DNA of 64,000 bases. Origin: Amaricoccus solimangrovi (lineage in GTDB: Bacteria; Pseudomonadota; Alphaproteobacteria; Rhodobacterales; Rhodobacteraceae). The notes below the pieces were generated by a model. That model searched no databases and was not told where the DNA came from. It saw only the letters and a list, made by a program, of their open reading frames with translations. The DNA lies in NCBI RefSeq assembly GCF_006385685.1, contig NZ_VFRP01000003.1, forward strand, positions 62,001 to 126,000, in the 5' to 3' direction. Below, piece after piece: positions 1 through 64,000 of the stretch; position 1 is the first letter of the stretch; the number at the start of each line of letters is the position of its first letter. The position numbers were made by a program, and so were the translations under genes.

Positions 1-896
1 CGCTTTCCGCGCTGGCCATGGCCGTGCTCGCGGAAGGCGCCGGGGTGCCGAAGGGCCTGCTGAGCGTGATCACCTCGACCGCCAGTTCCACGATCGGCAA
101 GGTCTTCTGCGCCCATCCGAAGGTCCGCAAGCTGACCTTCACCGGCTCCACCGAGGTCGGCCGGACCCTGCTCGCCCAGGGCGCGCGCCAGGTGCTCAAG
201 ATGTCGATGGAACTCGGCGGCAACGCCCCGTTCATCGTCTTCGACGACGCCGACATCGACGCCGCGGTCGAGGGCGCGATGATCTCGAAATACCGCAACA
301 ACGGCCAGACCTGCGTCTGCGCCAACCGGATCTACGTCCAGTCCGGCGTATACGACGCCTTCGCCGAGAAGCTCGCCGCCAGGGCCGCGGCCATGAAGGT
401 CGGCGACGGGTTCGAGCCGGGCGTGACCGCGGGCCCGCTGATCACGCCCAAGGCCGTCGACAAGGTCGAGGCTCATATCGCCGACGCGCTCTCGAAGGGG
501 GCGAAGGTGCTGACCGGGGGCAAGCGCCACAAGCTCGGCGGCACCTTCTTCCAGCCGACCGTGCTGACCGGGGTCACCCGCGACATGATGGTGGCGACCG
601 ACGAGACCTTCGGCCCCGTCGCGCCGCTCTTCCGCTTCGAGGACGAGGCGGATGTGATCGAGCAGGCGAACGACACGATCTTCGGCCTCGCCTCCTATTT
701 CTACGCCCGCGATCTCGGCCGCGTCTGGCGCGTGGCCGAGGCGCTGGAATATGGCATGGTCGGGATCAACACCGGCCTCATCTCGACCGAGGTGGCCCCC
801 TTCGGCGGCGTCAAACAGTCGGGGCTGGGCCGCGAGGGCTCGCGGCACGGAATCGAGGATTATCTTGAGATCAAGTATCTCTGCATGGGAATCTGA
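1..896 (+). CDS. gabD: NAD(P)-dependent succinate-semialdehyde dehydrogenase, 3' part (5' end outside window)
   Basis: Oxidises succinate semialdehyde to succinate, the last step of the GABA shunt. The reading frame is already open at the first full codon (base 3), so the start lies upstream and the protein is truncated by the window edge. Visible aldehyde-dehydrogenase signatures are the FTGSTEVGR cofactor-loop motif, MELGGNAPFIVFDDAD with the general-base glutamate, and NNGQTCVCANR, which carries the catalytic cysteine. The C-terminal PFGGVKQSGLGREGS motif is the usual GabD/ALDH ending. The CVC pair at the active site is typical of GabD rather than of general aldehyde dehydrogenases. About 298 of roughly 480 residues are present. 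Family is certain; substrate is inferred from overall similarity. Confidence 0.9.
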   Translation, partial: LSALAMAVLAEGAGVPKGLLSVITSTASSTIGKVFCAHPKVRKLTFTGSTEVGRTLLAQGARQVLKMSMELGGNAPFIVFDDADIDAAVEGAMISKYRNNGQTCVCANRIYVQSGVYDAFAEKLAARAAAMKVGDGFEPGVTAGPLITPKAVDKVEAHIADALSKGAKVLTGGKRHKLGGTFFQPTVLTGVTRDMMVATDETFGPVAPLFRFEDEADVIEQANDTIFGLASYFYARDLGRVWRVAEALEYGMVGINTGLISTEVAPFGGVKQSGLGREGSRHGIEDYLEIKYLCMGI

Positions 897-941
897 ACGG
901 CCGGCGCGGCGTTTCCGGGCGGCGCGGGCGAGAATCCGCTG

Positions 942-967
942 GGAACCCGCGCCCCGATGGCGCAGTT
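942..967 (+). promoter_or_regulatory. possible EcfG-type promoter (weak -10)
   Basis: GGAAC at 942-946, 17-base spacer, AGTT at 964-967. The -35 is exact, while the -10 differs from CGTT in one base. It lies 48 bases before the small gene at 1015. Listed because several genes in this window carry the same arrangement; on its own it would be weak. Confidence 0.35.
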
Positions 968-1014
968 TCAGTCTTGGCCCATCACCACGGGCGAACAGAT
1001 AGGAGGGCTGCCAG

Positions 1015-1254
1015 ATGGCTGTCACCGACGATCCCTCGGATCCTCACGCCGCGCTGCAGGCGCGCATCAACGCCGCGCGCCGTCGGCTCGCCGACAACGA
1101 GAACATGGAATGGGCCGAGCTCGGCACCCTGCTCGAAGGTCTGTCGGAAGAGATCCACGAGATGGAAGGGCATCCCGACGAGAAGCGCGAGGAGATCTAT
1201 GCCCGCGCCCACAAGACGCTCGACGAGATCCACGAGAAGCTCGAAAGCGAGTGA
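1015..1254 (+). CDS. small acidic, mostly helical protein of unknown function
   Basis: 79 residues, preceded by a very strong ribosome site (AGGAGGG, 1002-1008) a few bases before ATG. The protein is rich in Glu/Asp/Arg with heptad-like spacing (LQARINAARRRLADNE..., LLEGLSEEIHEMEG...), so it is probably helical or coiled coil. It has no signal peptide or membrane segment. I do not recognise the family. It stands between gabD and glgX, and an imperfect EcfG-like promoter precedes it, so stress-induced expression is possible. Coding status is supported by the ribosome site and by GC-rich third positions throughout. Confidence 0.75.
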   Translation: MAVTDDPSDPHAALQARINAARRRLADNENMEWAELGTLLEGLSEEIHEMEGHPDEKREEIYARAHKTLDEIHEKLESE

Positions 1255-1433
1255 GAGGCGACCGGGCGGGCACGGTGCCCTCCGCGGGTCAGTGGCCCGT
1301 CCGGCCCCTGATCCCGGAGCGGCGGCGGGTTCCCGGTCCCCGCGGCCGTGTCGCAGACTGCCCGGACGCCGCGCCACCCTGCCTCGAAAACGCGCAATCG
1401 ACCCCGGTCGCATGAACGGAACCTGGCCGCGGC

Positions 1434-1458
1434 GGAACCGGCCCCGGCTAGGGGCGTT
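1434..1458 (+). promoter_or_regulatory. EcfG (general stress) promoter of glgX
   Basis: GGAAC at 1434-1438, 16-base spacer, CGTT at 1455-1458: the exact core of the alphaproteobacterial EcfG promoter. Expected transcription start is near 1466, giving a leader of about 34 bases before the glgX ATG. A second GGAACC at 1418-1423 has no matching -10. Confidence 0.8.
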
Positions 1459-1499
1459 GCACCCCCGCCATTCACCAAACAGCGAGGCGCGCCAATCCG

Positions 1500-3584
<2,085 letters not shown>

Positions 3585-3625
3585 TCCGGGAACCCGCGGG
3601 CCGCCTCGCGCGTAGCAGGATGACC

Positions 3626-4087
3626 ATGCTGGAGAACGAGTTCCTGACGGCGATGCCGATCCCGTGGCAGATCGTGGTGCTCCGGCTGGTCGGGGCGAGC
3701 ATCTTCTGCGGCCTGATCGGTCTGGAGCGCGAGGTGAAGAGTCACGCGGCCGGCCTGCGCACCAACATGCTGATCGGCCTCGGCGCCGCGGTCTTCACGA
3801 TCGCGGCGCAATACATGGTGGAGCATTTCTCCTCCTCCGGCGACAGCGTCCGGATGGACCCGATCCGCCTCATCGAAGCCGCCACCGCCGGCGTGGCGTT
3901 TCTCGCCGCCGGGACCATCGTGCTGAGCCAGGGGCGGGTGAAGAACGTCACCACCGGGGCGCTGATGTGGGTCTCCGCCGCCATCGGCCTCAGCGTGGGG
4001 CTGGGCCTCTGGATCCTCGCGCTCGCGACCACGGTGCTCGCCCTCATCATCTCGGCGGTGCTCTCGAGACTCGACCTCGACAGCTGA
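3626..4087 (+). CDS. MgtC/SapB family membrane protein
   Basis: About 153 residues with four hydrophobic segments. It matches the MgtC/SapB domain: LRLVGASIFCGLIGLEREVKSHAAGLRTNMLIGLGAA is the family's N-terminal signature, followed by EAATAGVAFLAAGTIV. Relatives affect magnesium homeostasis or intramacrophage survival, and small stand-alone versions are mostly uncharacterised. I chose ATG 3626 because AGGA (3617-3620) is well spaced from it. ATG 3620 would give MTM... but has no ribosome site. The gene follows glgX by 41 bases on the same strand and may be co-transcribed. Confidence 0.85.
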   Translation: MLENEFLTAMPIPWQIVVLRLVGASIFCGLIGLEREVKSHAAGLRTNMLIGLGAAVFTIAAQYMVEHFSSSGDSVRMDPIRLIEAATAGVAFLAAGTIVLSQGRVKNVTTGALMWVSAAIGLSVGLGLWILALATTVLALIISAVLSRLDLDS

Positions 4088-4747
4088 CGCGGCGGCGATA
4101 TAATCGGGAACCGATACGGACGCCGCTCGTTGTCACCATATGGCGGCTGGGTGCCGCCCCTGGAATCGATGGACCGGCGCGCCCGCGCACATGCGGGCAA
4201 CCGAGGCGCTTCCCTCCCCATGCGCCGCGCCGGCCTCCATCCCCGAAGTCTGTCCCAACTGGGGCGCCGGTTGGCGCCCCATTTTTTCGTTCCGGCTTCA
4301 GAGCGTGGGAATTGACGTTCAAAACGCTTTGACACCCGTTCGGGCTCGGGCAAGGATCGCTCCGAGGGAATTTTCGGATTCAGGCATCGGTTTCGCGGCG
4401 CCGGGCATGGCGCTGCTCAAGGCATGACAGGGGAAAGACAATGGGCGGAGATGGCCCGTGCCGCCGCGATGGCGAAGGGCGGCCGCGCGGCGCGCTTCGC
4501 TCCGAACACGAGGGGGATGTGATCCGGCCCACGGGCAGGCTCGGGCGTCATGCGCCGATCATCGACCTGAACAACTTCCCCGTGTTTCCGGCGCTCGCAA
4601 TCGGCCCGCGGGCCGCGCACCCGCGGGCAGGCGCCCTCACACCTCCCCCGCGTTTGACTTGCCCCCATCCTCAACTTTGGCAAGAGTGAGCGCGCCTTCG
4701 GATCTACCCCCGCAGTATCCTCGAGTTTCCAGATCGGGCGCGGCGAC
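4088..4747 (+). other. 660-bp region without a convincing gene; possible small RNA
   Basis: Several frames are open here only because the DNA is GC-rich. One frame (ATG 4441, stop 4687-4689, 82 codons) has AGGGGAAAG upstream but encodes a Pro/Arg-rich sequence with no recognisable domain. A strong intrinsic terminator lies at 4261-4287 with no gene ending in front of it, and CTTCCCTCCCC (4209-4219) just upstream resembles anti-Shine-Dalgarno loops of small RNAs. A TTGACG/TTTGACA-rich stretch at 4313-4336 may be part of a promoter for what follows. No EcfG promoter is visible. Confidence 0.4.
4261..4287 (+). terminator. intrinsic terminator in gene-free DNA
   Basis: GGGGCGCC (4261-4268), loop GGTT, GGCGCCCC (4273-4280), then ATTTTTT. 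The perfect 8-bp GC stem followed by six T reads on the plus strand only. It lies 174 bases beyond the mgtC-family stop, so it ends either a long 3' UTR or a small RNA. Confidence 0.8.
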
Positions 4748-6412
4748 ATGAAACGCTTGCTTCCTCTCCTCGCCCTGATCCTGATCGCGACATCAGGTCT
4801 CGTCGCGGCGGCGCTGGTGCTGCGGCTCGACCATCGCAACCGGGAACTCGGCTTCGCGGCGGTGGCCGAGCAGGCCTCGACCCGGCTGCGGGAACAGGCC
4901 GGGCAGCATCTCCTGCTGCTCGCCGCGACGGCCGCGCATTTCGAGGCCGCGCGCGGCTGGATCACGGCGGAGGACTTCCGCGCCTTCTTCGAGCATCTCG
5001 ACCTGCCCGAGCGCGCGCCGGGCAGCGTCGGGCTCGGCTATCTGGTCTTCGCCGACCGCGCCCAGTTGCCGGAACTCGGCGACGCCTATGCGCGCAACAG
5101 CGGCCGGCCGCTGAACCTCTGGCCCGACACGAAGGCGGAGCGCCTGGCCGTGGCGGTGCTGTTCGAAGCGGTGGCGGGCGAGAGCGCGCGGGCGAGCGGC
5201 TATGACAGCTATTCCGATCCGCCGCGCCGGGAGGCGATCGACCGCGCCACCGCGAGCGGGCTGCCGAGCGCGACCGGCCCGCTCGAACCCGTCACCGGAC
5301 CGGGCAAGGGACCGCTCTCGATCGTCGTCTACCTTCCGGTCTATGCCTCGCTCTTCGGGATCAGGCCGGGCGAGGGGTCGCCGCCGCGGCCGGCCGGCTT
5401 CGTCGCGGCGGTCTTTCGCGCCAACGCCTTCATCAAGGCCGCCTTCGCCCCGGGCGCGCTGCCCGCCAACATCGTCGTCGCGGACGCGGAGATGCCCGAC
5501 CTGCCGCTCGCCGAGATCGGCGCGCCGGCGGACCCGCGTTTCGGCGGCCAGCTCGTTGTCCGCGACAGGCTCGACGTCGGAGGACGGACCTGGCTCGTGA
5601 CATCCCGGCCGAGCACCGAGTTCCACCCCCGCAGCGCGGCGCCCTTCGCCCTCGCGCTCGGGGTGCTCTCGCTCCTGCTCGGCTGCGCGGTCGCGGCGAC
5701 GCTGCGCGAACAGGCGCGCGCCCACGCGGCCACCGCGGCGCTCGCCGAGACGAGCCAGCGCAACCTCGAAGAAAAGGATCTGATGCTTCAGGAGATGAAG
5801 CACCGGATCAAGAACGCCATCGGCCGCATCCTCGCGATCGCCCGGCAGACGGCGGCGAACGCCTCCGATCTCGACGGTTTCATCCAGTCCTTCACGCAGC
5901 GTCTGCAGGCGATGTCGAACGCCCAGGACATGCTGACCCGCTCCCGCTACCAGCGCGCGGATCTCGGCGAACTGCTGCGGCGCGAACTCGCCCAGGTGTT
6001 CGGCGCGGATTTCGAGGACGGGCGGCTGAGCGGCCCCGCGGTCGAACTCGACGAGCGCGGCGCGCAGGCGCTCGGCCTGACGTTCCACGAACTTGCGACC
6101 AACACGCTCAAATACGCGGGCTGCGATCCCGACATCGACGTCTCCTGGCACGTAGCACCCCGGATCGGCCACGGGGAGGAGCTGGTCCTGCGCTGGTGCG
6201 AAAGCGCCACGGCGCCGATCGCGCCGCCCGCGCGGAGCGGCTTCGGCACCCGGCTCATCGACGCGAACATCCGCCACGAGCTCGGGGGCGCGATCGAGCG
6301 GGACTATGCCGCGGACGGGCTTCGCGTTACCCTGTCGATCCCGCTTCGCGGCGGCGTGATCGACGGCCGGCGGCCGCGGAACCATCGCCGGGACGGCACG
6401 TTAGCCGACTGA
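4748..6412 (+). CDS. membrane sensor histidine kinase, CHASE domain plus HWE/HisKA_2 kinase
   Basis: 554 residues. A transmembrane segment at about 4-26, a periplasmic CHASE-type sensor at about 40-280 (LGYLVFADR, VVYLPVY, GFVAAVFRA), and a second transmembrane segment at about 296-318. The cytoplasmic part has LQEMKHRIKNAIGRILAIARQT with phospho-acceptor His352, then an HWE/HisKA_2 ATPase: N-box LTFHELATNTLKYAG, WCE motif LRWCES, and G-box GFGTRLID. HWE and HisKA_2 kinases commonly phosphorylate PhyR in the alphaproteobacterial stress response, and phyR is 1.3 kb away, so it is a likely input kinase. The ligand is unknown. No EcfG-type promoter precedes it. Confidence 0.88.
   Translation: MKRLLPLLALILIATSGLVAAALVLRLDHRNRELGFAAVAEQASTRLREQAGQHLLLLAATAAHFEAARGWITAEDFRAFFEHLDLPERAPGSVGLGYLVFADRAQLPELGDAYARNSGRPLNLWPDTKAERLAVAVLFEAVAGESARASGYDSYSDPPRREAIDRATASGLPSATGPLEPVTGPGKGPLSIVVYLPVYASLFGIRPGEGSPPRPAGFVAAVFRANAFIKAAFAPGALPANIVVADAEMPDLPLAEIGAPADPRFGGQLVVRDRLDVGGRTWLVTSRPSTEFHPRSAAPFALALGVLSLLLGCAVAATLREQARAHAATAALAETSQRNLEEKDLMLQEMKHRIKNAIGRILAIARQTAANASDLDGFIQSFTQRLQAMSNAQDMLTRSRYQRADLGELLRRELAQVFGADFEDGRLSGPAVELDERGAQALGLTFHELATNTLKYAGCDPDIDVSWHVAPRIGHGEELVLRWCESATAPIAPPARSGFGTRLIDANIRHELGGAIERDYAADGLRVTLSIPLRGGVIDGRRPRNHRRDGTLAD
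6378..6402 (+). promoter_or_regulatory. EcfG promoter inside the 3' end of the kinase gene
   Basis: GGAAC 6378-6382, 16-base spacer, CGTT 6399-6402. It lies within the last codons of the upstream kinase and points at the gene starting at 6469, with a leader of about 58 bases. Confidence 0.8.
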
Positions 6413-6468
6413 CGACCGAAGCCGGGCCCCGCCGAGCGGCGGCCGCTCGCCCATGACAGGAGTCTCGC

Positions 6469-6810
6469 ATGGCCAGCACGATCCGCGAAAAGACCCGCGC
6501 CGCTCTCTCCGATCTTCCGGATCTCGAGGAGATCCGAGACGAGATCGCCCTCTTGCGGCGGCAAATGGACAAGATGTCGAGCCGGGCGCTCGTCGACGGG
6601 TCGCGCCAGGCGCGGCGTCTGAGGGACCGGACGGCGGCGCGGGCGGATGACCTTTACGCCGACGCGGAGGCGCTGCTCGGCGAACTCGGCCGCGAGTTCC
6701 GTCTCGTCGAACGCCGGGCACGGACGACGGTGCGCGATCATCCCGCCCAGTCCGCCGCGGTGGCGCTCGTCGGCGTGGGGCTTCTGCTCGCGCTGCTCTG
6801 GCGGCGCTGA
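6469..6810 (+). CDS. DUF883-like small membrane-anchored protein (first of two)
   Basis: 113 residues: a long charged helix (IRDEIALLRRQMDKMSS, ARADDLYADAEALLGELGREFRLVERRARTTVRDHP) followed by a single C-terminal transmembrane helix (AVALVGVGLLLALLWRR). This is the ElaB/YqjD/DUF883 layout, in which the C-terminal helix anchors the protein in the inner membrane; the E. coli relatives bind ribosomes in stationary phase. The ribosome site AGGAG precedes ATG 6469. An exact EcfG promoter drives it. A similar but shorter protein at 9764 lies on the other side of phyR. The exact family is inferred from architecture and the DHPAQS/AxxxxxGxLL ending. Confidence 0.75.
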   Translation: MASTIREKTRAALSDLPDLEEIRDEIALLRRQMDKMSSRALVDGSRQARRLRDRTAARADDLYADAEALLGELGREFRLVERRARTTVRDHPAQSAAVALVGVGLLLALLWRR

Positions 6811-6815
6811 GTTGC

Positions 6816-6861
6816 GCGGCGAGGCGCCCGCGGAGGCTTTCGCCCGCGGGCGCCTCGCCGC
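6816..6861. terminator. bidirectional hairpin terminator between convergent genes
   Basis: A 17-bp perfect stem (6816-6832 with 6845-6861) around a 12-base loop, lying between the stop of the DUF883-like gene and the end of ecfG on the opposite strand. There is no long T-run on either side, so termination may be partial. Confidence 0.6.
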
Positions 6862-6866
6862 TCGTT

Positions 6867-7421
6867 CTATTCCGCGAAGGCGCGGGAAACGGTGCCGGCG
6901 GTGACCCGGTCCGGACCGAAATCGCCGGGGCCGGAGATCCGCAGGATGTCCTGCAGCCGGCTCCGCGCCCGGCTGACGCGGCTCTTGATCGTGCCGACCG
7001 CGCAACCGCAGATGTTCGCCGCCTCCTCGTAGGAGAAACCCGAGGCGCCGACGAGCAGCAGGGCCTCGCGCTGGTCGTCCGGCAGGCTCGCGAGGGCGCG
7101 GCGGAAATCGGCCATGTCCATCACGCCGTCATGCTCGGGCGCGACGCTCAGCCGCGCGGTGAAGGTACCCTCGGTGTCCTGCACCTCGCGTCCGCGCTTG
7201 CGCATCTGGCTGTAGTAGGTGTTGCGCAGGATCGTGACGAGCCAGGCCTGCATGTTGGTGCCGAGCTTGAAGTCGCTCTGCTTCGCCCAGGCCTTCATCA
7301 CGGCTTCCTGCACCAGATCGTCGGCGCGGTCGGCCCGTCCGCTCAGCGAGAGCGCGAAGGCGCGCAACGACGGCAGCGCGGCCAGCATGGCCTGCTTGAA
7401 CGTCGGGATCTCACTTGTCAT
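6867..7421 (-). CDS. ecfG: general stress response ECF sigma factor (ECF15 / EcfG)
   Basis: 184 residues. Region sigma2 at about 12-80 (LSGRADRADDLVQEAVMKAWAKQSDFKLGTNM and WLVTILRNTYYSQMRKRGRE) and sigma4 at about 110-165 (LPDDQREALLLVGASGFSYEEAANICGCAVGTIKSRVSRARSRL). These sequences are typical of EcfG. It directs transcription from GGAAC-N16/17-CGTT promoters. It is held inactive by NepR and freed when phosphorylated PhyR binds NepR. Its start overlaps the end of nepR by 11 bases, so the two are translationally coupled. phyR is divergent from this pair, the classical arrangement. Confidence 0.95.
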   Translation of the reverse strand: MTSEIPTFKQAMLAALPSLRAFALSLSGRADRADDLVQEAVMKAWAKQSDFKLGTNMQAWLVTILRNTYYSQMRKRGREVQDTEGTFTARLSVAPEHDGVMDMADFRRALASLPDDQREALLLVGASGFSYEEAANICGCAVGTIKSRVSRARSRLQDILRISGPGDFGPDRVTAGTVSRAFAE

Positions 7422-7593
7422 GCGCCGCCCTCTTTGCCTCGGCTTCGTCGAGACGTTCGAGAAGATCGATCAGTTCGGCGGGGATCGGCTCCTGCTCGAC
7501 CTCGGCGTACAACGCCCGAAGCCTCGCGGCGATCTCGCCGTGTGCGTCCAGCAGCCCTCCGACAGGGCCCCGGTGTCGGGGGGATTTGGTCAT
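7411..7593 (-). CDS. nepR: anti-sigma factor NepR
   Basis: 60 residues. The conserved NepR core is present: IAARLRALYAEVEQEPIPAELIDLLERLDEA, i.e. helix-1 IxxxLRxxY and helix-2 PxPxxxxxLLxxL. NepR binds EcfG under calm conditions and is titrated by phosphorylated PhyR. It is first in the nepR-ecfG operon, and its end overlaps ecfG. The upstream control region is shared with phyR. A second NepR-like gene is present at 10069-10242. Confidence 0.93.
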   Translation of the reverse strand: MTKSPRHRGPVGGLLDAHGEIAARLRALYAEVEQEPIPAELIDLLERLDEAEAKRAAHDK

Positions 7594-7642
7594 TCCGTAT
7601 ACTCTTGAATGGTTCGCGCTCTCGTAGGATGCTCAGACCGTC

Positions 7643-7667
7643 AATTCCGGCCTCGGCGGAAGGTTCC
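7643..7667 (-). promoter_or_regulatory. EcfG-like promoter of nepR-ecfG (degenerate -10)
   Basis: On the minus strand: GGAAC (7667-7663), 16-base spacer, AATT (7646-7643). The -35 is exact; the -10 keeps only the final TT of CGTT. It lies 10 bases from the divergent phyR -35, so the two polymerase sites overlap. Autoregulation of ecfG through such a site is usual in the order. Confidence 0.5.
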
Positions 7668-7676
7668 GCCGGGCCG

Positions 7677-7701
7677 GGAACTTTTCGCACCCGGCGGCGT
7701 T
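7677..7701 (+). promoter_or_regulatory. EcfG promoter of phyR
   Basis: GGAAC 7677-7681, 16-base spacer, CGTT 7698-7701; exact core. The phyR ATG follows 35 bases later with AGGAG in front. Confidence 0.85.
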
Positions 7702-7736
7702 TTCGCCACATTTGGGTCGTCGATCAGGAGCCACAG

Positions 7737-8531
7737 ATGAGCCTTTCTACCCGCATCGCCCCACACCTTGCCTACCTGCGGCGATACTCCCGGGCCATCA
7801 CCGGTTCCCAGACGTCCGGAGACGCCTATGTGGCGGCCATGCTCCAGGCGCTGATCGCCGACGTCAACATCTTCCCGAAGGCGAGCAGCGACCGCATCGG
7901 GATCTACAAGCTCTTCGCGAGCCTCTATTCGAGCCTCCAGGTCAATATCGACGCCAGTTCCTCGCCCTTCGCCTGGGAGCAGCGCGCGGCCGGCAACCTC
8001 GCCTTCGTCTCCCCCCTCGCCCGCCAGGCCTTCCTCCTGAGCGCCGTCGAGGGTTTTGACGATCGCGAGGTGGCGGAGATCCTCGGCCTCGAGGAGGACG
8101 AGACGCGCGCGTTGATGGCGAAGGCGGCCGAGGAGATCTCGCGGCAGGTCGCGACCTCGATCCTCATCATCGAGGACGAACCGCTGATCGCGATGGATAT
8201 CGAGCAGATGGTCCATTCCCTCGGCCACCGCGTGACCGGCGTCGCCCGCACCCACAGCGAGGCGCTCGCGCTCTACCGCGCGGATCCGCCGGGCATGGTG
8301 CTCGCCGACATCCGGCTGGCCGATGGCAGCTCGGGGATCGACGCGGTGAACGACATCCTGCGCAACCGCGTGCTGCCGGTCATCTTCATCACCGCCTTCC
8401 CGGAACATCTGCTGACGGGCGAGCGGCCCGAGCCGGCCTTCCTCGTCACGAAGCCCTTCGACGAGAACATGGTCAAGGCGCTGATCGGGCAGGCCCTTTT
8501 CTTCAACGAAGCGGCGAGCGCGGCGGCATGA
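7737..8531 (+). CDS. phyR: anti-anti-sigma response regulator PhyR
   Basis: 264 residues. The N-terminal sigma-like domain (about 1-135) mimics EcfG: IAPHLAYLRRYSRAITGSQTSGDAYV and LARQAFLLSAVEGFDDREVAEILGLEEDE. The receiver domain follows (about 140-260) with acidic pocket IEDEPLIAMD, phospho-acceptor Asp191 in VLADIRLAD, switch threonine in FITAF and lysine in LVTKPF. When phosphorylated, the sigma-like part is exposed and captures NepR, freeing EcfG. I start at ATG 7737 because AGGAG is correctly placed and the sequence aligns from MSLSTRIAPHL. It is divergent from nepR-ecfG and followed by an HWE kinase gene on the same strand. Confidence 0.95.
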   Translation: MSLSTRIAPHLAYLRRYSRAITGSQTSGDAYVAAMLQALIADVNIFPKASSDRIGIYKLFASLYSSLQVNIDASSSPFAWEQRAAGNLAFVSPLARQAFLLSAVEGFDDREVAEILGLEEDETRALMAKAAEEISRQVATSILIIEDEPLIAMDIEQMVHSLGHRVTGVARTHSEALALYRADPPGMVLADIRLADGSSGIDAVNDILRNRVLPVIFITAFPEHLLTGERPEPAFLVTKPFDENMVKALIGQALFFNEAASAAA

Positions 8532-8544
8532 GCCGGCTTCCCGC

Positions 8545-8569
8545 GGAACCGGGGGGGCGGACGGCGGTT
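8545..8569 (+). promoter_or_regulatory. EcfG-like promoter of the second kinase
   Basis: GGAAC 8545-8549, 16-base spacer, GGTT 8566-8569 (one base from CGTT). It lies just after the phyR stop, so the kinase can be transcribed with phyR or on its own. Confidence 0.6.
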
Positions 8570-8628
8570 TGGGCCGAGGACTGACAAGGGACATTCGCGA
8601 GGTCGCCTGGCCGCGCGACGATGGCGGT

Positions 8629-9657
8629 ATGCGTGGCATGGATCCGCCGAACCGAACGGGCGGCGCGCCGATGACACGGGAGATCTCCGTCGATCGTATC
8701 AAGACCCTGCTCCGGGGCCTCCGGAACAGCGGGCTCTGCATAATGTATCACGACGCCGAACTCGCCGTGCGCATGGTGGAGAATCCGCCGCCCGGCTGGC
8801 CGCCTTCCGAAGTCATCCTCGCGGAGGGGGACGCGGCGATCTTCGAGCCGGAGACCTTCGCGCGCGTGATGGAGACCAAGCGGCAGGTGCTGTCGAGCGG
8901 CGCCCCGGCGCGGCTCGAGGTGGCGCGGCGGGAGGCGCTGCGCGAAAAGGCCTGGTACGAACTCCATATCGAAGCGGACCCCCTGCCTCCGGCGGAGGGC
9001 GAGGAGCATGACGGCGCCCGCGGGCTCTTCGTCTCGGCGATCGACATCACCGAACTGAAGAACCGCGAGGAGGCGCTGCGCTCGCTGCTCTTCGAGGTGA
9101 ATCATCGCTCGCGCAACCTGCTCGCGATCATGCAGAGCGTGCTCGGCCATACCGCGCGCAATTCGGCCTCGGTGGCCGAGTTCGAACGAAAGTTCCGCGG
9201 CCGGGTCGCGGCGCTCGCCCACAGCCAGGATCTGATCACCCGCTCGAACTGGCAGGGAATCCGGTTCCACCGGCTGGCGCTGAACCAGGTCTCGGAACAT
9301 GTCGGACCCGGCGCCGCGCCGCCGCTCATGCTCGGAACCGACCCGCTGATCGGACCCAATACCGCGCTTCATCTCGGCCTCGCGCTGCACGAACTCGCGG
9401 TGAACTCCGCCACCTTCGGCGTACTCGCCCGCGGGCGGGGCGAGATCGTGATCCGGACCGACACCACGCGCGAGGGCCAGATGATGTGCTGGGAGGAACG
9501 GCTGGAGGTTCCGCGCGAATCCGCGCCCGGCGCGGGCTTCGGCCAGGCGATCCTGCGCCAGATCGTGCCGCGCGCGCTGAACGGGAGTGTCGAACTCGAG
9601 ATCGAACCGGACCGGATCCATTACCGGATCGACTGGCCGGAAGCCGTGATCGTGTAG
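8629..9657 (+). CDS. soluble PAS-like HWE-family histidine kinase
   Basis: About 342 residues with no membrane segment. An N-terminal PAS-like domain (LRNSGLCIMYHDAELAVRMVENPPPGWPP ... GLFVSAIDITELKNREEAL) leads into an HWE kinase core. That core has FEVNHRSRNLLAIMQSVLGHTARNS with phospho-acceptor His (residue 159 from this start), N-box LALHELAVNSATFG, CWEER as the W-x-E motif, and GFGQAILRQIVPRALNGSVEL. It is encoded directly after phyR, making it the most likely dedicated PhyR kinase. The start is uncertain: 8629, 8638 and 8671 are all in-frame ATGs. An upstream GTG-like extension to 8569 would overlap the probable promoter and is rejected. Confidence 0.88.
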   Translation: MRGMDPPNRTGGAPMTREISVDRIKTLLRGLRNSGLCIMYHDAELAVRMVENPPPGWPPSEVILAEGDAAIFEPETFARVMETKRQVLSSGAPARLEVARREALREKAWYELHIEADPLPPAEGEEHDGARGLFVSAIDITELKNREEALRSLLFEVNHRSRNLLAIMQSVLGHTARNSASVAEFERKFRGRVAALAHSQDLITRSNWQGIRFHRLALNQVSEHVGPGAAPPLMLGTDPLIGPNTALHLGLALHELAVNSATFGVLARGRGEIVIRTDTTREGQMMCWEERLEVPRESAPGAGFGQAILRQIVPRALNGSVELEIEPDRIHYRIDWPEAVIV

Positions 9658-9669
9658 CGTCTGGCGGAT

Positions 9670-9694
9670 GGAACCCGCGGCCATGCGCGGCATT
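9670..9694 (+). promoter_or_regulatory. EcfG-like promoter of the gene at 9764
   Basis: GGAAC 9670-9674, 16-base spacer, CATT 9691-9694 (one base from CGTT). It starts 13 bases after the kinase stop. Confidence 0.55.
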
Positions 9695-9763
9695 TAACGG
9701 AGAGCGTACCCGAGGGCGAAACCGGGAGAGATTCCGCCGCCCGCGAGCCAGGAGACGAAACGG

Positions 9764-10024
9764 ATGGAGACGACCAACACCATGGCCAAGGTCGAAGCGG
9801 AAAGCCACGCCTCTCAGCTCAGGTCGGATCTGCGGACGCTGCGCGAGGATATCGAGATGCTGAAATCCGATGTCGCCGCGGTCGGCAGAAACCAGGTGAA
9901 CCGCGCCAAGGCGAATATCGCTGATATGGATGGCAATCTGGGGAGCCGATTGAGCGAGAAGCCGTTCCAGACCCTGGCCATCACCTTCGCCGCCGGCTAT
10001 CTCTTCGCGGTGATCACCCGCTGA
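9764..10024 (+). CDS. DUF883-like small membrane-anchored protein (second of two)
   Basis: 86 residues: an amphipathic helix (QLRSDLRTLREDIEMLKSDVAAVG) followed by a C-terminal hydrophobic helix (PFQTLAITFAAGYLFAVITR). The layout matches the protein at 6469 although sequence identity looks low. AGGAG precedes ATG 9764; an internal ATG at 9782 is less likely. It is expected at the inner membrane with the charged helix in the cytoplasm. It lies between the PAS-type kinase and a convergent nepR-like gene, and an EcfG-like promoter precedes it. Confidence 0.75.
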   Translation: METTNTMAKVEAESHASQLRSDLRTLREDIEMLKSDVAAVGRNQVNRAKANIADMDGNLGSRLSEKPFQTLAITFAAGYLFAVITR

Positions 10025-10030
10025 GGCACG

Positions 10031-10064
10031 CGGGCGAGGCACGCCGTGCCGGGCGCCTCGCCCG
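10031..10064. terminator. hairpin between convergent genes
   Basis: CGGGCGAGGC (10031-10040) pairs with GCCTCGCCCG (10055-10064), a perfect 10-bp stem. It lies between the DUF883-like gene (plus) and the nepR-like gene (minus). No T-run follows on either strand. Confidence 0.5.
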
Positions 10065-10068
10065 AAAC

Positions 10069-10242
10069 TCAGGCCAGCCGCTCCACCCGTTCCAGCCGGG
10101 TGAGCAGTTCGACGAACTCCGGGGGCAACGGAGCCTCGGGAGAAGCCGCGTGATAACGCCGCAGACGCGCCCCGATCCGGGCCGCGGCGGCCTGACTTTC
10201 CTTGCGATCCAGTCGCGCTTCATGATCCTTGCTCTCGGACAT
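10069..10242 (-). CDS. second NepR-like anti-sigma factor (paralogue)
   Basis: 57 residues. The C-terminal half, AARIGARLRRYHAASPEAPLPPEFVELLTRLERVE, fits the NepR pattern IGxxLRxxY...PxPxxFxxLLxxLE, as does the genuine NepR at 7411-7593. The N-terminal third is short, charged and unlike NepR. The start is fixed by an exact AGGAGG (10258-10253) ten bases before ATG. It stands alone, not next to a sigma-factor gene. It could bind EcfG, tune PhyR, or bind another ECF15 sigma factor encoded elsewhere. The family call rests on the short core motif only. Confidence 0.72.
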   Translation of the reverse strand: MSESKDHEARLDRKESQAAAARIGARLRRYHAASPEAPLPPEFVELLTRLERVERLA

Positions 10243-10266
10243 CTCACGTCCACCTCCTGAAAAGAA

Positions 10267-10292
10267 AATGCGCGACGCCGAGCGGAGGTTCC
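10267..10292 (-). promoter_or_regulatory. EcfG-like promoter of the second nepR-like gene
   Basis: Minus strand: GGAAC (10292-10288), 17-base spacer, CATT (10270-10267). The -10 matches three of four bases. It ends nine bases before the ribosome site. Confidence 0.5.
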
Positions 10293-10407
10293 CCGCTCCG
10301 CCGCCGGAGCCGCGCCGCTGTCGCCGGAAAGACACAGGCGGCGCGAGGAATGAAGAAGGGCGCGCGGTGGGTCCGCGCGCCCGCCCCCTAGTCGCTCGTA
10401 CCCGTCC

Positions 10408-10908
10408 TCAGGTGAAGGCGAGTTCCCGGTGCACGCCGACGTCGGGCGTGGTGTTCTCCTGCATGTTCGCCTTCGCGGTTTCCCAGAAGAAGGCGAGCGA
10501 GCTTCCGGTCGAGGCCCAGATCCCCGCCGATTTCAGGTCGAGCGCCAGCATCTTGAGCTGCGGATCGTCCTTGCCCTCGAACCAGGCGGAGACGGCCGGG
10601 CCCCAGATCTCATCGAGGCGTTCGCGGTCGAAGCGTTCGCTGATCTCGCCGTCGAGGCAGGCGTGGAAGTCCTGCGACTTCGAGACCAGCACGAAATGCG
10701 CCGCCGCCCCGCTCCGCAGCCGCTCGTAGAGTTCGGTATCGCGCCGGGTCAGGAACCAGAGGCGCCGGTTGTCGGGATCGGGAAAATGCGCCATCGGCTG
10801 CATGTGCCGCGGTCCGCCCTCCACGCCCAGCATGCCCGCGTGGGCTGCCTTGAGATTGTCCCAGAGAAGATCCTCGGGATGTTCGCGCGCGGCTTTCAGA
10901 TCGGACAT
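10408..10908 (-). CDS. pyridoxamine 5'-phosphate oxidase-like general stress protein
   Basis: 166 residues. It resembles the general stress protein 26 group of the PNPOx-like split-barrel fold: MLGVEGGPRHMQPMAHFPDPDNRRLWFLTRRDTELYERL, then HFVLVSKSQDFHACLDGEISERFDRERLDEIWGPAVSAWF and a TGSSLAFFWETAKANM ending. Members bind flavin nucleotides; the physiological reaction is unknown. Start at ATG 10908 with AGGAG (CAGGAGACC) in front. An EcfG-like promoter precedes it, which fits stress induction. Confidence 0.85.
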   Translation of the reverse strand: MSDLKAAREHPEDLLWDNLKAAHAGMLGVEGGPRHMQPMAHFPDPDNRRLWFLTRRDTELYERLRSGAAAHFVLVSKSQDFHACLDGEISERFDRERLDEIWGPAVSAWFEGKDDPQLKMLALDLKSAGIWASTGSSLAFFWETAKANMQENTTPDVGVHRELAFT

Positions 10909-10939
10909 GATCGGTCTCCTGCTTGTTTCATCGCAGACC

Positions 10940-10964
10940 AACCAATCCCCGGGCGAGGGGTTCC
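10940..10964 (-). promoter_or_regulatory. EcfG-like promoter of the general stress protein gene
   Basis: Minus strand: GGAAC (10964-10960), 16-base spacer, GGTT (10943-10940). It lies 32 bases before the ATG. Confidence 0.6.
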
Positions 10965-10970
10965 CTCGCC

Positions 10971-11783
10971 TCAGGCGGCCTTCGGCGCGACGCTGAACCG
11001 GGTGTTCCACGGGTCGCGCAATCCCTCGCCGCCCGCCTGCGCCGCGAGCCTCTCGTATTCCGCATCCTCGGCGCGCAGCGCCACCTCGGCGAGGCCGGTC
11101 GCGGGATAGTCGCGCGGCCCGGCGTGGCGGCTGTTCCAGACATTCGTCGCCAGGTGGTGGTGATAGCCTCCGGTGGCGAAGAAGCTCGCGCCCGGATAGC
11201 GCGTCACGAGCGACATGCCGAGAGGGCCGGTATAGAAAACCTCCGCCTCGGGGATCGCGCCGACCTGGAGATGGACGTGGCCGACGACCGTGCCCGCGGG
11301 CGCCCCGGTCCAGCGGCCGGTCGCCGCGCGGCGCAGATCCGCGATGTCGAGCGGCTCCGTCGTCATCCCGATCCCGCCCGCGCCCCGCGGCCAGGCTTCC
11401 CTGGGGCGGTCGACGTAGATCTCGATCCCGTTGCCCTCCGGGTCGCTCAGGTAGAGCGCCTCGCTCACCGCGTGATCCGAGGCGCCCTGAAGGCGCGCCC
11501 CGCGCTCGGCGTAGGCGTCGAGCAGCGCGCCGAGATCGGCGCGGTCCGGCAGCAGGAAGGCGGTGTGAAACAGTCCCGCCTCGCGCGGGGAGCGGAACCG
11601 GGCCGCGGCGTCGCGGCGCAACTCGACGAGCATCCTTCCCCCGGCGCCGAGACGCGCGGTCTCGCTATCGGAGCCGAGCAGATCGAGCCCGACGCTCCGC
11701 TGATAGAAGCCGGAGAGCTTGCCGAGGTCATGGACGGTCAGGGCGACATGTCCAATCTCGATCGGCGCATCACTGGTAGCCAT
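10971..11783 (-). CDS. VOC-family (glyoxalase/extradiol dioxygenase-like) protein
   Basis: 270 residues with two vicinal-oxygen-chelate modules. The first begins IEIGHVALTVHDLGKLSGFYQRSVGLDLL with the metal-ligand His, and continues LFHTAFLLPDRADLGALLDAY and SDPEGNGIEIYVDRP with the ligand Glu. The second is TVVGHVHLQVGAIPEAEVFYTGPLGMSLV and GGYHHHLATNVW. The layout matches bacterial catechol-2,3-dioxygenase-like CatE proteins; the substrate is not deducible. ATG 11783 has AAAGG upstream. A divergent or nearby LysR gene follows on the same strand. Confidence 0.85.
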   Translation of the reverse strand: MATSDAPIEIGHVALTVHDLGKLSGFYQRSVGLDLLGSDSETARLGAGGRMLVELRRDAAARFRSPREAGLFHTAFLLPDRADLGALLDAYAERGARLQGASDHAVSEALYLSDPEGNGIEIYVDRPREAWPRGAGGIGMTTEPLDIADLRRAATGRWTGAPAGTVVGHVHLQVGAIPEAEVFYTGPLGMSLVTRYPGASFFATGGYHHHLATNVWNSRHAGPRDYPATGLAEVALRAEDAEYERLAAQAGGEGLRDPWNTRFSVAPKAA

Positions 11784-11941
11784 GATCGTTTGCCTTTCGC
11801 AAGAACCCCGCCCCATCGAGGGGAGAGGCCGCGGCGCGCCTCCGGGCGCCCGCCTTGGCGTCGATATGCCCCCCGCGGCGCCCGGGGATTAGCCGGAGGG
11901 ATCGAAGGAGATCCTTTCCCGACCGGACAGAATGCCCGCGC

Positions 11942-12853
11942 TCACCAGCCCGCGTCCCATGCCGGTTCGCCGCGGAAGGCCAGGGCGAGGTGATCCACCA
12001 GCACCCGCACCTTGGAGGCGAGGTGGCGCGCGGGCGGATAGAGCGCCATCACCGCGAGCGGTTCCGGCTCGTAGGCGTCGAGAAGGATCCGCAGCCGGCC
12101 GGCGCGCAGGCTCTCGCCCACGAGGAAGCTCGGGCCGCGCAGCGCGCCCAGCCCCGCCTCGGCCGCGGCCACGCAGGCGCTCGCATCCGAGAAGCGGACC
12201 CGGCCCGCGACGGGCACGACGATCTCGCCGCCGCCCGGATCGCGATAGCGCCAGGAATTGGGCTCCCGCGGCTGGGTATCGATGACGCAGGGCAGATCGC
12301 GCAGGTCGCCCGGCGCTCCGATCGGGCCATGGCGTGCGATGAAATCGGGCGCGGCGGCGGTGACGATGCGCATGGCGCAAAGCCGGCGGGCGATCAGCGC
12401 GCTGTCGACGGGCGCGCCGACGCGGACCGCGAGGTCGAACCCCTCGTCCACGAGGCTCACATGGCGGTCGCTAAACCGGGCGTCGAGCTCGATCCCCGGC
12501 CAGGCCCGGGCGAAGTCGAGCAGGACCGGCACGAGTTCGCGCGCGCCGAAGCTCACCGGGACCGAGAGGCGAATCCGCCCGGCCGGCGTCCCCGCCGCCT
12601 CGTGCACCGAGGCCGAAAGCGCGTCGTATTCCTCGATCAGCGCCTTGACGCGCGCGTGATAGGCGAGGCCCTGCTCGGTCGGGGCCAGCGCGCGGGTGGT
12701 CCGCTTCAGCAGCTGCGCCCCGAGCAGCGTCTCGAGCCGGGAAACCAGTTTCGACGCCTGGCTCGCCGATGTGCCGAGCCGGGCCGCGGCGGCGGAAAAG
12801 CTGCCGAGGTCGAGCACAGCGACGAACATCCGGTCACATTCCAGCCGATCCAT
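11942..12853 (-). CDS. LysR-family transcriptional regulator
   Basis: 303 residues. The N-terminal winged helix-turn-helix at about 1-60 (FVAVLDLGSFSAAAARLGTSASQASKLVSRLETLLGAQLLKRTTRALAPTEQG) is typical LysR. The C-terminal half is the periplasmic-binding-like effector domain (GRIRLSVPVSFGARELVPVLLDF). The sequence resembles the CrgA/DsdC-like subgroup that often controls a nearby oxidoreductase gene. It is transcribed away from the transglutaminase gene at 12986; the 132-bp gap is the natural place for an operator, but no clear T-N11-A palindrome stands out. Confidence 0.93.
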   Translation of the reverse strand: MDRLECDRMFVAVLDLGSFSAAAARLGTSASQASKLVSRLETLLGAQLLKRTTRALAPTEQGLAYHARVKALIEEYDALSASVHEAAGTPAGRIRLSVPVSFGARELVPVLLDFARAWPGIELDARFSDRHVSLVDEGFDLAVRVGAPVDSALIARRLCAMRIVTAAAPDFIARHGPIGAPGDLRDLPCVIDTQPREPNSWRYRDPGGGEIVVPVAGRVRFSDASACVAAAEAGLGALRGPSFLVGESLRAGRLRILLDAYEPEPLAVMALYPPARHLASKVRVLVDHLALAFRGEPAWDAGW

Positions 12854-12985
12854 GCGCCCTCGCCCTCCGGAGAGCGAGGCTGGCCCGGCGCGAGGGCCGC
12901 GTCAACGGGCCGCGCGCGCCTTCGAATGCCGCTGGCCTCGCACCCCGCGCCTCGCTAACGTCGGTGAGTCGCCCGGCTCCGCAAG

Positions 12986-13876
12986 ATGTCCATATTCAAC
13001 GTTCGCCACGTCACCACCTACAGATACCGAAGGCCGGTGGTATTCGGCGACCACCGGCTGCTGTTCCGCCCGCGCGACAGCCACGACCAGATGCTGCTCC
13101 ATGCGGAACTCGTCACCGATCCCGCGCCGGCGCGGCTGCGCTGGATCCACGATGTCTTCGGCAATTGCGTCGCGATCGTCTCCTTCGAGGGTCCGGCCCG
13201 GGAACTGCGGTTCGAAAGCCGGATCCGGCTCGACCACACGCCGAGGGGCGAGCTTGCCTTCGACACCGATCCGGCGGCGCTGCGCTACCCCTTCTCCTAC
13301 GCGGCGGAGGAGGCGGGCGATCTCGCCAGCACGATGCGGCCGCATTATCCCGACGATCGCGTGACCCGCTGGGCCCGGCAGTTCGTGCGCGCCGACGGCA
13401 GGACGGAGACCGGCCATCTCCTGATGACGATGTGCTACGCGATCCACGAGGGCTTCGCCTATGCGCGGCGGCACGAGCATGGCACGCAGTCGCCGGCGCG
13501 CACGCTCGCCCTGCGCCGGGGCACCTGCCGGGATTTCGCGCTCCTGATGATGGAATGCCTCCGCGCGCTCGGCTTCGCGGCGCGTTTCGTCTCCGGCTAC
13601 GTCTACGTCCCCGACCGCGACGACGGCGCGGTCCGGGGCGGCGGCTCCACTCACGCCTGGTGCGAGGTCTATCTGCCCGGCGCGGGCTGGGTGGAATTCG
13701 ACCCGACCAACGGCATCGTGGGCAGCCGCGACCTCATCCGCGTCGCCGTGGCGCGCGATCCCTCCCAGGCGATCCCGCTCTCGGGCACCTATACCGGCGC
13801 GGCGGAGGATTTTCTCGAGATGGAGGTCGGCGTGCAGGTAACGACGGAACCAGGCGCGCTCCAACCGATTGAATGA
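12986..13876 (+). CDS. transglutaminase-like cysteine protease-fold protein
   Basis: 296 residues. An N-terminal bacterial transglutaminase-associated region (FNVRHVTTYRYRRPVVFGDHRLLFRPRDSHDQ) leads to the transglutaminase core. Catalytic residues are visible: Cys181 in RRGTCRDFA, His223 in STHAWCEV, Asp239 in EFDPTNG. Such cytoplasmic proteins may be peptidases or amidases; substrates are mostly unknown. No Shine-Dalgarno is obvious before ATG 12986, so the start is the best guess from homology (MSIFNVRHVTTYRY). Confidence 0.9.
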   Translation: MSIFNVRHVTTYRYRRPVVFGDHRLLFRPRDSHDQMLLHAELVTDPAPARLRWIHDVFGNCVAIVSFEGPARELRFESRIRLDHTPRGELAFDTDPAALRYPFSYAAEEAGDLASTMRPHYPDDRVTRWARQFVRADGRTETGHLLMTMCYAIHEGFAYARRHEHGTQSPARTLALRRGTCRDFALLMMECLRALGFAARFVSGYVYVPDRDDGAVRGGGSTHAWCEVYLPGAGWVEFDPTNGIVGSRDLIRVAVARDPSQAIPLSGTYTGAAEDFLEMEVGVQVTTEPGALQPIE

Positions 13877-13963
13877 ACACCGGGGACCGGCGCCGACGCG
13901 CTGTTTACTTTTGCGCGCAAGCTGTCAGCTTTGGAAAACCGCGATCTTGAGCGAGAGAGGACA

Positions 13964-14251
13964 ATGGCGAGCGACAAGGAAGAACGGATCAGGGCCAAGG
14001 CCCACGACATCTGGCTGAGCGAGGGATGCCCGGAAGGCTCCGAGGCCCGGCACTGGGAGATGGCGACCGCCGCGGTCGAGGCCGAGGACGCGGGCGCCGC
14101 GCCGGACGTCGCCGAGACCGCCCCGGAGCCGGAGACCGCGCCGGCCCCGAAGAAGCGCGCGCCCCGCGCGAAGAAGACCCCGGCCGATCCCGATGCCCCC
14201 GCCGCCCCGAAGCGGGCGCCGCGGACGAGAAAGACGACGCCGGCGGGCTGA
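13964..14251 (+). CDS. DUF2934-type protein with basic Pro/Ala/Lys tail
   Basis: 95 residues. The N-terminus ERIRAKAHDIWLSEGCPEGSEARHWEMATA fits DUF2934 (RIRxxAYxIWxxxGxPxGxxxxHW). The remaining half is a low-complexity EPETAPAPKKRAPRAKKTPA tail, histone-H1-like, suggesting nucleic-acid contact. ATG 13964 follows a good GAGAGGA site. It is a single gene between the transglutaminase and another small gene that has an exact EcfG promoter. DUF2934 genes commonly occur near stress genes, but I see no clear EcfG site here. Confidence 0.85.
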   Translation: MASDKEERIRAKAHDIWLSEGCPEGSEARHWEMATAAVEAEDAGAAPDVAETAPEPETAPAPKKRAPRAKKTPADPDAPAAPKRAPRTRKTTPAG

Positions 14252-14288
14252 TCCGCCAAGGGCGGCTTCAGGCGCGGCCGACGGCGGC

Positions 14289-14314
14289 GGAACCGATCGT
14301 GGCGTGCCCGCGTT
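14289..14314 (+). promoter_or_regulatory. EcfG promoter of the small gene at 14350
   Basis: GGAAC 14289-14293, 17-base spacer, CGTT 14311-14314: exact core with the longer permitted spacing. ATG 14350 is 35 bases downstream. Confidence 0.78.
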
Positions 14315-14349
14315 CCACGGAGATGTGAAACTGTCGCACGGGATGTGCC

Positions 14350-14598
14350 ATGCAATCCAATGTCCGGAGCCGCGGCTTCACCGATCCGCTGGAAGTCGTC
14401 GATCATACCGACATGCCCTATGAGGAGCGGCTCGGCATCCTGCAGGAATGGCGCGCCCGGCTCGTGAGCGAATCCGCGCCCTCCCCCGACATCGAGGAGA
14501 TCGACGGGGCGATCCAGGCGCTCGAAACCGGCGCGCGTCTGCAGGGCGACCAGTCCGACGAAGTGCCGGAGGATTACGACACCCGCCGCGGTCGCTGA
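14350..14598 (+). CDS. small orphan protein, likely stress-induced
   Basis: 82 residues, acidic and hydrophilic: YEERLGILQEWRARLVSESAPSPDIEEIDGAIQALETGARL is probably helical, followed by a disordered acidic tail. There is no membrane segment or signal peptide. I do not recognise a named family. The ribosome site is weak. The main argument that it is a real gene is an exact EcfG promoter in front and an intrinsic terminator immediately behind, making it a complete single-gene transcription unit. Confidence 0.72.
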   Translation: MQSNVRSRGFTDPLEVVDHTDMPYEERLGILQEWRARLVSESAPSPDIEEIDGAIQALETGARLQGDQSDEVPEDYDTRRGR

Positions 14599-14625
14599 GC
14601 CCGCTCCCGCCACCGTGCCCCGTCG

Positions 14626-14659
14626 AAGGGTCGCGCCGGAAGGCGCGACCCTTCCTTTT
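14626..14659 (+). terminator. intrinsic terminator after the small orphan gene
   Basis: AAGGGTCGCGCC (14626-14637), loop GGAA, GGCGCGACCCTT (14642-14653), then CCTTTT. Perfect 12-bp stem. Confidence 0.85.
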
Positions 14660-14799
14660 CGCGCGTTTTCCGATAGGGTCCGTGGCGACGCGTCGCATTC
14701 CGCCGCGCCGAAAGGACTTGCGGTCGCCAGCGGAGTGCGATTTATGAAACCGAACAGTTTCGCTTTGTGACCAGTCTTCGCGCCAGGAGAGCCCGACGC

Positions 14800-15966
14800 A
14801 TGTCCTTCCGCCTGAAATCCTTCCTCGCCGGGGCGCTCGGCCTCGTGGTGGCGGTGGCGGCGCCGGCGGGCGCGCAGCAACAGGCGCGCGGGCCGGTGCC
14901 CGTGACCGTGGTCACCGTCCAGGCCTCCGACGTGGCGCTGACGAGTCTCCTGCCCGGCCGCGTCGTCGCATCGAGCGTCGCGCAGGTCCGGCCCCAGGTC
15001 GACGGCATCATCAAGGAGCGTCTCTTCACCGAGGGCACCCCGGTCGAACTCGGCGATCCGCTCTACAAGATCGACGACGCCTCCTATCGCGCGCAGGTGG
15101 CCCAGGCCGAGGCGCAGGTGGCCCAGGCCGAGGCCCAGCTTCGCACCGCGCAGCAGGACGCGGATCGCAACGAGGAACTGCTGCAGCGGAACACGATCAG
15201 CCAGCAAACCCGGGACGAGAGCCTGGCGACGCGCGACGCGGCCAACGCGGCGCTGGAACTTGCGAAGGCGCAGCTCATGGCCGCCAACATCAATCTCGAC
15301 CGCACGACGATCCGCGCCCCGCTCTCCGGCGTGATCGGCCTCTCCCTCACCACGCAGGGCGCGCTCGTCTCCGCCGGCCAGAGCGACGCGCTGACGGTGA
15401 TCCGCACGCTCGATCCGGTGAATGTCGACGTGACGCAGTCGGCGGCGGAGATCCTGCGCTGGCGCCGCGGCCAGCGGCCCGGCTCCGGTCCCGACCCGGA
15501 CCCGATGGTCTCGCTCACGCTCGCGGACGGCTCGAAATACGGCCACACCGGCCACCTCTCGGCCGCCGAGCCCTATGTGAACGAGAGCACCGGCGTCGTC
15601 GTGCTGCGCATGCAGTTCGACAATCCCGAGGGGCTGCTGCTGCCGGGCATGTACGTCCAGGTGGAGATCCCGCTCGGCACGGCGGCGGGCGCGATCCTGA
15701 CGCCGCAGGAAGGGGTGAGCCGGGACAGCCGCGGCCAGCCGCTCGCCTATGTGGTGGGCGAGAACGACGTGATCGAGACCCGGCAGCTGACCATCGAGGG
15801 CGCCCAAGGCAACCAGTGGATCGTCACCGCGGGGCTCGAACCCGGCGACCGCGTCGTGGTCGAAGGCGTCCAGAAGATCGCGAACGGCGCCACGGTGACG
15901 CCGGAGGAACGCGCGGCCGCGCCCGCTGATACCGACGCGGCCGACGCCACCCCGGCAAAGCCCTGA
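14800..15966 (+). CDS. RND efflux membrane-fusion (periplasmic adaptor) protein
   Basis: 388 residues. An N-terminal signal sequence (FRLKSFLAGALGLVVAVAAPAGAQQ), a barrel-sandwich lipoyl half (ARPGRVVASSVAQVRPQVDGIIKERLFTEG with YKIDDASYRAQVAQAEAQ), a coiled-coil hairpin, and a second lipoyl half ending TIRAPLSGVIGLS. The beta-barrel and membrane-proximal domains follow. It bridges the inner-membrane pump encoded at 16089 to an outer-membrane channel; no tolC-like gene is adjacent. I use ATG 14800 (AGGAG in front) rather than GTG 14767, which has none. A 21-bp repeat encodes part of the coiled coil. Confidence 0.93.
   Translation: MSFRLKSFLAGALGLVVAVAAPAGAQQQARGPVPVTVVTVQASDVALTSLLPGRVVASSVAQVRPQVDGIIKERLFTEGTPVELGDPLYKIDDASYRAQVAQAEAQVAQAEAQLRTAQQDADRNEELLQRNTISQQTRDESLATRDAANAALELAKAQLMAANINLDRTTIRAPLSGVIGLSLTTQGALVSAGQSDALTVIRTLDPVNVDVTQSAAEILRWRRGQRPGSGPDPDPMVSLTLADGSKYGHTGHLSAAEPYVNESTGVVVLRMQFDNPEGLLLPGMYVQVEIPLGTAAGAILTPQEGVSRDSRGQPLAYVVGENDVIETRQLTIEGAQGNQWIVTAGLEPGDRVVVEGVQKIANGATVTPEERAAAPADTDAADATPAKP
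15091..15132 (+). repeat. 21-bp tandem duplication in the adaptor coiled coil
   Basis: Two head-to-tail copies of a 21-base unit (15091-15111 and 15112-15132) encode AQVAQAE twice. It extends the hairpin by one heptad. Confidence 0.85.
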
Positions 15967-16088
15967 GCGCGTCCGCGGGGATCCCGAGAGACCCCGCGCC
16001 GCTCCCTCCCGTGAAACAGCAATCCGGGGCTTCCCGGTTTCCGCCCGCCCGGGCGCGATCCGTCCCCGACCCGATCCCGGAGTAGCCG

Positions 16089-19000
16089 ATGGCCCGCTTC
16101 TTCATCGACAGACCGATCTTCGCCTGGGTGATCGCGATCATCATCATGGGCGCCGGCATCCTGTCGATCATGACCCTGCCGGTCTCGCAGTACCCGACGA
16201 TCGCCCCGCCCTCGGTCCGGATCAACGCGACCTATCCCGGCGCCTCGGCCGAGACCGTGACCAATACCGTCACCCAGATCATCGAACAGCAGATGACCGG
16301 GATCGACGGGCTGAGATACATGAGTTCGAGCTCGACCTCCCAGGGCCGGGTGACGATCACGCTCACCTTCGAGACCGGGACCGATCCCGACATCGCCCAG
16401 GTGCAGGTGCAGAACAAGGTCAGCCAGGCGACCGCGCTCCTGCCCGACGAGGTGCAGCGGCAGGGCGTGACGGTGCAGAAGGCCGCGCAGGGCTTCCTGA
16501 TGGTGGTGGGCCTCACCTCGCAGAGCGGCTCGGTCGACCAGGCGGATCTCGCCGACTATCTCGTCTCCAACATGGTGGACGAGTTCAGCCGCGTGCCCGG
16601 CGTCGGCAACGTCCAGGTCTTCGGCTCGCAATATGCGATGCGGATCTGGCTCGATCCCTCGAAGCTCGCCGCCTACGATCTCGCGCCCTCGGACGTGATC
16701 AACGCGGTCTCCGCGCAGAACCAGCAGATCTCCGCCGGCTCCTTCGGCTCGCTGCCCGCGCCCGACGGCCAGCAGCTCAACGCGACGGTGAAGGCGCAGT
16801 CGCTCCTCTCCACGCCCCGGGATTTCGAGCAGATCGTGGTCCGGGCCGAGACCGACGGCGGCCTCGTCCTCGTGAAGGACGTGGCCCGCGTCGAGATCGG
16901 CGCGCAGAGCTACGACACGATCTCGCGCTTCAACAAGTGGCCGGCGAGCGGCATGGCGATCCAGCTCGCCTCCGGCGCCAACGCGCTCGACACCGCCGAC
17001 CTCGTGAAGGAGCGGCTCGAGGCGATGAAGCCGTTCTTCCCCGACGGCGTGGACTACGTGATCCCCTACGACACGACGCCCTTCATCTCGATCTCGATCG
17101 AGGCGGTGGTGCATACGCTGATCGAGGCGATCGTGCTCGTCTTCCTGGTGATGCTCCTGTTCCTGCAGAGCATCCGCGCGACGCTGATCCCGACGCTCGC
17201 GGTCCCCGTGGTGCTGCTCGGCACCTTCGGGATCATGGCCGCCTTCGGCTTCTCGATCAACACGCTGACGATGCTCGCCATGGTGCTCGCGATCGGCCTG
17301 CTCGTCGACGACGCGATCGTCGTGGTCGAGAATGTCGAGCGCATCATGGAGCAGGAGGGGCTCGGCCCGCTCGAGGCGACGCGCAAGTCGATGGACCAGA
17401 TCACCGGCGCGCTGATCGGCATCGCGCTCGTGCTCTCGGCGGTCTTCGTGCCGATGGCCTTCTTCGGCGGCTCTACCGGCGTCATCTACCGCCAGTTCTC
17501 GGTCACCATCGTCTCCGCCATGGCACTGTCGGTGCTCGTGGCACTCACCCTCACCCCGGCGCTCTGCGCCACGATCCTGAAGCCGAAGGCGCATGACCAT
17601 CGGCCGCTGGCGCCGTTCCGCTGGTGGAACAGCTTCTTCGAATGGGTGACGCGCCGGTATTCGCGGACCAACCGCTGGACCGTGGCCCGGCCGTTCCGGA
17701 TCATGCTCGTCTACCTGCTGCTCGTCGGCGCGATGGGCTATCTCTACGTGAAGACGCCGACCGCCTTCCTGCCCGACGAGGACCAGGGCATCCTGCTGAC
17801 GCTGATCCAGGGCCCCTCCGGCGCCACCGCCGGGCGCACGGACAATGTCGTCAGCCAGGTGCAGGACTATTTCCTCGAGAAGGAGGCGGCGAACGTCTCC
17901 TCGGTCTTCGGCGTGACGGGCTTCTCCTTCGGCGGATCCGGGCAGAACATGGGCCTCGCCTTCGTGAAGCTGAAGGACTGGGAGGAGCGGCCCGATCCCG
18001 GCCAGTCGGCGCAGGCGATCGCCGGCCGCGCCTTCGGCGCCCTGAGCCAGATCCGCGACGCGATGGTCTTCCCGGTCGTACCGCCGGCGGTGACCGAGCT
18101 CGGCAACGTCAGCGGCTTCAACTTCTTCCTGCAGGCGCGGAGCGGCCAGACCCACGAGCAGCTCCTCACCGCGCGCAACCAGCTGATGGGCCTCCTGTCG
18201 CAGAGCCCGCTCATCCAGTCGATCCGCCCGAACGGGCTCGAGGACGCGGCGCAGTACCAGCTCGACATCGACTGGCGCAAGGCGGGCGCGGTCGGGGTGA
18301 CGGCGGCGGATGTCGGCGCCTTCCTCTCGACCGCCTGGGCCGGCACCTATGTGAACGACTTCGTCGACCGCGGCCGGATCAAGCGCGTCTACATCCAGGG
18401 CGAGCCCTGGGCGCGGGCGATCCCGGAGGACATCAACCGCTGGCGCATCCCGAACCAGTCGGGCGATCTCGTGCCCTTCTCGAACTTCACCACCAGCGAC
18501 TGGACCTCGGGGCCGCAGGGCGTCAACCGCTACAACGCCCTCGCCGCGATGGAACTGCAGGGCACGCCGGCGGATGGCGTCTCGACCGGCGAGGCGATGG
18601 CGGAGGTCGAACGCTTGGCCGGACAGCTGCCGCCGGGCTACAACATCGCCTGGACCGGCCTGTCGCTCGAGGAGCGGGAATCGGGCGATCAGGCGCCGAT
18701 GCTGTACGCGCTCTCGATCGCGGCGGTCTTCCTCTGCCTCGCGGCGCTCTACGAGAGCTGGTCGATCCCCTTCGCGGTCATCCTCGCGCTGCCGGTCGGC
18801 ATCCTCGGCGCGCTCATCGGCGCGCGGCTCGGCGGATCGGCGAACGGCGTCTATTTCCAGGTCGGCCTGCTGACGGTCGTCGGGCTTACCGGCAAGAACG
18901 CGATCATGATCGTCGAATTCGCCCGCGAACAGGTGGAGGCCGGCGCCCGGGTCTTCGACGCGGTGATCCACGCGGCCCGGACCCGGTTCAGGCCGATCCT

Positions 19001-19220
19001 GATGACCTCGATGGCCTTCTCGCTCGGCGTGCTGCCGCTCGTGCTCTCGACCGGCGCGGGATCCGGCGCCCGGCGGGCGATCGGCGTGGCGACGCTGGGC
19101 GGCACGGTCACCGGCACGCTGCTGACCGTGCTGCTGGTCCCGACCTTCTTCGTCCTGGTGACCCGGCTCTTCGGCGCGGGCCGCCGCCGAGGCGCCGATC
19201 CCGTCCCCGCCGAGGCGTGA
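16089..19220 (+). CDS. RND multidrug efflux pump inner-membrane transporter (AcrB/MexB type)
   Basis: 1043 residues, the usual HAE1-RND length. It has twelve predicted transmembrane segments in the 1+5+1+5 layout and two large periplasmic loops. The start MARFFIDRPIFAWVIAIIIMGAG is canonical. The proton-relay Asp407-Asp408 lie in LLVDDAIVVVENVER and Lys936 in LTGKNAIMIVEFAR. It exports hydrophobic and amphiphilic compounds by proton antiport together with the adaptor encoded 122 bp upstream. No regulator gene is adjacent. Substrates cannot be read from sequence. Confidence 0.95.
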   Translation: MARFFIDRPIFAWVIAIIIMGAGILSIMTLPVSQYPTIAPPSVRINATYPGASAETVTNTVTQIIEQQMTGIDGLRYMSSSSTSQGRVTITLTFETGTDPDIAQVQVQNKVSQATALLPDEVQRQGVTVQKAAQGFLMVVGLTSQSGSVDQADLADYLVSNMVDEFSRVPGVGNVQVFGSQYAMRIWLDPSKLAAYDLAPSDVINAVSAQNQQISAGSFGSLPAPDGQQLNATVKAQSLLSTPRDFEQIVVRAETDGGLVLVKDVARVEIGAQSYDTISRFNKWPASGMAIQLASGANALDTADLVKERLEAMKPFFPDGVDYVIPYDTTPFISISIEAVVHTLIEAIVLVFLVMLLFLQSIRATLIPTLAVPVVLLGTFGIMAAFGFSINTLTMLAMVLAIGLLVDDAIVVVENVERIMEQEGLGPLEATRKSMDQITGALIGIALVLSAVFVPMAFFGGSTGVIYRQFSVTIVSAMALSVLVALTLTPALCATILKPKAHDHRPLAPFRWWNSFFEWVTRRYSRTNRWTVARPFRIMLVYLLLVGAMGYLYVKTPTAFLPDEDQGILLTLIQGPSGATAGRTDNVVSQVQDYFLEKEAANVSSVFGVTGFSFGGSGQNMGLAFVKLKDWEERPDPGQSAQAIAGRAFGALSQIRDAMVFPVVPPAVTELGNVSGFNFFLQARSGQTHEQLLTARNQLMGLLSQSPLIQSIRPNGLEDAAQYQLDIDWRKAGAVGVTAADVGAFLSTAWAGTYVNDFVDRGRIKRVYIQGEPWARAIPEDINRWRIPNQSGDLVPFSNFTTSDWTSGPQGVNRYNALAAMELQGTPADGVSTGEAMAEVERLAGQLPPGYNIAWTGLSLEERESGDQAPMLYALSIAAVFLCLAALYESWSIPFAVILALPVGILGALIGARLGGSANGVYFQVGLLTVVGLTGKNAIMIVEFAREQVEAGARVFDAVIHAARTRFRPILMTSMAFSLGVLPLVLSTGAGSGARRAIGVATLGGTVTGTLLTVLLVPTFFVLVTRLFGAGRRRGADPVPAEA

Positions 19221-19227
19221 CACCGCT

Positions 19228-19247
19228 GGCCGCGCTCCGGCGCGGCC
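19228..19247 (+). terminator. hairpin after the efflux operon
   Basis: GGCCGCGC (19228-19235), loop TCCG, GCGCGGCC (19240-19247), eight bases after the pump stop codon. No T-run follows, so it may rely on Rho. Confidence 0.45.
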
Positions 19248-19352
19248 GGCCCCCCGCCTGCCCGAAGCCGATTTCCGCCGAGCCGGGCGCCGCGCTTGCA
19301 AATCACGATAAAATCTGTCGTATTAGTCGCCTATTGTATCGGGAGTTTCGCT

Positions 19353-19718
19353 ATGGAAAGCTTCGAGCATCAGGCCGGATCCATCCCCGAGGCGGCGCTT
19401 GCGATGATGGCGCGCCGGGATCGCTCCGCTTCCTCTCCGGAGCGCGCGGCGGCCGTACCCCCCCTCGCCGCGCAAGCTCCGCGTCTGCCGGCGGGAGCCT
19501 GGGCGGACGCGGTGCTGCCGGATGTGGTGGAATGCGCTCCGCCGGCGCCGCCGCGCCCCGTCGTCCCGGCCCCGGGACCGCTCGCCCGGCTGACGCGGCG
19601 CCTTCGGGGCGTGTTTCCCGCGCGGAACCCCCGTCGCGCCGACGGCGTTCTCCGGGCATGCGAACGAACGGAGCAGTCCGATGCTGGAAGACGAAACCGC
19701 GCTGACAAACGCGCATGA
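19353..19718 (+). CDS. possible Pro/Ala/Arg-rich protein overlapping the PRC-barrel gene
   Basis: 121 residues with no recognised domain. In favour: ATG 19353 has GGGAG eight bases upstream, an AT-rich promoter-like stretch at 19296-19345 precedes it, and the first 85 codons use GC at most third positions. Against: composition is low-complexity, and its last 38 bases overlap the PRC-barrel gene and it also covers the EcfG promoter at 19624-19649. It may be a real small gene or chance coding. Confidence 0.4.
   Translation: MESFEHQAGSIPEAALAMMARRDRSASSPERAAAVPPLAAQAPRLPAGAWADAVLPDVVECAPPAPPRPVVPAPGPLARLTRRLRGVFPARNPRRADGVLRACERTEQSDAGRRNRADKRA
19624..19649 (+). promoter_or_regulatory. EcfG promoter of the PRC-barrel gene
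   Basis: GGAAC 19624-19628, 17-base spacer, CGTT 19646-19649; exact core. ATG 19681 follows after 31 bases. Confidence 0.8.
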
Positions 19719-20052
19719 CCATATCCGCGCGACGACCGTGAACGGCACCGATGTGTTCAGCCCCGACGGAGAGCATATCGGTCACATCGACGACATCGTG
19801 CTGTCGAAACGGAAGGGCAATGCGATCTACGCCGTCCTGTCCTTCGGCGGCTTTCTCGGCCTTGGCGAGCGCTACCATCCGCTGCCCTGGGCCAGCCTGC
19901 ACTATGACGACAAGCTGGCCGGCTACGTCGTCAACGTGTCGCGGGACCAGCTTCAGGCCGCGCCGAGCTATCAGCGGGGCGTGGATCCGGACTGGAACGA
20001 TCCCGAATTCGACAAGCGGATCGCCGGCTATTACGGCTTCCCCTATCTCTGA
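19681..20052 (+). CDS. PRC-barrel domain protein, stress-associated
   Basis: 123 residues. The PRC-barrel core is GTDVFSPDGEHIGHIDDIVLSKRKGNAIYAVLSFGGFLGLGERYHPLPWASLHYDDKLAGYVVNVSRDQLQ, the small beta-barrel fold shared with photosynthetic reaction-centre H subunit and RimM. A C-terminal region (SYQRGVDPDWNDPEFDKRIAGYYGFPYL) is common in stand-alone alphaproteobacterial versions. Such proteins are frequent members of EcfG regulons; their molecular role is unclear. Here an exact EcfG promoter supports that. GGAG precedes ATG 19681. Confidence 0.9.
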   Translation: MLEDETALTNAHDHIRATTVNGTDVFSPDGEHIGHIDDIVLSKRKGNAIYAVLSFGGFLGLGERYHPLPWASLHYDDKLAGYVVNVSRDQLQAAPSYQRGVDPDWNDPEFDKRIAGYYGFPYL

Positions 20053-20055
20053 AGC

Positions 20056-20086
20056 GGCTGGCGCCCGGCGGGCGCCAGCCTTTCTC
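20056..20086 (+). terminator. intrinsic terminator after the PRC-barrel gene
   Basis: GGCTGGCGCCC (20056-20066), loop GGC, GGGCGCCAGCC (20070-20080), TTTCTC. It probably serves the convergent lacI-family gene as well, since it abuts that gene's stop. Confidence 0.8.
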
Positions 20087-21131
20087 ACGCCGAATGCGCG
20101 AGGTCGCGGGCATCGACCCCGCCAAGATGGCTGTCGCGGATCCGGAGCCGCATCGGCATGAGCGCGGGGCCGAGCGGCTTGCGCGCCATGCCGGGCTCCG
20201 ACAGCAGCGCGACGATCCGCTCCGCCACCGCCCCCCCGGCGGCCTCAAGATCGGCGTCGAAATGCGTCAGCGTCTGCGAAAGCGACTGGTTGTCGACGGT
20301 GGGCGAGGCACTGATGAGCCCGATATCTACCCCCGGACGCAGGCCGAGGCCGCCCAGATCGCCGTAGAGCGCGGCGGCGACGCTCTCGTGTCCCGCGAGG
20401 ACCGCCGTCGGCCGCCGGGCCGAGGCGAAGAGCGCCCGGCCCTCCTCCACCAGATGGCCGTTCGGGCCGGACCGGACCACCCGCACGGAATCCGGGCCGA
20501 GCCCGTATCGCGCCGCCTCCGCCCGGAAGGCCTCCGCGAGAAGCAGTTCGTAATGCATTTCCCACGCACTCAGCACCAGCGCGAGCTCGCGATGGCCCGC
20601 GCGCAGGAACAGCCGCGCCGCCTCGGCGCCGGCGGTGGCGTGATCGAAATCGACCCAGTTGCCGAGATCGTCCGGTCCGGCGCGGCCGAGCGCCACATGT
20701 TCGATCCCCGCCGCGCGCAGATAGTCGAGCCGGGGGTCGTTCGGCCGGGTCTGGTTGATGATCACCGCGTCAGCGAGCTTGCGGGACACGACGCGCCGCA
20801 GGCTCTCGAGCGGATCCTCCTCCGCGCCGCGAAACAGTACGATGAGATCGAGTTCCTGCGCGAGCAGGCCGCGGCGGCAGCCTTCCAGGGTCCGGAAGAA
20901 CCCGCTGTCGGACTGGCCGCCGATCCCGCTCGCGGGAATGATCGCGGCGACGATGCCGGTGCGGCCCTTGCGCAGGCTGCGGCCCGACTGGTCCGGTACA
21001 TAGCCGCGCAGCCGCGCGGCTTCCTTGACCCGGGCGCGGGTCCCCTCGTTCACGTCAGGTCTGTCATTGAGCGCGCGTGAAACTGTCCCAATGGACAGAT
21101 TCAACTCGCGCGCGAGCGAGCGTATACCCAT
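20085..21131 (-). CDS. LacI-family transcriptional regulator
   Basis: 348 residues. The N-terminal helix-turn-helix and hinge (MGIRSLARELNLSIGTVSRALNDRPDVNEGTRARVKEAARLRGYVPDQSGRSLRKGRTG) are followed by a periplasmic-binding-protein-like effector domain (IPASGIGGQSDSGFFRTLEGCRRGLLAQELDLIVLF, ADAVIINQTRPNDPRL). LacI proteins usually bind sugars; no sugar transporter is adjacent, so its target is not evident. A near-palindrome between the start codon and the upstream promoter suggests autoregulation. Confidence 0.93.
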   Translation of the reverse strand: MGIRSLARELNLSIGTVSRALNDRPDVNEGTRARVKEAARLRGYVPDQSGRSLRKGRTGIVAAIIPASGIGGQSDSGFFRTLEGCRRGLLAQELDLIVLFRGAEEDPLESLRRVVSRKLADAVIINQTRPNDPRLDYLRAAGIEHVALGRAGPDDLGNWVDFDHATAGAEAARLFLRAGHRELALVLSAWEMHYELLLAEAFRAEAARYGLGPDSVRVVRSGPNGHLVEEGRALFASARRPTAVLAGHESVAAALYGDLGGLGLRPGVDIGLISASPTVDNQSLSQTLTHFDADLEAAGGAVAERIVALLSEPGMARKPLGPALMPMRLRIRDSHLGGVDARDLAHSA

Positions 21132-21150
21132 TGCGTTTCTTCCCCGAGAG

Positions 21151-21170
21151 GCGCCAGTGTCCCCTGGCGC
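21151..21170. promoter_or_regulatory. probable LacI-family operator upstream of the regulator gene
   Basis: GCGCCAG (21151-21157), six bases, CTGGCGC (21164-21170): a 7+6+7 inverted repeat 20 bases before the regulator's start. A half-site CTGGCGC recurs at 21207-21213. Between them is an AT-rich promoter-like segment. Confidence 0.6.
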
Positions 21171-21314
21171 TTAGTGCTTTTCAATAATTATGAATGAATG
21201 TGTCCTCTGGCGCAATGATCCCTCCCCATCATTGCCTGATTCCAACTCCTGATTCGTGTCACGCCGCTGTAACGGCGTCCATGGTTTTCTTGTTTCAGAG
21301 ACAAGGAGACCTCG

Positions 21315-21407
21315 ATGAAACCGAACCTCTTCGCCGACCGCGCCGCTCCCGGAGAACGCCCCGCGACCGGAGCCCTGGCCGTGAGCCGGCGGTCTCTTCT
21401 CCGCTGA
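21315..21407 (+). CDS. possible 30-residue peptide
   Basis: ATG 21315 with an excellent AAGGAG ribosome site six bases upstream opens a 30-codon frame ending ...AVSRRSLLR before TGA. The end looks like the start of a twin-arginine signal (SRRSLLR), so this could be a remnant of a longer exported protein. It could also be a leader peptide or a genuine small protein. Nothing else supports it. Confidence 0.35.
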   Translation: MKPNLFADRAAPGERPATGALAVSRRSLLR

Positions 21408-21461
21408 GCAGATCCGGCCCCGGAGCCGGTCCGAACAACCCCGTGAATGGAGCCTACCCCC

Positions 21462-21860
21462 GTGTTCGACATCAATGTGAAGCAGCCCGAACGCCCGACG
21501 ATCGAAGTCGCGGACTATATCGAGCTCGGCAAGCTCATGGTCGAATGGACGCGCGATCCGACGAGCCGCCCGACCTCGGTCGCCGAACTCGCCCGCCAGC
21601 TGGCCGGCATCGCGGTGATCCCGCGCCGCGTGAAGCGGATCGCCTTCGTCCAGAACGACGAGGAAACGCTGTACGTCCGTCTCCCAGAGGAGGCGCTGCT
21701 CGGAGAGCGCGTCGAGGAGATGATGGACGACTGCTCCGGACGCCTCTACCGGATGCCCTATTTCTACCGCGACTTCTTCGACCCCGGATTCGGGCCGGTC
21801 ATGTCCTCCTACGAGACGCTGCTCGCCCGCCTCGGCGACAGCATGGCCGCCCAGTCCTGA
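21462..21860 (+). CDS. conserved-looking protein of unknown function
   Basis: About 132 residues, acidic, no membrane segment. Notable stretches are YIELGKLMVEWTRDPTSRPTSVAELARQLAGIAVIPRRVKRIAFVQNDEETLYVRLPEEAL and MPYFYRDFFDPGFGPVMSSYETLLARLGDSMA. I do not recognise the family. GTG 21462 is preferred since GGAG (21449-21452) is well spaced. An in-frame ATG 21447 has no ribosome site. Codon use is normal for the genome. Confidence 0.75.
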   Translation: MFDINVKQPERPTIEVADYIELGKLMVEWTRDPTSRPTSVAELARQLAGIAVIPRRVKRIAFVQNDEETLYVRLPEEALLGERVEEMMDDCSGRLYRMPYFYRDFFDPGFGPVMSSYETLLARLGDSMAAQS

Positions 21861-21988
21861 CCCTGCTCCGGGGCATCCCGCGTCCGCCCTCGCGCCCCGG
21901 GCGATTTCAAGCCTCTCCGTCCGCATTCCCAAGGGGTTGGCCCCGCCGCCGCCCTTCAATCAGAACCGAGACAGGAAGGAATGATCCC

Positions 21989-22321
21989 ATGACCGACGCG
22001 ACCTTCGTCCGCGGCTACGCCTTCGGATTCGCCTCCACCGCCCTCCTCGTCGCCATGCTCTCGATGAGCGGAGGGGGAATGAGGCACGGCGCGCCGGCAT
22101 TCCAGGGTGGCATGGAGCAGGTCGACGCACGCCTCTTCCCCAGGCCCTGCGCCAGCGGCGCGGCCTGCGAGCAACCGCGCACCGAGACGACCGCCCGGGC
22201 GGATGTGGCGCCGATCCGCGCCTGGCCGTCCCGCGCGGACCCCGCCGGGACCGGAGCGACCGCGATCGGCCCGATCCGGGATTGGGCGCCGCTGGCGCGG
22301 CACGACGTCACGCCCGGCTGA
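21989..22321 (+). CDS. small membrane-anchored protein of unknown function
   Basis: 110 residues. A hydrophobic N-terminal helix (YAFGFASTALLVAMLSM) may be a signal anchor, followed by a Pro/Ala/Arg-rich extracytoplasmic tail containing two cysteines (PCASGAACEQ). AGGAAGGA precedes ATG 21989. No family recognised. It is convergent with the trmO-like gene. Confidence 0.6.
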   Translation: MTDATFVRGYAFGFASTALLVAMLSMSGGGMRHGAPAFQGGMEQVDARLFPRPCASGAACEQPRTETTARADVAPIRAWPSRADPAGTGATAIGPIRDWAPLARHDVTPG

Positions 22322-22326
22322 CGCGC

Positions 22327-22782
22327 TCAGCCCTTCCGAGAAAAGGCGCAGCGGTCGGGCTTGATGTCGAGGAGCGCGGTGCCGTCGAGACAGTCGAGCC
22401 CCCGCACCGTGAGCACCCGGCCCGCCACGCCGACCAGCCGGACCCGGGAGGTCGCGATCGGATTTGGCCGCGCCGGGGAGCGCAGCGCGAACGTGCCGCG
22501 CGGCTCCGGCAGATGGGCGGGGCACTGCGTCAACAGGTCGCGGGACGCCTGGTCCATCCAGTAGAGCAGTTCGATCTCCCCGAATCGCTCGAGCCCCTCC
22601 AGCGCCGGCTGCCAGCGCGGGAAGACCTCCACCCGGCACTCGGGCCCGTCGAGCGATCCCTGCCGCGGGCAGTCGCCCCGCGTCGTCCAGGGCGTGCGCA
22701 ACCGGCCGATGAAGGTGAGCCACGCGTCCCGCGCGAACGGACCCTCGGCGAGGGTCTCTCCCGGACGGGCCGCGCCGCTCAT
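22327..22782 (-). CDS. tRNA (N6-threonylcarbamoyladenosine37-N6)-methyltransferase TrmO-like
   Basis: 151 residues. Matches the TrmO/TsaA (YaeB-like) beta-barrel domain: FIGRLRTPWTTRGDCPRQGSLDGPECRVEVFPRWQPALEGLERFGEIELLYWMD, then RGTFALRSPARPNPIATSRVRLVGVAGRVLTVRGLDCLDGTALLDIKP. TrmO methylates t6A37 of tRNA-Thr using S-adenosylmethionine. The protein is shorter than E. coli TrmO (235) and lacks the C-terminal extension, as in many bacteria. The start overlaps the upstream phosphatase stop in an ATGA, so the two are coupled. Confidence 0.85.
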   Translation of the reverse strand: MSGAARPGETLAEGPFARDAWLTFIGRLRTPWTTRGDCPRQGSLDGPECRVEVFPRWQPALEGLERFGEIELLYWMDQASRDLLTQCPAHLPEPRGTFALRSPARPNPIATSRVRLVGVAGRVLTVRGLDCLDGTALLDIKPDRCAFSRKG

Positions 22783-23606
22783 CGCCGGTCCATGATCGCG
22801 GCGAGCGGCTCCCAGGCGGCCGGGACCGCCGCGAGCACGCGGTCCGGCTTCGAGAAGTCGCCGTCGGCGCGGAACTTCGCGGTCCTGCCGCCGGCCTCGC
22901 GCACGATCAGAAGGCCGCCGAGGCAGTCCCAGGCATTCATGTATTCCGAGACGATGCCCGCCAGCCGGCCCGCGGCGACATAGGCGAGCATCAGCGCGCC
23001 GGAGCCGTTGTTGAACAGCACCCCGCCGCGCGCCGTCAGCTCGCGCACGATCTCGGCTGTTCGCCCGGGCTCGCTGTACTGACTCGCGCCGACGCCGGTC
23101 GTCGCATTGCCCAAGGTCACATCGGCGGGAATCCGGAGCGGGACCCCGTTCAGCGTCGCCCCTCCCCCGGCGAGCGCCGCGAAATCCTCCGCCTGCGTCG
23201 GCACGGAGATCACTCCCACCACCGGTTCGCCGTCGCGCAGCAGGCAGATCGCGACGCACCAGTTCGGCATGCCGTGCAGGAAGGGCGAGGTGCCGTCGAT
23301 CGGGTCGATCACCCAGGTGAAGCCGGAGGTTCCGGGCGTATCGCCGAATTCCTCGCCGAGGAAACCGTCCTCGGGGAAGCTCTTCGCGACATCCTCGCGG
23401 ATCTTGCTCTCGACCGCCCGATCCGCCTCGGAGACGATGTCCTGCAGGCTGGCCTTCGACTCGATCACCAGCTGGTCACGGCTCTGCCAGTAGACCAGCG
23501 CGAGCGCGCCGGCGCGGGCGGCGATCTCCCGCGCCTGGACATAGCGCTCGTTCAACGCCTCATCGATCATCTCGTACTCCACAAGCTCGTCTCGCATGCC
23601 TGTCAC
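22779..23606 (-). CDS. inositol-monophosphatase-family phosphatase
   Basis: 275 residues. The Li+-sensitive, Mg2+-dependent phosphatase motifs are GEEFGD (Glu85-Glu86), DPIDGT (101-106) and NAWDCLGG (Asp227). Members hydrolyse inositol monophosphate, histidinol phosphate or related sugar phosphates. The sequence does not settle which. An independent CysQ-type relative lies at 51486. Translation is coupled to the TrmO-like gene by a four-base overlap. Confidence 0.9.
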   Translation of the reverse strand: MTGMRDELVEYEMIDEALNERYVQAREIAARAGALALVYWQSRDQLVIESKASLQDIVSEADRAVESKIREDVAKSFPEDGFLGEEFGDTPGTSGFTWVIDPIDGTSPFLHGMPNWCVAICLLRDGEPVVGVISVPTQAEDFAALAGGGATLNGVPLRIPADVTLGNATTGVGASQYSEPGRTAEIVRELTARGGVLFNNGSGALMLAYVAAGRLAGIVSEYMNAWDCLGGLLIVREAGGRTAKFRADGDFSKPDRVLAAVPAAWEPLAAIMDRR

Positions 23607-23672
23607 CCGCCCGCGACGCCGCCGGCGCGCCCGTGAGCTTCACAATCCGGCCGGAGGCGTCAATCCCCGCCC

Positions 23673-24284
23673 TCAGCGTCGGCGGCGCAGATAGACATAA
23701 TAGGCCCCGCCCCCGCCATGCTTGCGATGCGCGGGCGCGACCTGAAGCACGCAGGGGCCGAGCGGCGGGGCGTTCAGCCAGTGCGGCACGTTGTGACGCA
23801 GGATGCCCCGGCGCTCGAGGAAGCCGCTTTCCTCGGGCGGCCGCCCCTTGCCGGTGATGACGAGGACGAGCCGCAATCCGCCCGCCTGAGCGCCGAGGAT
23901 GAAGGACATCAGCGCGCCATGCGCGCGTTCCGCGGTCATTCCGTGCAGGTCGAGCCGCGCCTCGGGCGCGAGACGCCCCCGGCGCAGGCTCTCGAAGCGG
24001 CGCCGATCCATGTCCGGATGCGCCCGGTCGAGCGCGGCATGCGGGTCGGGCGCGAGGTCGAAGGTGGCCGAGGGCGGCTGGGGCCGCGCGACGCGCCGCC
24101 CCGCCGGCATCCGGACGGCGGGCAGCGCGGCGGCGCGCGGCGCGACGGGATCGGGAAGCGGCGTCGCCTCCGCGCTCTCGAGCGCGGGCAGGCTCGTGCC
24201 CGAGCGGAGCGGCCGGGCGCTGTCCGCGACTTGTTGCCACAGGGCCCTTTCGCCCTCGGTCAGATCGCGCCGCCCGCGCCCCAT
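23673..24284 (-). CDS. Smr-domain (MutS2 C-terminal-like) protein
   Basis: 203 residues. The C-terminal Smr domain, LDLHGMTAERAHGALMSFILGAQAGGLRLVLVITGKG ... GGGGAYYVYLRRRR, is a nicking-endonuclease fold found alone or at the end of MutS2. The N-terminal 90 residues are Pro/Ala-rich and probably disordered. Acts on branched DNA or in ribosome rescue in various relatives; no specific role here. It follows the Tim44-domain gene by 15 bases on the same strand. Confidence 0.9.
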   Translation of the reverse strand: MGRGRRDLTEGERALWQQVADSARPLRSGTSLPALESAEATPLPDPVAPRAAALPAVRMPAGRRVARPQPPSATFDLAPDPHAALDRAHPDMDRRRFESLRRGRLAPEARLDLHGMTAERAHGALMSFILGAQAGGLRLVLVITGKGRPPEESGFLERRGILRHNVPHWLNAPPLGPCVLQVAPAHRKHGGGGAYYVYLRRRR

Positions 24285-24299
24285 CGATCGGGTCCCGGA

Positions 24300-24962
24300 T
24301 CAGCCGGCGGTGCCGGTCAGAAGCCAGTTCGGATTGTCCGAGGTCATCACCCGGCCGAAGGTCCAGATGTCGCGCTGGCGCCGGAGCTCGTTCGGCGCGC
24401 CCTCGACGACGCGGCCCTCCTTGTCGCGCACGACCGAGGTCAGCTCGCCCAGGAAGCGCATCGTGATCTCGCCTTCCTTCGTCGCGGGATCGAAACGCGC
24501 GTCGGCGAGCTTCACCTCGCTCACGCCCTGGAAGTTCGCCTCGACCACGTAGCCACGGGCCTCGCGCGCCTTGATCGCACCCTCGAACGTGGCGAAGACC
24601 TCGGGGGAGAGGAACTGGCGCAACGTGTCGATATCGCCCGTCTCGAAGGCCATGACGAGCATTTCATAGGCCTGGCGCGCACCGTGGGTGAATTGCGCGA
24701 CGGTGAAGGAACGGTCCACGCGCTTCATCTCGGCCAGCGCCTTGCCCGCGTCGCTCTCGGGTTCGATGAAATCGGAGATGTCCCGGTCGGGCCCGCCGCC
24801 CTCGATCACGTCGAGCGACGGACGCTCCCTCGGCGCGGGGGTCGGCAGCGGCTCCGTCGGTTTCTCGTAGCCCGCGCGCGTTCCGAGGACGCTGCGAAGG
24901 CGCAGCACGAGGAACAGCGCGATCGCCGCGAGGATTATGATCTGGATCATCTGCGAACCCAT
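24300..24962 (-). CDS. Tim44/TimA-domain inner-membrane protein
   Basis: 220 residues. One N-terminal transmembrane helix (MIQIIILAAIALFLVLRLRSVLG), a Pro-rich linker, and a C-terminal Tim44-like domain (FTHGARQAYEMLVMAFETGDIDTLRQFLSPEVFATFEGAIKAREARGYVVEANFQGVSEVKLADARFD). Alphaproteobacterial TimA-type proteins are relatives of mitochondrial Tim44 and are thought to sit at the inner membrane as adaptors. The gene is divergent from fxsA. In many Rhodobacterales an mltA gene lies between this gene and smr; here only 15 bp separate them. Confidence 0.88.
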   Translation of the reverse strand: MGSQMIQIIILAAIALFLVLRLRSVLGTRAGYEKPTEPLPTPAPRERPSLDVIEGGGPDRDISDFIEPESDAGKALAEMKRVDRSFTVAQFTHGARQAYEMLVMAFETGDIDTLRQFLSPEVFATFEGAIKAREARGYVVEANFQGVSEVKLADARFDPATKEGEITMRFLGELTSVVRDKEGRVVEGAPNELRRQRDIWTFGRVMTSDNPNWLLTGTAG

Positions 24963-25092
24963 CCGGGTAGTGACCTTTCATTCTAATTCACCGCCGGGCG
25001 TGGCGTCGGCGCGGTGCCGATCTTATGTAGGGACTGCCAGGCGCCGAGTCCACCGATGCGCCGGCCAACCAGCCAAGGGGGAACCCAAGTTC

Positions 25093-25617
25093 ATGCCGCT
25101 CCTGCTTCTGCTCGTCAGCCTGCCGCTCATCGAGATCGCGCTGTTCGTCCAGATCGGCGGCGCCATCGGTCTGTGGCCGACGCTGGCACTGGTGATCGCC
25201 TCGAGCCTCGGCGGCATGGCGGTGATGCGCCGCCAGGGAACACAGGCGCTCATGCGGCTGAGCGAGAGCATGGAACGGGGCGGCGACCCCGCCGGTCCCC
25301 TCGCCCATGGCGCGCTCGTCATGATCGCGGGCATCCTGCTCATCATCCCCGGCTTCTTCACCTCCGCCTGCGGGATCCTGCTGCTGATCCCCCCGATCCG
25401 GCGCTGGCTGATCGGCCGGGGCGCGAGCGGGATGACGGTCCGCGCGGCGCGCTTCCGCCGGGCCGGACCGATGCCCCCCCGCCCCGGCGCCTCCCGGCCG
25501 GGCCGGCCGGGCCAGCCCGGCACGATCGACGCCGAATACGAGGTGATCGAGGAACACGAGACGGATGGCGGGGATCACCCGCGCCGGGGCGCCTCCGGCT
25601 GGACCCGCCCGCACTGA
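25093..25617 (+). CDS. fxsA: FxsA family membrane protein
   Basis: 174 residues. The typical FxsA core has three or four hydrophobic segments: PLIEIALFVQIGGAIGLWPTLALVIASSLGGMAVMRRQG and GALVMIAGILLIIPGFFTSACGILLLIPPIRRWL. A Pro/Arg-rich cytoplasmic tail follows. FxsA relieves phage-F exclusion in E. coli by binding PifA; its normal role is unknown. AAGGGGGA precedes ATG 25093. It is divergent from the Tim44-domain gene and upstream of secB. Confidence 0.9.
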   Translation: MPLLLLLVSLPLIEIALFVQIGGAIGLWPTLALVIASSLGGMAVMRRQGTQALMRLSESMERGGDPAGPLAHGALVMIAGILLIIPGFFTSACGILLLIPPIRRWLIGRGASGMTVRAARFRRAGPMPPRPGASRPGRPGQPGTIDAEYEVIEEHETDGGDHPRRGASGWTRPH

Positions 25618-25824
25618 GGATGGCCCTCCGGGCGGGGGCGCCGCGTCGGCGGCCGCGATCGTGGCCAACGGCGCGCCCGCGGCGCGTTTCGCGATCCGCG
25701 CCTCTGGCGGGCGCCCCTTGGCCGCTCGGCGCGATTCCCCCGGGCTCCCCGCGTTGTGACGCCATGGGCGGCATGCTAGACCCGGCGCGACGCAGACAAG
25801 CCCTGCCAGAAGAAAGGAACTGCC

Positions 25825-26322
25825 ATGGCCGAGGAAAACGGCGCCCAGGACAACGCGGCCCAGCAGGCCCAGGCGCAGCCGCGCCTCAGCATCCTGACCC
25901 AGTATGTCCGGGACCTGTCCTTCGAGAACATCGCCGCCCAGAAGGGCGTCGCCTCGCCGGAAAGCGCGCCGGAGATCTCGATCAAGGTCAATGTCGAGGC
26001 GACCGGCCGCGGCGAGGATCGCTACGAGGTCGCGATCAAGCTGACGGTCAACAGCGCGATCCAGGACGCGCCGGTCTTCATCGTCGAGCTCGACTACGCC
26101 GGGCTGTTCCTGATCCAGAACATGCCGCAGGACCAGCTGCATCCGCTGATGATGATCGAATGCCCGCGGCTCATCTTCCCCTTCGCGCGGCGCGTCATCT
26201 CCGACGTCACGCGCGACGGCGGCTTCCCGCCGCTCAATCTCGAGCCGATCGACTTCCTCGGCCTCTACCGCGCGGAACTGGCGCGGCGGCAGGCGGCCCA
26301 GGCCACGCCCGCGCAGGCCTGA
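25825..26322 (+). CDS. secB: protein-export chaperone SecB
   Basis: 165 residues. SecB keeps precursors unfolded and hands them to SecA. Core sequence ILTQYVRDLSFENIAAQKGV and YEVAIKLTVNSAIQDAPVFIVELDYAGLFLI, ending LFPFARRVISDVTRDGGFPPLNLEPIDFLGLY, is canonical. A clear GAAAGGA ribosome site precedes the ATG. It is convergent with dnaQ. Confidence 0.97.
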   Translation: MAEENGAQDNAAQQAQAQPRLSILTQYVRDLSFENIAAQKGVASPESAPEISIKVNVEATGRGEDRYEVAIKLTVNSAIQDAPVFIVELDYAGLFLIQNMPQDQLHPLMMIECPRLIFPFARRVISDVTRDGGFPPLNLEPIDFLGLYRAELARRQAAQATPAQA

Positions 26323-26346
26323 TCATCCGGGCAAGCCCGTCCCGGC

Positions 26347-27036
26347 TCAGCCGGGCCGGGACCAGAGCGCCGCCTCGCCGAGTTCGGCGACGAAGGCCGC
26401 GTGCGCGGCGCGCTCCTCCGGGGTGATTCTGGGCGGGAGCGGCCGGGGCCGCGGCGGAGGCGTATAAACCGTCGCGACCGTCTCCCCGGCGCCGCGGCCC
26501 CCGACGGTCAGCACAAGCCCGGGCTGCCGCCCGCCGACGAGTTCGAGATAGACCTCCGCCAGCAGTTCGGAATCGAGCAGCGCGCCGTGTTTCTCGCGCG
26601 CGGAATTGTCGATGCCGAACCGGCGGCAGAGCGCGTCGAGCGTGTTGTTCGCCCCGGGAAAGCGGCGGCGCGCCATGTCGAGCGAATCGACCGCGCGCGC
26701 GACGGCGATCTCCCGGTGCCCGGCCCAGCGAAGCTCCGCGTTCAGGAATTTCATGTCGAAGGCGGCGTTGTGGATCACCAGCCGGGCATCGCCGGCGAAG
26801 GCGAGGAAATCGGCGGCGACCTCGGCGAAGACCGGCTTGTCCGCGAGAAACTCGGCGGAGAGGCCGTGAACGGCGAAAGCCTCCGCGGGCATGTCGCGCT
26901 GAGGGTTGACGTAGACGTGGAAGACCTGCCCCGTCGGCAGATGGTTCAGCAGTTCGACCGCGCCGATCTCGACGATCCTGTCGCCGGATTCGGGATCGAA
27001 GCCGGTGGTTTCGGTATCGAGGACGATTTCACGCAT
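26347..27036 (-). CDS. dnaQ: DNA polymerase III epsilon subunit, proofreading exonuclease
   Basis: 229 residues. The DEDDh exonuclease motifs are visible: Asp7/Glu9 in [24 protein letters not shown] in Exo II, and the Exo III region [20 protein letters not shown] with the catalytic His and Asp. The C-terminal tail binds the alpha subunit. It overlaps coaE by eight bases and is last in the maf-aroE-coaE-dnaQ operon. Confidence 0.96.
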
Positions 27037-27640
27037 GTCGGGATCCGCTCAGCCGGGCGATCAGGGAGTGGACCTCGGCGCGGGCATGATCAAGGCCGAG
27101 CGAGGTGTCGATGAGGTAATCGGCGCGCGCGCGCTTCCGGGCGTCGGGCATCTGGCGCGCGAGGAAACGGTCGAATTCCGCCGCCGTCATTCCGGGCCGC
27201 GCCATGACGCGCGCCCGCTGGACCTCCGGCGGCGCGGTGACGACGAGAACCGCGTCGAGCCAGGTATCGGCCCCGGTCTCGAAGAGCAGCGGAATGTCGC
27301 AGACGACGAGCGGCGCCGCGGCGCGCGCGAGAAAATCCGCGCGATCCTCGGCGACCAGCGGGTGTATCCGCTCCTCGATCAGGCCGAGCAATCCCGGATC
27401 CTCGGCGAGCGCGCCGCGAAGCGCGCCGCGCTCGACCCCGCCGTCGGGCGTGACCGCCCCGGGAACGAGCGGCGCCAGCGCGGCGGCGCCCGGTCCGCCG
27501 GGGCGGTAGATCCGGTGCACCGCCGCGTCCGCGTCCCAGACCGGGACGCCCGCCGCGCGGAACATCTCCGCCGTCGTCGACTTGCCCATGCCGATGGAAC
27601 CCGTCAGGCCGAGAAGGAAGGGCCGGTCCCGCGCCGTCAT
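27029..27640 (-). CDS. coaE: dephospho-CoA kinase
   Basis: 203 residues. Last step of coenzyme A synthesis. The P-loop is [18 protein letters not shown] near the N-terminus, then [16 protein letters not shown] and DIPLLFETG. Overlaps aroE by four bases and dnaQ by eight, indicating tight coupling. Confidence 0.96.
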
Positions 27641-28476
27641 CGCCGGCCCAGCACCGCCTCGCGCAGATCGGCGTCGACCAGCGGGGTCTTGCCGAACCAG
27701 CGCGCGAAACCCGGAACCCCCTGGTGCAGCAGCATCCCGAGCCCGTCGACCACGCGAAGGCCCCGCGCGGCCGCGGCCGCGAGAATGGGCGTCACCAGCG
27801 GCTCATAGACGATGTCGGTGACGAGCGCGTGGCCCGGAGCCCCGTCGAGCCGGATATCGAGCGGCGGCTGGCCCACCATGCCGAGGGCGGAGGTGTTGAC
27901 GATCAGCGCCGCCCCGTCGGCCGCCTCGGAGATGTCCGCCCAGTCGATCACGCGGACCGGCCCGCCGAGATCCCCGGCCAGCCGCTCGGCGCGGGCGCGG
28001 GTGCGGTTGGCGAGGCGGATCTCCGGCGCGCCGGCCTCGAGCAGCGCCGCGACCACCGCGCGGGAAGCACCCCCCGCCCCCAGCACCAGCGCGGGCCCGC
28101 GATCCGCCGCCCATCCCGGCGCGCCCTGGCGCAGGTTCTCGAGAAAACCGTAGCCGTCGGTATTGTCGGCCTCGATCCCGCCGTCGGGCAGGAAGGTCAG
28201 CGTATTGGCCGCGCCGACCCGCGCCGCCCGCTCCGTCACCTCGGACGCCGCGGCGAGCGCCGCCTCCTTGTGCGGGATCGTGACATTGACGCCCCGGAAC
28301 CCGAGCAGCGGCAGCCCGGCGAGCCCGCGGGCGAAATCTTCGGGGGCGAGCCCGATCGGGACATAATAACCGTCGATCCCGTAGCGGCGGAGCCAGTGGC
28401 CATGCAGCCGGGGCGAGCGGGAATGACCGATCGGCCAGCCGATAACCCCCGCGAGAGGCGGGCGATGCGCGTTCAT
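27637..28476 (-). CDS. aroE: shikimate dehydrogenase
   Basis: 279 residues. NADPH-dependent reduction of 3-dehydroshikimate. Substrate-binding motif [13 protein letters not shown] at the N-terminus, [13 protein letters not shown] with the catalytic Lys, NTDGYGF and the nucleotide-binding [17 protein letters not shown]. Overlaps maf upstream and coaE downstream in ATGA-type junctions. Confidence 0.96.
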
Positions 28477-29084
28477 TCGAGTAACAAACCCCTCGTGCGC
28501 AGGAATCCGAGAAGCTCGAGCAGCGGCAGCCCGAGAATGGTGAAATGGTCGCCCTGCACATGGGAGAAGAGCTGCGCGCCCTCCGCCTCCAGCCGATAGG
28601 CGCCGACCGTCGAGGTGAGGCCCTCGCCCTGGCGGGCCACATAGTCGTCGAGAAAGGCGTCGCTGAAGGGCCGCATCCGGAGCGTCGCCCGGCCGACATG
28701 GCGCCAGACGGGAACCGCGCCCTCGTAGACGACGGCGGCCGAGAGCAGTTCGTGCGTGCGCCCGCGCAGGAAACCGAGATGGTCGCGCGCCTCCGCGGCG
28801 GAAGCCGGCTTGTCGAAGAGACGGCCCTCGCAGACCAGAACCTGATCCGCCCCGAGCACCCGCGCAGCCGGAGCGCGCCCTGCGACGCGGCGCGCCTTGT
28901 ATTCCGCCAGCGTGTCCGCGATGTCGCGCGGCGCCGCGCCCTCGGCGAGCAGCCCCTGCTTGATCGCCGCCTCGTCGACCGCGGCCGGAACCACCTCCAC
29001 CGCGACGCCGGCGGCGCGCAGCATCGCGGCGCGCGCCTCGGACTTGGACGCGAGAATCAGGGGAGCTTCCGGCTGGTCTGGCAT
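28473..29084 (-). CDS. maf: Maf family nucleotide pyrophosphatase
   Basis: 203 residues. Hydrolyses non-canonical or excess nucleoside triphosphates; the [16 protein letters not shown]-terminus, [10 protein letters not shown] and [17 protein letters not shown] motifs are characteristic, as is [17 protein letters not shown] start at ATG 29084 because the alignable part begins [18 protein letters not shown]. An open extension reaches 29279 but enters the probable origin and lacks a ribosome site. First gene of the maf-aroE-coaE-dnaQ operon. Confidence 0.93.
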
Positions 29085-29651
29085 CGGCGAAAATCGCGCT
29101 CCGGTGGGTCGGCCCGTGTTCTGAAGCCTCGGGAGACGGAGTGCAAGAGCGGCGATCGGCGGAGCGTCCCGCGGAATCCCGGGGACTGTTCTGGGGATAA
29201 CCTCTGTAAATCGCGGGGCCGAACGCGGGAAAGCCGGGGACGGAGTCGATCCGTACCCGTTCCCTCGGGAGTCACGCACAAGCGATCACCGCTGTGCGTT
29301 AATTTTCGCCCGGCTCGGGATAACTTCGCACCTCCGCGTGCCAAGTCAGTTCCCAACGAGATTCACAGCCTGTGGATTGCCGCGGCCCCACGCCGGAATA
29401 TTCTGATCTCAAAGGACTTTTTTCTCACCGTAACAACTTTCAGTTGAAATCCGAACGCCGCCCGGCTTCTTCCCCATCTGTGGAAAACTGTGTGGGAAAA
29501 ACTGCGCGAAGATTAATCCCCAGGATTCACCGGCTTACCTTCTTCACCCATTTTCAAGAATCCAGACCCTGAACCGATGGGGAGAGGGTCGGCTTGCGTC
29601 CTCGCCCACTCCTGCTAGGACCCCGGAAACGGCACCGAAGGATACCTCCTC
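29085..29651. other. probable chromosomal replication origin (oriC), 567-bp gene-free gap
   Basis: Flanked by maf (leftward) and hemJ-rho (rightward), the same neighbours as the Caulobacter crescentus origin. DnaA-box-like 9-mers on the minus strand: TTATCCCCA (29200-29192), TTTTCCACA (29487-29479, fits TTWTNCACA), TTATCCCGA (29323-29315), CAATCCACA (29379-29371) and TTTCCCACA (29499-29491). An AT-rich stretch at 29395-29450 could be the unwinding element. Six GANTC sites lie between 29174 and 29562 (GAATC 29174, GAGTC 29243 and 29269, GATTC 29360 and 29524, GAATC 29558), roughly four times chance. Two parS sites lie 3.3 and 5.2 kb to the right. Confidence 0.7.
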
Positions 29652-30104
29652 ATGCGCGACCTGCTCATCAGCGCCTATCCGTGGATCAAGGCCTTCCACA
29701 TCGTCGCGATGGTGAGCTGGATGGCAGGTCTCTTCTACCTGCCCCGACTCTTCGTCTATCACGCCGAACGCGGCGTTTCCGGCAGCGAACTCTCCGAAAC
29801 GCTGAAGGTCATGGAAACCAAGCTTCTGAGATATATTATGAATCCCGCCATGGGTGCGACCTGGTTTCTCGGGGTTCTGCTCGCTCTCACCCCTGGGGTG
29901 GTTGATTGGACGGCCGGCTGGTTCTATATCAAGATAGCCTGTGTGCTGATCCTGAGCGGATTTCAGGGTTGGCTCGGCGCCCGCGGCCGGGATTTCATCT
30001 CCGATCGCAACCGGATCTCCGGCCGGACCTATCGTCTGGCCAATGAAATACCGACGCTGGCGCTCATCGTGATTGCAATCATGGTGGTGGTCCGGCCGTT
30101 CTGA
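29652..30104 (+). CDS. hemJ: protoporphyrinogen IX oxidase HemJ
   Basis: 150 residues with four transmembrane helices. It oxidises protoporphyrinogen IX to protoporphyrin IX in the heme/chlorophyll path. Conserved HemJ residues are the AFHIVAMVSWMAGLFYLPRLFVYH segment with its His, and FYIKIACVLILSGFQGWL with KxxxV. The name is well supported by topology and these motifs. It precedes rho by about 114 bases on the same strand. Confidence 0.9.
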   Translation: MRDLLISAYPWIKAFHIVAMVSWMAGLFYLPRLFVYHAERGVSGSELSETLKVMETKLLRYIMNPAMGATWFLGVLLALTPGVVDWTAGWFYIKIACVLILSGFQGWLGARGRDFISDRNRISGRTYRLANEIPTLALIVIAIMVVVRPF

Positions 30105-30218
30105 CCTCTCCAAGTTTGACAGTCGTGACAGTTTGTGCAAAGGGGAAGACAGAAGGTCACGATTCACGGCTGGCCGCCTCCCCGATATCCCTCCCATCAA
30201 GGACGTTTGACTGCTCCG

Positions 30219-31502
30219 ATGGATTTATCCTCTGATTTCCAGCAGCTTTCGCTCGCCGAGCTGAAAGCCAAGAGCCCGGCCGATTTGCTGACCCTCGCCG
30301 AGGAACTCGAGATCGAGAACGCCTCGAACATGCGCAAGGGCGACATGATGTTCGCCATCCTCAAGGACATGGCCGCGGAGGGGGTCGAGATCTCCGGCGA
30401 CGGTGTCCTCGAGGTTCTGCAGGACGGTTTCGGTTTTCTCCGCTCGCCCGAGGCGAACTACCTCGCCGGACCCGACGATATCTATGTAAGTCCGAACCAG
30501 ATCCGGAAATTCTCGCTGCGCACCGGTGACACGGTCGAGGGCGTGATCCGCGCACCCAAGGAAGGCGAGCGGTATTTCGGCCTGGTAAAGGTCTCGAAGA
30601 TCAATTTCGAGGATCCCGAGAAGGCCCGGCACAAGGTTCATTTCGACAATCTGACGCCGCTCTATCCCGACGAGCGGATCAAGCTCGAGCTGGACGACCC
30701 GACCATCAAGGACCGTACCGCGCGCATCATCGATCTGGTCGCGCCGATCGGCAAGGGCCAGCGCGGGCTCATCGTCGCGCCGCCGCGGTCGGGCAAGACG
30801 GTGATCCTGCAGAACATCGCCGCCTCGATCGAAAAGAACCATCCCGAATGCTATCTGATCGTCCTTCTGGTCGATGAACGGCCCGAGGAAGTGACGGACA
30901 TGCAGCGCTCGGTGAAGGGCGAGGTGATCGCCTCGACCTTCGACGAACCGGCGACACGGCATGTCGCGGTGGCCGAGATGGTGATCGAGAAGGCCAAGCG
31001 GCTGGTAGAGCACAAGCGGGACGTGGTTATCCTGCTCGATTCCATCACCCGGCTCGGGCGCGCCTACAACACGGTGGTGCCGAGTTCGGGCAAGGTGCTG
31101 ACCGGCGGTGTCGATGCGAACGCGCTGCAGCGGCCGAAGCGGTTCTTCGGCGCGGCGCGCAACATCGAGGAAGGCGGCTCGCTCACCATCATCGCCACCG
31201 CGCTGATCGATACCGGCAGCCGCATGGACGAGGTCATCTTCGAAGAGTTCAAGGGGACGGGCAACTCCGAGATCGTCCTTGACCGGAAGATCGCGGACAA
31301 GCGTGTATTCCCGGCCATCGACATCTTGAAATCCGGCACCCGGAAAGAAGAACTTCTGGTTGAGAAAACCGATCTTACCAAAATGTTCATTCTTCGGCGG
31401 ATTCTCAATCCGATGGGCACGACGGATGCGATCGAGTTCCTGATCGGAAAGCTCAAGCAGACCAAATCCAATGGCGAGTTCTTCGACTCGATGAACAGCT
31501 AA
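30219..31502 (+). CDS. rho: transcription termination factor Rho
   Basis: 427 residues. RNA-dependent ATPase helicase. N-terminal Rho domain ([24 protein letters not shown]), cold-shock-like RNA-binding region ([45 protein letters not shown]), and the ATPase core with Walker [13 protein letters not shown] and Walker [18 protein letters not shown]-terminal [11 protein letters not shown] is the Q-loop/R-loop end. I start at ATG 30219. A frame open to 30135 is not supported. Confidence 0.97.
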
Positions 31503-31532
31503 GCGGCCATTACTTGAGGTATACTGAAACGG

Positions 31533-32831
31533 ATGACCGATACGATCTACGCTCAGGCTTCGGCCAGGGGGCGGGCGGGCGTCGCGGTCATCCGGATCTC
31601 CGGCCCCGGAGCCTTTGCCACCCTTGAAGATCTGACCGGGCCGCGGCCCGCCGACCGAACCGCCGCGCTGCGGCGCGTCCGCGCGCCCGATGGCGAGGTG
31701 GTGGATCACGCGCTGACGCTGTGCTTCCCGGGCCCTGCGAGCTTTACCGGCGAAGATGTCGCCGAGCTGCAGGTCCATGGCGGCCCGGCGATCTGCGCCG
31801 CTGTCCTCGATCTCATCGGTGGTCGTCCCGGAACGCGACTCGCGGAGCCGGGAGAGTTTACGCGGCGCGCGCTGCTGAACGGACGGCTCGATCTCGCTCA
31901 GGTCGAAGGGTTGGGCGACATGCTGGCCGCGGAGACCGAAGCCCAGCGGCGGCAGGCGGCGCGGCTGATGTCCGGCGCGTTGTCCGGTCAGGCGGCGCGA
32001 TGGCGTGAGGCGCTGGTCCGCGCCCTGGCCTTCGTCGAGGCTTCGATCGATTTCGTCGACGACGCCGTGCCGGACGATGTGCTCCAAGCGGTGATGGCTG
32101 ATCTCGAAGGCCTGTCGGCTGATCTTCGCGCGGCCGTGAAGGGGGCGGGGATCGCGGAGCGGATCCGTGAAGGGTTCGAGATCGCTCTGGTCGGCGCGCC
32201 CAATGTCGGGAAGTCCACGCTGCTCAACGCGCTCGCCGGGCGGGAGGCCGCGATCACCTCCGCCGTCGCGGGCACGACCCGCGATGTCATTGAAGTCCGG
32301 ATGGATCTTGGGGGCCTTCCCGTCACGCTGCTGGATATGGCCGGGCTCCGCGTGACCGAGGATACGGTGGAGCGGATGGGGGTCGACCGGGCCCGAGGAC
32401 GGGCGGATCGCGCGGATCTTCGGGTGTTTCTCGTCGAGGCGTCGGGTGAGGTAGAACAACTTGGGGTTGCATCGCAGCCGGGCGACGTGGTTGTTCGGGC
32501 CAAGGCGGATCTGGCGCGGGCGCGGCCGGGGGCGCTTGCCGTCTCGGGTGTGACCGGGGCGGGGATCCGAGACCTGCTGGCGGCCGTGCGCCAGGAGCTG
32601 GAAAAGCGGGTTCAGGCTTCCTCCGGCATCTCGCACCGCCGGCAAGCGGTGGCGATCGGGCGGGCGGCGGAGGCGGTGGACCAAGGCCTTGCGCAGATCC
32701 GGAACGACCGGCCCGAGATTGGCGCCGCCGAACTCCACCGAGCGGTGAGGGCGCTTGATTTTCTGGTTGGAAAGGTGGATGTGGACGCCATTCTGGACAA
32801 GGTTTTCGAGAGCTTCTGCCTCGGCAAGTAG
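31533..32831 (+). CDS. mnmE: tRNA modification GTPase MnmE
   Basis: 432 residues. With MnmG it installs the cmnm5U34 modification of tRNA wobble uridines. Tetrahydrofolate-binding N-terminal domain ([24 protein letters not shown]), helical domain, and an inserted GTPase domain with G1 [13 protein letters not shown]2 TTRDVIEV, G3 DMAGLR. The invariant C-terminal cysteine is in FCLGK, the last residues. The following gene's ribosome site GGGAGG begins at the mnmE stop codon's last base. Confidence 0.96.
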
Positions 32832-32836
32832 GGAGG

Positions 32837-32852
32837 TGTTTCACGTGAAACA
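32837..32852. promoter_or_regulatory. parS centromere site 1
   Basis: TGTTTCACGTGAAACA, a perfect 16-bp palindrome identical to the ParB-binding consensus. It falls on the first codons of mnmG and directly after the mnmE stop. Confidence 0.95.
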
Positions 32853-34707
32853 TCGGCACTTCGATGTTGTCGTGGTCGGGGGCGGTCACGCCGGGACCGA
32901 AGCCGTGCTGGCGGCGCAACGCGTCGGCGCGCGGGCGGCGCTGGTGACGCACCGCTTCGAGCGTCTCGGCGAAATGTCCTGCAATCCGGCGATCGGGGGG
33001 CTGGGCAAGGGCCACATCGTCCGCGAGATCGATGCGCTGGATGGGCTGATGGGACGCGCGGCGGATCATGCCGGGATCCAGTATCGCCTCCTCAATCGGC
33101 GCAAGGGACCTGCCGCGCAGGGGCCGCGGCTGCAAGCGGATCGTGCGCGTTACCGCGCCGCCGTTCAGGCCGTGTTCCGCCAAGAGCGGACTCAGGTGAT
33201 CGAAGGAGAGGTCGTCGATCTTCTCGTGCGGGCGGGGGCCGTTCGCGGCGTCGTCCTTTCCGACGGATCGGAGATCGCGGCGAGGGCGGTGGTTCTGACA
33301 ACGGGAACCTTTCTCCGAGGCGTCATCCATATCGGCGACCAGGCCACTCCCGCCGGCCGAGCTGGCGATCCGGCCGCCGCGCGGCTCGGGGCGCGACTTG
33401 AAGCCCTTGGCTTGCCGCTGGGGCGGCTCAAGACCGGAACCCCGCCGCGGCTTGACGGCCGCAGCATCGATTGGGCGCGGGTGGGCGTTCAGCCGGGCGA
33501 TGACACACCGGAATTTCTGTCCTTCCTGACCAACCAGGTGGCTGCGCGCCAAGTCTCGTGCGGAATCACGCACACATCGCCCGCGGTACACGACCTGATC
33601 CGGCGGAACCTGGAACGTTCCGCCCTTTTCGGCGGCCATATCGAGGGCGTCGGACCTCGCTACTGTCCATCGATCGAAGACAAGGTGACCCGCTTCGCGG
33701 ACAAGGATCGGCATCAGGTGTTTCTGGAACCGGAAGGGCTTACGGATTTCACCGTCTATCCCAACGGTATCTCCACCTCGCTCCCGGCGGAGGTCCAGGA
33801 GGAGCTTGTCCAAGCCATGGAAGGCCTGGAGAGGGCGCGGATCCTGCGGCCCGGCTATGCGATCGAGTACGATTACGTCGATCCCCGCGCTCTGACCGCG
33901 GCCCTCGGGCTGAAAGCCCTGAGAAATCTGTTCCTGGCGGGGCAGATCAACGGGACCACGGGTTACGAGGAGGCCGCCGGGCAGGGGCTGGTGGCGGGTT
34001 TGAACGCGGCCACCACGGCGAGCGGGGAGGGAGAACCCGTCATTTTCGGCCGAGAAGAGTCGCTCATCGGCGTGATGATCGATGACCTCGTCACCCAAGG
34101 CGTGACGGAACCCTATCGCATGTTCACCTCGCGGGCGGAATTCCGGCTGCAGCTCCGGGCAGATAACGCGGACCAGCGCCTCACTCCGCTTGGTCTTCGC
34201 CTCGGGTGCGTGTCCGTGGCGCGGTCCCGCGCCTTCGAAGAGAAGATGGCGAAGCTGGACAACGCCCGGTCTCGCGCGAAGGCCATCGAATTCACGCCGA
34301 ACGAGGCGCGAATGCGGGGACTCGAGGTCAATCAGGACGGCGCGCGGCGGAACGTCCTCGCGCTGTTCGCGCTGCCGAACATGGACCGGGACCGGATCCG
34401 CGCCGCTTTTCCCGATCTTGCCGCCATCGACGCGCCAACCCTGCGTCAGCTGGAACGGGAGGCGATCTACGCTCCCTATCTGGAGCGGCAGCGGGCGGAG
34501 GTCGCACAGCTTCGGCGAGACGACGAGATGACATTGCCGGAGGGTCTGGACTATGCCGCGATGCCCGGCCTTTCCAACGAACTGCGGGGTAAACTGGCCC
34601 GGATTCAGCCTCGGACGCTGGCACAGGCGGGGCGGATCGAGGGGATGACCCCGGCCGCGCTCACGCTTCTGCTGATGCGGGCCCGCCGGCTGCGGGAGGC
34701 GTCATGA
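32845..34707 (+). CDS. mnmG: tRNA uridine 5-carboxymethylaminomethyl modification enzyme MnmG
   Basis: About 620 residues. FAD-binding partner of MnmE. The N-terminal Rossmann motif [31 protein letters not shown] and [24 protein letters not shown] are canonical, as is [11 protein letters not shown] and [18 protein letters not shown]. Start: GTG 32845 has GGGAGG (32831-32836) at proper spacing. GTG 32836 (giving MFHVKH, the common annotation) has no room for it. The start codon sits inside a parS site. Confidence 0.95.
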
Positions 34708-35315
34708 GGGATGGGGTGCCGCTCGATGTTTCACGTGAAACACAGGAGCGTCTGGAGCGCTACGCGGAACTTCTGACGAAATGGACAGCCCGGATCAACC
34801 TGGTCTCGAAGGCGAGCTTGAGCGACCTTTGGACCCGGCACATCGCCGATTCCGCGCAGCTCTGGACCCTCGCCCCCGCGGATCCCGCTGTTTGGTGCGA
34901 CATTGGCTCGGGCGGGGGCTTTCCGGGCCTTGTGATCGGCATCCTCGCGCGCGAGCGGCAACCGGACCTAGACCTCCACCTCGTGGAAAGCGATACACGG
35001 AAATGCGCCTTCCTCTCCACCGTTATCCGCGAGTGTGGGCTTCGGGCGGTCGTCCACGCCGAGCGGATAGAGGAGGCCATGCCCCCCGCCGCGGATGTTC
35101 TTTCCGCGCGCGCTCTGGCGCCGTTGCCTGCTTTGTTGGCATTCGCGGAAAAACTGCGGCGTCCCGAGGGTATTTGCTTGTTTCCGAAGGGCGAGCAGGT
35201 GCATAAGGAACTGGAAGACGCCGCCTGCGCCTGGCAATTCGAGTACCATATCCACCCAAGCCGCACCGACGAGAAAGCGGCGATTGTTGAGATCGGAGCG
35301 TTCGCCCGTGTCTGA
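34704..35315 (+). CDS. rsmG: 16S rRNA (guanine527-N7)-methyltransferase
   Basis: 203 residues. Methylates G527 of 16S rRNA using SAM. SAM motif [36 protein letters not shown]-terminal [47 protein letters not shown] is family-typical. DVSRET is encoded by parS site 2. Overlaps mnmG by an ATGA and the parA GTG by eight bases. Confidence 0.96.
34727..34742. promoter_or_regulatory. parS centromere site 2
   Basis: TGTTTCACGTGAAACA again, exact, 1.9 kb from site 1 and within the first codons of rsmG. Both sites lie 0.6-2.5 kb upstream of parA. Confidence 0.95.
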
Positions 35316-36123
35316 TACCGCCATGCGTCCGCATGTCTTGGCGATCACCAATCAGAAGGGCGGCGTGGGCAAGACCACGACCGCCATCAATCTCGGCACG
35401 GCGCTCGCGGCGCTCGGCAAGCGGGTGCTGCTGATCGACATCGACCCGCAGGGAAACGCCTCCACAGGCCTCGGTCTGCCGGTCGCCTCCCGCGGTCTCA
35501 CCGCCTATGACTTCATCGTGGCGACGGAACCGCGGGATTTCGCGGTTCAGACCATGGTGCCGGATCTCTATCTCATCCCCGCCACATCGGACCTGAGTTC
35601 CGCGGATGTCGATCTCGTGTCCGATCCGCGTCGTCTCCAGAAGATGCGTGACTCTCTCGCCATTCCCGGAGCACTGCCCGAGCGGTTGGACTACGTGCTG
35701 ATCGACTGTCCTCCGTCGTTGAACCTGCTGACGTTGAACGCCTTGGTGGCGGCGCATTCGGTCCTCGTGCCGCTGCAGTGCGAGTTCTTCGCGCTGGAAG
35801 GTCTGTCGCAGTTGATGCGCACGGTGCAGTCGGTCCGAGGAGCGCTGAATCCGAGCCTCCGTATACAAGGTATTGTGTTGACCATGTATGACCGGCGCAA
35901 CAACTTGTCCGGGCAGGTCGCGATGGACGTCCGGGACAATCTTGGAAGTCTGGTCTACGAGACGGTCATCCCTCGCAACGTGCGGTTGAGTGAGGCGCCG
36001 TCGCATGCCGTTCCGGCGCTGATCTACGACTATACGTCGAGCGGCAGCATCGCCTATCAGCGTCTCGCGGGCGAGGTTCTGGCACGCATGCGCGGCAACC
36101 GGGATCTGGTCGAGCCGGCTTAG
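35308..36123 (+). CDS. parA: chromosome partitioning ATPase ParA (Soj)
   Basis: 271 residues. Deviant Walker A ITNQKGGVGKTTTAINLG, A' LLIDIDPQGNAS, and Walker B VLIDCPPS. It forms nucleoid-bound gradients that move ParB-parS complexes. GTG 35308 is preferred (GGAG spaced 9 bases, overlapping rsmG by eight). ATG 35323 is the alternative but lacks a ribosome site. Confidence 0.96.
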   Translation: MSDTAMRPHVLAITNQKGGVGKTTTAINLGTALAALGKRVLLIDIDPQGNASTGLGLPVASRGLTAYDFIVATEPRDFAVQTMVPDLYLIPATSDLSSADVDLVSDPRRLQKMRDSLAIPGALPERLDYVLIDCPPSLNLLTLNALVAAHSVLVPLQCEFFALEGLSQLMRTVQSVRGALNPSLRIQGIVLTMYDRRNNLSGQVAMDVRDNLGSLVYETVIPRNVRLSEAPSHAVPALIYDYTSSGSIAYQRLAGEVLARMRGNRDLVEPA

Positions 36124-36133
36124 GGAGCGGAAA

Positions 36134-37024
36134 ATGGAAAAGAAGGGTTTGGGCCGCGGCCTGTCGGCGTTGCTCGCGGATGTCGCGCCGGAACCGGAGC
36201 GCGTGGCGGAGCCGGGCGCTGCCGCCGGATCCGGACCGCGCGCAATTCCGATCGAGCGGATCAAGCCGAACCCGAACCAGCCGCGCCGTGATTTCCCGGA
36301 CAAGGATCTCTACGATCTCGCCGCCTCGATCCGCGAACAGGGCGTGATCCAGCCGCTGATCCTGCGTACCCATCCCTCCGAGCCGGAGATGTACGAGATC
36401 GTCGCGGGCGAACGCCGCTGGCGCGCGGCGCAGATCGCCCAGTTGCATGAACTGCCCGCGATCCTGCGCGAACTCGACGACACCCAGGTGCTCGAGATCG
36501 CGATCATCGAGAACATCCAGCGCGAGGATCTGAATGCGATCGAGGAGGCCCTCGCCTATCGGCAGCTGATGGACCGTTTTGGTCACACGCAGGAACGCCT
36601 CGCGGAAGGGCTCGGCAAGAGCCGCAGCCACATCGCGAATCTGCTGCGTCTCCTGACGCTGCCGGAGGGGGTGCTCGACCACGTTCGAACCGGACGGCTG
36701 AGCGCGGGCCACGCACGCGCCCTCGTGACCGCCGCCCATCCGGAAGCGCTGGCCCGCCAGGTGATCGAGAAGGACCTCTCCGTACGTCAGACCGAGCAGC
36801 TCGCCCGCTCGGTGCTGGGCGCGGCCACGCCCGCCGGCGCCGCGCCTCCGCGCACCAGGACGAAGGACGCCGATACGCGGGCGCTCGAGGAGGATCTGAC
36901 CGCCTCGCTGCGGCTCAAGGTCTCGATCGAGCACAAGGCGGGGAAACAGGCCGGCGAGGTGCGGATCCGCTACCGCAATCTCGAGGAACTGGACGGGCTC
37001 TGCCAGCTTCTTTCCGCGAGTTGA
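36134..37024 (+). CDS. parB: chromosome partitioning protein ParB (Spo0J), CTPase
   Basis: 296 residues. Conserved boxes: IPIERIKPNPNQPRRDFPDKDLYDLAASIREQGVIQPLILR (ParB/Srx CTP-binding region), GERRWRAAQ, and the helix-turn-helix RLAEGLGKSRSHIANLLRLLTLP that reads parS. The C-terminal dimerisation domain ends the protein. It binds the two parS sites 1.4 and 3.3 kb upstream. Ten bases separate parA and parB. Confidence 0.96.
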   Translation: MEKKGLGRGLSALLADVAPEPERVAEPGAAAGSGPRAIPIERIKPNPNQPRRDFPDKDLYDLAASIREQGVIQPLILRTHPSEPEMYEIVAGERRWRAAQIAQLHELPAILRELDDTQVLEIAIIENIQREDLNAIEEALAYRQLMDRFGHTQERLAEGLGKSRSHIANLLRLLTLPEGVLDHVRTGRLSAGHARALVTAAHPEALARQVIEKDLSVRQTEQLARSVLGAATPAGAAPPRTRTKDADTRALEEDLTASLRLKVSIEHKAGKQAGEVRIRYRNLEELDGLCQLLSAS

Positions 37025-37086
37025 GGCTCCCCGCCGGGAATGTCCCTGACCCTCTGCGGCCGAGGCTGTTGTGGCTCAGGGACAAT

Positions 37087-38316
37087 CTAACCTATTGTTA
37101 AAAATAGGTTTTCGAGGATCGCGTTCAGGACCGGCCGCCCGGCGGCCGTCACCTTGATCCGGTCCGGCGCGACGCTCAGCAAACCCTCCGCGCGCAGTTC
37201 CTCGAGTGCCTTCGCGTCGAGCGGCTGCCCGCCGAGCGCCCGGAACCGCCGCGGATCGATCCCCTCTTCGAGCCGCAGCCCCATCAGCAACAGCTCGACC
37301 GCCCGGTCGGTCGAACTGACCGGCTCGCGCATCGATATTCCGCCCGCGCCGGATTCGACCGCCGTCAGCCATGCCTCGGGCGCCAGAGGCGTCTCGGTCG
37401 CCCATCGGGTGCCGTCGAGCGTCAGCCGCCCGTGAGCACCGGGTCCGATGCCGACATAGTCGCCCGAGCGCCAGTACACGAGATTGTGCCGGCCCTCCGC
37501 CCCCGCCGCGGCGTGGTTGGAAGTCTCATAGGCGGGAAGCCCGGCGGCTTCGCACAGTTCCTGCGTCGCGAAATAGAGATCCGCCGCCAGCGTCTCGTCC
37601 GGCAATCCGCGCAGCCGCCCGCGGCGGGCGAGTTCACCGAACCGCGTGCCGTCCTCGATCGTCAGCTGGTAGAGCGACAGATGATCGGCCGCGAGGCCGA
37701 GCGCCAGGCCGAGTTCCCGCCGCCAGTCGTCGAGATCCTGCCCCTGCCGGGCATAGATGAGATCGAAACTCACGCGCTCGAACGTGGCGCGGGCGATGTC
37801 GAAGGCCGCCAGCGCCTCGCTCAAGCTGTGCAGCCGACCGAGCGCCTTGAGATCCCGGTCGTTCAGGGCCTGGATTCCCATCGAGAGCCGGTTCACCCCG
37901 GCGGCGCGATAGCCGCGGAAGCGTTCGGCCTCGACGGAGGTCGGATTTGCCTCGAGCGTGATTTCCGCCTCCGGCGCCAGATGCCATTCCGCGGCGATCG
38001 TGTCGATCACGGCACCCACCGTCTCCGCCGGCATCAGGCTCGGCGTGCCGCCGCCGAAGAAGATGCTCCCGACCGCGCGGCCGCGGGTGTCCCTGGCCGC
38101 GGCGCGAAGCTCGCGAACCAGCGCGTCGCGCCAGCGGTCCTGGTCGATCCCGGCGCGGACATGGCTGTTGAAATCGCAATAGGGGCATTTCGCCGCGCAG
38201 AACGGCCAGTGGACGTAGATCCCGAACCCGCCGGCGCGCCAGTCCTCGGCCGGAGCATGGCCCGCGGTGTCCGGAGGCGCCGCCACCCGGTCAGGCCCGA
38301 GGAAGGAGAGGTTCAT
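37087..38316 (-). CDS. hemW: HemW, radical-SAM coproporphyrinogen oxidase-like heme chaperone
   Basis: 409 residues. Iron-sulphur cluster ligands Cys40, Cys44, Cys47 in WPFCAAKCPYCDFN define radical SAM. IFFGGGTPSLM and TLEANPTS are further motifs. HemW inserts heme into respiratory enzymes rather than oxidising coproporphyrinogen; absence of HemN's extra Cys fits. The last codons form an AT-rich hairpin that probably terminates parAB from the other strand. Confidence 0.93.
   Translation of the reverse strand: MNLSFLGPDRVAAPPDTAGHAPAEDWRAGGFGIYVHWPFCAAKCPYCDFNSHVRAGIDQDRWRDALVRELRAAARDTRGRAVGSIFFGGGTPSLMPAETVGAVIDTIAAEWHLAPEAEITLEANPTSVEAERFRGYRAAGVNRLSMGIQALNDRDLKALGRLHSLSEALAAFDIARATFERVSFDLIYARQGQDLDDWRRELGLALGLAADHLSLYQLTIEDGTRFGELARRGRLRGLPDETLAADLYFATQELCEAAGLPAYETSNHAAAGAEGRHNLVYWRSGDYVGIGPGAHGRLTLDGTRWATETPLAPEAWLTAVESGAGGISMREPVSSTDRAVELLLMGLRLEEGIDPRRFRALGGQPLDAKALEELRAEGLLSVAPDRIKVTAAGRPVLNAILENLFLTIG
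37089..37112 (+). terminator. terminator of parAB inside the end of hemW
   Basis: AACCTATT (37089-37096), loop GTTAAA, AATAGGTT (37103-37110), then TT: reads on the plus strand 65 bases past the parB stop, and it overlaps the hemW stop codon. It is far more AT-rich than its surroundings. Confidence 0.65.
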
Positions 38317-38343
38317 CGGCGTGCTCCCGCGTCTCTCGCCCGG

Positions 38344-38961
38344 TCAGGCCGGGGCGAGGCACGCCTCGACGAGCCTTGCCAGCGCGCGGGCGCGGTGGCT
38401 GATCCGGTTCTTGTCGGCGAAATCCATCTCGCCGAGCGTGATCTCATGCCCCTCGGGCTGGAACATCGGATCGTAGCCATGTCCCCCGGCACCCCGCATC
38501 GGCCAGACGCAGCGGCCTTCGAGCACCCCCTCGAACACCTCGTCGTGCCCGTCGGGCCAGGCCAGCACCAGCGTCGAGAAAAAGCGCGCCGTCCGGGGCT
38601 CCGGCGCCCCCGCCGCCTCGAGTTCCCGCCAGGCCCGGGTCATCGCCAGGGTGAAGTCGCGCCCCGTCGGCGTCTCGGCCCAGTCGGCGGTGCGCACGCC
38701 CGGCGCGCCGCCCAACCCGTCGATCGCGATGCCGCTGTCATCGGCCAGCGCGGGCAGCCCGGTCGCGGCGGTGGCGGCATGCGCCTTGATCCGCGCGTTG
38801 CCGAGGAAGCTCTCCTCGGTCTCCGCCGGTTCCGGCAGGCCGAGCTCGCCCGCCGACACCGCCTCGATCCCGAAGGGCGCGAGCAGCGCGCGGATCTCGG
38901 CGAGCTTGCCGGCATTGTGCGTCGCGACCACGATCCGCGGTTCGGTCAGCCGCCGCGTCAC
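38344..38961 (-). CDS. rdgB: dITP/XTP pyrophosphatase (RdgB/HAM1)
   Basis: 205 residues. Sanitises deaminated purine triphosphates. [22 protein letters not shown] is the phosphate-binding start, then [24 protein letters not shown] and [18 protein letters not shown] 38961 overlaps the rph stop in a GTGA, so translation is coupled to rph. Confidence 0.93.
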
Positions 38962-39671
38962 GAGATGGCGGCCTTCTGCGCGGCCACCAGATCCGAGATA
39001 CCCTTCTCCGCGAGATCGAGTAGCTGCCCGAGCTCGCCGCGGGAGAAGGTCGCGCCCTCGGCGCTTCCCTGCACCTCGATCAGGCCGAATTCGCCCGTCA
39101 TCACGAAATTTCCGTCGGTCCCGGCCACGCTGTCCTCGGCATAGTCGAGATCGAGCACCGGCTGTCCACCGTAGACGCCGCAGCTGACCGCGGCGACATG
39201 CGTTGTGATCGGATCGCTCTTCACGTCGCCCGCCTTCAGGAGCTTGTTGACCGCGAGCCGGAGCGCGACCCAGCCGCCGGTGATCGAGGCGCAGCGCGTG
39301 CCGCCATCGGCCTGGATCACGTCGCAATCGACGGTGATCTGCCGCTCGCCGAGCGCGACGCGGTCGATGCCGGCGCGCAGGCTGCGCCCGATCAGCCGCT
39401 GGATCTCCTGCGTGCGCCCCGACTGCTTGCCGGCCGAGGCCTCGCGCCGGTTCCGCGAGGTCGTGGCCCGGGGCAGCATGCCGTATTCCGCCGTGACCCA
39501 GCCGAGTCCGGTCTTGCGCAGGAAGGGCGGGACGTTCTCCTCGACCGAGGCGGTGCAGAGCACATGCGTGTCGCCCATCCGGATCAGGCAGGATCCCTCG
39601 GCGTGGCGCGACACCCCGGTCTCGATCGTGATCGCGCGCAGCGCGTCGGTGGCGCGGCCGGAGGGACGCAT
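38958..39671 (-). CDS. rph: ribonuclease PH
   Basis: 237 residues. Phosphorolytic 3' exoribonuclease for tRNA ends. [55 protein letters not shown] and [22 protein letters not shown] are canonical. AAAGGAGA precedes ATG 39671. It is divergent from hrcA. Confidence 0.96.
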
Positions 39672-39856
39672 GGCAGTCTCCTTTGAACAGCTCGGGGGCC
39701 CGGACAAGGCTTGCCGGACCGCGATCGGCGCCTCATATCCCCTGAGCCGGACGGCGTCCAGCGCCGGCGCGCCCCTCCGGCCCGCGGGGTCTGCGCGGCG
39801 ATTGACCGCGCCCCGCTTCGCCCCGTACCTTTCGCCGGCGCAACAGAGGAATCCCG

Positions 39857-40939
39857 GTGTCCGCCGCGCCCCCGAACGCTTCGCCCCTGAGCCAGATGAG
39901 CGACCGCGGCCGCGAGGTTTTCCGCCGTCTCGTCGAGGCCTATCTCGAGACAGGCGAGCCGGTCGGCTCGCGCACGCTCTCCCGCTCGGTCTCCGAGAGC
40001 GTCTCGCCCGCGACCATCCGCAACGTGATGCAGGATCTCGAACTGCTCGGGCTTCTCGACAGTCCGCATGTCTCGGCCGGGCGCGTTCCGACGCAGATGG
40101 GCCTGCGGCTCTTCGTCGACGGCATCCTCGAGGTCGGCGACGTCGGCGTCACCGAACGCGCGGAGATCGAGCGCAGCCTCGGCCGGGGCGACGGCGACCT
40201 GCCGACGATCCTCGATCGCGCCGGCGAGATGCTCTCCGGCCTGACCCATGGCGCGAGCCTCGTGCTCTCGCCGAAGGCGGAGGCGCCGATCCGGCACATC
40301 GAATTCGTCTCGCTCGGCCCGGATCGCGCGCTCGTCGTGCTCGTCACCGCCGACGGCCAGGTCGAGAACCGCGTGTTCGAGCCCCCGATCGGGCTAACGC
40401 CCTCGGCGATGCGTCAGGCGGCGAATTTCCTGAACGCGATCCTGCAGGGCCGGACCCTGGGCGAGATGCGCGGCGTCGTCGCCGCGGAGATCGTCCGGCG
40501 CCGGGCGGAGCTCGACGCGCTCGCGGCGCATCTGATCGAGGACGGCACCGCCGTCTGGGCCACCGATGGCGACGGCGGCCGCGACCGCCTGATCGTGCGC
40601 GGCCGCGCCAATCTGCTCGAAGGCACCGAGGATGCCGAGCAGCTCGAACGCATCCGCGGCCTCTTCGACGATCTGGAGCGCAAGCGCGATCTGGCGCAGC
40701 TCCTGGAGCTCACCGAGGGCGGCGACGGGGTGCGCGTCTTCATCGGCTCGGAGAACAAGCTTTTTTCACTTTCCGGTTCCTCTCTCGTGGTCTCTCCCTA
40801 TATGAATGCGGACCGCAAGATCATCGGCGCGGTGGGGGTGATCGGACCGACCCGGCTCAACTATGGCCGGATCGTGCCGATCGTGGACTACACCGCCCAG
40901 TTGGTCGGCCGGCTGGTCTCGAGCCGGAGCAAGGGCTAG
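39857..40939 (+). CDS. hrcA: heat-inducible transcription repressor HrcA
   Basis: 360 residues. N-terminal winged helix ([60 protein letters not shown]) and the GAF-like C-terminal domain ending [40 protein letters not shown]. It represses groESL through CIRCE elements; none is seen in this window. The start at GTG 39857 has AGAGGA upstream. ATG 39896 is possible. grpE follows by eight bases. Confidence 0.94.
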
Positions 40940-40947
40940 GACGGAAC

Positions 40948-41532
40948 ATGATGGCGAAAGACAAGAACAAGCACGATCTCGAGGAGCAGTTCCTCGACGA
41001 TCCGGAAAACCTCTTCGACGAGGACCAGGACGAACCGGACGCCGAGGAGATCGAGGCCGACGAGATCGCCGCGCTCCGCGTCGAGGTGGCCGAGCTGAAG
41101 GACCGCCTGCTGCGCAGCCTCGCGGAGACCGAGAACATGCGCAAGCGCGCGGAGCGCGACCGGCGCGACGCCGAGGTCTATGGCGCGACGCGGCTCGCGC
41201 GCGATCTTCTCGCGGTGCACGACAATTTCGACCGGGCGCTCGGCAATGTGACCGACGCGGTGCGCGAGGCCGCGCCCGGACTGATCGAGGGGATCGAGCT
41301 CACCCAGCGCGGCCTGCTCTCCGCCTTCGAGAAGAACAAGATCACCAAGATCAGCCCCGCCGCCGGCGACCGCTTCGACCCGAAGCTGCATCAGGCGATG
41401 TTCGAGGCCCCCGTGCCCGGCACCAAGGCCGGCGACATCATCCAGGTGATGGGCGAGGGTTTCATGATCGGCGAGCGCCTGCTGCGCCCGGCGCAGGTCG
41501 GCGTCTCCTCCGGCGGCCCCGCCGTCCAGTAG
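40948..41532 (+). CDS. grpE: nucleotide exchange factor GrpE
   Basis: 194 residues. Cochaperone of DnaK. An acidic N-terminal tail (EEQFLDDPENLFDEDQDEPDAEEIEADEIAAL), a coiled coil, and the beta domain FDPKLHQAMFEAPVPGTKAGDIIQVMGEGFMIGERLLRPAQVGVS. AGGA is six bases before ATG 40948. It probably shares the hrcA transcript. Confidence 0.95.
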   Translation: MMAKDKNKHDLEEQFLDDPENLFDEDQDEPDAEEIEADEIAALRVEVAELKDRLLRSLAETENMRKRAERDRRDAEVYGATRLARDLLAVHDNFDRALGNVTDAVREAAPGLIEGIELTQRGLLSAFEKNKITKISPAAGDRFDPKLHQAMFEAPVPGTKAGDIIQVMGEGFMIGERLLRPAQVGVSSGGPAVQ

Positions 41533-41560
41533 CGCGGACACCTGCCCCCCTCCCGAACCC

Positions 41561-41588
41561 GGTAGGGCGGACCTCGGTCCGCCCTACC
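41561..41588. repeat. perfect REP-like hairpin between convergent grpE and dedA-family genes
   Basis: GGTAGGGCGGACC (41561-41573), TC, GGTCCGCCCTACC (41576-41588): a 13-bp perfect stem with a 2-base loop. It overlaps the last codon of the dedA-family gene. Similar GGTAGGGCGG...CCGCCCTACC elements occur dispersed in many genomes; no second copy is in this window. Confidence 0.7.
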
Positions 41589-42189
41589 CGCGCCGCCGCC
41601 CCACGATCCCCGCGACCACCAGCCCGAGGATCAGCAGCGGCGCTACCACGCTCGCGATGAGACCGAGATGGTGCCAGATCCAGGGCAGCACATCGGCCTC
41701 CCGGCCGAGCTTGTAGGCGAGCGTCACCCAGAATCCGGTCCAGAGCGCGGCGCCGAGCATGTTGGCGGCGAGAAAGCGCGGCCAAGGCATGCCCGTCGTG
41801 CCCGCGACGAGCCCGTTCAGCTGCCGGAGCAGCGCGACGAACCGCGCCACGACGACGATGATCGGACCGCGCCGGCGCATGATGTCCTCGACCCGGGCCA
41901 GCGCGCCCTCCGTCACCCCGAACCGGGCGCCGTGGCGCAGGATCACTGGGCGGCCGAGGTCGCGGCCGATCAGATAGCCGATGTTGTCGCCGAGCACCGC
42001 GCCGGCGAAGGTGGCGACCGCCACCCAGGCGAGGGGGAGCTTTCCGGCCGCGGCCGCCGCAGAGGCGGCGATGACCGCGGATTCGCCGGGCAGCGGCGCG
42101 CCGAAGGATTCAAGCGTCACGACGAGGAAGAGCGCCGCCGCGCCGTAATGCGCGAGCAGGCCCTCGATGGTGGCGGCGAAGGCGCTCAT
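41584..42189 (-). CDS. DedA/SNARE-associated family inner-membrane protein
   Basis: 201 residues with five or six hydrophobic segments. The DedA signature is [53 protein letters not shown] and [20 protein letters not shown]. DedA proteins act as proton-dependent flippases for membrane carriers. The start overlaps the mutS stop in an ATGA, so it follows mutS in the operon. Confidence 0.92.
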
Positions 42190-44843
42190 GCGATCAGCGC
42201 CTTCAGGTCGTAGACCAGCGCCAGCGCCTCGCGCGGCGAGAGCTCGTCGGGATGAACGGCGCGAAGCCGCTCCTCCGCGGCCGAAGCCGGGGGGGCGGCC
42301 GCGGCCACGGGGGAGGGAGATCGCGCCACGACGCTGAAGAGCGGCAGGTCGTCCACCAGCGTCTTCGCCTTGCCGCCCGGCTCCCGGTCGCCCTGTTCCA
42401 GCGTGTCGAGCACGACCCGCGCCCGCTCGACCACCGCCCTCGGCAGTCCCGCGAGCCGGGCGACCTGCACGCCATAGGAGCGATCCGCCGCCCCCTCGCG
42501 CACCTCATGGAGAAAGATCACGTCGCCCTCCCATTCCCGGACCGCGACGGTGGCGTTGCGCAGGCCCGGAAGCTTCTCCGCGAGCGCGGTCAGCTCGTGA
42601 TAATGCGTCGCGAACAGCCCGCGGCAGCGGTTGGCGTCGTGCAGGTGTTCGAGCGTTGCCCAGGCGATCGAGAGCCCGTCATAGGTCGCCGTGCCCCGGC
42701 CAATCTCGTCGAGGATGACGAGCGCCCGTTCACCCGCCTGGTTGAGGATCGCCGCCGTCTCGACCATCTCGACCATGAAGGTGGAGCGGCCGCGGGCGAG
42801 GTCGTCCGCGGCGCCGACCCGGCTGAAGAGCTGGTCCACCACGCCGATCCGCGCCGCCGTCGCCGGAACATAGGCGCCCATCTGCGCGAGAAGCGCGATC
42901 ACCGCGTTCTGGCGCAGGAAGGTCGACTTGCCCGCCATGTTCGGCCCGGTCAGCAGCCAGATCGGCCGCGCCCCGGCGCCTTCCGCGGAGAGGTCGCAAT
43001 CGTTGGCGACGAAGGCGCCGCCCTCGCGCGCCAGCGCCTGCTCCACGACCGGGTGCCGGCCGCCGACGATCTCGAAGCAGCGGCTGTCGTCCACCTCCGG
43101 CCGCGTCCAGTCGAGCGCGAGCGCGAGATCGGCGAGCGCCGCGGCCAGATCCGTCTCGGCGAGCGCGCGGGCGGCGGCGGCCACCGGCCCCGACCGGTCG
43201 AGCACCGCCCGGCGCAGCGTCTCGAAGACGCGCCGCTCCAGTTCCAGCGCGTGGCCGCCCGCGTTCAGGATCTTCGTCTCGATCTCCGCGAGGGCGAGCG
43301 TCGTGAAGCGGACCGCGTTCGCCGTGGTCTGGCGGTGCATGAAGGTGGCGTTGAGCGGTTCGGCCAGCATCTTCGCCGCGTGGGTCGCCGGCGTCTCGAT
43401 GAAATAGCCGAGCACGTTGTTGTGCTTCACTTTCAGCGCGTTGACGCCCGCGAGCGCGGCGTATTCCGCCTGCAATCCCGCGATCACACCCCGGCCCTCG
43501 TCCCGGAGCCGCCGGGTCTCGTCGAGCTCCGGGTCGAACCCCGCCGCGACGAAGCCGCCGTCGCGCAGGATGAGCGGCGGCTCCGCGACCAGCGCCGCGT
43601 CGAGCAGCTCCGCGAGCTCCTCGTGCCCTCCGAGCGCCGCGACGGCCTCGGCGAGCGCGCCCGGCAGATCGGGCGAGTCCAAGTCGCGGCGGAGCGCCGC
43701 CGCCTCGGCGAGCGCGTCGCGGATCGCGGTGAGATCGCGCGGTCCCCCGCGGTCGAGCGCGAGGCGCGAGAGCGCGCGCTCGAGATCCGGCACCCGCCGC
43801 AACCGCTCGCGCGCCGCCCGCGCGACCTCCGGCGCCTCGACGAAATGCGCGACCGCCGCCTGGCGCTCCCGGATCGTCGGGACATGGGCCGAGGGCGCGT
43901 TCAGCCGGATCTCGAGCAGCCGCGCCCCGCCGCCCGTCACCGTCCGGTCGATCGCCGCGAGCAGCGACCCCTCGCGCCCGCCCGAGAGCGCCCGCGTCAG
44001 TTCGAGATTGCGGCGCGTCGCCGCGTCGATCCGCATCAGCCCGCCGGCGCTTTCCCGGGCGGGCGGGCGCAGCAGCGGAAGCCGGCCCTTCTGCGTCAGT
44101 TCGAGATAGTCGACGACGCCGCCGAGCGCGGCGATCTCGACCCGCTCGAAAGCCGCGAACCCTTCGAGCGACCGGACGCCGTAGAGCCGCGCGATCCGCG
44201 CCTCCGCGGCCGCGGAATCGAAACTCGCCCGGGCGAGCGGCGTCGCGACCGCGCCCATCTCGGAGACGAGGCCGCGGAGCTCCGGCTCCAGATGGTCGGG
44301 CAGCAGCAGCTCGCTCGGCGCGATCCGCGCCAGCATCGGCCCGAGGCCGAGCCGCGCGCAGGGCGCGACCGTCACGTCCCCGGTCGAGACATCGACCCAG
44401 GCGAGCGCCCCCTCGTCCCGGATCTCGGCGAAAGCGGCGAGAAAGTTGTGGCGGCGGGATTCGAGCAGGGATTCCTCGGTCAGCGTGCCCGGCGTGACGA
44501 GCCGCGTCACCTCGCGCCGCACCACCGATTTCGAGCCGCGCTTCCTCGCCTCCGCCGGATCCTCCATCTGCTCGCAGACCGCGACGCGGAAGCCCTTGCG
44601 GATTAACGTGAGCAGGTAGCCTTCCGCGGAATGCGCCGGCACCCCGCACATCGGGATGTCCTGCCCGAGGTGCTGCCCCCGCTTCGTCAGCGCGATGTCG
44701 AGTGCCGCCGAGGCCGCCTCCGCGTCGTCGAAGAACATCTCGTAGAAGTCGCCCATCCGGTAGAAGAGCAGCGCGTCGGGATGATCCGCCTTGATGGCGA
44801 GATACTGCGCCATCATCGGCGAGACGGGGGTGCTTTCGTTCAT
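42186..44843 (-). CDS. mutS: DNA mismatch repair protein MutS
   Basis: 885 residues, normal length. N-terminal mismatch-binding domain ([29 protein letters not shown] with the Phe-x-Glu), connector, lever/clamp, then ATPase: Walker [10 protein letters not shown] at about residue 632, [23 protein letters not shown] as Walker B, and HYHELTAL. It recognises mismatches and small loops. Coupled to the dedA-family gene. Confidence 0.97.
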
Positions 44844-44912
44844 CGGCGCTCCCAGGCGAGGCGAAGCCCGATCTATACCGGGCCGCGCCCGGCCGCGGAA
44901 GGCGCGCGCATG

Positions 44913-44946
44913 AAAAAGGCCCCGGCCGGATCATCCGGCGGGGGCC
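44913..44946 (-). terminator. intrinsic terminator after dnaJ
   Basis: On the minus strand a GC-rich stem (GGCCCCCGCCGGA / TCCGGCCGGGGCC, loop TGA) is followed by TTTTT (44917-44913). It lies about 30 bases beyond the dnaJ stop. Confidence 0.8.
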
Positions 44947-44973
44947 GTTCGCGGCCTTTCGGGCGGCGGGGCC

Positions 44974-46110
44974 TCAGGCCCCCTTCATCCCGTCCCAGAA
45001 CCCCTTCACCCGCGAGAAGAAGTCCTGCGTCTCCGGGGAGTTGTCGCGGCCTTCCTCGTCGAACTGGCGCAGCAGTTCCTTCTGCTTGTGCGAGAGATTG
45101 ACCGGCGTCTCGACCGCGAGCTCGATGTAGAGATCGCCCACCGTCGCCCCGCGCAGCGCCGGCATTCCCTTGCCGCGCAGGCGGAGCTGCTTGCCCGACT
45201 GCACGCCCGCGGGCACCTTCACCCGGGTCCGGCCGCCGTCGATCGTCGGCGCGTCGATCTCGCCGCCGAGCGCCGCGGTCGTCATCGAGACCGGGATCCG
45301 GCAATGCAGGTCCTGGTTCTCGCGCTGGAAGATCGGATGCGCCTCGACCTCGATGAAGATGTAGAGATCGCCCGGCGGTCCGCCCCGCAGCCCGGCCTCG
45401 CCCTCGCCGGCGAGCCGGATCCGGGTGCCGGTCTCCACGCCCGCGGGGATGTTCACGTTGAGCGTGCGGTCCTTGCGCACCACGCCCGAGCCGCCGCAGC
45501 CGCGGCAGGGGTTCTTGATGATCTGGCCGCGGCCGCCGCAGGTCGGGCAGGTCCGCTCGACCGTGAAGAAACCCTGCTGCGCCCGCACCTTGCCATGGCC
45601 GGAGCAGGTCGGGCAGGTCAGCGGCTCCGCGCCGCCCTCGGCGCCGGTGCCCTCGCAGACCTCGCAGGCCGCGCTGCCGGGCACGTCGATCGTCGCCTGC
45701 TTGCCGTGGAACGCGTCATCGAGCGACATCCGCAGGTTGTAGCGCAGATCGGACCCGCGCGCCCGCCGCGTCCGGCCCTGCGCGCCGCCCATGAAATCGC
45801 CGAAGAGATCCTCGAACACGTCGGAGAAGGCCGAGGCGAAATCGCCGCCGCCGTGAAAGCCCCGCGCGCCCGCGCCGCCGCCGTTCTCGAAGGCCGCGTG
45901 GCCGAACCGGTCGTAGGCGGCCTTCTTCTGGCCGTCCTTCAGGACGTCGTAGGCCTCGTTGATTTCCTTGAAATGCGCCTCGGCCTTCGGATCCTGCGCG
46001 TTGCGGTCCGGATGATGCTCCATCGCCTTCTTGCGATAGGCCTTCTTGATTTCCGCCTCCGACGCGTCGCGTCCGACGCCGAGCAGTTCGTAGTAATCGC
46101 GTTTGGCCAT
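44974..46110 (-). CDS. dnaJ: molecular chaperone DnaJ
   Basis: 378 residues. J domain 1-70 ([31 protein letters not shown] with HPD), Gly-rich linker, four zinc-binding CxxCxGxG repeats ([32 protein letters not shown]) and the substrate-binding C-terminus. It activates the DnaK ATPase. A hairpin at 46137-46165 separates it from dnaK. Confidence 0.96.
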
Positions 46111-46136
46111 CCGAAATCCGTCTCTCGCTAAACGGC

Positions 46137-46165
46137 GGATGGCCCGCCACCCGGGCGGGCCATCC
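46137..46165 (-). terminator. hairpin between dnaK and dnaJ
   Basis: GGATGGCCCGCC (46137-46148), five bases, GGCGGGCCATCC (46154-46165). It lies between dnaK and dnaJ and probably reduces readthrough so that less DnaJ than DnaK is made. There is no strong T-run. Confidence 0.6.
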
Positions 46166-46186
46166 TACTCAGCACTGTGTCCGGGC

Positions 46187-48103
<1,917 letters not shown>

Positions 48104-48210
48104 GAAGCTTCCTTTCAAGCGGCGATTTCAAGTGCCGGGTCCCCTGAGAGGCCCCCGGGCTCGGATCCCAATTCCCGGCCGCTCTGAGTGTGCGGCCGCG
48201 ATGCTGGCAG

Positions 48211-48241
48211 CTATATAGGGAGCGGGCGAAAAGCCTGCAAG
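48211..48241 (-). promoter_or_regulatory. sigma32 (RpoH) promoter of dnaK
   Basis: Minus strand: CTTGCA (48241-48236), 15-base spacer, CCCTATATAG (48220-48211). It resembles the alphaproteobacterial heat-shock promoter (CTTG...CCCTATAT). Confidence 0.75.
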
Positions 48242-48367
48242 CAGCCGGGGGAGGATAAAAATGGCGCGTGCCGGGAAGCTGGCGGACCGCCCCTGGCGGC
48301 TCACGGAGGGTCGAACAAGGCTCTCGGAAGCAAGGGTTTTCCGCGCGGCGCGGAGGGGGGAGACGGC

Positions 48368-49609
48368 ATGAACTGGTGGCGGCATTTCCTTCTGCGGATC
48401 GTCCGCAAGATCTGGTTCCGCGCCGCGCTCTTCAGCCTTGGCGGGGTGCTGCTCGCGCTCGTGTCGCGGCTCCTGACGGTCGCGATGCCTGAAATGCTCG
48501 CGATCAACATCGGCCAGGATTCGGTCGACAGCATCCTCAGGATCCTCGCCTCCTCGATGCTCGCGGTGACGACCTTCTCGCTGACGGCGATGGTCCAGGC
48601 CTATTCGGCGGCGACGACCCAGGGCACGCCGCGCGCCACCCAGCTCATGCTGGCCGACCCGACCTCGCAGAACGCGCTCTCGACCTTCCTCGGCGGATTC
48701 CTGTTCTCGATCGTCGGCATCATCGCGCTTTCGACCGGCTATTACGGCGGGCAGGGGCGCACCGTGCTCTTCCTCGGCACGATCGTCGTGATCGCGCTCA
48801 TCGTGATCACGCTGCTGCGCTGGATCGACCATGTGACGGGATTCGGCCGGATGGGGGATGTGATCGACCGGGTGGAGGCGGCGGCGACGCGGGCGATGCG
48901 GGCCCACGCGGCCGCGCCGCTGCTGGGCGGCCAGCCGTCCCGGATCCCGGCGCCCGACGCGATTCCGGTCCGCGCGGCGGAGGCGGGCTATGTCACGCTG
49001 ATCGACGTCGCGAAGCTCGCGCGCCTGTCCGAGGCGCATGATCTCGATCTCCATCTCGAGGCGCTGCCGGGCACGCTGATCCATCAGGGCCGGCCGCTCC
49101 TGCGCGCGGAAGGCGTGGTCGAGGCGGCGACGCGGGACGCCCTCGCCTCGGCCTTCACCGTGGAGCCGCACCGCACCTTCGAGCAGGATCCGCGCCTCGG
49201 CGTGATCGCGCTCGCCGAGATCGCCTCGCGCGCGCTCTCGCCGGCGGTGAACGACCCGGGCACGGCGATCGAGGTGCTGAACGCGACCCGGCGCGTGTTC
49301 ATGGCGCTGCTCGATCCGGAGACGAGCGACCCGCCGAAGCCCAGCCCGCGGCTCTTCGTGCCGGGGATCCCGCTCCGCGACATGGTGATCTCGACCTACC
49401 GTCCGATCGCGCGCGACGGCGCGGGCGTGATCGAGGTGCAGATCCGGCTGCAGAAGACCCTGGCCTCGCTCGCCGAATCGGCCTCCGATCCCGGGGTCTT
49501 CCGCGTCATGGCCGACGACTGCGCCGAACGCGCGCGCCCGATGCTCCCGCATGCCTCCGACCGCGACGCGCTCACGCTGACGCGGCGCGAGCTCGGCTTC
49601 GAGGGGTGA
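48368..49609 (+). CDS. DUF2254 family membrane protein
   Basis: 413 residues. Four N-terminal transmembrane segments (AALFSLGGVLLALVSRLL, SMLAVTTFSLTAMVQAY, FLGGFLFSIVGIIALS, GTIVVIALIVITLLRW) and a soluble C-terminal domain. The pattern VTTFSLTAMVQAYSAATTQGTPRATQLMLADPTSQNALSTFLGGFL is diagnostic of DUF2254. Function unknown. It is followed four bases later by alkB-like gene, perhaps co-transcribed. Confidence 0.9.
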   Translation: MNWWRHFLLRIVRKIWFRAALFSLGGVLLALVSRLLTVAMPEMLAINIGQDSVDSILRILASSMLAVTTFSLTAMVQAYSAATTQGTPRATQLMLADPTSQNALSTFLGGFLFSIVGIIALSTGYYGGQGRTVLFLGTIVVIALIVITLLRWIDHVTGFGRMGDVIDRVEAAATRAMRAHAAAPLLGGQPSRIPAPDAIPVRAAEAGYVTLIDVAKLARLSEAHDLDLHLEALPGTLIHQGRPLLRAEGVVEAATRDALASAFTVEPHRTFEQDPRLGVIALAEIASRALSPAVNDPGTAIEVLNATRRVFMALLDPETSDPPKPSPRLFVPGIPLRDMVISTYRPIARDGAGVIEVQIRLQKTLASLAESASDPGVFRVMADDCAERARPMLPHASDRDALTLTRRELGFEG

Positions 49610-49613
49610 CCGG

Positions 49614-50210
49614 ATGATCGAGATCAACGGGGTGGAGGTTCACAAGGGCTGGCTCGACCGGGCCGCCCAGGAGGCGATGGCCGGGGATCTGCGCCGCGTC
49701 GCCCTGGCCGCGCCCTTCTTCCAGCCCGTCACGCCCTGGGGCAAGCCGATGTCGGTCCGGATGACCGCCGCGGGGAAATACGGCTGGATGACCGGCAAGG
49801 GCGGTTATCACTACGCGGCCCGGCACCCTTCCGGCGTGGCCTGGCCGCCGATTCCCGAGAGTGTGCTCGCGGTCTGGCGGCGCTTCGTCTCGGCGGAGCG
49901 GATGCCCGATTGCTGCCTCGTCAACTACTACGGCGAGAAGGCGCGGATGGGGCTGCACCGCGACGCGGACGAGGCGGATTTCTCCTGGCCGGTGCTGTCG
50001 ATCAGCCTCGGCGATCCCGGGCTGTTCCGGATCGGCGGGACGGAACGGGGCGATCCGACGCGCTCGGTCCTGCTCGAGAGCGGGGACGTGGTGCTGATGG
50101 GCGGCCCGGCGCGGCTCGTCCATCACGGGGTGGACCGGATCCGCTTCGGCGGCTCGACGCTGCTCCCGAAGGGCGGCCGGATCAACCTCACCTGCCGTGT
50201 CGTGGACTGA
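49614..50210 (+). CDS. alkB: alpha-ketoglutarate-dependent DNA repair dioxygenase AlkB
   Basis: 198 residues. Removes N1-methyladenine and N3-methylcytosine oxidatively. Fe(II) ligands in HRDADEADFSWPVLSISLGDPGLFRIGG (His, Asp) and LVHHGVDRI (His), 2-oxoglutarate binding Arg in GRINLTCR. PVTPWGKPMSVRMTAAGKYGW is the nucleotide-recognition lid. No Ada is adjacent. Confidence 0.93.
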   Translation: MIEINGVEVHKGWLDRAAQEAMAGDLRRVALAAPFFQPVTPWGKPMSVRMTAAGKYGWMTGKGGYHYAARHPSGVAWPPIPESVLAVWRRFVSAERMPDCCLVNYYGEKARMGLHRDADEADFSWPVLSISLGDPGLFRIGGTERGDPTRSVLLESGDVVLMGGPARLVHHGVDRIRFGGSTLLPKGGRINLTCRVVD

Positions 50211-50222
50211 AGCCGCGGCGCG

Positions 50223-50286
50223 AATATGCATTTGCATATTTGCGCGGCCCGGGCTGCTCGAAGCGAATATGCAAATGCATATTCGC
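50223..50286. repeat. pair of AT-rich palindromes between convergent genes
   Basis: Copy 1: AATATGCA-TT-TGCATATT (50223-50240). Copy 2: GCGAATATGCA-AA-TGCATATTCGC (50263-50286), a perfect 11+2+11 hairpin. Their core is the same octamer palindrome and they can also pair with each other around a GC-rich loop. In a GC-rich genome these two are conspicuous. They lie between the ends of alkB and the SH3-domain gene, so they are not classical operators. Confidence 0.75.
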
Positions 50287-50288
50287 CG

Positions 50289-50921
50289 TCACTGCCCGGA
50301 CGCGTCACCCCGGGGCGCGACGGAGCAGCAGCCGGTGAGGGCGGGGGCGTCCCCCTCGCTCAGCCGCGCGCCGAGGCCGAAGGCGCGGTCGGACATGCCG
50401 TCGCCGCATTGTTCCGGCGCGATGCCGAGCGTCACGGCGCCCTCCTTGTCGCGGGCGACGACGACGCGCGAGCCGGACCCGGCCGCGCCCGTCACCCTGT
50501 CGATCGTGAGCGTCCGCTCCTCGGTATCCATGCCGCTCCGGATCAGCCGGTCGCCTTCGTGGCGGATCTCCCAGAAGGGTTCGGTGCCGAAGCAGCGCAG
50601 CGTCGGGGGCAGTTCGCCGCCCTCGGCCCAGAGATCGCCCTCGGAGCGCAGATAGTCGAGGCTGACCCAGCCCGCCCTTTCGCCGGCGTTGACCTGTCCC
50701 CATGCGCCGCCGGGATCGCGCGCGACCACCTCGACATCCGCCGCGTCGCGTCCCAGCGCGCCGATCACCGGCGCCCCGATGTCCGGTTCGGCGCGGATGT
50801 TGAGCTTCGTCTCGACTCCGGTGACCCGGTAGAGGCCGGGCAGGGAGTCCTCCGCGGCGGCGGGGAAGGCGAGGCCTGCGAGGGCGCCTGTCAGGGCGAT
50901 CGTGATGAGCGGCCGGCGCAT
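50289..50921 (-). CDS. secreted SH3b-domain protein
   Basis: 210 residues. Signal peptide (RRPLITIALTGALAGLAFPAAAED), SH3b domain at about 30-95 (GVETKLNIRAEPDIGAPVIGALGRDAADVEVVARDPGGAWGQVNAGERAGWVSLDYL), then a COG3650-like domain (CFGTEPFWEIRHEGDRLIRSGMD...TLTIDRVTG). Periplasmic or cell-wall attached; function unknown. ATG 50921. It follows the thioesterase gene on the same strand. Confidence 0.85.
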   Translation of the reverse strand: MRRPLITIALTGALAGLAFPAAAEDSLPGLYRVTGVETKLNIRAEPDIGAPVIGALGRDAADVEVVARDPGGAWGQVNAGERAGWVSLDYLRSEGDLWAEGGELPPTLRCFGTEPFWEIRHEGDRLIRSGMDTEERTLTIDRVTGAAGSGSRVVVARDKEGAVTLGIAPEQCGDGMSDRAFGLGARLSEGDAPALTGCCSVAPRGDASGQ

Positions 50922-50959
50922 GCGTGGTCCTCCGAGGCGATGTTCGCGAGCCCGCGGGC

Positions 50960-51343
50960 TCATTCCGGGGCGGGCAACGGACGTTTCGCGCCCGAGTCGT
51001 CGATGGCGACGAAGATGAATCGCGCCTCGGTGACCTTGGCGAGTTCGTTACCGGGCTGGCGCCGGATCCAGGCCTCGATCTCGATCGTCATCGAGGTCCT
51101 GCCCTCGCGCACCAGCGTCGCATAGAGCGAGACCAGATCGCCGACCCGGACGGGCCGGTGGAAGGTCATCGCCTCCACGGCGACGGTCGCGACCCGGCCC
51201 CGCGCCCGTGCCCGGGCGAGCACCGAGCAGCCAAGATCCATCTGCGCCATCAGCCACCCGCCGAAGATGTCGCCATTGGCATTGGTGTCCGCCGGCATCG
51301 CGATGGTCTGGAGCGCGAGCGTGCCCCTGGGCGTTTCCGACAT
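50960..51343 (-). CDS. acyl-CoA thioesterase, hotdog fold (YciA type)
   Basis: 127 residues. RGTLALQTIAMPADTNANGDIFGGWLMAQMDLGCSVLARARARGRVATVAVEAMTFHRPVRVGDLVSLYATLVREGRTSMTIEIEAWIRR is the YciA/YbgC-like hotdog with the catalytic Asp in NGDIFGGW. Hydrolyses acyl-CoA. ATG 51343 has AGGAAAG in front. Confidence 0.92.
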   Translation of the reverse strand: MSETPRGTLALQTIAMPADTNANGDIFGGWLMAQMDLGCSVLARARARGRVATVAVEAMTFHRPVRVGDLVSLYATLVREGRTSMTIEIEAWIRRQPGNELAKVTEARFIFVAIDDSGAKRPLPAPE

Positions 51344-51485
51344 GTCCGCTTTCCTGATCCCCCGGGCCATCATGCAACCGATCGGGGCGCGGATTTCAAG
51401 CGTGTCTCGGTTTGCAACTCGCGTCGCGAGGCGTCATACCAATCCGAAGGGCGCCGAGGATCGCCCGGTGTTGGAGACTGAGTAC

Positions 51486-52286
51486 ATGGATTACGAGAAG
51501 ATCACCGCGACGCTGCGCGCTCTGGCGCTCGAGGCCGGGGCCGAGATCATGACGGTCTATGAGGGTCCGGATTTCGAGGTGAAGTCGAAATCGGACAGTT
51601 CCCCGGTGACCGAGGCGGACGAGCGGGCGGACGCGCTGATCGCCGCCGGCCTCGCCGCCGCCTTCCCCGAGATCCCGGTGGTGACCGAGGAGCAGAGCGA
51701 GAGCCACGCGATCGCCGCGGACGTGTTCTTCCTCGTCGATCCGCTCGACGGCACCAAGGAATTCATCCAGCGCCGCGGAGATTTCACCGTGAACATCGCG
51801 CTGATCGAGAAGGGCGTGCCGACCCGGGGCGTGGTCTACGCCCCCGCAAAGGGCCGGCTCTTCTACACCGACGCCAAGGGGCGCTCGGTCGAGGAGGCGG
51901 GGCCGCATCGCGTCGATACGACGGGCGAGACCAGCGCGCTCAAGGTTTCGGTGCCCGATCCCGACGGGCTCGTGGTGGTCGCGTCGAAATCGCACCGCGA
52001 CCAGGCGACCGACGACTACATCGCGCGCTACCCGGTGAGCGACTTCCGCTCGGCGGGATCCTCGCTCAAGTTCTGCCTGGTGGCCGCGGGCGAGGCGGAT
52101 CTCTATCCGCGGCTCGGCCGGACGATGGAATGGGACACCGCCGCGGGGCAGGCCGTGCTGCTCGGCGCGGGCGGCAAGGTGGTGCGTTTCGACGATCTCA
52201 AGCCGCTCGGCTATGGCAAGGGCGGGTTCGAGAATCCCTTCTTCATCGCCTATGTCCCGGGCGTGAAGCTCGCCGAGGCCAGCTGA
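51486..52286 (+). CDS. cysQ: 3'(2'),5'-bisphosphate nucleotidase CysQ
   Basis: 266 residues. Removes PAP, a by-product of sulphate assimilation. Metal-binding TEEQSE (68-73), DPLDGTKEF (85-93) and MEWDTAAGQAVLLGAGG near the end are CysQ-type. Distinct from the inositol phosphatase at 22779 by the DGTKEF motif. kdsB follows by six bases, so they may form an operon. Confidence 0.93.
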   Translation: MDYEKITATLRALALEAGAEIMTVYEGPDFEVKSKSDSSPVTEADERADALIAAGLAAAFPEIPVVTEEQSESHAIAADVFFLVDPLDGTKEFIQRRGDFTVNIALIEKGVPTRGVVYAPAKGRLFYTDAKGRSVEEAGPHRVDTTGETSALKVSVPDPDGLVVVASKSHRDQATDDYIARYPVSDFRSAGSSLKFCLVAAGEADLYPRLGRTMEWDTAAGQAVLLGAGGKVVRFDDLKPLGYGKGGFENPFFIAYVPGVKLAEAS

Positions 52287-52292
52287 CAGGCC

Positions 52293-53093
52293 ATGCCGGT
52301 CCTGATCGTCATCCCAGCGCGCTATGCCTCCACGCGCTATCCGGGCAAGCCGCTCGCGGAACTGCGGGGCGCCTCGGGCGTGCCGCGCAGCCTGATCCGC
52401 CGCAGCTGGGACGCCGCCTGCCAGGTCGAGGGAGTCGACCGCGTGGTGGTGGCGACCGATGACCACCGGATCGCGGACGCGGCCGGGGCCTTCGGCGCCG
52501 AGGTCGTGATGACTCCCGACACCTGCCGCAACGGCACCGAACGCTGCGCGGCGGTGATCGAGCGGCTGGGCGGGGACTACGACATCGTCGTCAACCTGCA
52601 GGGCGACGCGCCGCTGACCCCGCCTTGGTTCGTCTCCGCGCTCGTCGCGGCGATGCGGGCCGATCCGGCGGCGCGGGTGGCGACGCCGGTCCTGCGCTGC
52701 GACACCGCCGCGCTGGAGGGCTTTCTCGAGGACCGGCGCCAGGGCCGGGTCGGCGGCACGACCGCGGTCTTCGACGTCAATCGCGACGCGCTCTATTTCT
52801 CCAAGGAGGTGCTGCCCTATACCGGCCGTCCGCTCCGTCCGGAGGAGGAGATCCCGGTCTTCCATCACGTCGGCGTCTACGCCTACCGGCCCGACGCGCT
52901 CGCCGCCTATCCCGGCTGGCCGGTCGGTCCGCTGGAGACCTGGGAGGGGCTGGAGCAGCTCCGCTTCATGGAGAACGGCCTGCCGGTGCGCTGCGTCGAG
53001 GTCGAGGGGCGCGGACAGGCTTTCTGGGAACTGAACAACCCTTCGGACGTTCCCCGGATCGAGGCGATCCTCAGGGACATGGGAATCGCCTAG
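52293..53093 (+). CDS. kdsB: 3-deoxy-manno-octulosonate cytidylyltransferase
   Basis: 266 residues. Makes CMP-Kdo for lipopolysaccharide or capsule. VIPARYASTRYPGKPLAELRG with the nucleotide-binding lysine, VVVATDDHRIADAAGAFGAEVVMT, NLQGDAPLTPP and SNPSDVPRIEAIL-type C-terminus. QGDAPLTP deviates from the usual QGDEPLI/P of KdsB, so a slightly different sugar substrate is possible. Confidence 0.9.
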   Translation: MPVLIVIPARYASTRYPGKPLAELRGASGVPRSLIRRSWDAACQVEGVDRVVVATDDHRIADAAGAFGAEVVMTPDTCRNGTERCAAVIERLGGDYDIVVNLQGDAPLTPPWFVSALVAAMRADPAARVATPVLRCDTAALEGFLEDRRQGRVGGTTAVFDVNRDALYFSKEVLPYTGRPLRPEEEIPVFHHVGVYAYRPDALAAYPGWPVGPLETWEGLEQLRFMENGLPVRCVEVEGRGQAFWELNNPSDVPRIEAILRDMGIA

Positions 53094-53233
53094 AACGCGT
53101 GGCCGGCGGCGATCCGCCGTTAGCCAGATCGCGAAGGAATTGTCGCCGCGGAGAAATCTGTGGTAGGACAGAAGCAATTTGACGCGGAGGTCAGCTCCGC
53201 TCTTGGGGTATCAGGTGTGGTATGGGATCTCCT

Positions 53234-54145
53234 ATGAAGAATAAAGTCACCAAGGCGGTGCTGCCCGTGGCTGGCTTTGGGACGCGGTTTCTGCCGGCGA
53301 CCAAGTCGGTCCCGAAGGAGATCCTTCCCCTCGTGGACCGTCCACTCATCCAGTACACGATCGACGAGGCCCGCGCGGCCGGCATCACCGAGTTCATCTT
53401 CGTCACCTCCCGCGGCAAGAGCGCGCTCGAGGATTACTTCGACAGCGCGCCCGAACTCGAGGCCGCGCTGCGCGAGGGCAAGAAGACCAAGCTGCTCGAC
53501 GTGCTGAAGCAGACCGACATGGAAAGCGGCGCGGTCGCCTATGTCCGCCAGCAGGAGCGCCGCGGCCTCGGCCACGCGGTCTGGTGCGCGCGGCGGCTGA
53601 TCGGCGACGAGCCCTTCGCGGTGCTGCTGCCCGACGACGTGATCGACGCCGAGACGCCCTGCCTGAAGCAGATGATCGAGGCCTACGCGGAGCTTGGCGG
53701 CAACATGGTCGCCGCGATGGAGGTTCCGGCCGCCAACGTCTCCTCCTACGGCATTCTCGACGTGGCCGAGGATGACGGCTCGGCCGTCAAGGTCCGGGGC
53801 ATGGTCGAGAAGCCGAAGCCGGAGGTGGCGCCGTCCAACCTCGCGGTGATCGGCCGCTACATCCTGTCGCCGGACGTGCTCAACAACCTCAACAACATGA
53901 AGGAAGGCGCCGGCGGCGAGATCCAGCTGACGGATGCGATCGCCGCGGAGATCTCCAGGAGCGACAACGTCCACGGCTTCCGCTTCAAGGGCCGCCGCTT
54001 CGACTGCGGCAGCCAGGCGGGCTATCTGCAGGCGACGGTGTCCTTCGGCCTCGCCCGGCCGGATCTGCGCGACGAGTTCCTGGAGTTCCTGCGCTCCTTC
54101 GTCGAACTGGAAGCGCCGCGGGCGAAGGTGGCGGCGGGCCGCTGA
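53234..54145 (+). CDS. galU: UTP--glucose-1-phosphate uridylyltransferase
   Basis: About 303 residues. Makes UDP-glucose. KAVLPVAGFGTRFLPATKSVPKEILPLVDRPLIQYTIDEARAAGI is the nucleotidyltransferase start; YGILDVAEDDGSAVKVRGMVEKPK and AVIGRYILSP follow. ATG 53234 aligns with homologues; ATG 53222 adds MGSP. Confidence 0.95.
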   Translation: MKNKVTKAVLPVAGFGTRFLPATKSVPKEILPLVDRPLIQYTIDEARAAGITEFIFVTSRGKSALEDYFDSAPELEAALREGKKTKLLDVLKQTDMESGAVAYVRQQERRGLGHAVWCARRLIGDEPFAVLLPDDVIDAETPCLKQMIEAYAELGGNMVAAMEVPAANVSSYGILDVAEDDGSAVKVRGMVEKPKPEVAPSNLAVIGRYILSPDVLNNLNNMKEGAGGEIQLTDAIAAEISRSDNVHGFRFKGRRFDCGSQAGYLQATVSFGLARPDLRDEFLEFLRSFVELEAPRAKVAAGR

Positions 54146-54162
54146 GACCCGCTCAGGTTGAA

Positions 54163-54199
54163 TGGAAACGGCTCCGCCCCCCGGGCGGGGCCGTTTCCA
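54163..54199 (+). terminator. terminator after galU
   Basis: TGGAAACGGC (54163-54172) pairs with GCCGTTTCCA (54190-54199) and the inner CCGCCC/GGGCGG extends the stem. Just after the galU stop, followed by GTTGG rather than a T-run. Confidence 0.65.
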
Positions 54200-54238
54200 G
54201 TTGGAGGCGGGACGAGGCGCGGGCGAGGAAAGCGGAAC

Positions 54239-54263
54239 GGCCCGGCGGGGGAACCGCCGGGCC
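54239..54263. terminator. hairpin between galU and ptsN
   Basis: GGCCCGGCGG (54239-54248), loop of five, CCGCCGGGCC (54254-54263), then GGATTTC. It is 85 bases from the ptsN stop and may serve either strand. Confidence 0.5.
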
Positions 54264-54347
54264 GGATTTCACGAAGGTCTGGTCGGGGAGGCGCGGCCCG
54301 CGCGCGGCGCCGCCGCTATCCGCCGTTTCCGGCCGGTCCGCGGCGGC

Positions 54348-54812
54348 TCAGGCCGCCTTCTCGGCCTTGCCTTCCGTCAGGATCGCGTAGATCGCCGACG
54401 GATCGAAGGTCGAGCGCAGCTTGGCGCAGACCGCCTCGTTCTTCAGCGTGCGCGACACGCGCGCGAGCGCCTTCAGATGCTCCGCGCCGGCGTTCTCGGG
54501 CGCGAAGAGGGCGAAGACGAGATCGACCGGCTGCCGGTCGATCGAATCGAAATCCACGGGCTTCTCCAGCCGCATGAACAGACCCACCATGCGCCGCACG
54601 CCCGCGAAACGCGCGTGCGGGATGGCCACGCCCCGTCCGACGCCGGTCGGCCCGAGGGCCTCCCGGTCCATCAGTGACTTGTAGACGAGCGCGGATGGAA
54701 GCTCGTAGACCTGCTCGGCCATGTCGGCGAGGTCCTGCAACAGTCGCTTCTTGCTGGTCGCCTTCACGGGCGCCCGCACCGCCTCGACGTTGATGATCTC
54801 CGAAAGCTCCAC
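54348..54812 (-). CDS. ptsN: nitrogen phosphotransferase EIIA-Ntr
   Basis: 154 residues. PTS EIIA type 2 domain with phosphorylated His in GRGVAIPHARFAGV. It links nitrogen/carbon status to K+ transport and sigma54 activity. It lies downstream of hpf and rpoN in the conserved order. Confidence 0.93.
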   Translation of the reverse strand: MELSEIINVEAVRAPVKATSKKRLLQDLADMAEQVYELPSALVYKSLMDREALGPTGVGRGVAIPHARFAGVRRMVGLFMRLEKPVDFDSIDRQPVDLVFALFAPENAGAEHLKALARVSRTLKNEAVCAKLRSTFDPSAIYAILTEGKAEKAA

Positions 54813-54845
54813 AACGGGGTCTCCCTGAACGATGAGAACGCGTGG

Positions 54846-55427
54846 TTACTGGGTATTCCGCGGGTCGATCCAGCCGATGTTGCCATCGTCACGGGTATAT
54901 ACCACATTCACCCCGCCATGCGCGTCATTCCGGAAGACAAGTAAATGCGCGCCGGCGAGTTCCATCTGCATGACCGCCTCGCCGACGGAAAGATGCGGAA
55001 CCTTGGTTTCCATCTCGGCCACGATGACGGGCTGCAGGCTGTCGGGCTCGCTGTAATCGGCCTCGTCCGCCTGTCCGCCCTCGAGAATGTAGCTCTGCGC
55101 CTCCATCGCGAGAATGGGCTCTTCCCGGAACCGGTGGTGGTCGCGCAGCCGGCGCTTGTAGCGGCGCAGCTGCTTCTCCATCCGCTCCAGCGCGCCTTCG
55201 AAGGAGGCGTAGACCTCGCCCGCGCGCGCCTTGGCCTGGACGAGCATGCCCGTCGTCAGATGCACGGAGGCGTCGGCGACGAATTCATGGCGGTCCTTGG
55301 AGAATGTTACCACCGCGTCCACGGGGCGATCGAAGTACTTGCCGACCGCCTCCGCCAGCCGGTCTTCGACGTGAGTCCGCAGCGCGTCCCCGATGTCGAT
55401 CTGCTTCCCGCTGACCTGAATGCGCAT
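54846..55427 (-). CDS. hpf: long-form ribosome hibernation promoting factor
   Basis: 193 residues. N-terminal S30AE domain (MRIQVSGKQIDIGDALRTHVEDRLAEAVGKYFDRPVDAVVTFSKDRHEFVADASVHL) and the long C-terminal dimerisation part (VPHLSVGEAVMQMELAGAHLLVFRNDAHGGVNVVYTRDDGNIGWIDP). It dimerises ribosomes to 100S in stationary phase. Confidence 0.95.
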   Translation of the reverse strand: MRIQVSGKQIDIGDALRTHVEDRLAEAVGKYFDRPVDAVVTFSKDRHEFVADASVHLTTGMLVQAKARAGEVYASFEGALERMEKQLRRYKRRLRDHHRFREEPILAMEAQSYILEGGQADEADYSEPDSLQPVIVAEMETKVPHLSVGEAVMQMELAGAHLLVFRNDAHGGVNVVYTRDDGNIGWIDPRNTQ

Positions 55428-55553
55428 GATTTGCCCCTTGTTGACGTCGGTTCTTCCCGACGGATTCCAGACGGTCCGCCTTGCCGGGCGGAGCCTTAGG
55501 ACGGGTACGCGGCCCTTGTCAACGCGCCCGGCGGGCTTGAAATCCGGGGCCTT

Positions 55554-56879
55554 TCACACCCGGGCCAGGTTGCTTTTCCGGCGCCGGCGTTCGACAGACG
55601 ACAGAATACCCATCCCCTCACGGTATTTCGCAACCGTCCGCCGCGCAATATCTATCCCCTCGGCGCGCAGCAGCGCGACGATCCGGTCGTCCGAGAGCGT
55701 CCGGGCGGGAGGCTCGGCCTCGATGATCTGGCGGATGCGCTCGCGCACGGCCGCGGCCGAGAAGGTCTCCCCCCCGCCGAGCGCCTCGAGCGCCGAGGAA
55801 AAGAAGAAGCGCATCGGCAGGTTGCCCTGCGCGCAGGCGATGTACTTGTTCGCCGTCACCCGGCTGACCGTCGACTCATGGAGCCCGAGCCGGTCGGCGA
55901 GCGCGCGCCGCGTCAGCGGCCGCATCCGGCTGACGCCGGCGGTGAAGAAATCTCCCTGCAGGGCGACGATCTCGGTCGCGACCCGCAGGATGGTGCGCGC
56001 GCGCTGCTCGAGGCTCCGGACCAGCCAGTTCGCATTGGCGCCGCATTCGGAGATGAAGGCCCGGGTCGCGGCGTCCTTCGGTCCGAGATCGACGCTGTAC
56101 TGGTTGTTGGTCAGCACACGGGGCAGCGTGTCGGTGTTGAGCTCGACCGACCAGCCGCCGCCCGGGGCCGCGGTCACGAAGACATCGGGCACGGCGACCT
56201 GGAGCTCCGGCGTCGAGAAGCGCAGCCCGGGTTTCGGATCGAGCGCGCGGATCTCGTCGAGCATCTCCGTCAGATCCTCGTCGTCGACGCCGCAGATCCG
56301 CCGGAGTTCCGCCCGCTGGCCGGAGGCGGCGAGGCCGAGATTGCCGAGCAGCGCCTCCATCGCCGGGTCGAGCCGGTCACGCTCGCGCAGCTGGAGCGCG
56401 AGGCACTCGCGCAGCGAGCGCGCGCCGACGCCGGCGGGATCGCAGGCCCGCACCAGCGCGAGACCGCGCGCGATCTCGGACGGGCGCAGGCGGTGGCGGG
56501 CGATCAGCTCCTCCGGCGTGGCGCGCAGATAGCCGTCCTCCTCCAGTTCCTCGGCGAGGATCAGCGCCGCCTCGATCACCGCCGAGGGGGCGCGCATCGC
56601 CCGGATCTGCTCGGCGAGATGATCGGCCAGGGTGACGCCGGCGGCGAGACCTTCGAGGATCGCCGGATCGACGCCGCCCCCGCCCGAGGCCATCCTGGGG
56701 CCGCCCCGCTCCCGCTCGCGCGGCGGGGCGAGTTCGAGCAGCGGGTTGCGCTCGATGGCCGCGGCGACATAGTCGCCGAGTTCGAGGTTCGACATGCCCA
56801 GAAGCTTGATCGACTGGCGCAGCTGGGGGGTAAGCGCGAGGCTCTGCTTCTGCCGGAGCTCGATCCTGGGCGCGAGCAT
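55554..56879 (-). CDS. rpoN: RNA polymerase sigma-54 factor
   Basis: 441 residues. Region I Gln-rich (IELRQKQSLALTPQLRQSIKLLGMSNLEL), a core-binding region, and the RpoN box ARRTVAKYRE near residue 420. Shorter than E. coli RpoN (477), as is common in Rhodobacterales. It lies between lptB and hpf. Confidence 0.96.
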   Translation of the reverse strand: MLAPRIELRQKQSLALTPQLRQSIKLLGMSNLELGDYVAAAIERNPLLELAPPRERERGGPRMASGGGGVDPAILEGLAAGVTLADHLAEQIRAMRAPSAVIEAALILAEELEEDGYLRATPEELIARHRLRPSEIARGLALVRACDPAGVGARSLRECLALQLRERDRLDPAMEALLGNLGLAASGQRAELRRICGVDDEDLTEMLDEIRALDPKPGLRFSTPELQVAVPDVFVTAAPGGGWSVELNTDTLPRVLTNNQYSVDLGPKDAATRAFISECGANANWLVRSLEQRARTILRVATEIVALQGDFFTAGVSRMRPLTRRALADRLGLHESTVSRVTANKYIACAQGNLPMRFFFSSALEALGGGETFSAAAVRERIRQIIEAEPPARTLSDDRIVALLRAEGIDIARRTVAKYREGMGILSSVERRRRKSNLARV

Positions 56880-56904
56880 CCGTCATGCCTCCCGAGCGGC
56901 GGGG

Positions 56905-57669
56905 TCAGATGCGGAAGCTCTCGCCCAGATACACACGGCGCACGTCCTCGTCCTCGACGACCTCGTCCGGCGTGCCGGACATCAATACGGTGCCGTCGTG
57001 CAGGATATAGGCCCGGTCGACGATTTCCAGCGTCTCGCGCACGTTGTGGTCGGTGATCAGCACGCCGATGCCCCGCTCGGTCAGGTGGCGCACCAGCTTG
57101 CGGATATCGGCCACGGCGAGCGGGTCGACGCCGGCGAAGGGCTCGTCGAGCAGGATGTATTTGGGCTGCGTCGCGAGACAGCGGGCGATCTCGACCCGCC
57201 GCCGCTCGCCGCCCGAGAGCGCGATGGCGCGGGCGCGGCGCAGATGGGTGATCGAGAATTCGCCGAGCAGTTCGTCCAGCATCTCCCGCCGCTTCTCCGG
57301 ATCATCGACGGCGATCTCGAGGATGGCGCGGATGTTGTCGGCGACCGTCATGCCGCGGAAGATCGAGGCCTCCTGCGGCAGGTAGCCGATGCCGAGCCGG
57401 GCGCGGCGGAACATCGGCAGCAGCGTCACGTCCTGGCCGTCGACGAGCACCGTGCCCGCGTCGGGCGGCACCAGCCCCGCGATCGCGTAGAAACAGGTGG
57501 TCTTGCCCGCCCCGTTCGGCCCCAGCAGCGCCGCGACCTCGCCCCGGCGCAGGCTGAGCGAGACGTCGCGCAGGACCGGACGGCGCTTGTAGCTCTTGCC
57601 GAGGTTGATGACCTCGAGCCCCTCGGCCCGGGTGGCGCTCGCCGCGGCGATGGGTGCGGGGCGGTTCAC
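56905..57669 (-). CDS. lptB: lipopolysaccharide transport ATPase LptB
   Basis: 254 residues. ABC ATPase: Walker A GPNGAGKTTCFYAIAG, signature LSGGERRRVEIAR, Walker B YILLDEPFAGVDP, switch His VLITDHNV. Powers LPS extraction with LptFG (not here). Overlaps lptA by four bases. Confidence 0.96.
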   Translation of the reverse strand: MNRPAPIAAASATRAEGLEVINLGKSYKRRPVLRDVSLSLRRGEVAALLGPNGAGKTTCFYAIAGLVPPDAGTVLVDGQDVTLLPMFRRARLGIGYLPQEASIFRGMTVADNIRAILEIAVDDPEKRREMLDELLGEFSITHLRRARAIALSGGERRRVEIARCLATQPKYILLDEPFAGVDPLAVADIRKLVRHLTERGIGVLITDHNVRETLEIVDRAYILHDGTVLMSGTPDEVVEDEDVRRVYLGESFRI

Positions 57670-58178
57670 CGGCCGTTTCCCGGCGAGGTCGATCCGGGGG
57701 TGAAGATCGTCCGCACCCGGCCCTCGAGTTGGGCGGTGCCGCCGTTGAGATCGATGTGGAGCGTCTGGCTCGACAGCGCGTTCGGCCCCTGCGTCAGCAG
57801 CACGTCGCCCGACATGTCGACGAGGCCGGTCGCGACCTCGTAGACCGCCCGGTCCCCCGACGCGGCCTCGCTGCCGTTCGCGAGCGTCACGTTGCCCTCC
57901 GCCTCCATCCGCTCCACCGTGCCCTGGGCGCCGGCGGTGCCCGCGACATAGAAGACCTTCAGCCGGTCCGCGGCGAGGCGCAGCTCGCCCTGGCCGACCT
58001 TGACCGTCCCGGTGAAGAGCGCGGTGCCGCCCGCCTGGTCGAGCTGGAGCGCGTCGGAGGTGATCTCGACCGGCTGGGTCGCGTCGTGGCTTCGCCCGAA
58101 GGGGACGGTCGTTCCCTGGGCGGCGGCCTGGAGCGCGGTCGCGGCGATCAGCGTCGCAGCCAGCGGGAGCAATCGCAT
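57666..58178 (-). CDS. lptA: lipopolysaccharide transport periplasmic protein LptA (OstA)
   Basis: 170 residues. Signal peptide (RLLPLAATLIAATALQAAAQ) and OstA beta-taco sequence (VEITSDALQLDQAGGTALFTGTVKVGQGELRLAADRLKVFY, ANGSEAASGDRAVYEVATGLVDMSGDVLLTQGPNALSSQTLHIDLNGGTAQLEGRVRTIF). Confidence 0.92.
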   Translation of the reverse strand: MRLLPLAATLIAATALQAAAQGTTVPFGRSHDATQPVEITSDALQLDQAGGTALFTGTVKVGQGELRLAADRLKVFYVAGTAGAQGTVERMEAEGNVTLANGSEAASGDRAVYEVATGLVDMSGDVLLTQGPNALSSQTLHIDLNGGTAQLEGRVRTIFTPGSTSPGNGR

Positions 58179-58187
58179 CTGGGGTCC

Positions 58188-58823
58188 TTACTTCGGAGCG
58201 GCGGTGGGAAGGTATATCAGGCGCACACCGTTTCCGAAAGAAATCAGCCGCGCATCCGGTGTCTTCGGATCGCTCGGCTCGATCCGGAGCGTGCCGGAGG
58301 TGATCGTGCCGAGCGGGCCGTCGGTCTCGACCGACTGGCCGGCCTCGAGCACGCCCTGGGCGAGATCGACATCCATCGTCGCCGCGCGCATGTGATAGCC
58401 GTCGGAGGTGTCGATCAGCACCGGCCCGCCGAGCGCGATCCGCTGGGTCTCGAGGTCCAGCGCCGCGCTCGGCGCCGAGAGGTCGATCCGGGGTCCGCCC
58501 ACCAGATTGATCTCGCCCGCGACCTCGGTCATGTCGGCCCGCGTCGGGGGCGCGGCGTCCGGCACGACGCGGTCGGCGGTGAAGCGGAAGCGGTCGTCGC
58601 CCTGGCTCGTCCCGGTCAGGATCGGGTTCGTGACGCTCAGCCCCTCGCCGAGCGCCTCCATGTCGCCCTCGGTGAAGGTGATCCCGCCGCCGGGCAGGCC
58701 GTCGTCGGTCTGGATCAGGAAGAGCGCCCCCAGCATCCCGAGGGCGACCAGCGGCAGGCCGAGCTTCAGGATCGCGACGAGGCGGGAGCGGAAGTCGGGG
58801 ACATGCTCGTGCGGGGCGGCCAT
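58188..58823 (-). CDS. lptC: lipopolysaccharide transport protein LptC
   Basis: 211 residues. N-terminal transmembrane helix (ILKLGLPLVALGMLGALFLI) and LptC-like beta-jellyroll (YHMRAATMDVDLAQGVLEAGQSVETDGPLGTITSGTLRIEPSD). It bridges LptFGB to LptA. Nine bases before lptA. Confidence 0.9.
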   Translation of the reverse strand: MAAPHEHVPDFRSRLVAILKLGLPLVALGMLGALFLIQTDDGLPGGGITFTEGDMEALGEGLSVTNPILTGTSQGDDRFRFTADRVVPDAAPPTRADMTEVAGEINLVGGPRIDLSAPSAALDLETQRIALGGPVLIDTSDGYHMRAATMDVDLAQGVLEAGQSVETDGPLGTITSGTLRIEPSDPKTPDARLISFGNGVRLIYLPTAAPK

Positions 58824-58831
58824 GCGCGACC

Positions 58832-59830
58832 TCAGGTGATCCCGGCGCGCAGGCAGTCGTGCACGTGGAGGATCCCCGCCGGAAGCGCGGGCGTGCCCGG
58901 CGCCGCGCCGGCCGGCGTGACGAAGAGGGTGGTGATCTTGCGCGCGTTCATGATGCCGAGCGCCTCGGAGGCGAGGGCGCCGGCGGAGATGGTGAGCGGC
59001 CCCGGCGTCATCACCTCGCGCGCCACCCGGTCGAGCAGGCCGAGCATGTGGCGCCGCAGGTCGCCATCCGTGATCACGCCGACGAGCCTGCCGTCGGCGT
59101 CGAGCACGCCCGCGACGCCGAAGCCCTTGTGCGTGATCTCGATCAGCGCCTCCGACATCGGCGTGTCGAGGCCGATCAGCGGCAGTTCGCCGCCCTTGTG
59201 CATGAGCTGGCCCACGGTGGCGAGCCGGGCGCCGAGCCGGCCTCCGGGGTGGAAGTCACGGAAATCCTCGGGCGTGAAGGCGCGATGCTCCATCAGCGCC
59301 ACCGCCATCGCGTCGCCGAGCGCGAGCGTCATCGTGGTCGATGTCGTGGGGGCGAGGCCGACCGGGCACGCCTCCGCCTCGGGCGGGAGCACGATTCCGA
59401 CCGTCGCCTGCCGCGTCAGCGTCGATTCCGCCCGGCCGCAGACGCCGATGATCGGGATCTGGAAGCGCTTGGCATAGGCGAGCATGTCGGCGAGTTCCGG
59501 TGTCTCGCCGGAATTCGACAGCAGCAGCACGACATCGGCCGCCGTGATCATGCCGAGATCGCCATGGCTCGCCTCGGCGGGGTGGACGAACATCGCGGGC
59601 GTGCCGGTCGAGGCGAGCGTCGCCGCGATCTTGCGCCCGACATGGCCCGACTTGCCCATGCCCGAGACGATGACCCGGCCGCGGGCGCGCAGGATGATCC
59701 CGAGCGCGCGGGCGAAATCGGCGCCCAGCGTCTCGGCGAGCGCGCCGAGCGCCGCGCCCTCGATCGCGATCACGCGGCGGCCGGTCGCGATCAGCTTCGC
59801 GTCGTCGGCGGGGTGCGGAATGAGATCCAT
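58832..59830 (-). CDS. kdsD: D-arabinose 5-phosphate isomerase (KdsD/KpsF)
   Basis: 332 residues. SIS domain (GRVIVSGMGKSGHVGRKIAATLASTGTPAMFVHPAEASHGDLGMI, LLLSNSGETPEL) followed by two CBS domains (VLDADGRLVGVITDGDLRRHM). First committed step to Kdo; pairs with kdsB. The stop is eight bases from lptC. Confidence 0.94.
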   Translation of the reverse strand: MDLIPHPADDAKLIATGRRVIAIEGAALGALAETLGADFARALGIILRARGRVIVSGMGKSGHVGRKIAATLASTGTPAMFVHPAEASHGDLGMITAADVVLLLSNSGETPELADMLAYAKRFQIPIIGVCGRAESTLTRQATVGIVLPPEAEACPVGLAPTTSTTMTLALGDAMAVALMEHRAFTPEDFRDFHPGGRLGARLATVGQLMHKGGELPLIGLDTPMSEALIEITHKGFGVAGVLDADGRLVGVITDGDLRRHMLGLLDRVAREVMTPGPLTISAGALASEALGIMNARKITTLFVTPAGAAPGTPALPAGILHVHDCLRAGIT

Positions 59831-59863
59831 GGACCTGTCCCTGGTCGGCGAGCGGCGCTCCGC

Positions 59864-60478
59864 TCAGCTGTGGGCGAAGATATCCTGCTCGGGCCAGCCG
59901 GCGATGTCGAGCGCGGCGCGGTGCGGGAGGAAGTCGAAACAGGCGCGCGCGATCTCGCTCCGCCCCTCGCGCGCCAGCCGCTCGTCGAGCGCGGCGCGGA
60001 GCCGGCCGAGATGGAGCACGTCGGAGGCGGCGTAGTCCATCTGCGCCTGCGACAGCGTCTCGGCGCCCCAGTCGCTCGTCTGCTGCTGTTTCGAGATGTC
60101 GACCTCGAGCATCTCGCGCAGCAGATCCTTCAGCCCGTGCCGGTCGGTATAGGTGCGGACCAGTTTCGACGCGATCTTGGTGCAATAGACCGGGGCCGTC
60201 AGCACGCCGAAGGTCAGGAGCAGGGCGGCGATGTCGAAGCGGCCGAAGTGGAAGAGCTTCAGCCGGGCCGGATCGCCGAGCATCCGGCAGAGGTTCGGCG
60301 CCTCGGTCTGGCCCTTGGCGATCTGGACGAGATGCGCGTCGCCGTCGCCCGAGGAGAGCTGGACGAGGCAGAGCCGGTCGCGGCCGGGCACGAGCCCCAT
60401 GGTCTCGCAATCGACGGCGACCTCGGGACCGAGGTCCAGCCCGTCGGGCAGGTCGCCCTTGTGAAGAAAATTCGCCAT
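59864..60478 (-). CDS. ribonuclease D-family 3'-5' exonuclease
   Basis: 204 residues. DEDD exonuclease: VDCETMGLVPGRDRLCLVQLSSGDGDAHLVQI, KLFHFGRFDIAALL, LSQAQMDYAASDVLHLGRLRAALDERL. Short form without the HRDC domains of E. coli Rnd, typical for the order. First in the operon that continues to ptsN. Confidence 0.9.
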   Translation of the reverse strand: MANFLHKGDLPDGLDLGPEVAVDCETMGLVPGRDRLCLVQLSSGDGDAHLVQIAKGQTEAPNLCRMLGDPARLKLFHFGRFDIAALLLTFGVLTAPVYCTKIASKLVRTYTDRHGLKDLLREMLEVDISKQQQTSDWGAETLSQAQMDYAASDVLHLGRLRAALDERLAREGRSEIARACFDFLPHRAALDIAGWPEQDIFAHS

Positions 60479-60644
60479 TCATCACCCCCCGCGTCCCGGG
60501 CCCCGGCGCCCGCGCGCGGCCCTGGCGCATATTTCGAGCGCGCCCGGCCGGATGTCCAGCCGGTTCGGCTCCGACCGGGCGCGCGGGTTGCCCTCCGGCG
60601 GAGAGGGTTGCTACACGGCCCCCTCCAGTGACAAGGAGGGAAAC

Positions 60645-62096
60645 ATGCCCAGGTACTTGCCGCGGATCCTGCTCGCGATCCCGCTCGTCGTCGCGGCGCT
60701 CTGGCTCGGCGCGCCCGCGGCCCCGGCGCAGGACGCGCCCCCCGAGACGGCGGCGGCGGTCGAGATCGATCCCGCCCTCACGCGGCCCGGGATCGATCTC
60801 GGCGATCTGGAGCTGCGCCTCATCCCGCTGACCCAGGACGAGTTGAAGGCGCTCGCGGACGACTGGCTTTCCATCGTCAAGGCCAAGACCGAGGAGGTGA
60901 TCGACCAGCAGATCATCCTCAATCACGGCGAGGCCGCGGACGAGGAGGCCGCGCGCGGGCGGCTCGCCACGCTGACGGAGGAGCGCAACAGGCTCTTCGA
61001 ACGCTTCTCCGTGGTGCTCGACGGCTGGCAGAAGAAGGGGGCGACGTCGGAGACGATCCTGCCCTACCGGACCTACCGCAACTCGGTCATCATCGAGGAG
61101 AAACGCACCGCCGGCTGGGAAACGCTCGCGATCGAGGCGCTGAACTGGCTCACGCGGCGCGACGGCGGGGTAAGGCTCGCGGTCCGCGCGGCGACCCTCG
61201 TGGGCGCGCTCGTCGTGCTCCTGACGCTCGCGCGGATCGTGCGCCGGATCGTCGGCCGCGCCATCGGACGGATTCCGAACCTCTCGAAGCTGCTGCAATC
61301 CTTCATCCTGATGGTGATCTACTGGCTGGTGATCGCCTTCGGCCTGATGATCGTGCTCTCGATGCTCGGGATCGACATCACCCCGGTCTTCGCGCTGATC
61401 GGCGGCGCCTCCTTCATCATGGCCTTCGCGCTGCAGGACACGCTCGGCAATCTGGCGGCGGGCATCATGATCATGATCAACCGGCCCTTCGACGAGGGCG
61501 ACTATGTCGACATCGGCGGCGTCGCGGGCACGGTGAAGGCGGTCTCCATCGTCTCGACCACGGTGACGACGCCCGACAACCAGGTGATCGTGGTCCCGAA
61601 TTCCAAGGTCTGGGGCAATGTGATCACCAATGTGACGGCGAGCGCCACGCGCCGCGTCGACCTGACCTTCGGCATTTCCTACGAGGATTCGATCGAGGCG
61701 GCGCAGGGCGTGCTCGAACGGCTGGTGGCGGCCCATCCGCTGGTGCTGCGCGATCCCGCGCCTGTCATCCGGGTGAACGAACTCGGCGACAGCTCGGTCA
61801 ATTTCGTCGTCCGCCCCTGGGCGCGGAGCGCCGATTACTGGACGGTCTACTGGGATCTGCTCCGGCAGGTGAAGCTCGCCTTCGACGAGGCCGGCATCTC
61901 GATCCCCTATCCGCAGACCGAAATGCACCTGCGCGTCCCGGCCGCGGCCACCGCCGGATCCGCCGCCGCGTCCTTCCCCCCGGCGCCCGCCGCCCCTCCG
62001 GCGCCCGCCGCCCCTCCGGCGCGGGGCCGGCCCGCCGGCGCGCCCGACTACGCCGCGGGCGACGAGGGGCACGACCCGGAGGACGACGACCGGTGA
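60645..62096 (+). CDS. MscS-family mechanosensitive ion channel
   Basis: 483 residues. Signal peptide (LPRILLAIPLVVAALWLGAPAAPAQD), a periplasmic extension, three transmembrane helices and the MscS pore/vestibule (SMLGIDITPVFALIGGASFIMAFALQDTLGNLAAGIMIMINRPFDEGDYVDIGGVAGTVKAVSIVSTTVTTPDNQVIVVPNSKVWG). A Pro/Ala tail contains an 18-bp tandem repeat. Opens on hypo-osmotic shock. AAGGAGGG precedes ATG 60645. Confidence 0.94.
   Translation: MPRYLPRILLAIPLVVAALWLGAPAAPAQDAPPETAAAVEIDPALTRPGIDLGDLELRLIPLTQDELKALADDWLSIVKAKTEEVIDQQIILNHGEAADEEAARGRLATLTEERNRLFERFSVVLDGWQKKGATSETILPYRTYRNSVIIEEKRTAGWETLAIEALNWLTRRDGGVRLAVRAATLVGALVVLLTLARIVRRIVGRAIGRIPNLSKLLQSFILMVIYWLVIAFGLMIVLSMLGIDITPVFALIGGASFIMAFALQDTLGNLAAGIMIMINRPFDEGDYVDIGGVAGTVKAVSIVSTTVTTPDNQVIVVPNSKVWGNVITNVTASATRRVDLTFGISYEDSIEAAQGVLERLVAAHPLVLRDPAPVIRVNELGDSSVNFVVRPWARSADYWTVYWDLLRQVKLAFDEAGISIPYPQTEMHLRVPAAATAGSAAASFPPAPAAPPAPAAPPARGRPAGAPDYAAGDEGHDPEDDDR
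61981..62022 (+). repeat. 18-bp tandem repeat in the channel tail
   Basis: Two full copies of an 18-base unit (61981-61998, 61999-62016) and a short third; encodes PAPAAP repeats. In frame, so copy number change would lengthen the linker without frameshift. Confidence 0.85.
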
Positions 62097-62621
62097 CCGG
62101 AGGACCGGGGCCGTCCGCGTGGCGGCCCCGGCGCGATCGCCGGTCACCGGCGCCTCGGCGCGGGACACGTTCTTGACTGATCCTGAAAACTGCGCGCGAC
62201 CGATGCGATCAAAACCGATCGAGCCATCGAGCCGCGTCTGGCTCGGCTGGTGCCCGGGAGAGGGACGAGGGCACCAAATATCGTCCGTTATATAATTGAT
62301 TTAATTATATTTTTTTCGTGATCTATGGAGCATTTGGGGCTCATTATGTGGCGCATTTTCGCGACTCACCGAGCTTTGATTCCCGAGGTGAATTCGTACT
62401 TTTCCGCCCGGATCGGCCATATCTATCCGCGCCCGAGCGATGCGATAACCTCCCTCGGATCGTCGCCTGAAGTGCTCTCAGAATTGTCGATCTGCGCCTC
62501 ATTGGAGCCGCGCTGCGACAAGGCGAAGCTCGAGCCAGGTCCTTCGGCGGCTTCCGCGCTTGCCGGGCGGGGCGCAGAGATGGTCTAACGGCGAAAAGAT
62601 GCGAAGGCAGGGGCAGGCGCT
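62097..62621. other. 525-bp gap, GC falling; probable island boundary
   Basis: First a GC hairpin CCGGGGCCG (62105-62113) / CGGCCCCGG (62123-62131) after the channel stop. Then a gene-free stretch with an AT-rich terminator (62290-62316). A weak open frame 62325-62588 lacks domain or ribosome site and is probably not a gene. No tRNA or obvious direct repeat is seen. Confidence 0.5.
62290..62316 (+). terminator. AT-only intrinsic terminator
   Basis: ATATAATT (62290-62297), loop GATTT, AATTATAT (62303-62310), then six T. It is unlike any other terminator in the window (all GC stems) and no recognised gene ends just before it. Confidence 0.75.
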
Positions 62622-64000
62622 GTGACTGAATTGATGTTCAAGGGCAAGGAGTTCGTGTGGAACCACCACCTCGCCGTGCCCGCGCGCCCATTGGTGCCGC
62701 ATCCCGAGAAGGGGATCGGTGAAGCGCGGCTCGACGGCAACCTGATCGTTCAGGGCGACAACCTGCACGCGCTGAAGGCCCTGTTGCCAATGTACGCGGG
62801 CAAGGTGGACTGCGTCTTCATCGACCCGCCGTATAACACGGGCGAAGAGGGCTGGTCTTACAATGACAATGTGAACGGGCCAATGATCCGGGAATGGTTG
62901 GACGCGAATCCGGTTGGTATCGACGACGGCCTCCGGCACGACAAATGGTGCGCTATGATGTGGCCGCGCGTTCGATTATTGTACGAACTGATGGCAGACG
63001 ACGGCAGTATTTGGATCACTCTTGACGACAATGAAGTTCATAGAGCGAGATTGATTCTCGATGAGATATTTGGAGAAGATTGTGCAATCGGGCAAATAGT
63101 TTGGCAGAAGAGAACATCTCGTGAAAATCGTGCGGTTTTATCCCCGAGCTTCGATCATGTACTCGTCTATTCGAAGGCCCTAAGAGATACTTGGAAGCTT
63201 CGACGCAACAGGCTTCTCCCTACGGACGGCGGATACGCGAACCCCGACGATGATCCGCGTGGCCCTTGGGCTTCAATCCCATTTTCAGCGCAAGGCTATC
63301 GGGAAAAGCAAGTTTACGTGATTACAACGCCAACCGGGGTGCAGCATCGACCTCCAAAGGGCCGCTGCTGGGGTGCAACGGAGCCGGAGTTCGACAGGCT
63401 TCGAGAGCTTGATCTCGTCTACTGGCCGAAGGGCGGAAACGGAAAGCCGAGGATCAAGCAATTCCCGGATGAAGCGAAGGGACTTGTTCCGATGACATTG
63501 TGGCCCGCCGCCGAAGTCGGAAGCACCGAGGAATCTAAGAAGCAACTATTGAGCATCTTCAAGGAATACGAAGCACAGGATCTCCAAATCCACGCCCCAA
63601 AGCCCGTCGATCTTGTCCGTCGCGTCATCGAAATTGCTACCAGAAGAGATAGCATCGTGATGGATTCTTTTGCAGGCACCGGAACAACCGCCCACGCGGT
63701 AGTCGAGGCGAATAAATTCGACGGGGGAGATCGTCGCTTCATACTTGTCGAGATGGAAGACTATGCTGATCGGCTGACCGCCGAGCGGGTTCGGCGCGTC
63801 ATCAAGGGCTATGACTTCACGGGCACGCAAAAGACTGAACTCCTCCGCGAACGGCTGAACTGGCGGGCGCTCGAAAAGGCCGACGCGCTGGTCCACGAGG
63901 TGCAGGGGATCGAGAACCTGCACGGTCACGAATTCGACCGGATCAAGAAGGAGGTGAAGGACGGTGAACTCGTCGTGACCGGCGAGAAGGCCGTCGCAGA
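62622..64000 (+). CDS. beta-class DNA methyltransferase, type III restriction-modification Mod-like, N-terminal part
   Basis: Open to the window edge (459+ residues). Motif IV DPPYNTG (68-74) precedes motif I MDSFAGTGTT (347-356), the beta-class order found in type III Mod adenine methyltransferases. YVITTPTGVQHRPPKGRCWG is the usual ligand-binding stretch. GTG 62622 is the start estimate; ATG 62634 is possible. The middle (62980-63750) is clearly AT-richer than the genome and uses A/T third positions, a sign of transfer. The Res helicase subunit should follow outside the window. Confidence 0.9.
   Translation, partial: MTELMFKGKEFVWNHHLAVPARPLVPHPEKGIGEARLDGNLIVQGDNLHALKALLPMYAGKVDCVFIDPPYNTGEEGWSYNDNVNGPMIREWLDANPVGIDDGLRHDKWCAMMWPRVRLLYELMADDGSIWITLDDNEVHRARLILDEIFGEDCAIGQIVWQKRTSRENRAVLSPSFDHVLVYSKALRDTWKLRRNRLLPTDGGYANPDDDPRGPWASIPFSAQGYREKQVYVITTPTGVQHRPPKGRCWGATEPEFDRLRELDLVYWPKGGNGKPRIKQFPDEAKGLVPMTLWPAAEVGSTEESKKQLLSIFKEYEAQDLQIHAPKPVDLVRRVIEIATRRDSIVMDSFAGTGTTAHAVVEANKFDGGDRRFILVEMEDYADRLTAERVRRVIKGYDFTGTQKTELLRERLNWRALEKADALVHEVQGIENLHGHEFDRIKKEVKDGELVVTGEKAVA

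Follow-up and report, generated by a model that had tools for sequence, protein, structure and literature searches.

The closest described counterparts of the gene reported here are NepR paralogues of Sphingomonas melonis and M. extorquens. In S. melonis Fr1, NepR2 (#1448) is EcfG-regulated and has been proposed to be a PhyR antagonist and a negative feedback regulator of the general stress response (GSR): the output of a GSR reporter went up in the knockout and down on overexpression, and PhyR was co-precipitated, while no complex with EcfG was seen, the two-hybrid proteins being unstable, which the authors took as a hint that there is none (PMC6599016). In M. extorquens AM1, MexAM1_META2p0735 co-precipitated PhyR, no interaction with a sigma factor was found, the promoter was stress-induced and GSR-dependent, and overexpression sensitised the cells, for which negative feedback was proposed; META1p2700, one of three paralogues in this organism, has a putative EcfG promoter and showed no PhyR binding, and, in the excerpts of the paper used here, none of the paralogues gave a two-hybrid signal with any EcfG (PMC4814048). 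Among the titles and abstracts surveyed, we found no report of a NepR paralogue in the family of the bacterium studied here, nor of the histidine form described below.

We analysed a 64,000-nucleotide stretch of the Amaricoccus solimangrovi genome (the window), which holds a GSR locus and, within it, a stand-alone NepR paralogue that we call nepR2. Its features are the following.

4748-6412, forward strand: CHASE-HWE kinase (domain matches)
6867..7421, reverse strand: ecfG, general stress response sigma factor (profile matches)
7411..7593, reverse strand: nepR1, canonical NepR, overlapping ecfG (PF18557, 48.7 bits)
7643..7667, reverse strand: weak EcfG promoter-like site GGAAC-N16-AATT before nepR1-ecfG (pattern search)
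7677..7701, forward strand: EcfG promoter-like site GGAAC-N16-CGTT of phyR (pattern search)
7737..8531, forward strand: phyR, the sole PhyR in the genome at E<=1e-25 (PhyR models of Pfam and NCBIfam)
8629..9657, forward strand: HWE histidine kinase, candidate PhyR kinase, start codon uncertain (PF07536, E 3e-19)
9670..9694, forward strand: EcfG promoter-like site GGAAC-N16-CATT before the DUF883-like gene (pattern search)
9764..10024, forward strand: DUF883-like small protein, convergent with nepR2 (PF05957, 22.7 bits against a cut-off of 25.4)
10069..10242, reverse strand: nepR2, putative stand-alone NepR paralogue, 57 residues, histidine at the conserved aromatic of helix 1 (PF18557 match and own-genome match)
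10253..10258, reverse strand: ribosome-binding site AGGAGG of nepR2 (sequence)
10267..10292, reverse strand: EcfG-type promoter-like site GGAAC-N17-CATT of nepR2 (pattern search)
10408..10908, reverse strand: Pyrid_ox_like gene, upstream neighbour of nepR2 (PF16242, E 1e-33)
10940..10964, reverse strand: EcfG promoter-like site GGAAC-N16-GGTT of the Pyrid_ox_like gene (pattern search)

About 2.5 kb separate nepR2 from nepR1, with phyR and a kinase gene between them, and no EcfG or PhyR match was found in the 3.1 kb around nepR2. The original prediction, a second NepR-like gene at 10069 to 10292 that is separate from ecfG, lies 2.5 kb from the canonical nepR and carries its own EcfG-like promoter, agrees with this arrangement, the interval spanning both the gene and its promoter-like site. 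The kinase next to phyR also has a weak PAS match, below the cut-off, and there are two DUF883-like genes in the locus, both under the Pfam cut-offs. We take the Pyrid_ox_like gene to be of the general stress protein 26 type. Elsewhere in the genome, contig 93 encodes a second EcfG-like sigma factor (L203 9669-10355) that is 41% identical; no NepR was found in the surrounding 20 kb.

Like S. melonis NepR2, nepR2 is a second NepR-like gene in a GSR neighbourhood; the S. melonis protein, however, has phenylalanine at the helix-1 aromatic and its gene adjoins ecfG, whereas the product of nepR2 has histidine and its gene lies 2.5 kb from nepR1, and a function has been shown for the former while we infer one for the latter. 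With META2p0735 it shares being a NepR paralogue with an EcfG-type promoter, a putative one in the window. Rubellimicrobium thermophilum, a red Rhodobacterales-type bacterium, has paralogous GSR parts as well. There, two PhyRs, two EcfGs and a single NepR are described in the portion of the report used here (PMC12148442), in contrast to the one PhyR and two NepRs of the window's genome. Two NepRs per genome, RsiA1 and RsiA2, are also found in Sinorhizobium meliloti (as far as the excerpts of PMC8103513 go), where, unlike at nepR2, the rsiA1 gene lies beside genes for a PhyR and a sigma factor and the tyrosine is kept.

From its sequence, nepR2 looks like a real gene. Its open reading frame has 57 codons starting with an ATG at 10242, and the product matches the Pfam NepR family (PF18557) with an E-value of 9.4e-6 and 25.6 bits, which is 0.1 bit under the curated cut-off of 25.7; the profile match that the original prediction called for has a low E-value and a score narrowly below the threshold. 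With the NCBIfam model NF051865, it scores 15 bits and nepR1 23.2, both missing the cut-off of 100. A profile search of the whole genome (4.86 Mb in 135 contigs, completeness 100) returned two NepR matches, nepR1 with 48.8 bits and nepR2 with 25.3. The top sequence matches in the PDB are the NepR chains 5uxx, 4qic and 3t0y, all weak (E-values of 0.03, 0.04 and 0.55, respectively). The codon signal is 0.117 bits per codon, compared to 0.141 for nepR1 and 0.55 to 0.67 for the long, clear genes of the locus; of the other five frames over nepR2, four are negative and one, antisense, reaches 0.063. The AlphaFold2 single-sequence model (mean pLDDT 85) places helices at residues 4-33 and 41-56 with a proline-containing loop between them, as in the NepR family, and the helix-2 pattern PxPxxFxxLLxxL is present (APLPPEFVELLTRLE).

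It is in helix 1 that the protein departs from the family. Of the two motifs originally ascribed to it, PxPPxFxxLLxxLE is kept, while IGxxLRxxY is absent: the sequence reads IGARLRRYH, with histidine at the position of the conserved aromatic and a tyrosine one residue before it. By its profile match we therefore class the product as NepR-like, and, with LR kept and the following aromatic replaced by histidine, as set apart from canonical NepRs. Among 178 aligned NepR rows, this column holds tyrosine in 147 and phenylalanine in 28 (together 175) and histidine in 3; the count leaves out about 120 family NepR matches and four weak or broken genus matches. The rows comprise 97 from the genomes of our set, the window's included (102 taken, five dropped: two with coordinates cut by a contig end, two weak non-NepR matches and one partial match with tyrosine), and 81 from 80 loci on named contigs (82 matches minus a six-residue fragment). 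The LRxxY/F aromatic is a frequent feature of these rows, outside any published definition, and the Pfam profile spans the position. The other two histidine rows are stand-alone NepRs from the same genus (IGSVLRTLH in G001 and IGQALRSLH in G008), whereas S. meliloti RsiA1 and the other plasmid-collection sequences compared (11 sequences, of 15 matching records) all have tyrosine. A profile of the three histidine proteins found matches in 12 of 394 family genomes and, with the best 14 candidates per genome considered, no further histidine variant: the 11 loci beyond the window's genome are six NepR-like proteins, all with tyrosine or phenylalanine, and five that are not NepRs. Going by the L32-R33 numbering and the sequence of chain 2lfw, the histidine column corresponds to S. 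melonis Y36, and alanine at this aromatic (NepR Y36, NepR2 F35) weakens both S. melonis proteins (PMC6599016, in the part drawn on here). The histidine of nepR2 is thus a naturally occurring change at a position where mutation weakens S. melonis NepR. It is the novel, testable point of nepR2, making accessible to experiment how one contact decides between sigma factor and PhyR as the partner; should the histidine prove neutral, the case would be an ordinary one.

The promoter-like site ends 24 bases before the ATG, so that a transcript starting from it would begin close to the ribosome-binding site. Its -10 box is CATT, as opposed to the CGTT consensus, after a spacer of 17 bases. The pattern GGAAC-N16/17-NRTT occurs 18 times in the window against 3.5 expected, a number reached in none of 100 shuffles, and 14 of the 18 sites fall within positions 1-20000; the narrower CRTT pattern has 9 matches against 1.1 expected. 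From the shuffle mean, the chance of an EcfG-type site is about 0.3% per 100 bases of upstream sequence. Several of the GGAAC-type sites in positions 1-20000 directly precede small stress-type genes. Across the ten genus genomes with phyR, the window's included, the phyR side carries GGAAC-N16-CGTT in seven (the window's, G001, G003, G007, G008, G009 and G010), whereas G005 has N17-CGTT there and the boxes of G004 and G006 are different ones. On the nepR side, CATT follows N17 in G003 and G004 and N16 in G006, CGTT is found in G001, G005, G008 and G009, and G007, G010 and the window each have a box that is neither of these. In Sphingopyxis granuli, according to the sections of the paper used here, the -10 box is flexible, with TGTT, CATT and GGTT the commonest after CGTT, promoters with these boxes are transcribed in vitro by EcfG, and changing CGTT to CATT cut the output of one promoter while the reverse change increased that of another (PMC7083833). 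Given the CATT boxes on nepR sides of the same genus and these S. granuli data, the site upstream of nepR2 fits a weak EcfG promoter.

On presence in related genomes, the lack of which the original prediction would have taken as a refutation, the outcome was mixed. A single-sequence search with nepR2 found no relative at E<=1e-3 in the 393 other family genomes, with the best 16 candidates per genome considered, and none in the named genomes or on plasmids; within the genus, the canonical NepRs of three genomes came out below 1e-3. By profile search, a stand-alone NepR relative was found, at a different place, in two of the ten other genus genomes (G001 and G008), that is, in three of 11 with the window's. 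Their features are as follows.

L062 5605-5823, reverse strand, and L064 2602-2829, forward strand: stand-alone NepRs of G001 and G008, beside pyrC, with GGAAC-N17-GGTT upstream and histidine in the aromatic column

The pyrC assignment rests on TIGR00856 (421 bits) in G008 and, for the homologue beside the G001 NepR, on inspection by eye. All three genus stand-alone NepRs have a GGAAC-N17 site upstream, with CATT in the window and GGTT in G001 and G008. An orthologue at the same place as nepR2 was sought by HMM scan in the GSR loci of nine same-genus genomes (L194-L202) and only canonical NepRs were found; for L194, L195 and L199, the locus is an entire contig of 9.9 to 11.6 kb and its neighbourhood is incomplete, and in two of the nine the contig, shorter than 12 kb, stops shortly past the kinase or phyR. 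In the tenth genome (G002, 86% complete), neither PhyR nor NepR was matched. A remnant was also sought in the pyrC flanks of G003, G004, G007, G010 and the window's genome (L290-L295), covered for 1.5 kb or to the contig end, and no NepR-like reading frame was found; the pyrC of G003 is split over two contigs. In trees, the three histidine NepRs lie on long branches among the canonical NepRs of the genus; 20% and 12% of the bootstrap trees recover them as monophyletic, and one clade is not rejected by the AU test (p 0.49).

In the family at large, Pfam NepR matches at E<=0.01 occur in 190 of 394 genomes, and two or more in 26. In two of these the extra match is not a NepR (G080 and G252), in two both matches lie in one reading frame (G167 and G338), in 15 both NepR copies have an EcfG-like or PhyR-like neighbour, and seven (G000, which is the window's, G071, G099, G168, G177, G253 and G310) have a NepR lacking EcfG-like and PhyR-like neighbours in the stretch covered. 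Among the six stand-alone NepRs outside the genus, that of G253 has GGAAC-N17-CGTT upstream, that of G099 a GGAAT version, and four have no fitting site.

We consider it probable, if by no wide measure, that nepR2 encodes an EcfG-induced second NepR that damps the GSR mainly through PhyR, in the manner of S. melonis NepR2 and META2p0735. In such a circuit, the GSR would turn on EcfG, which would drive nepR2 from its weak promoter; NepR2 would then compete with NepR1 for PhyR, which, as there is one PhyR in the genome, would be a single target shared by both; and NepR1, freed from PhyR, would re-bind EcfG, damping the response. The sequence supports the match to the NepR family, the position of the gene by itself, its promoter-like site and its setting in a cluster of stress genes; EcfG-dependent transcription, PhyR binding, the lack of strong inhibition of EcfG and the negative sign we infer. 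Negative feedback is the guess with the most support, having been demonstrated for S. melonis NepR2 and proposed, with data in its favour, for META2p0735; for the same reason the feedback arm envisaged by the original prediction, although plausible, is an idea already published (PMC6599016; PMC4814048). If it holds for nepR2, one more alphaproteobacterial family would have NepR feedback paralogues under EcfG control. Against such a brake stand the score under the Pfam cut-off, the non-consensus -10 box, the lack of an in-place orthologue in the nine genus loci, the absence of a fitting promoter from most family stand-alone NepRs outside the genus and the precedent of META1p2700. Moreover, as the aromatic that matters in S. 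melonis (Y36/F35) is histidine here, binding of PhyR could be weak, as with the alanine substitution.

The product of nepR2 might instead be a second true anti-sigma factor, acting on EcfG or on the contig 93 sigma factor in the manner of RsiA1/RsiA2 and raising the dose of inhibitor during the response, which we regard as not very likely. The intact helix-2 motif and the presence of a second EcfG-like sigma factor without a NepR nearby are compatible with it, as is the precedent of S. meliloti, where both NepRs are cited as binding the sigma factor (in the part of PMC4814048 used here), whereas the M. extorquens paralogues without EcfG two-hybrid signal, the hint of no EcfG complex in S. melonis and the histidine in place of a conserved contact aromatic speak against it.

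A more specific form of the PhyR-directed brake, which we put forward tentatively and think unlikely, is that, in this genus, stand-alone NepRs with EcfG-type promoters make up a subtype whose histidine, in place of the contact aromatic, would retune the interface such that PhyR binding is kept and EcfG binding lost, yielding a dedicated brake; the contact being an imidazole, its action may perhaps depend on pH.

That nepR2 is a decaying or drifting duplicate, which has lost its aromatic contact and retains little activity, we find quite unlikely: the long branch in the trees, the score at the cut-off and the patchy occurrence in three of 11 genus genomes would be expected of such a gene, but the frame, the ribosome site and the promoter site are intact, the codon signal comes close to that of nepR1, and the same histidine recurs in all three genus stand-alone copies, although a single origin would make this one event. 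A chance NepR-like frame in a GC-rich intergenic stretch, for which its shortness, the lack of single-sequence matches in the family (E<=1e-3, 393 genomes, best 16 candidates each) and an antisense frame with half its codon signal could be cited, is highly improbable in view of the E-value, obtained against all of Pfam, the NepR chains at the top of the PDB matches, the place in a GSR cluster, and the ribosome and promoter sites.

Some further observations concern the GSR genes of the family and beyond. The window's EcfG shares 69% identity with those of Ensifer/Sinorhizobium, 57-62% with those of four members of its own genus, 71-80% with those of five others, and about 44-60% with the EcfGs compared from the rest of the family; these mixed identities suggest that the GSR module (window 6867-8531) is of rhizobial type and was exchanged within the genus. 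In G177 and G310 (L226 and L204), the stand-alone NepR lies directly 3' of a gene for a Crp/Fnr-type regulator (cNMP_binding, HTH_Crp_2), without an EcfG-type site, and in G177 a distance of 2.4 kb separates it from the canonical nepR. A NepR of family genome G394 is identical to a Gemmobacter fulvus plasmid NepR over the stretch compared. In G167 and G338, short reading frames near ecfG (L220 1369-1623, forward strand, and L225 1489-1722, reverse strand) carry two NepR stretches each in tandem, with 76 and 59 bits, respectively, to the Pfam family, and may possibly encode a double-headed NepR. A Methylobacterium plasmid encodes a sigma factor with a NepR-like N-terminal part (L305 2426-3115), and NepR-like N-terminal extensions are known for the EcfG proteins of M. 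extorquens (PMC4814048, in the part drawn on here).
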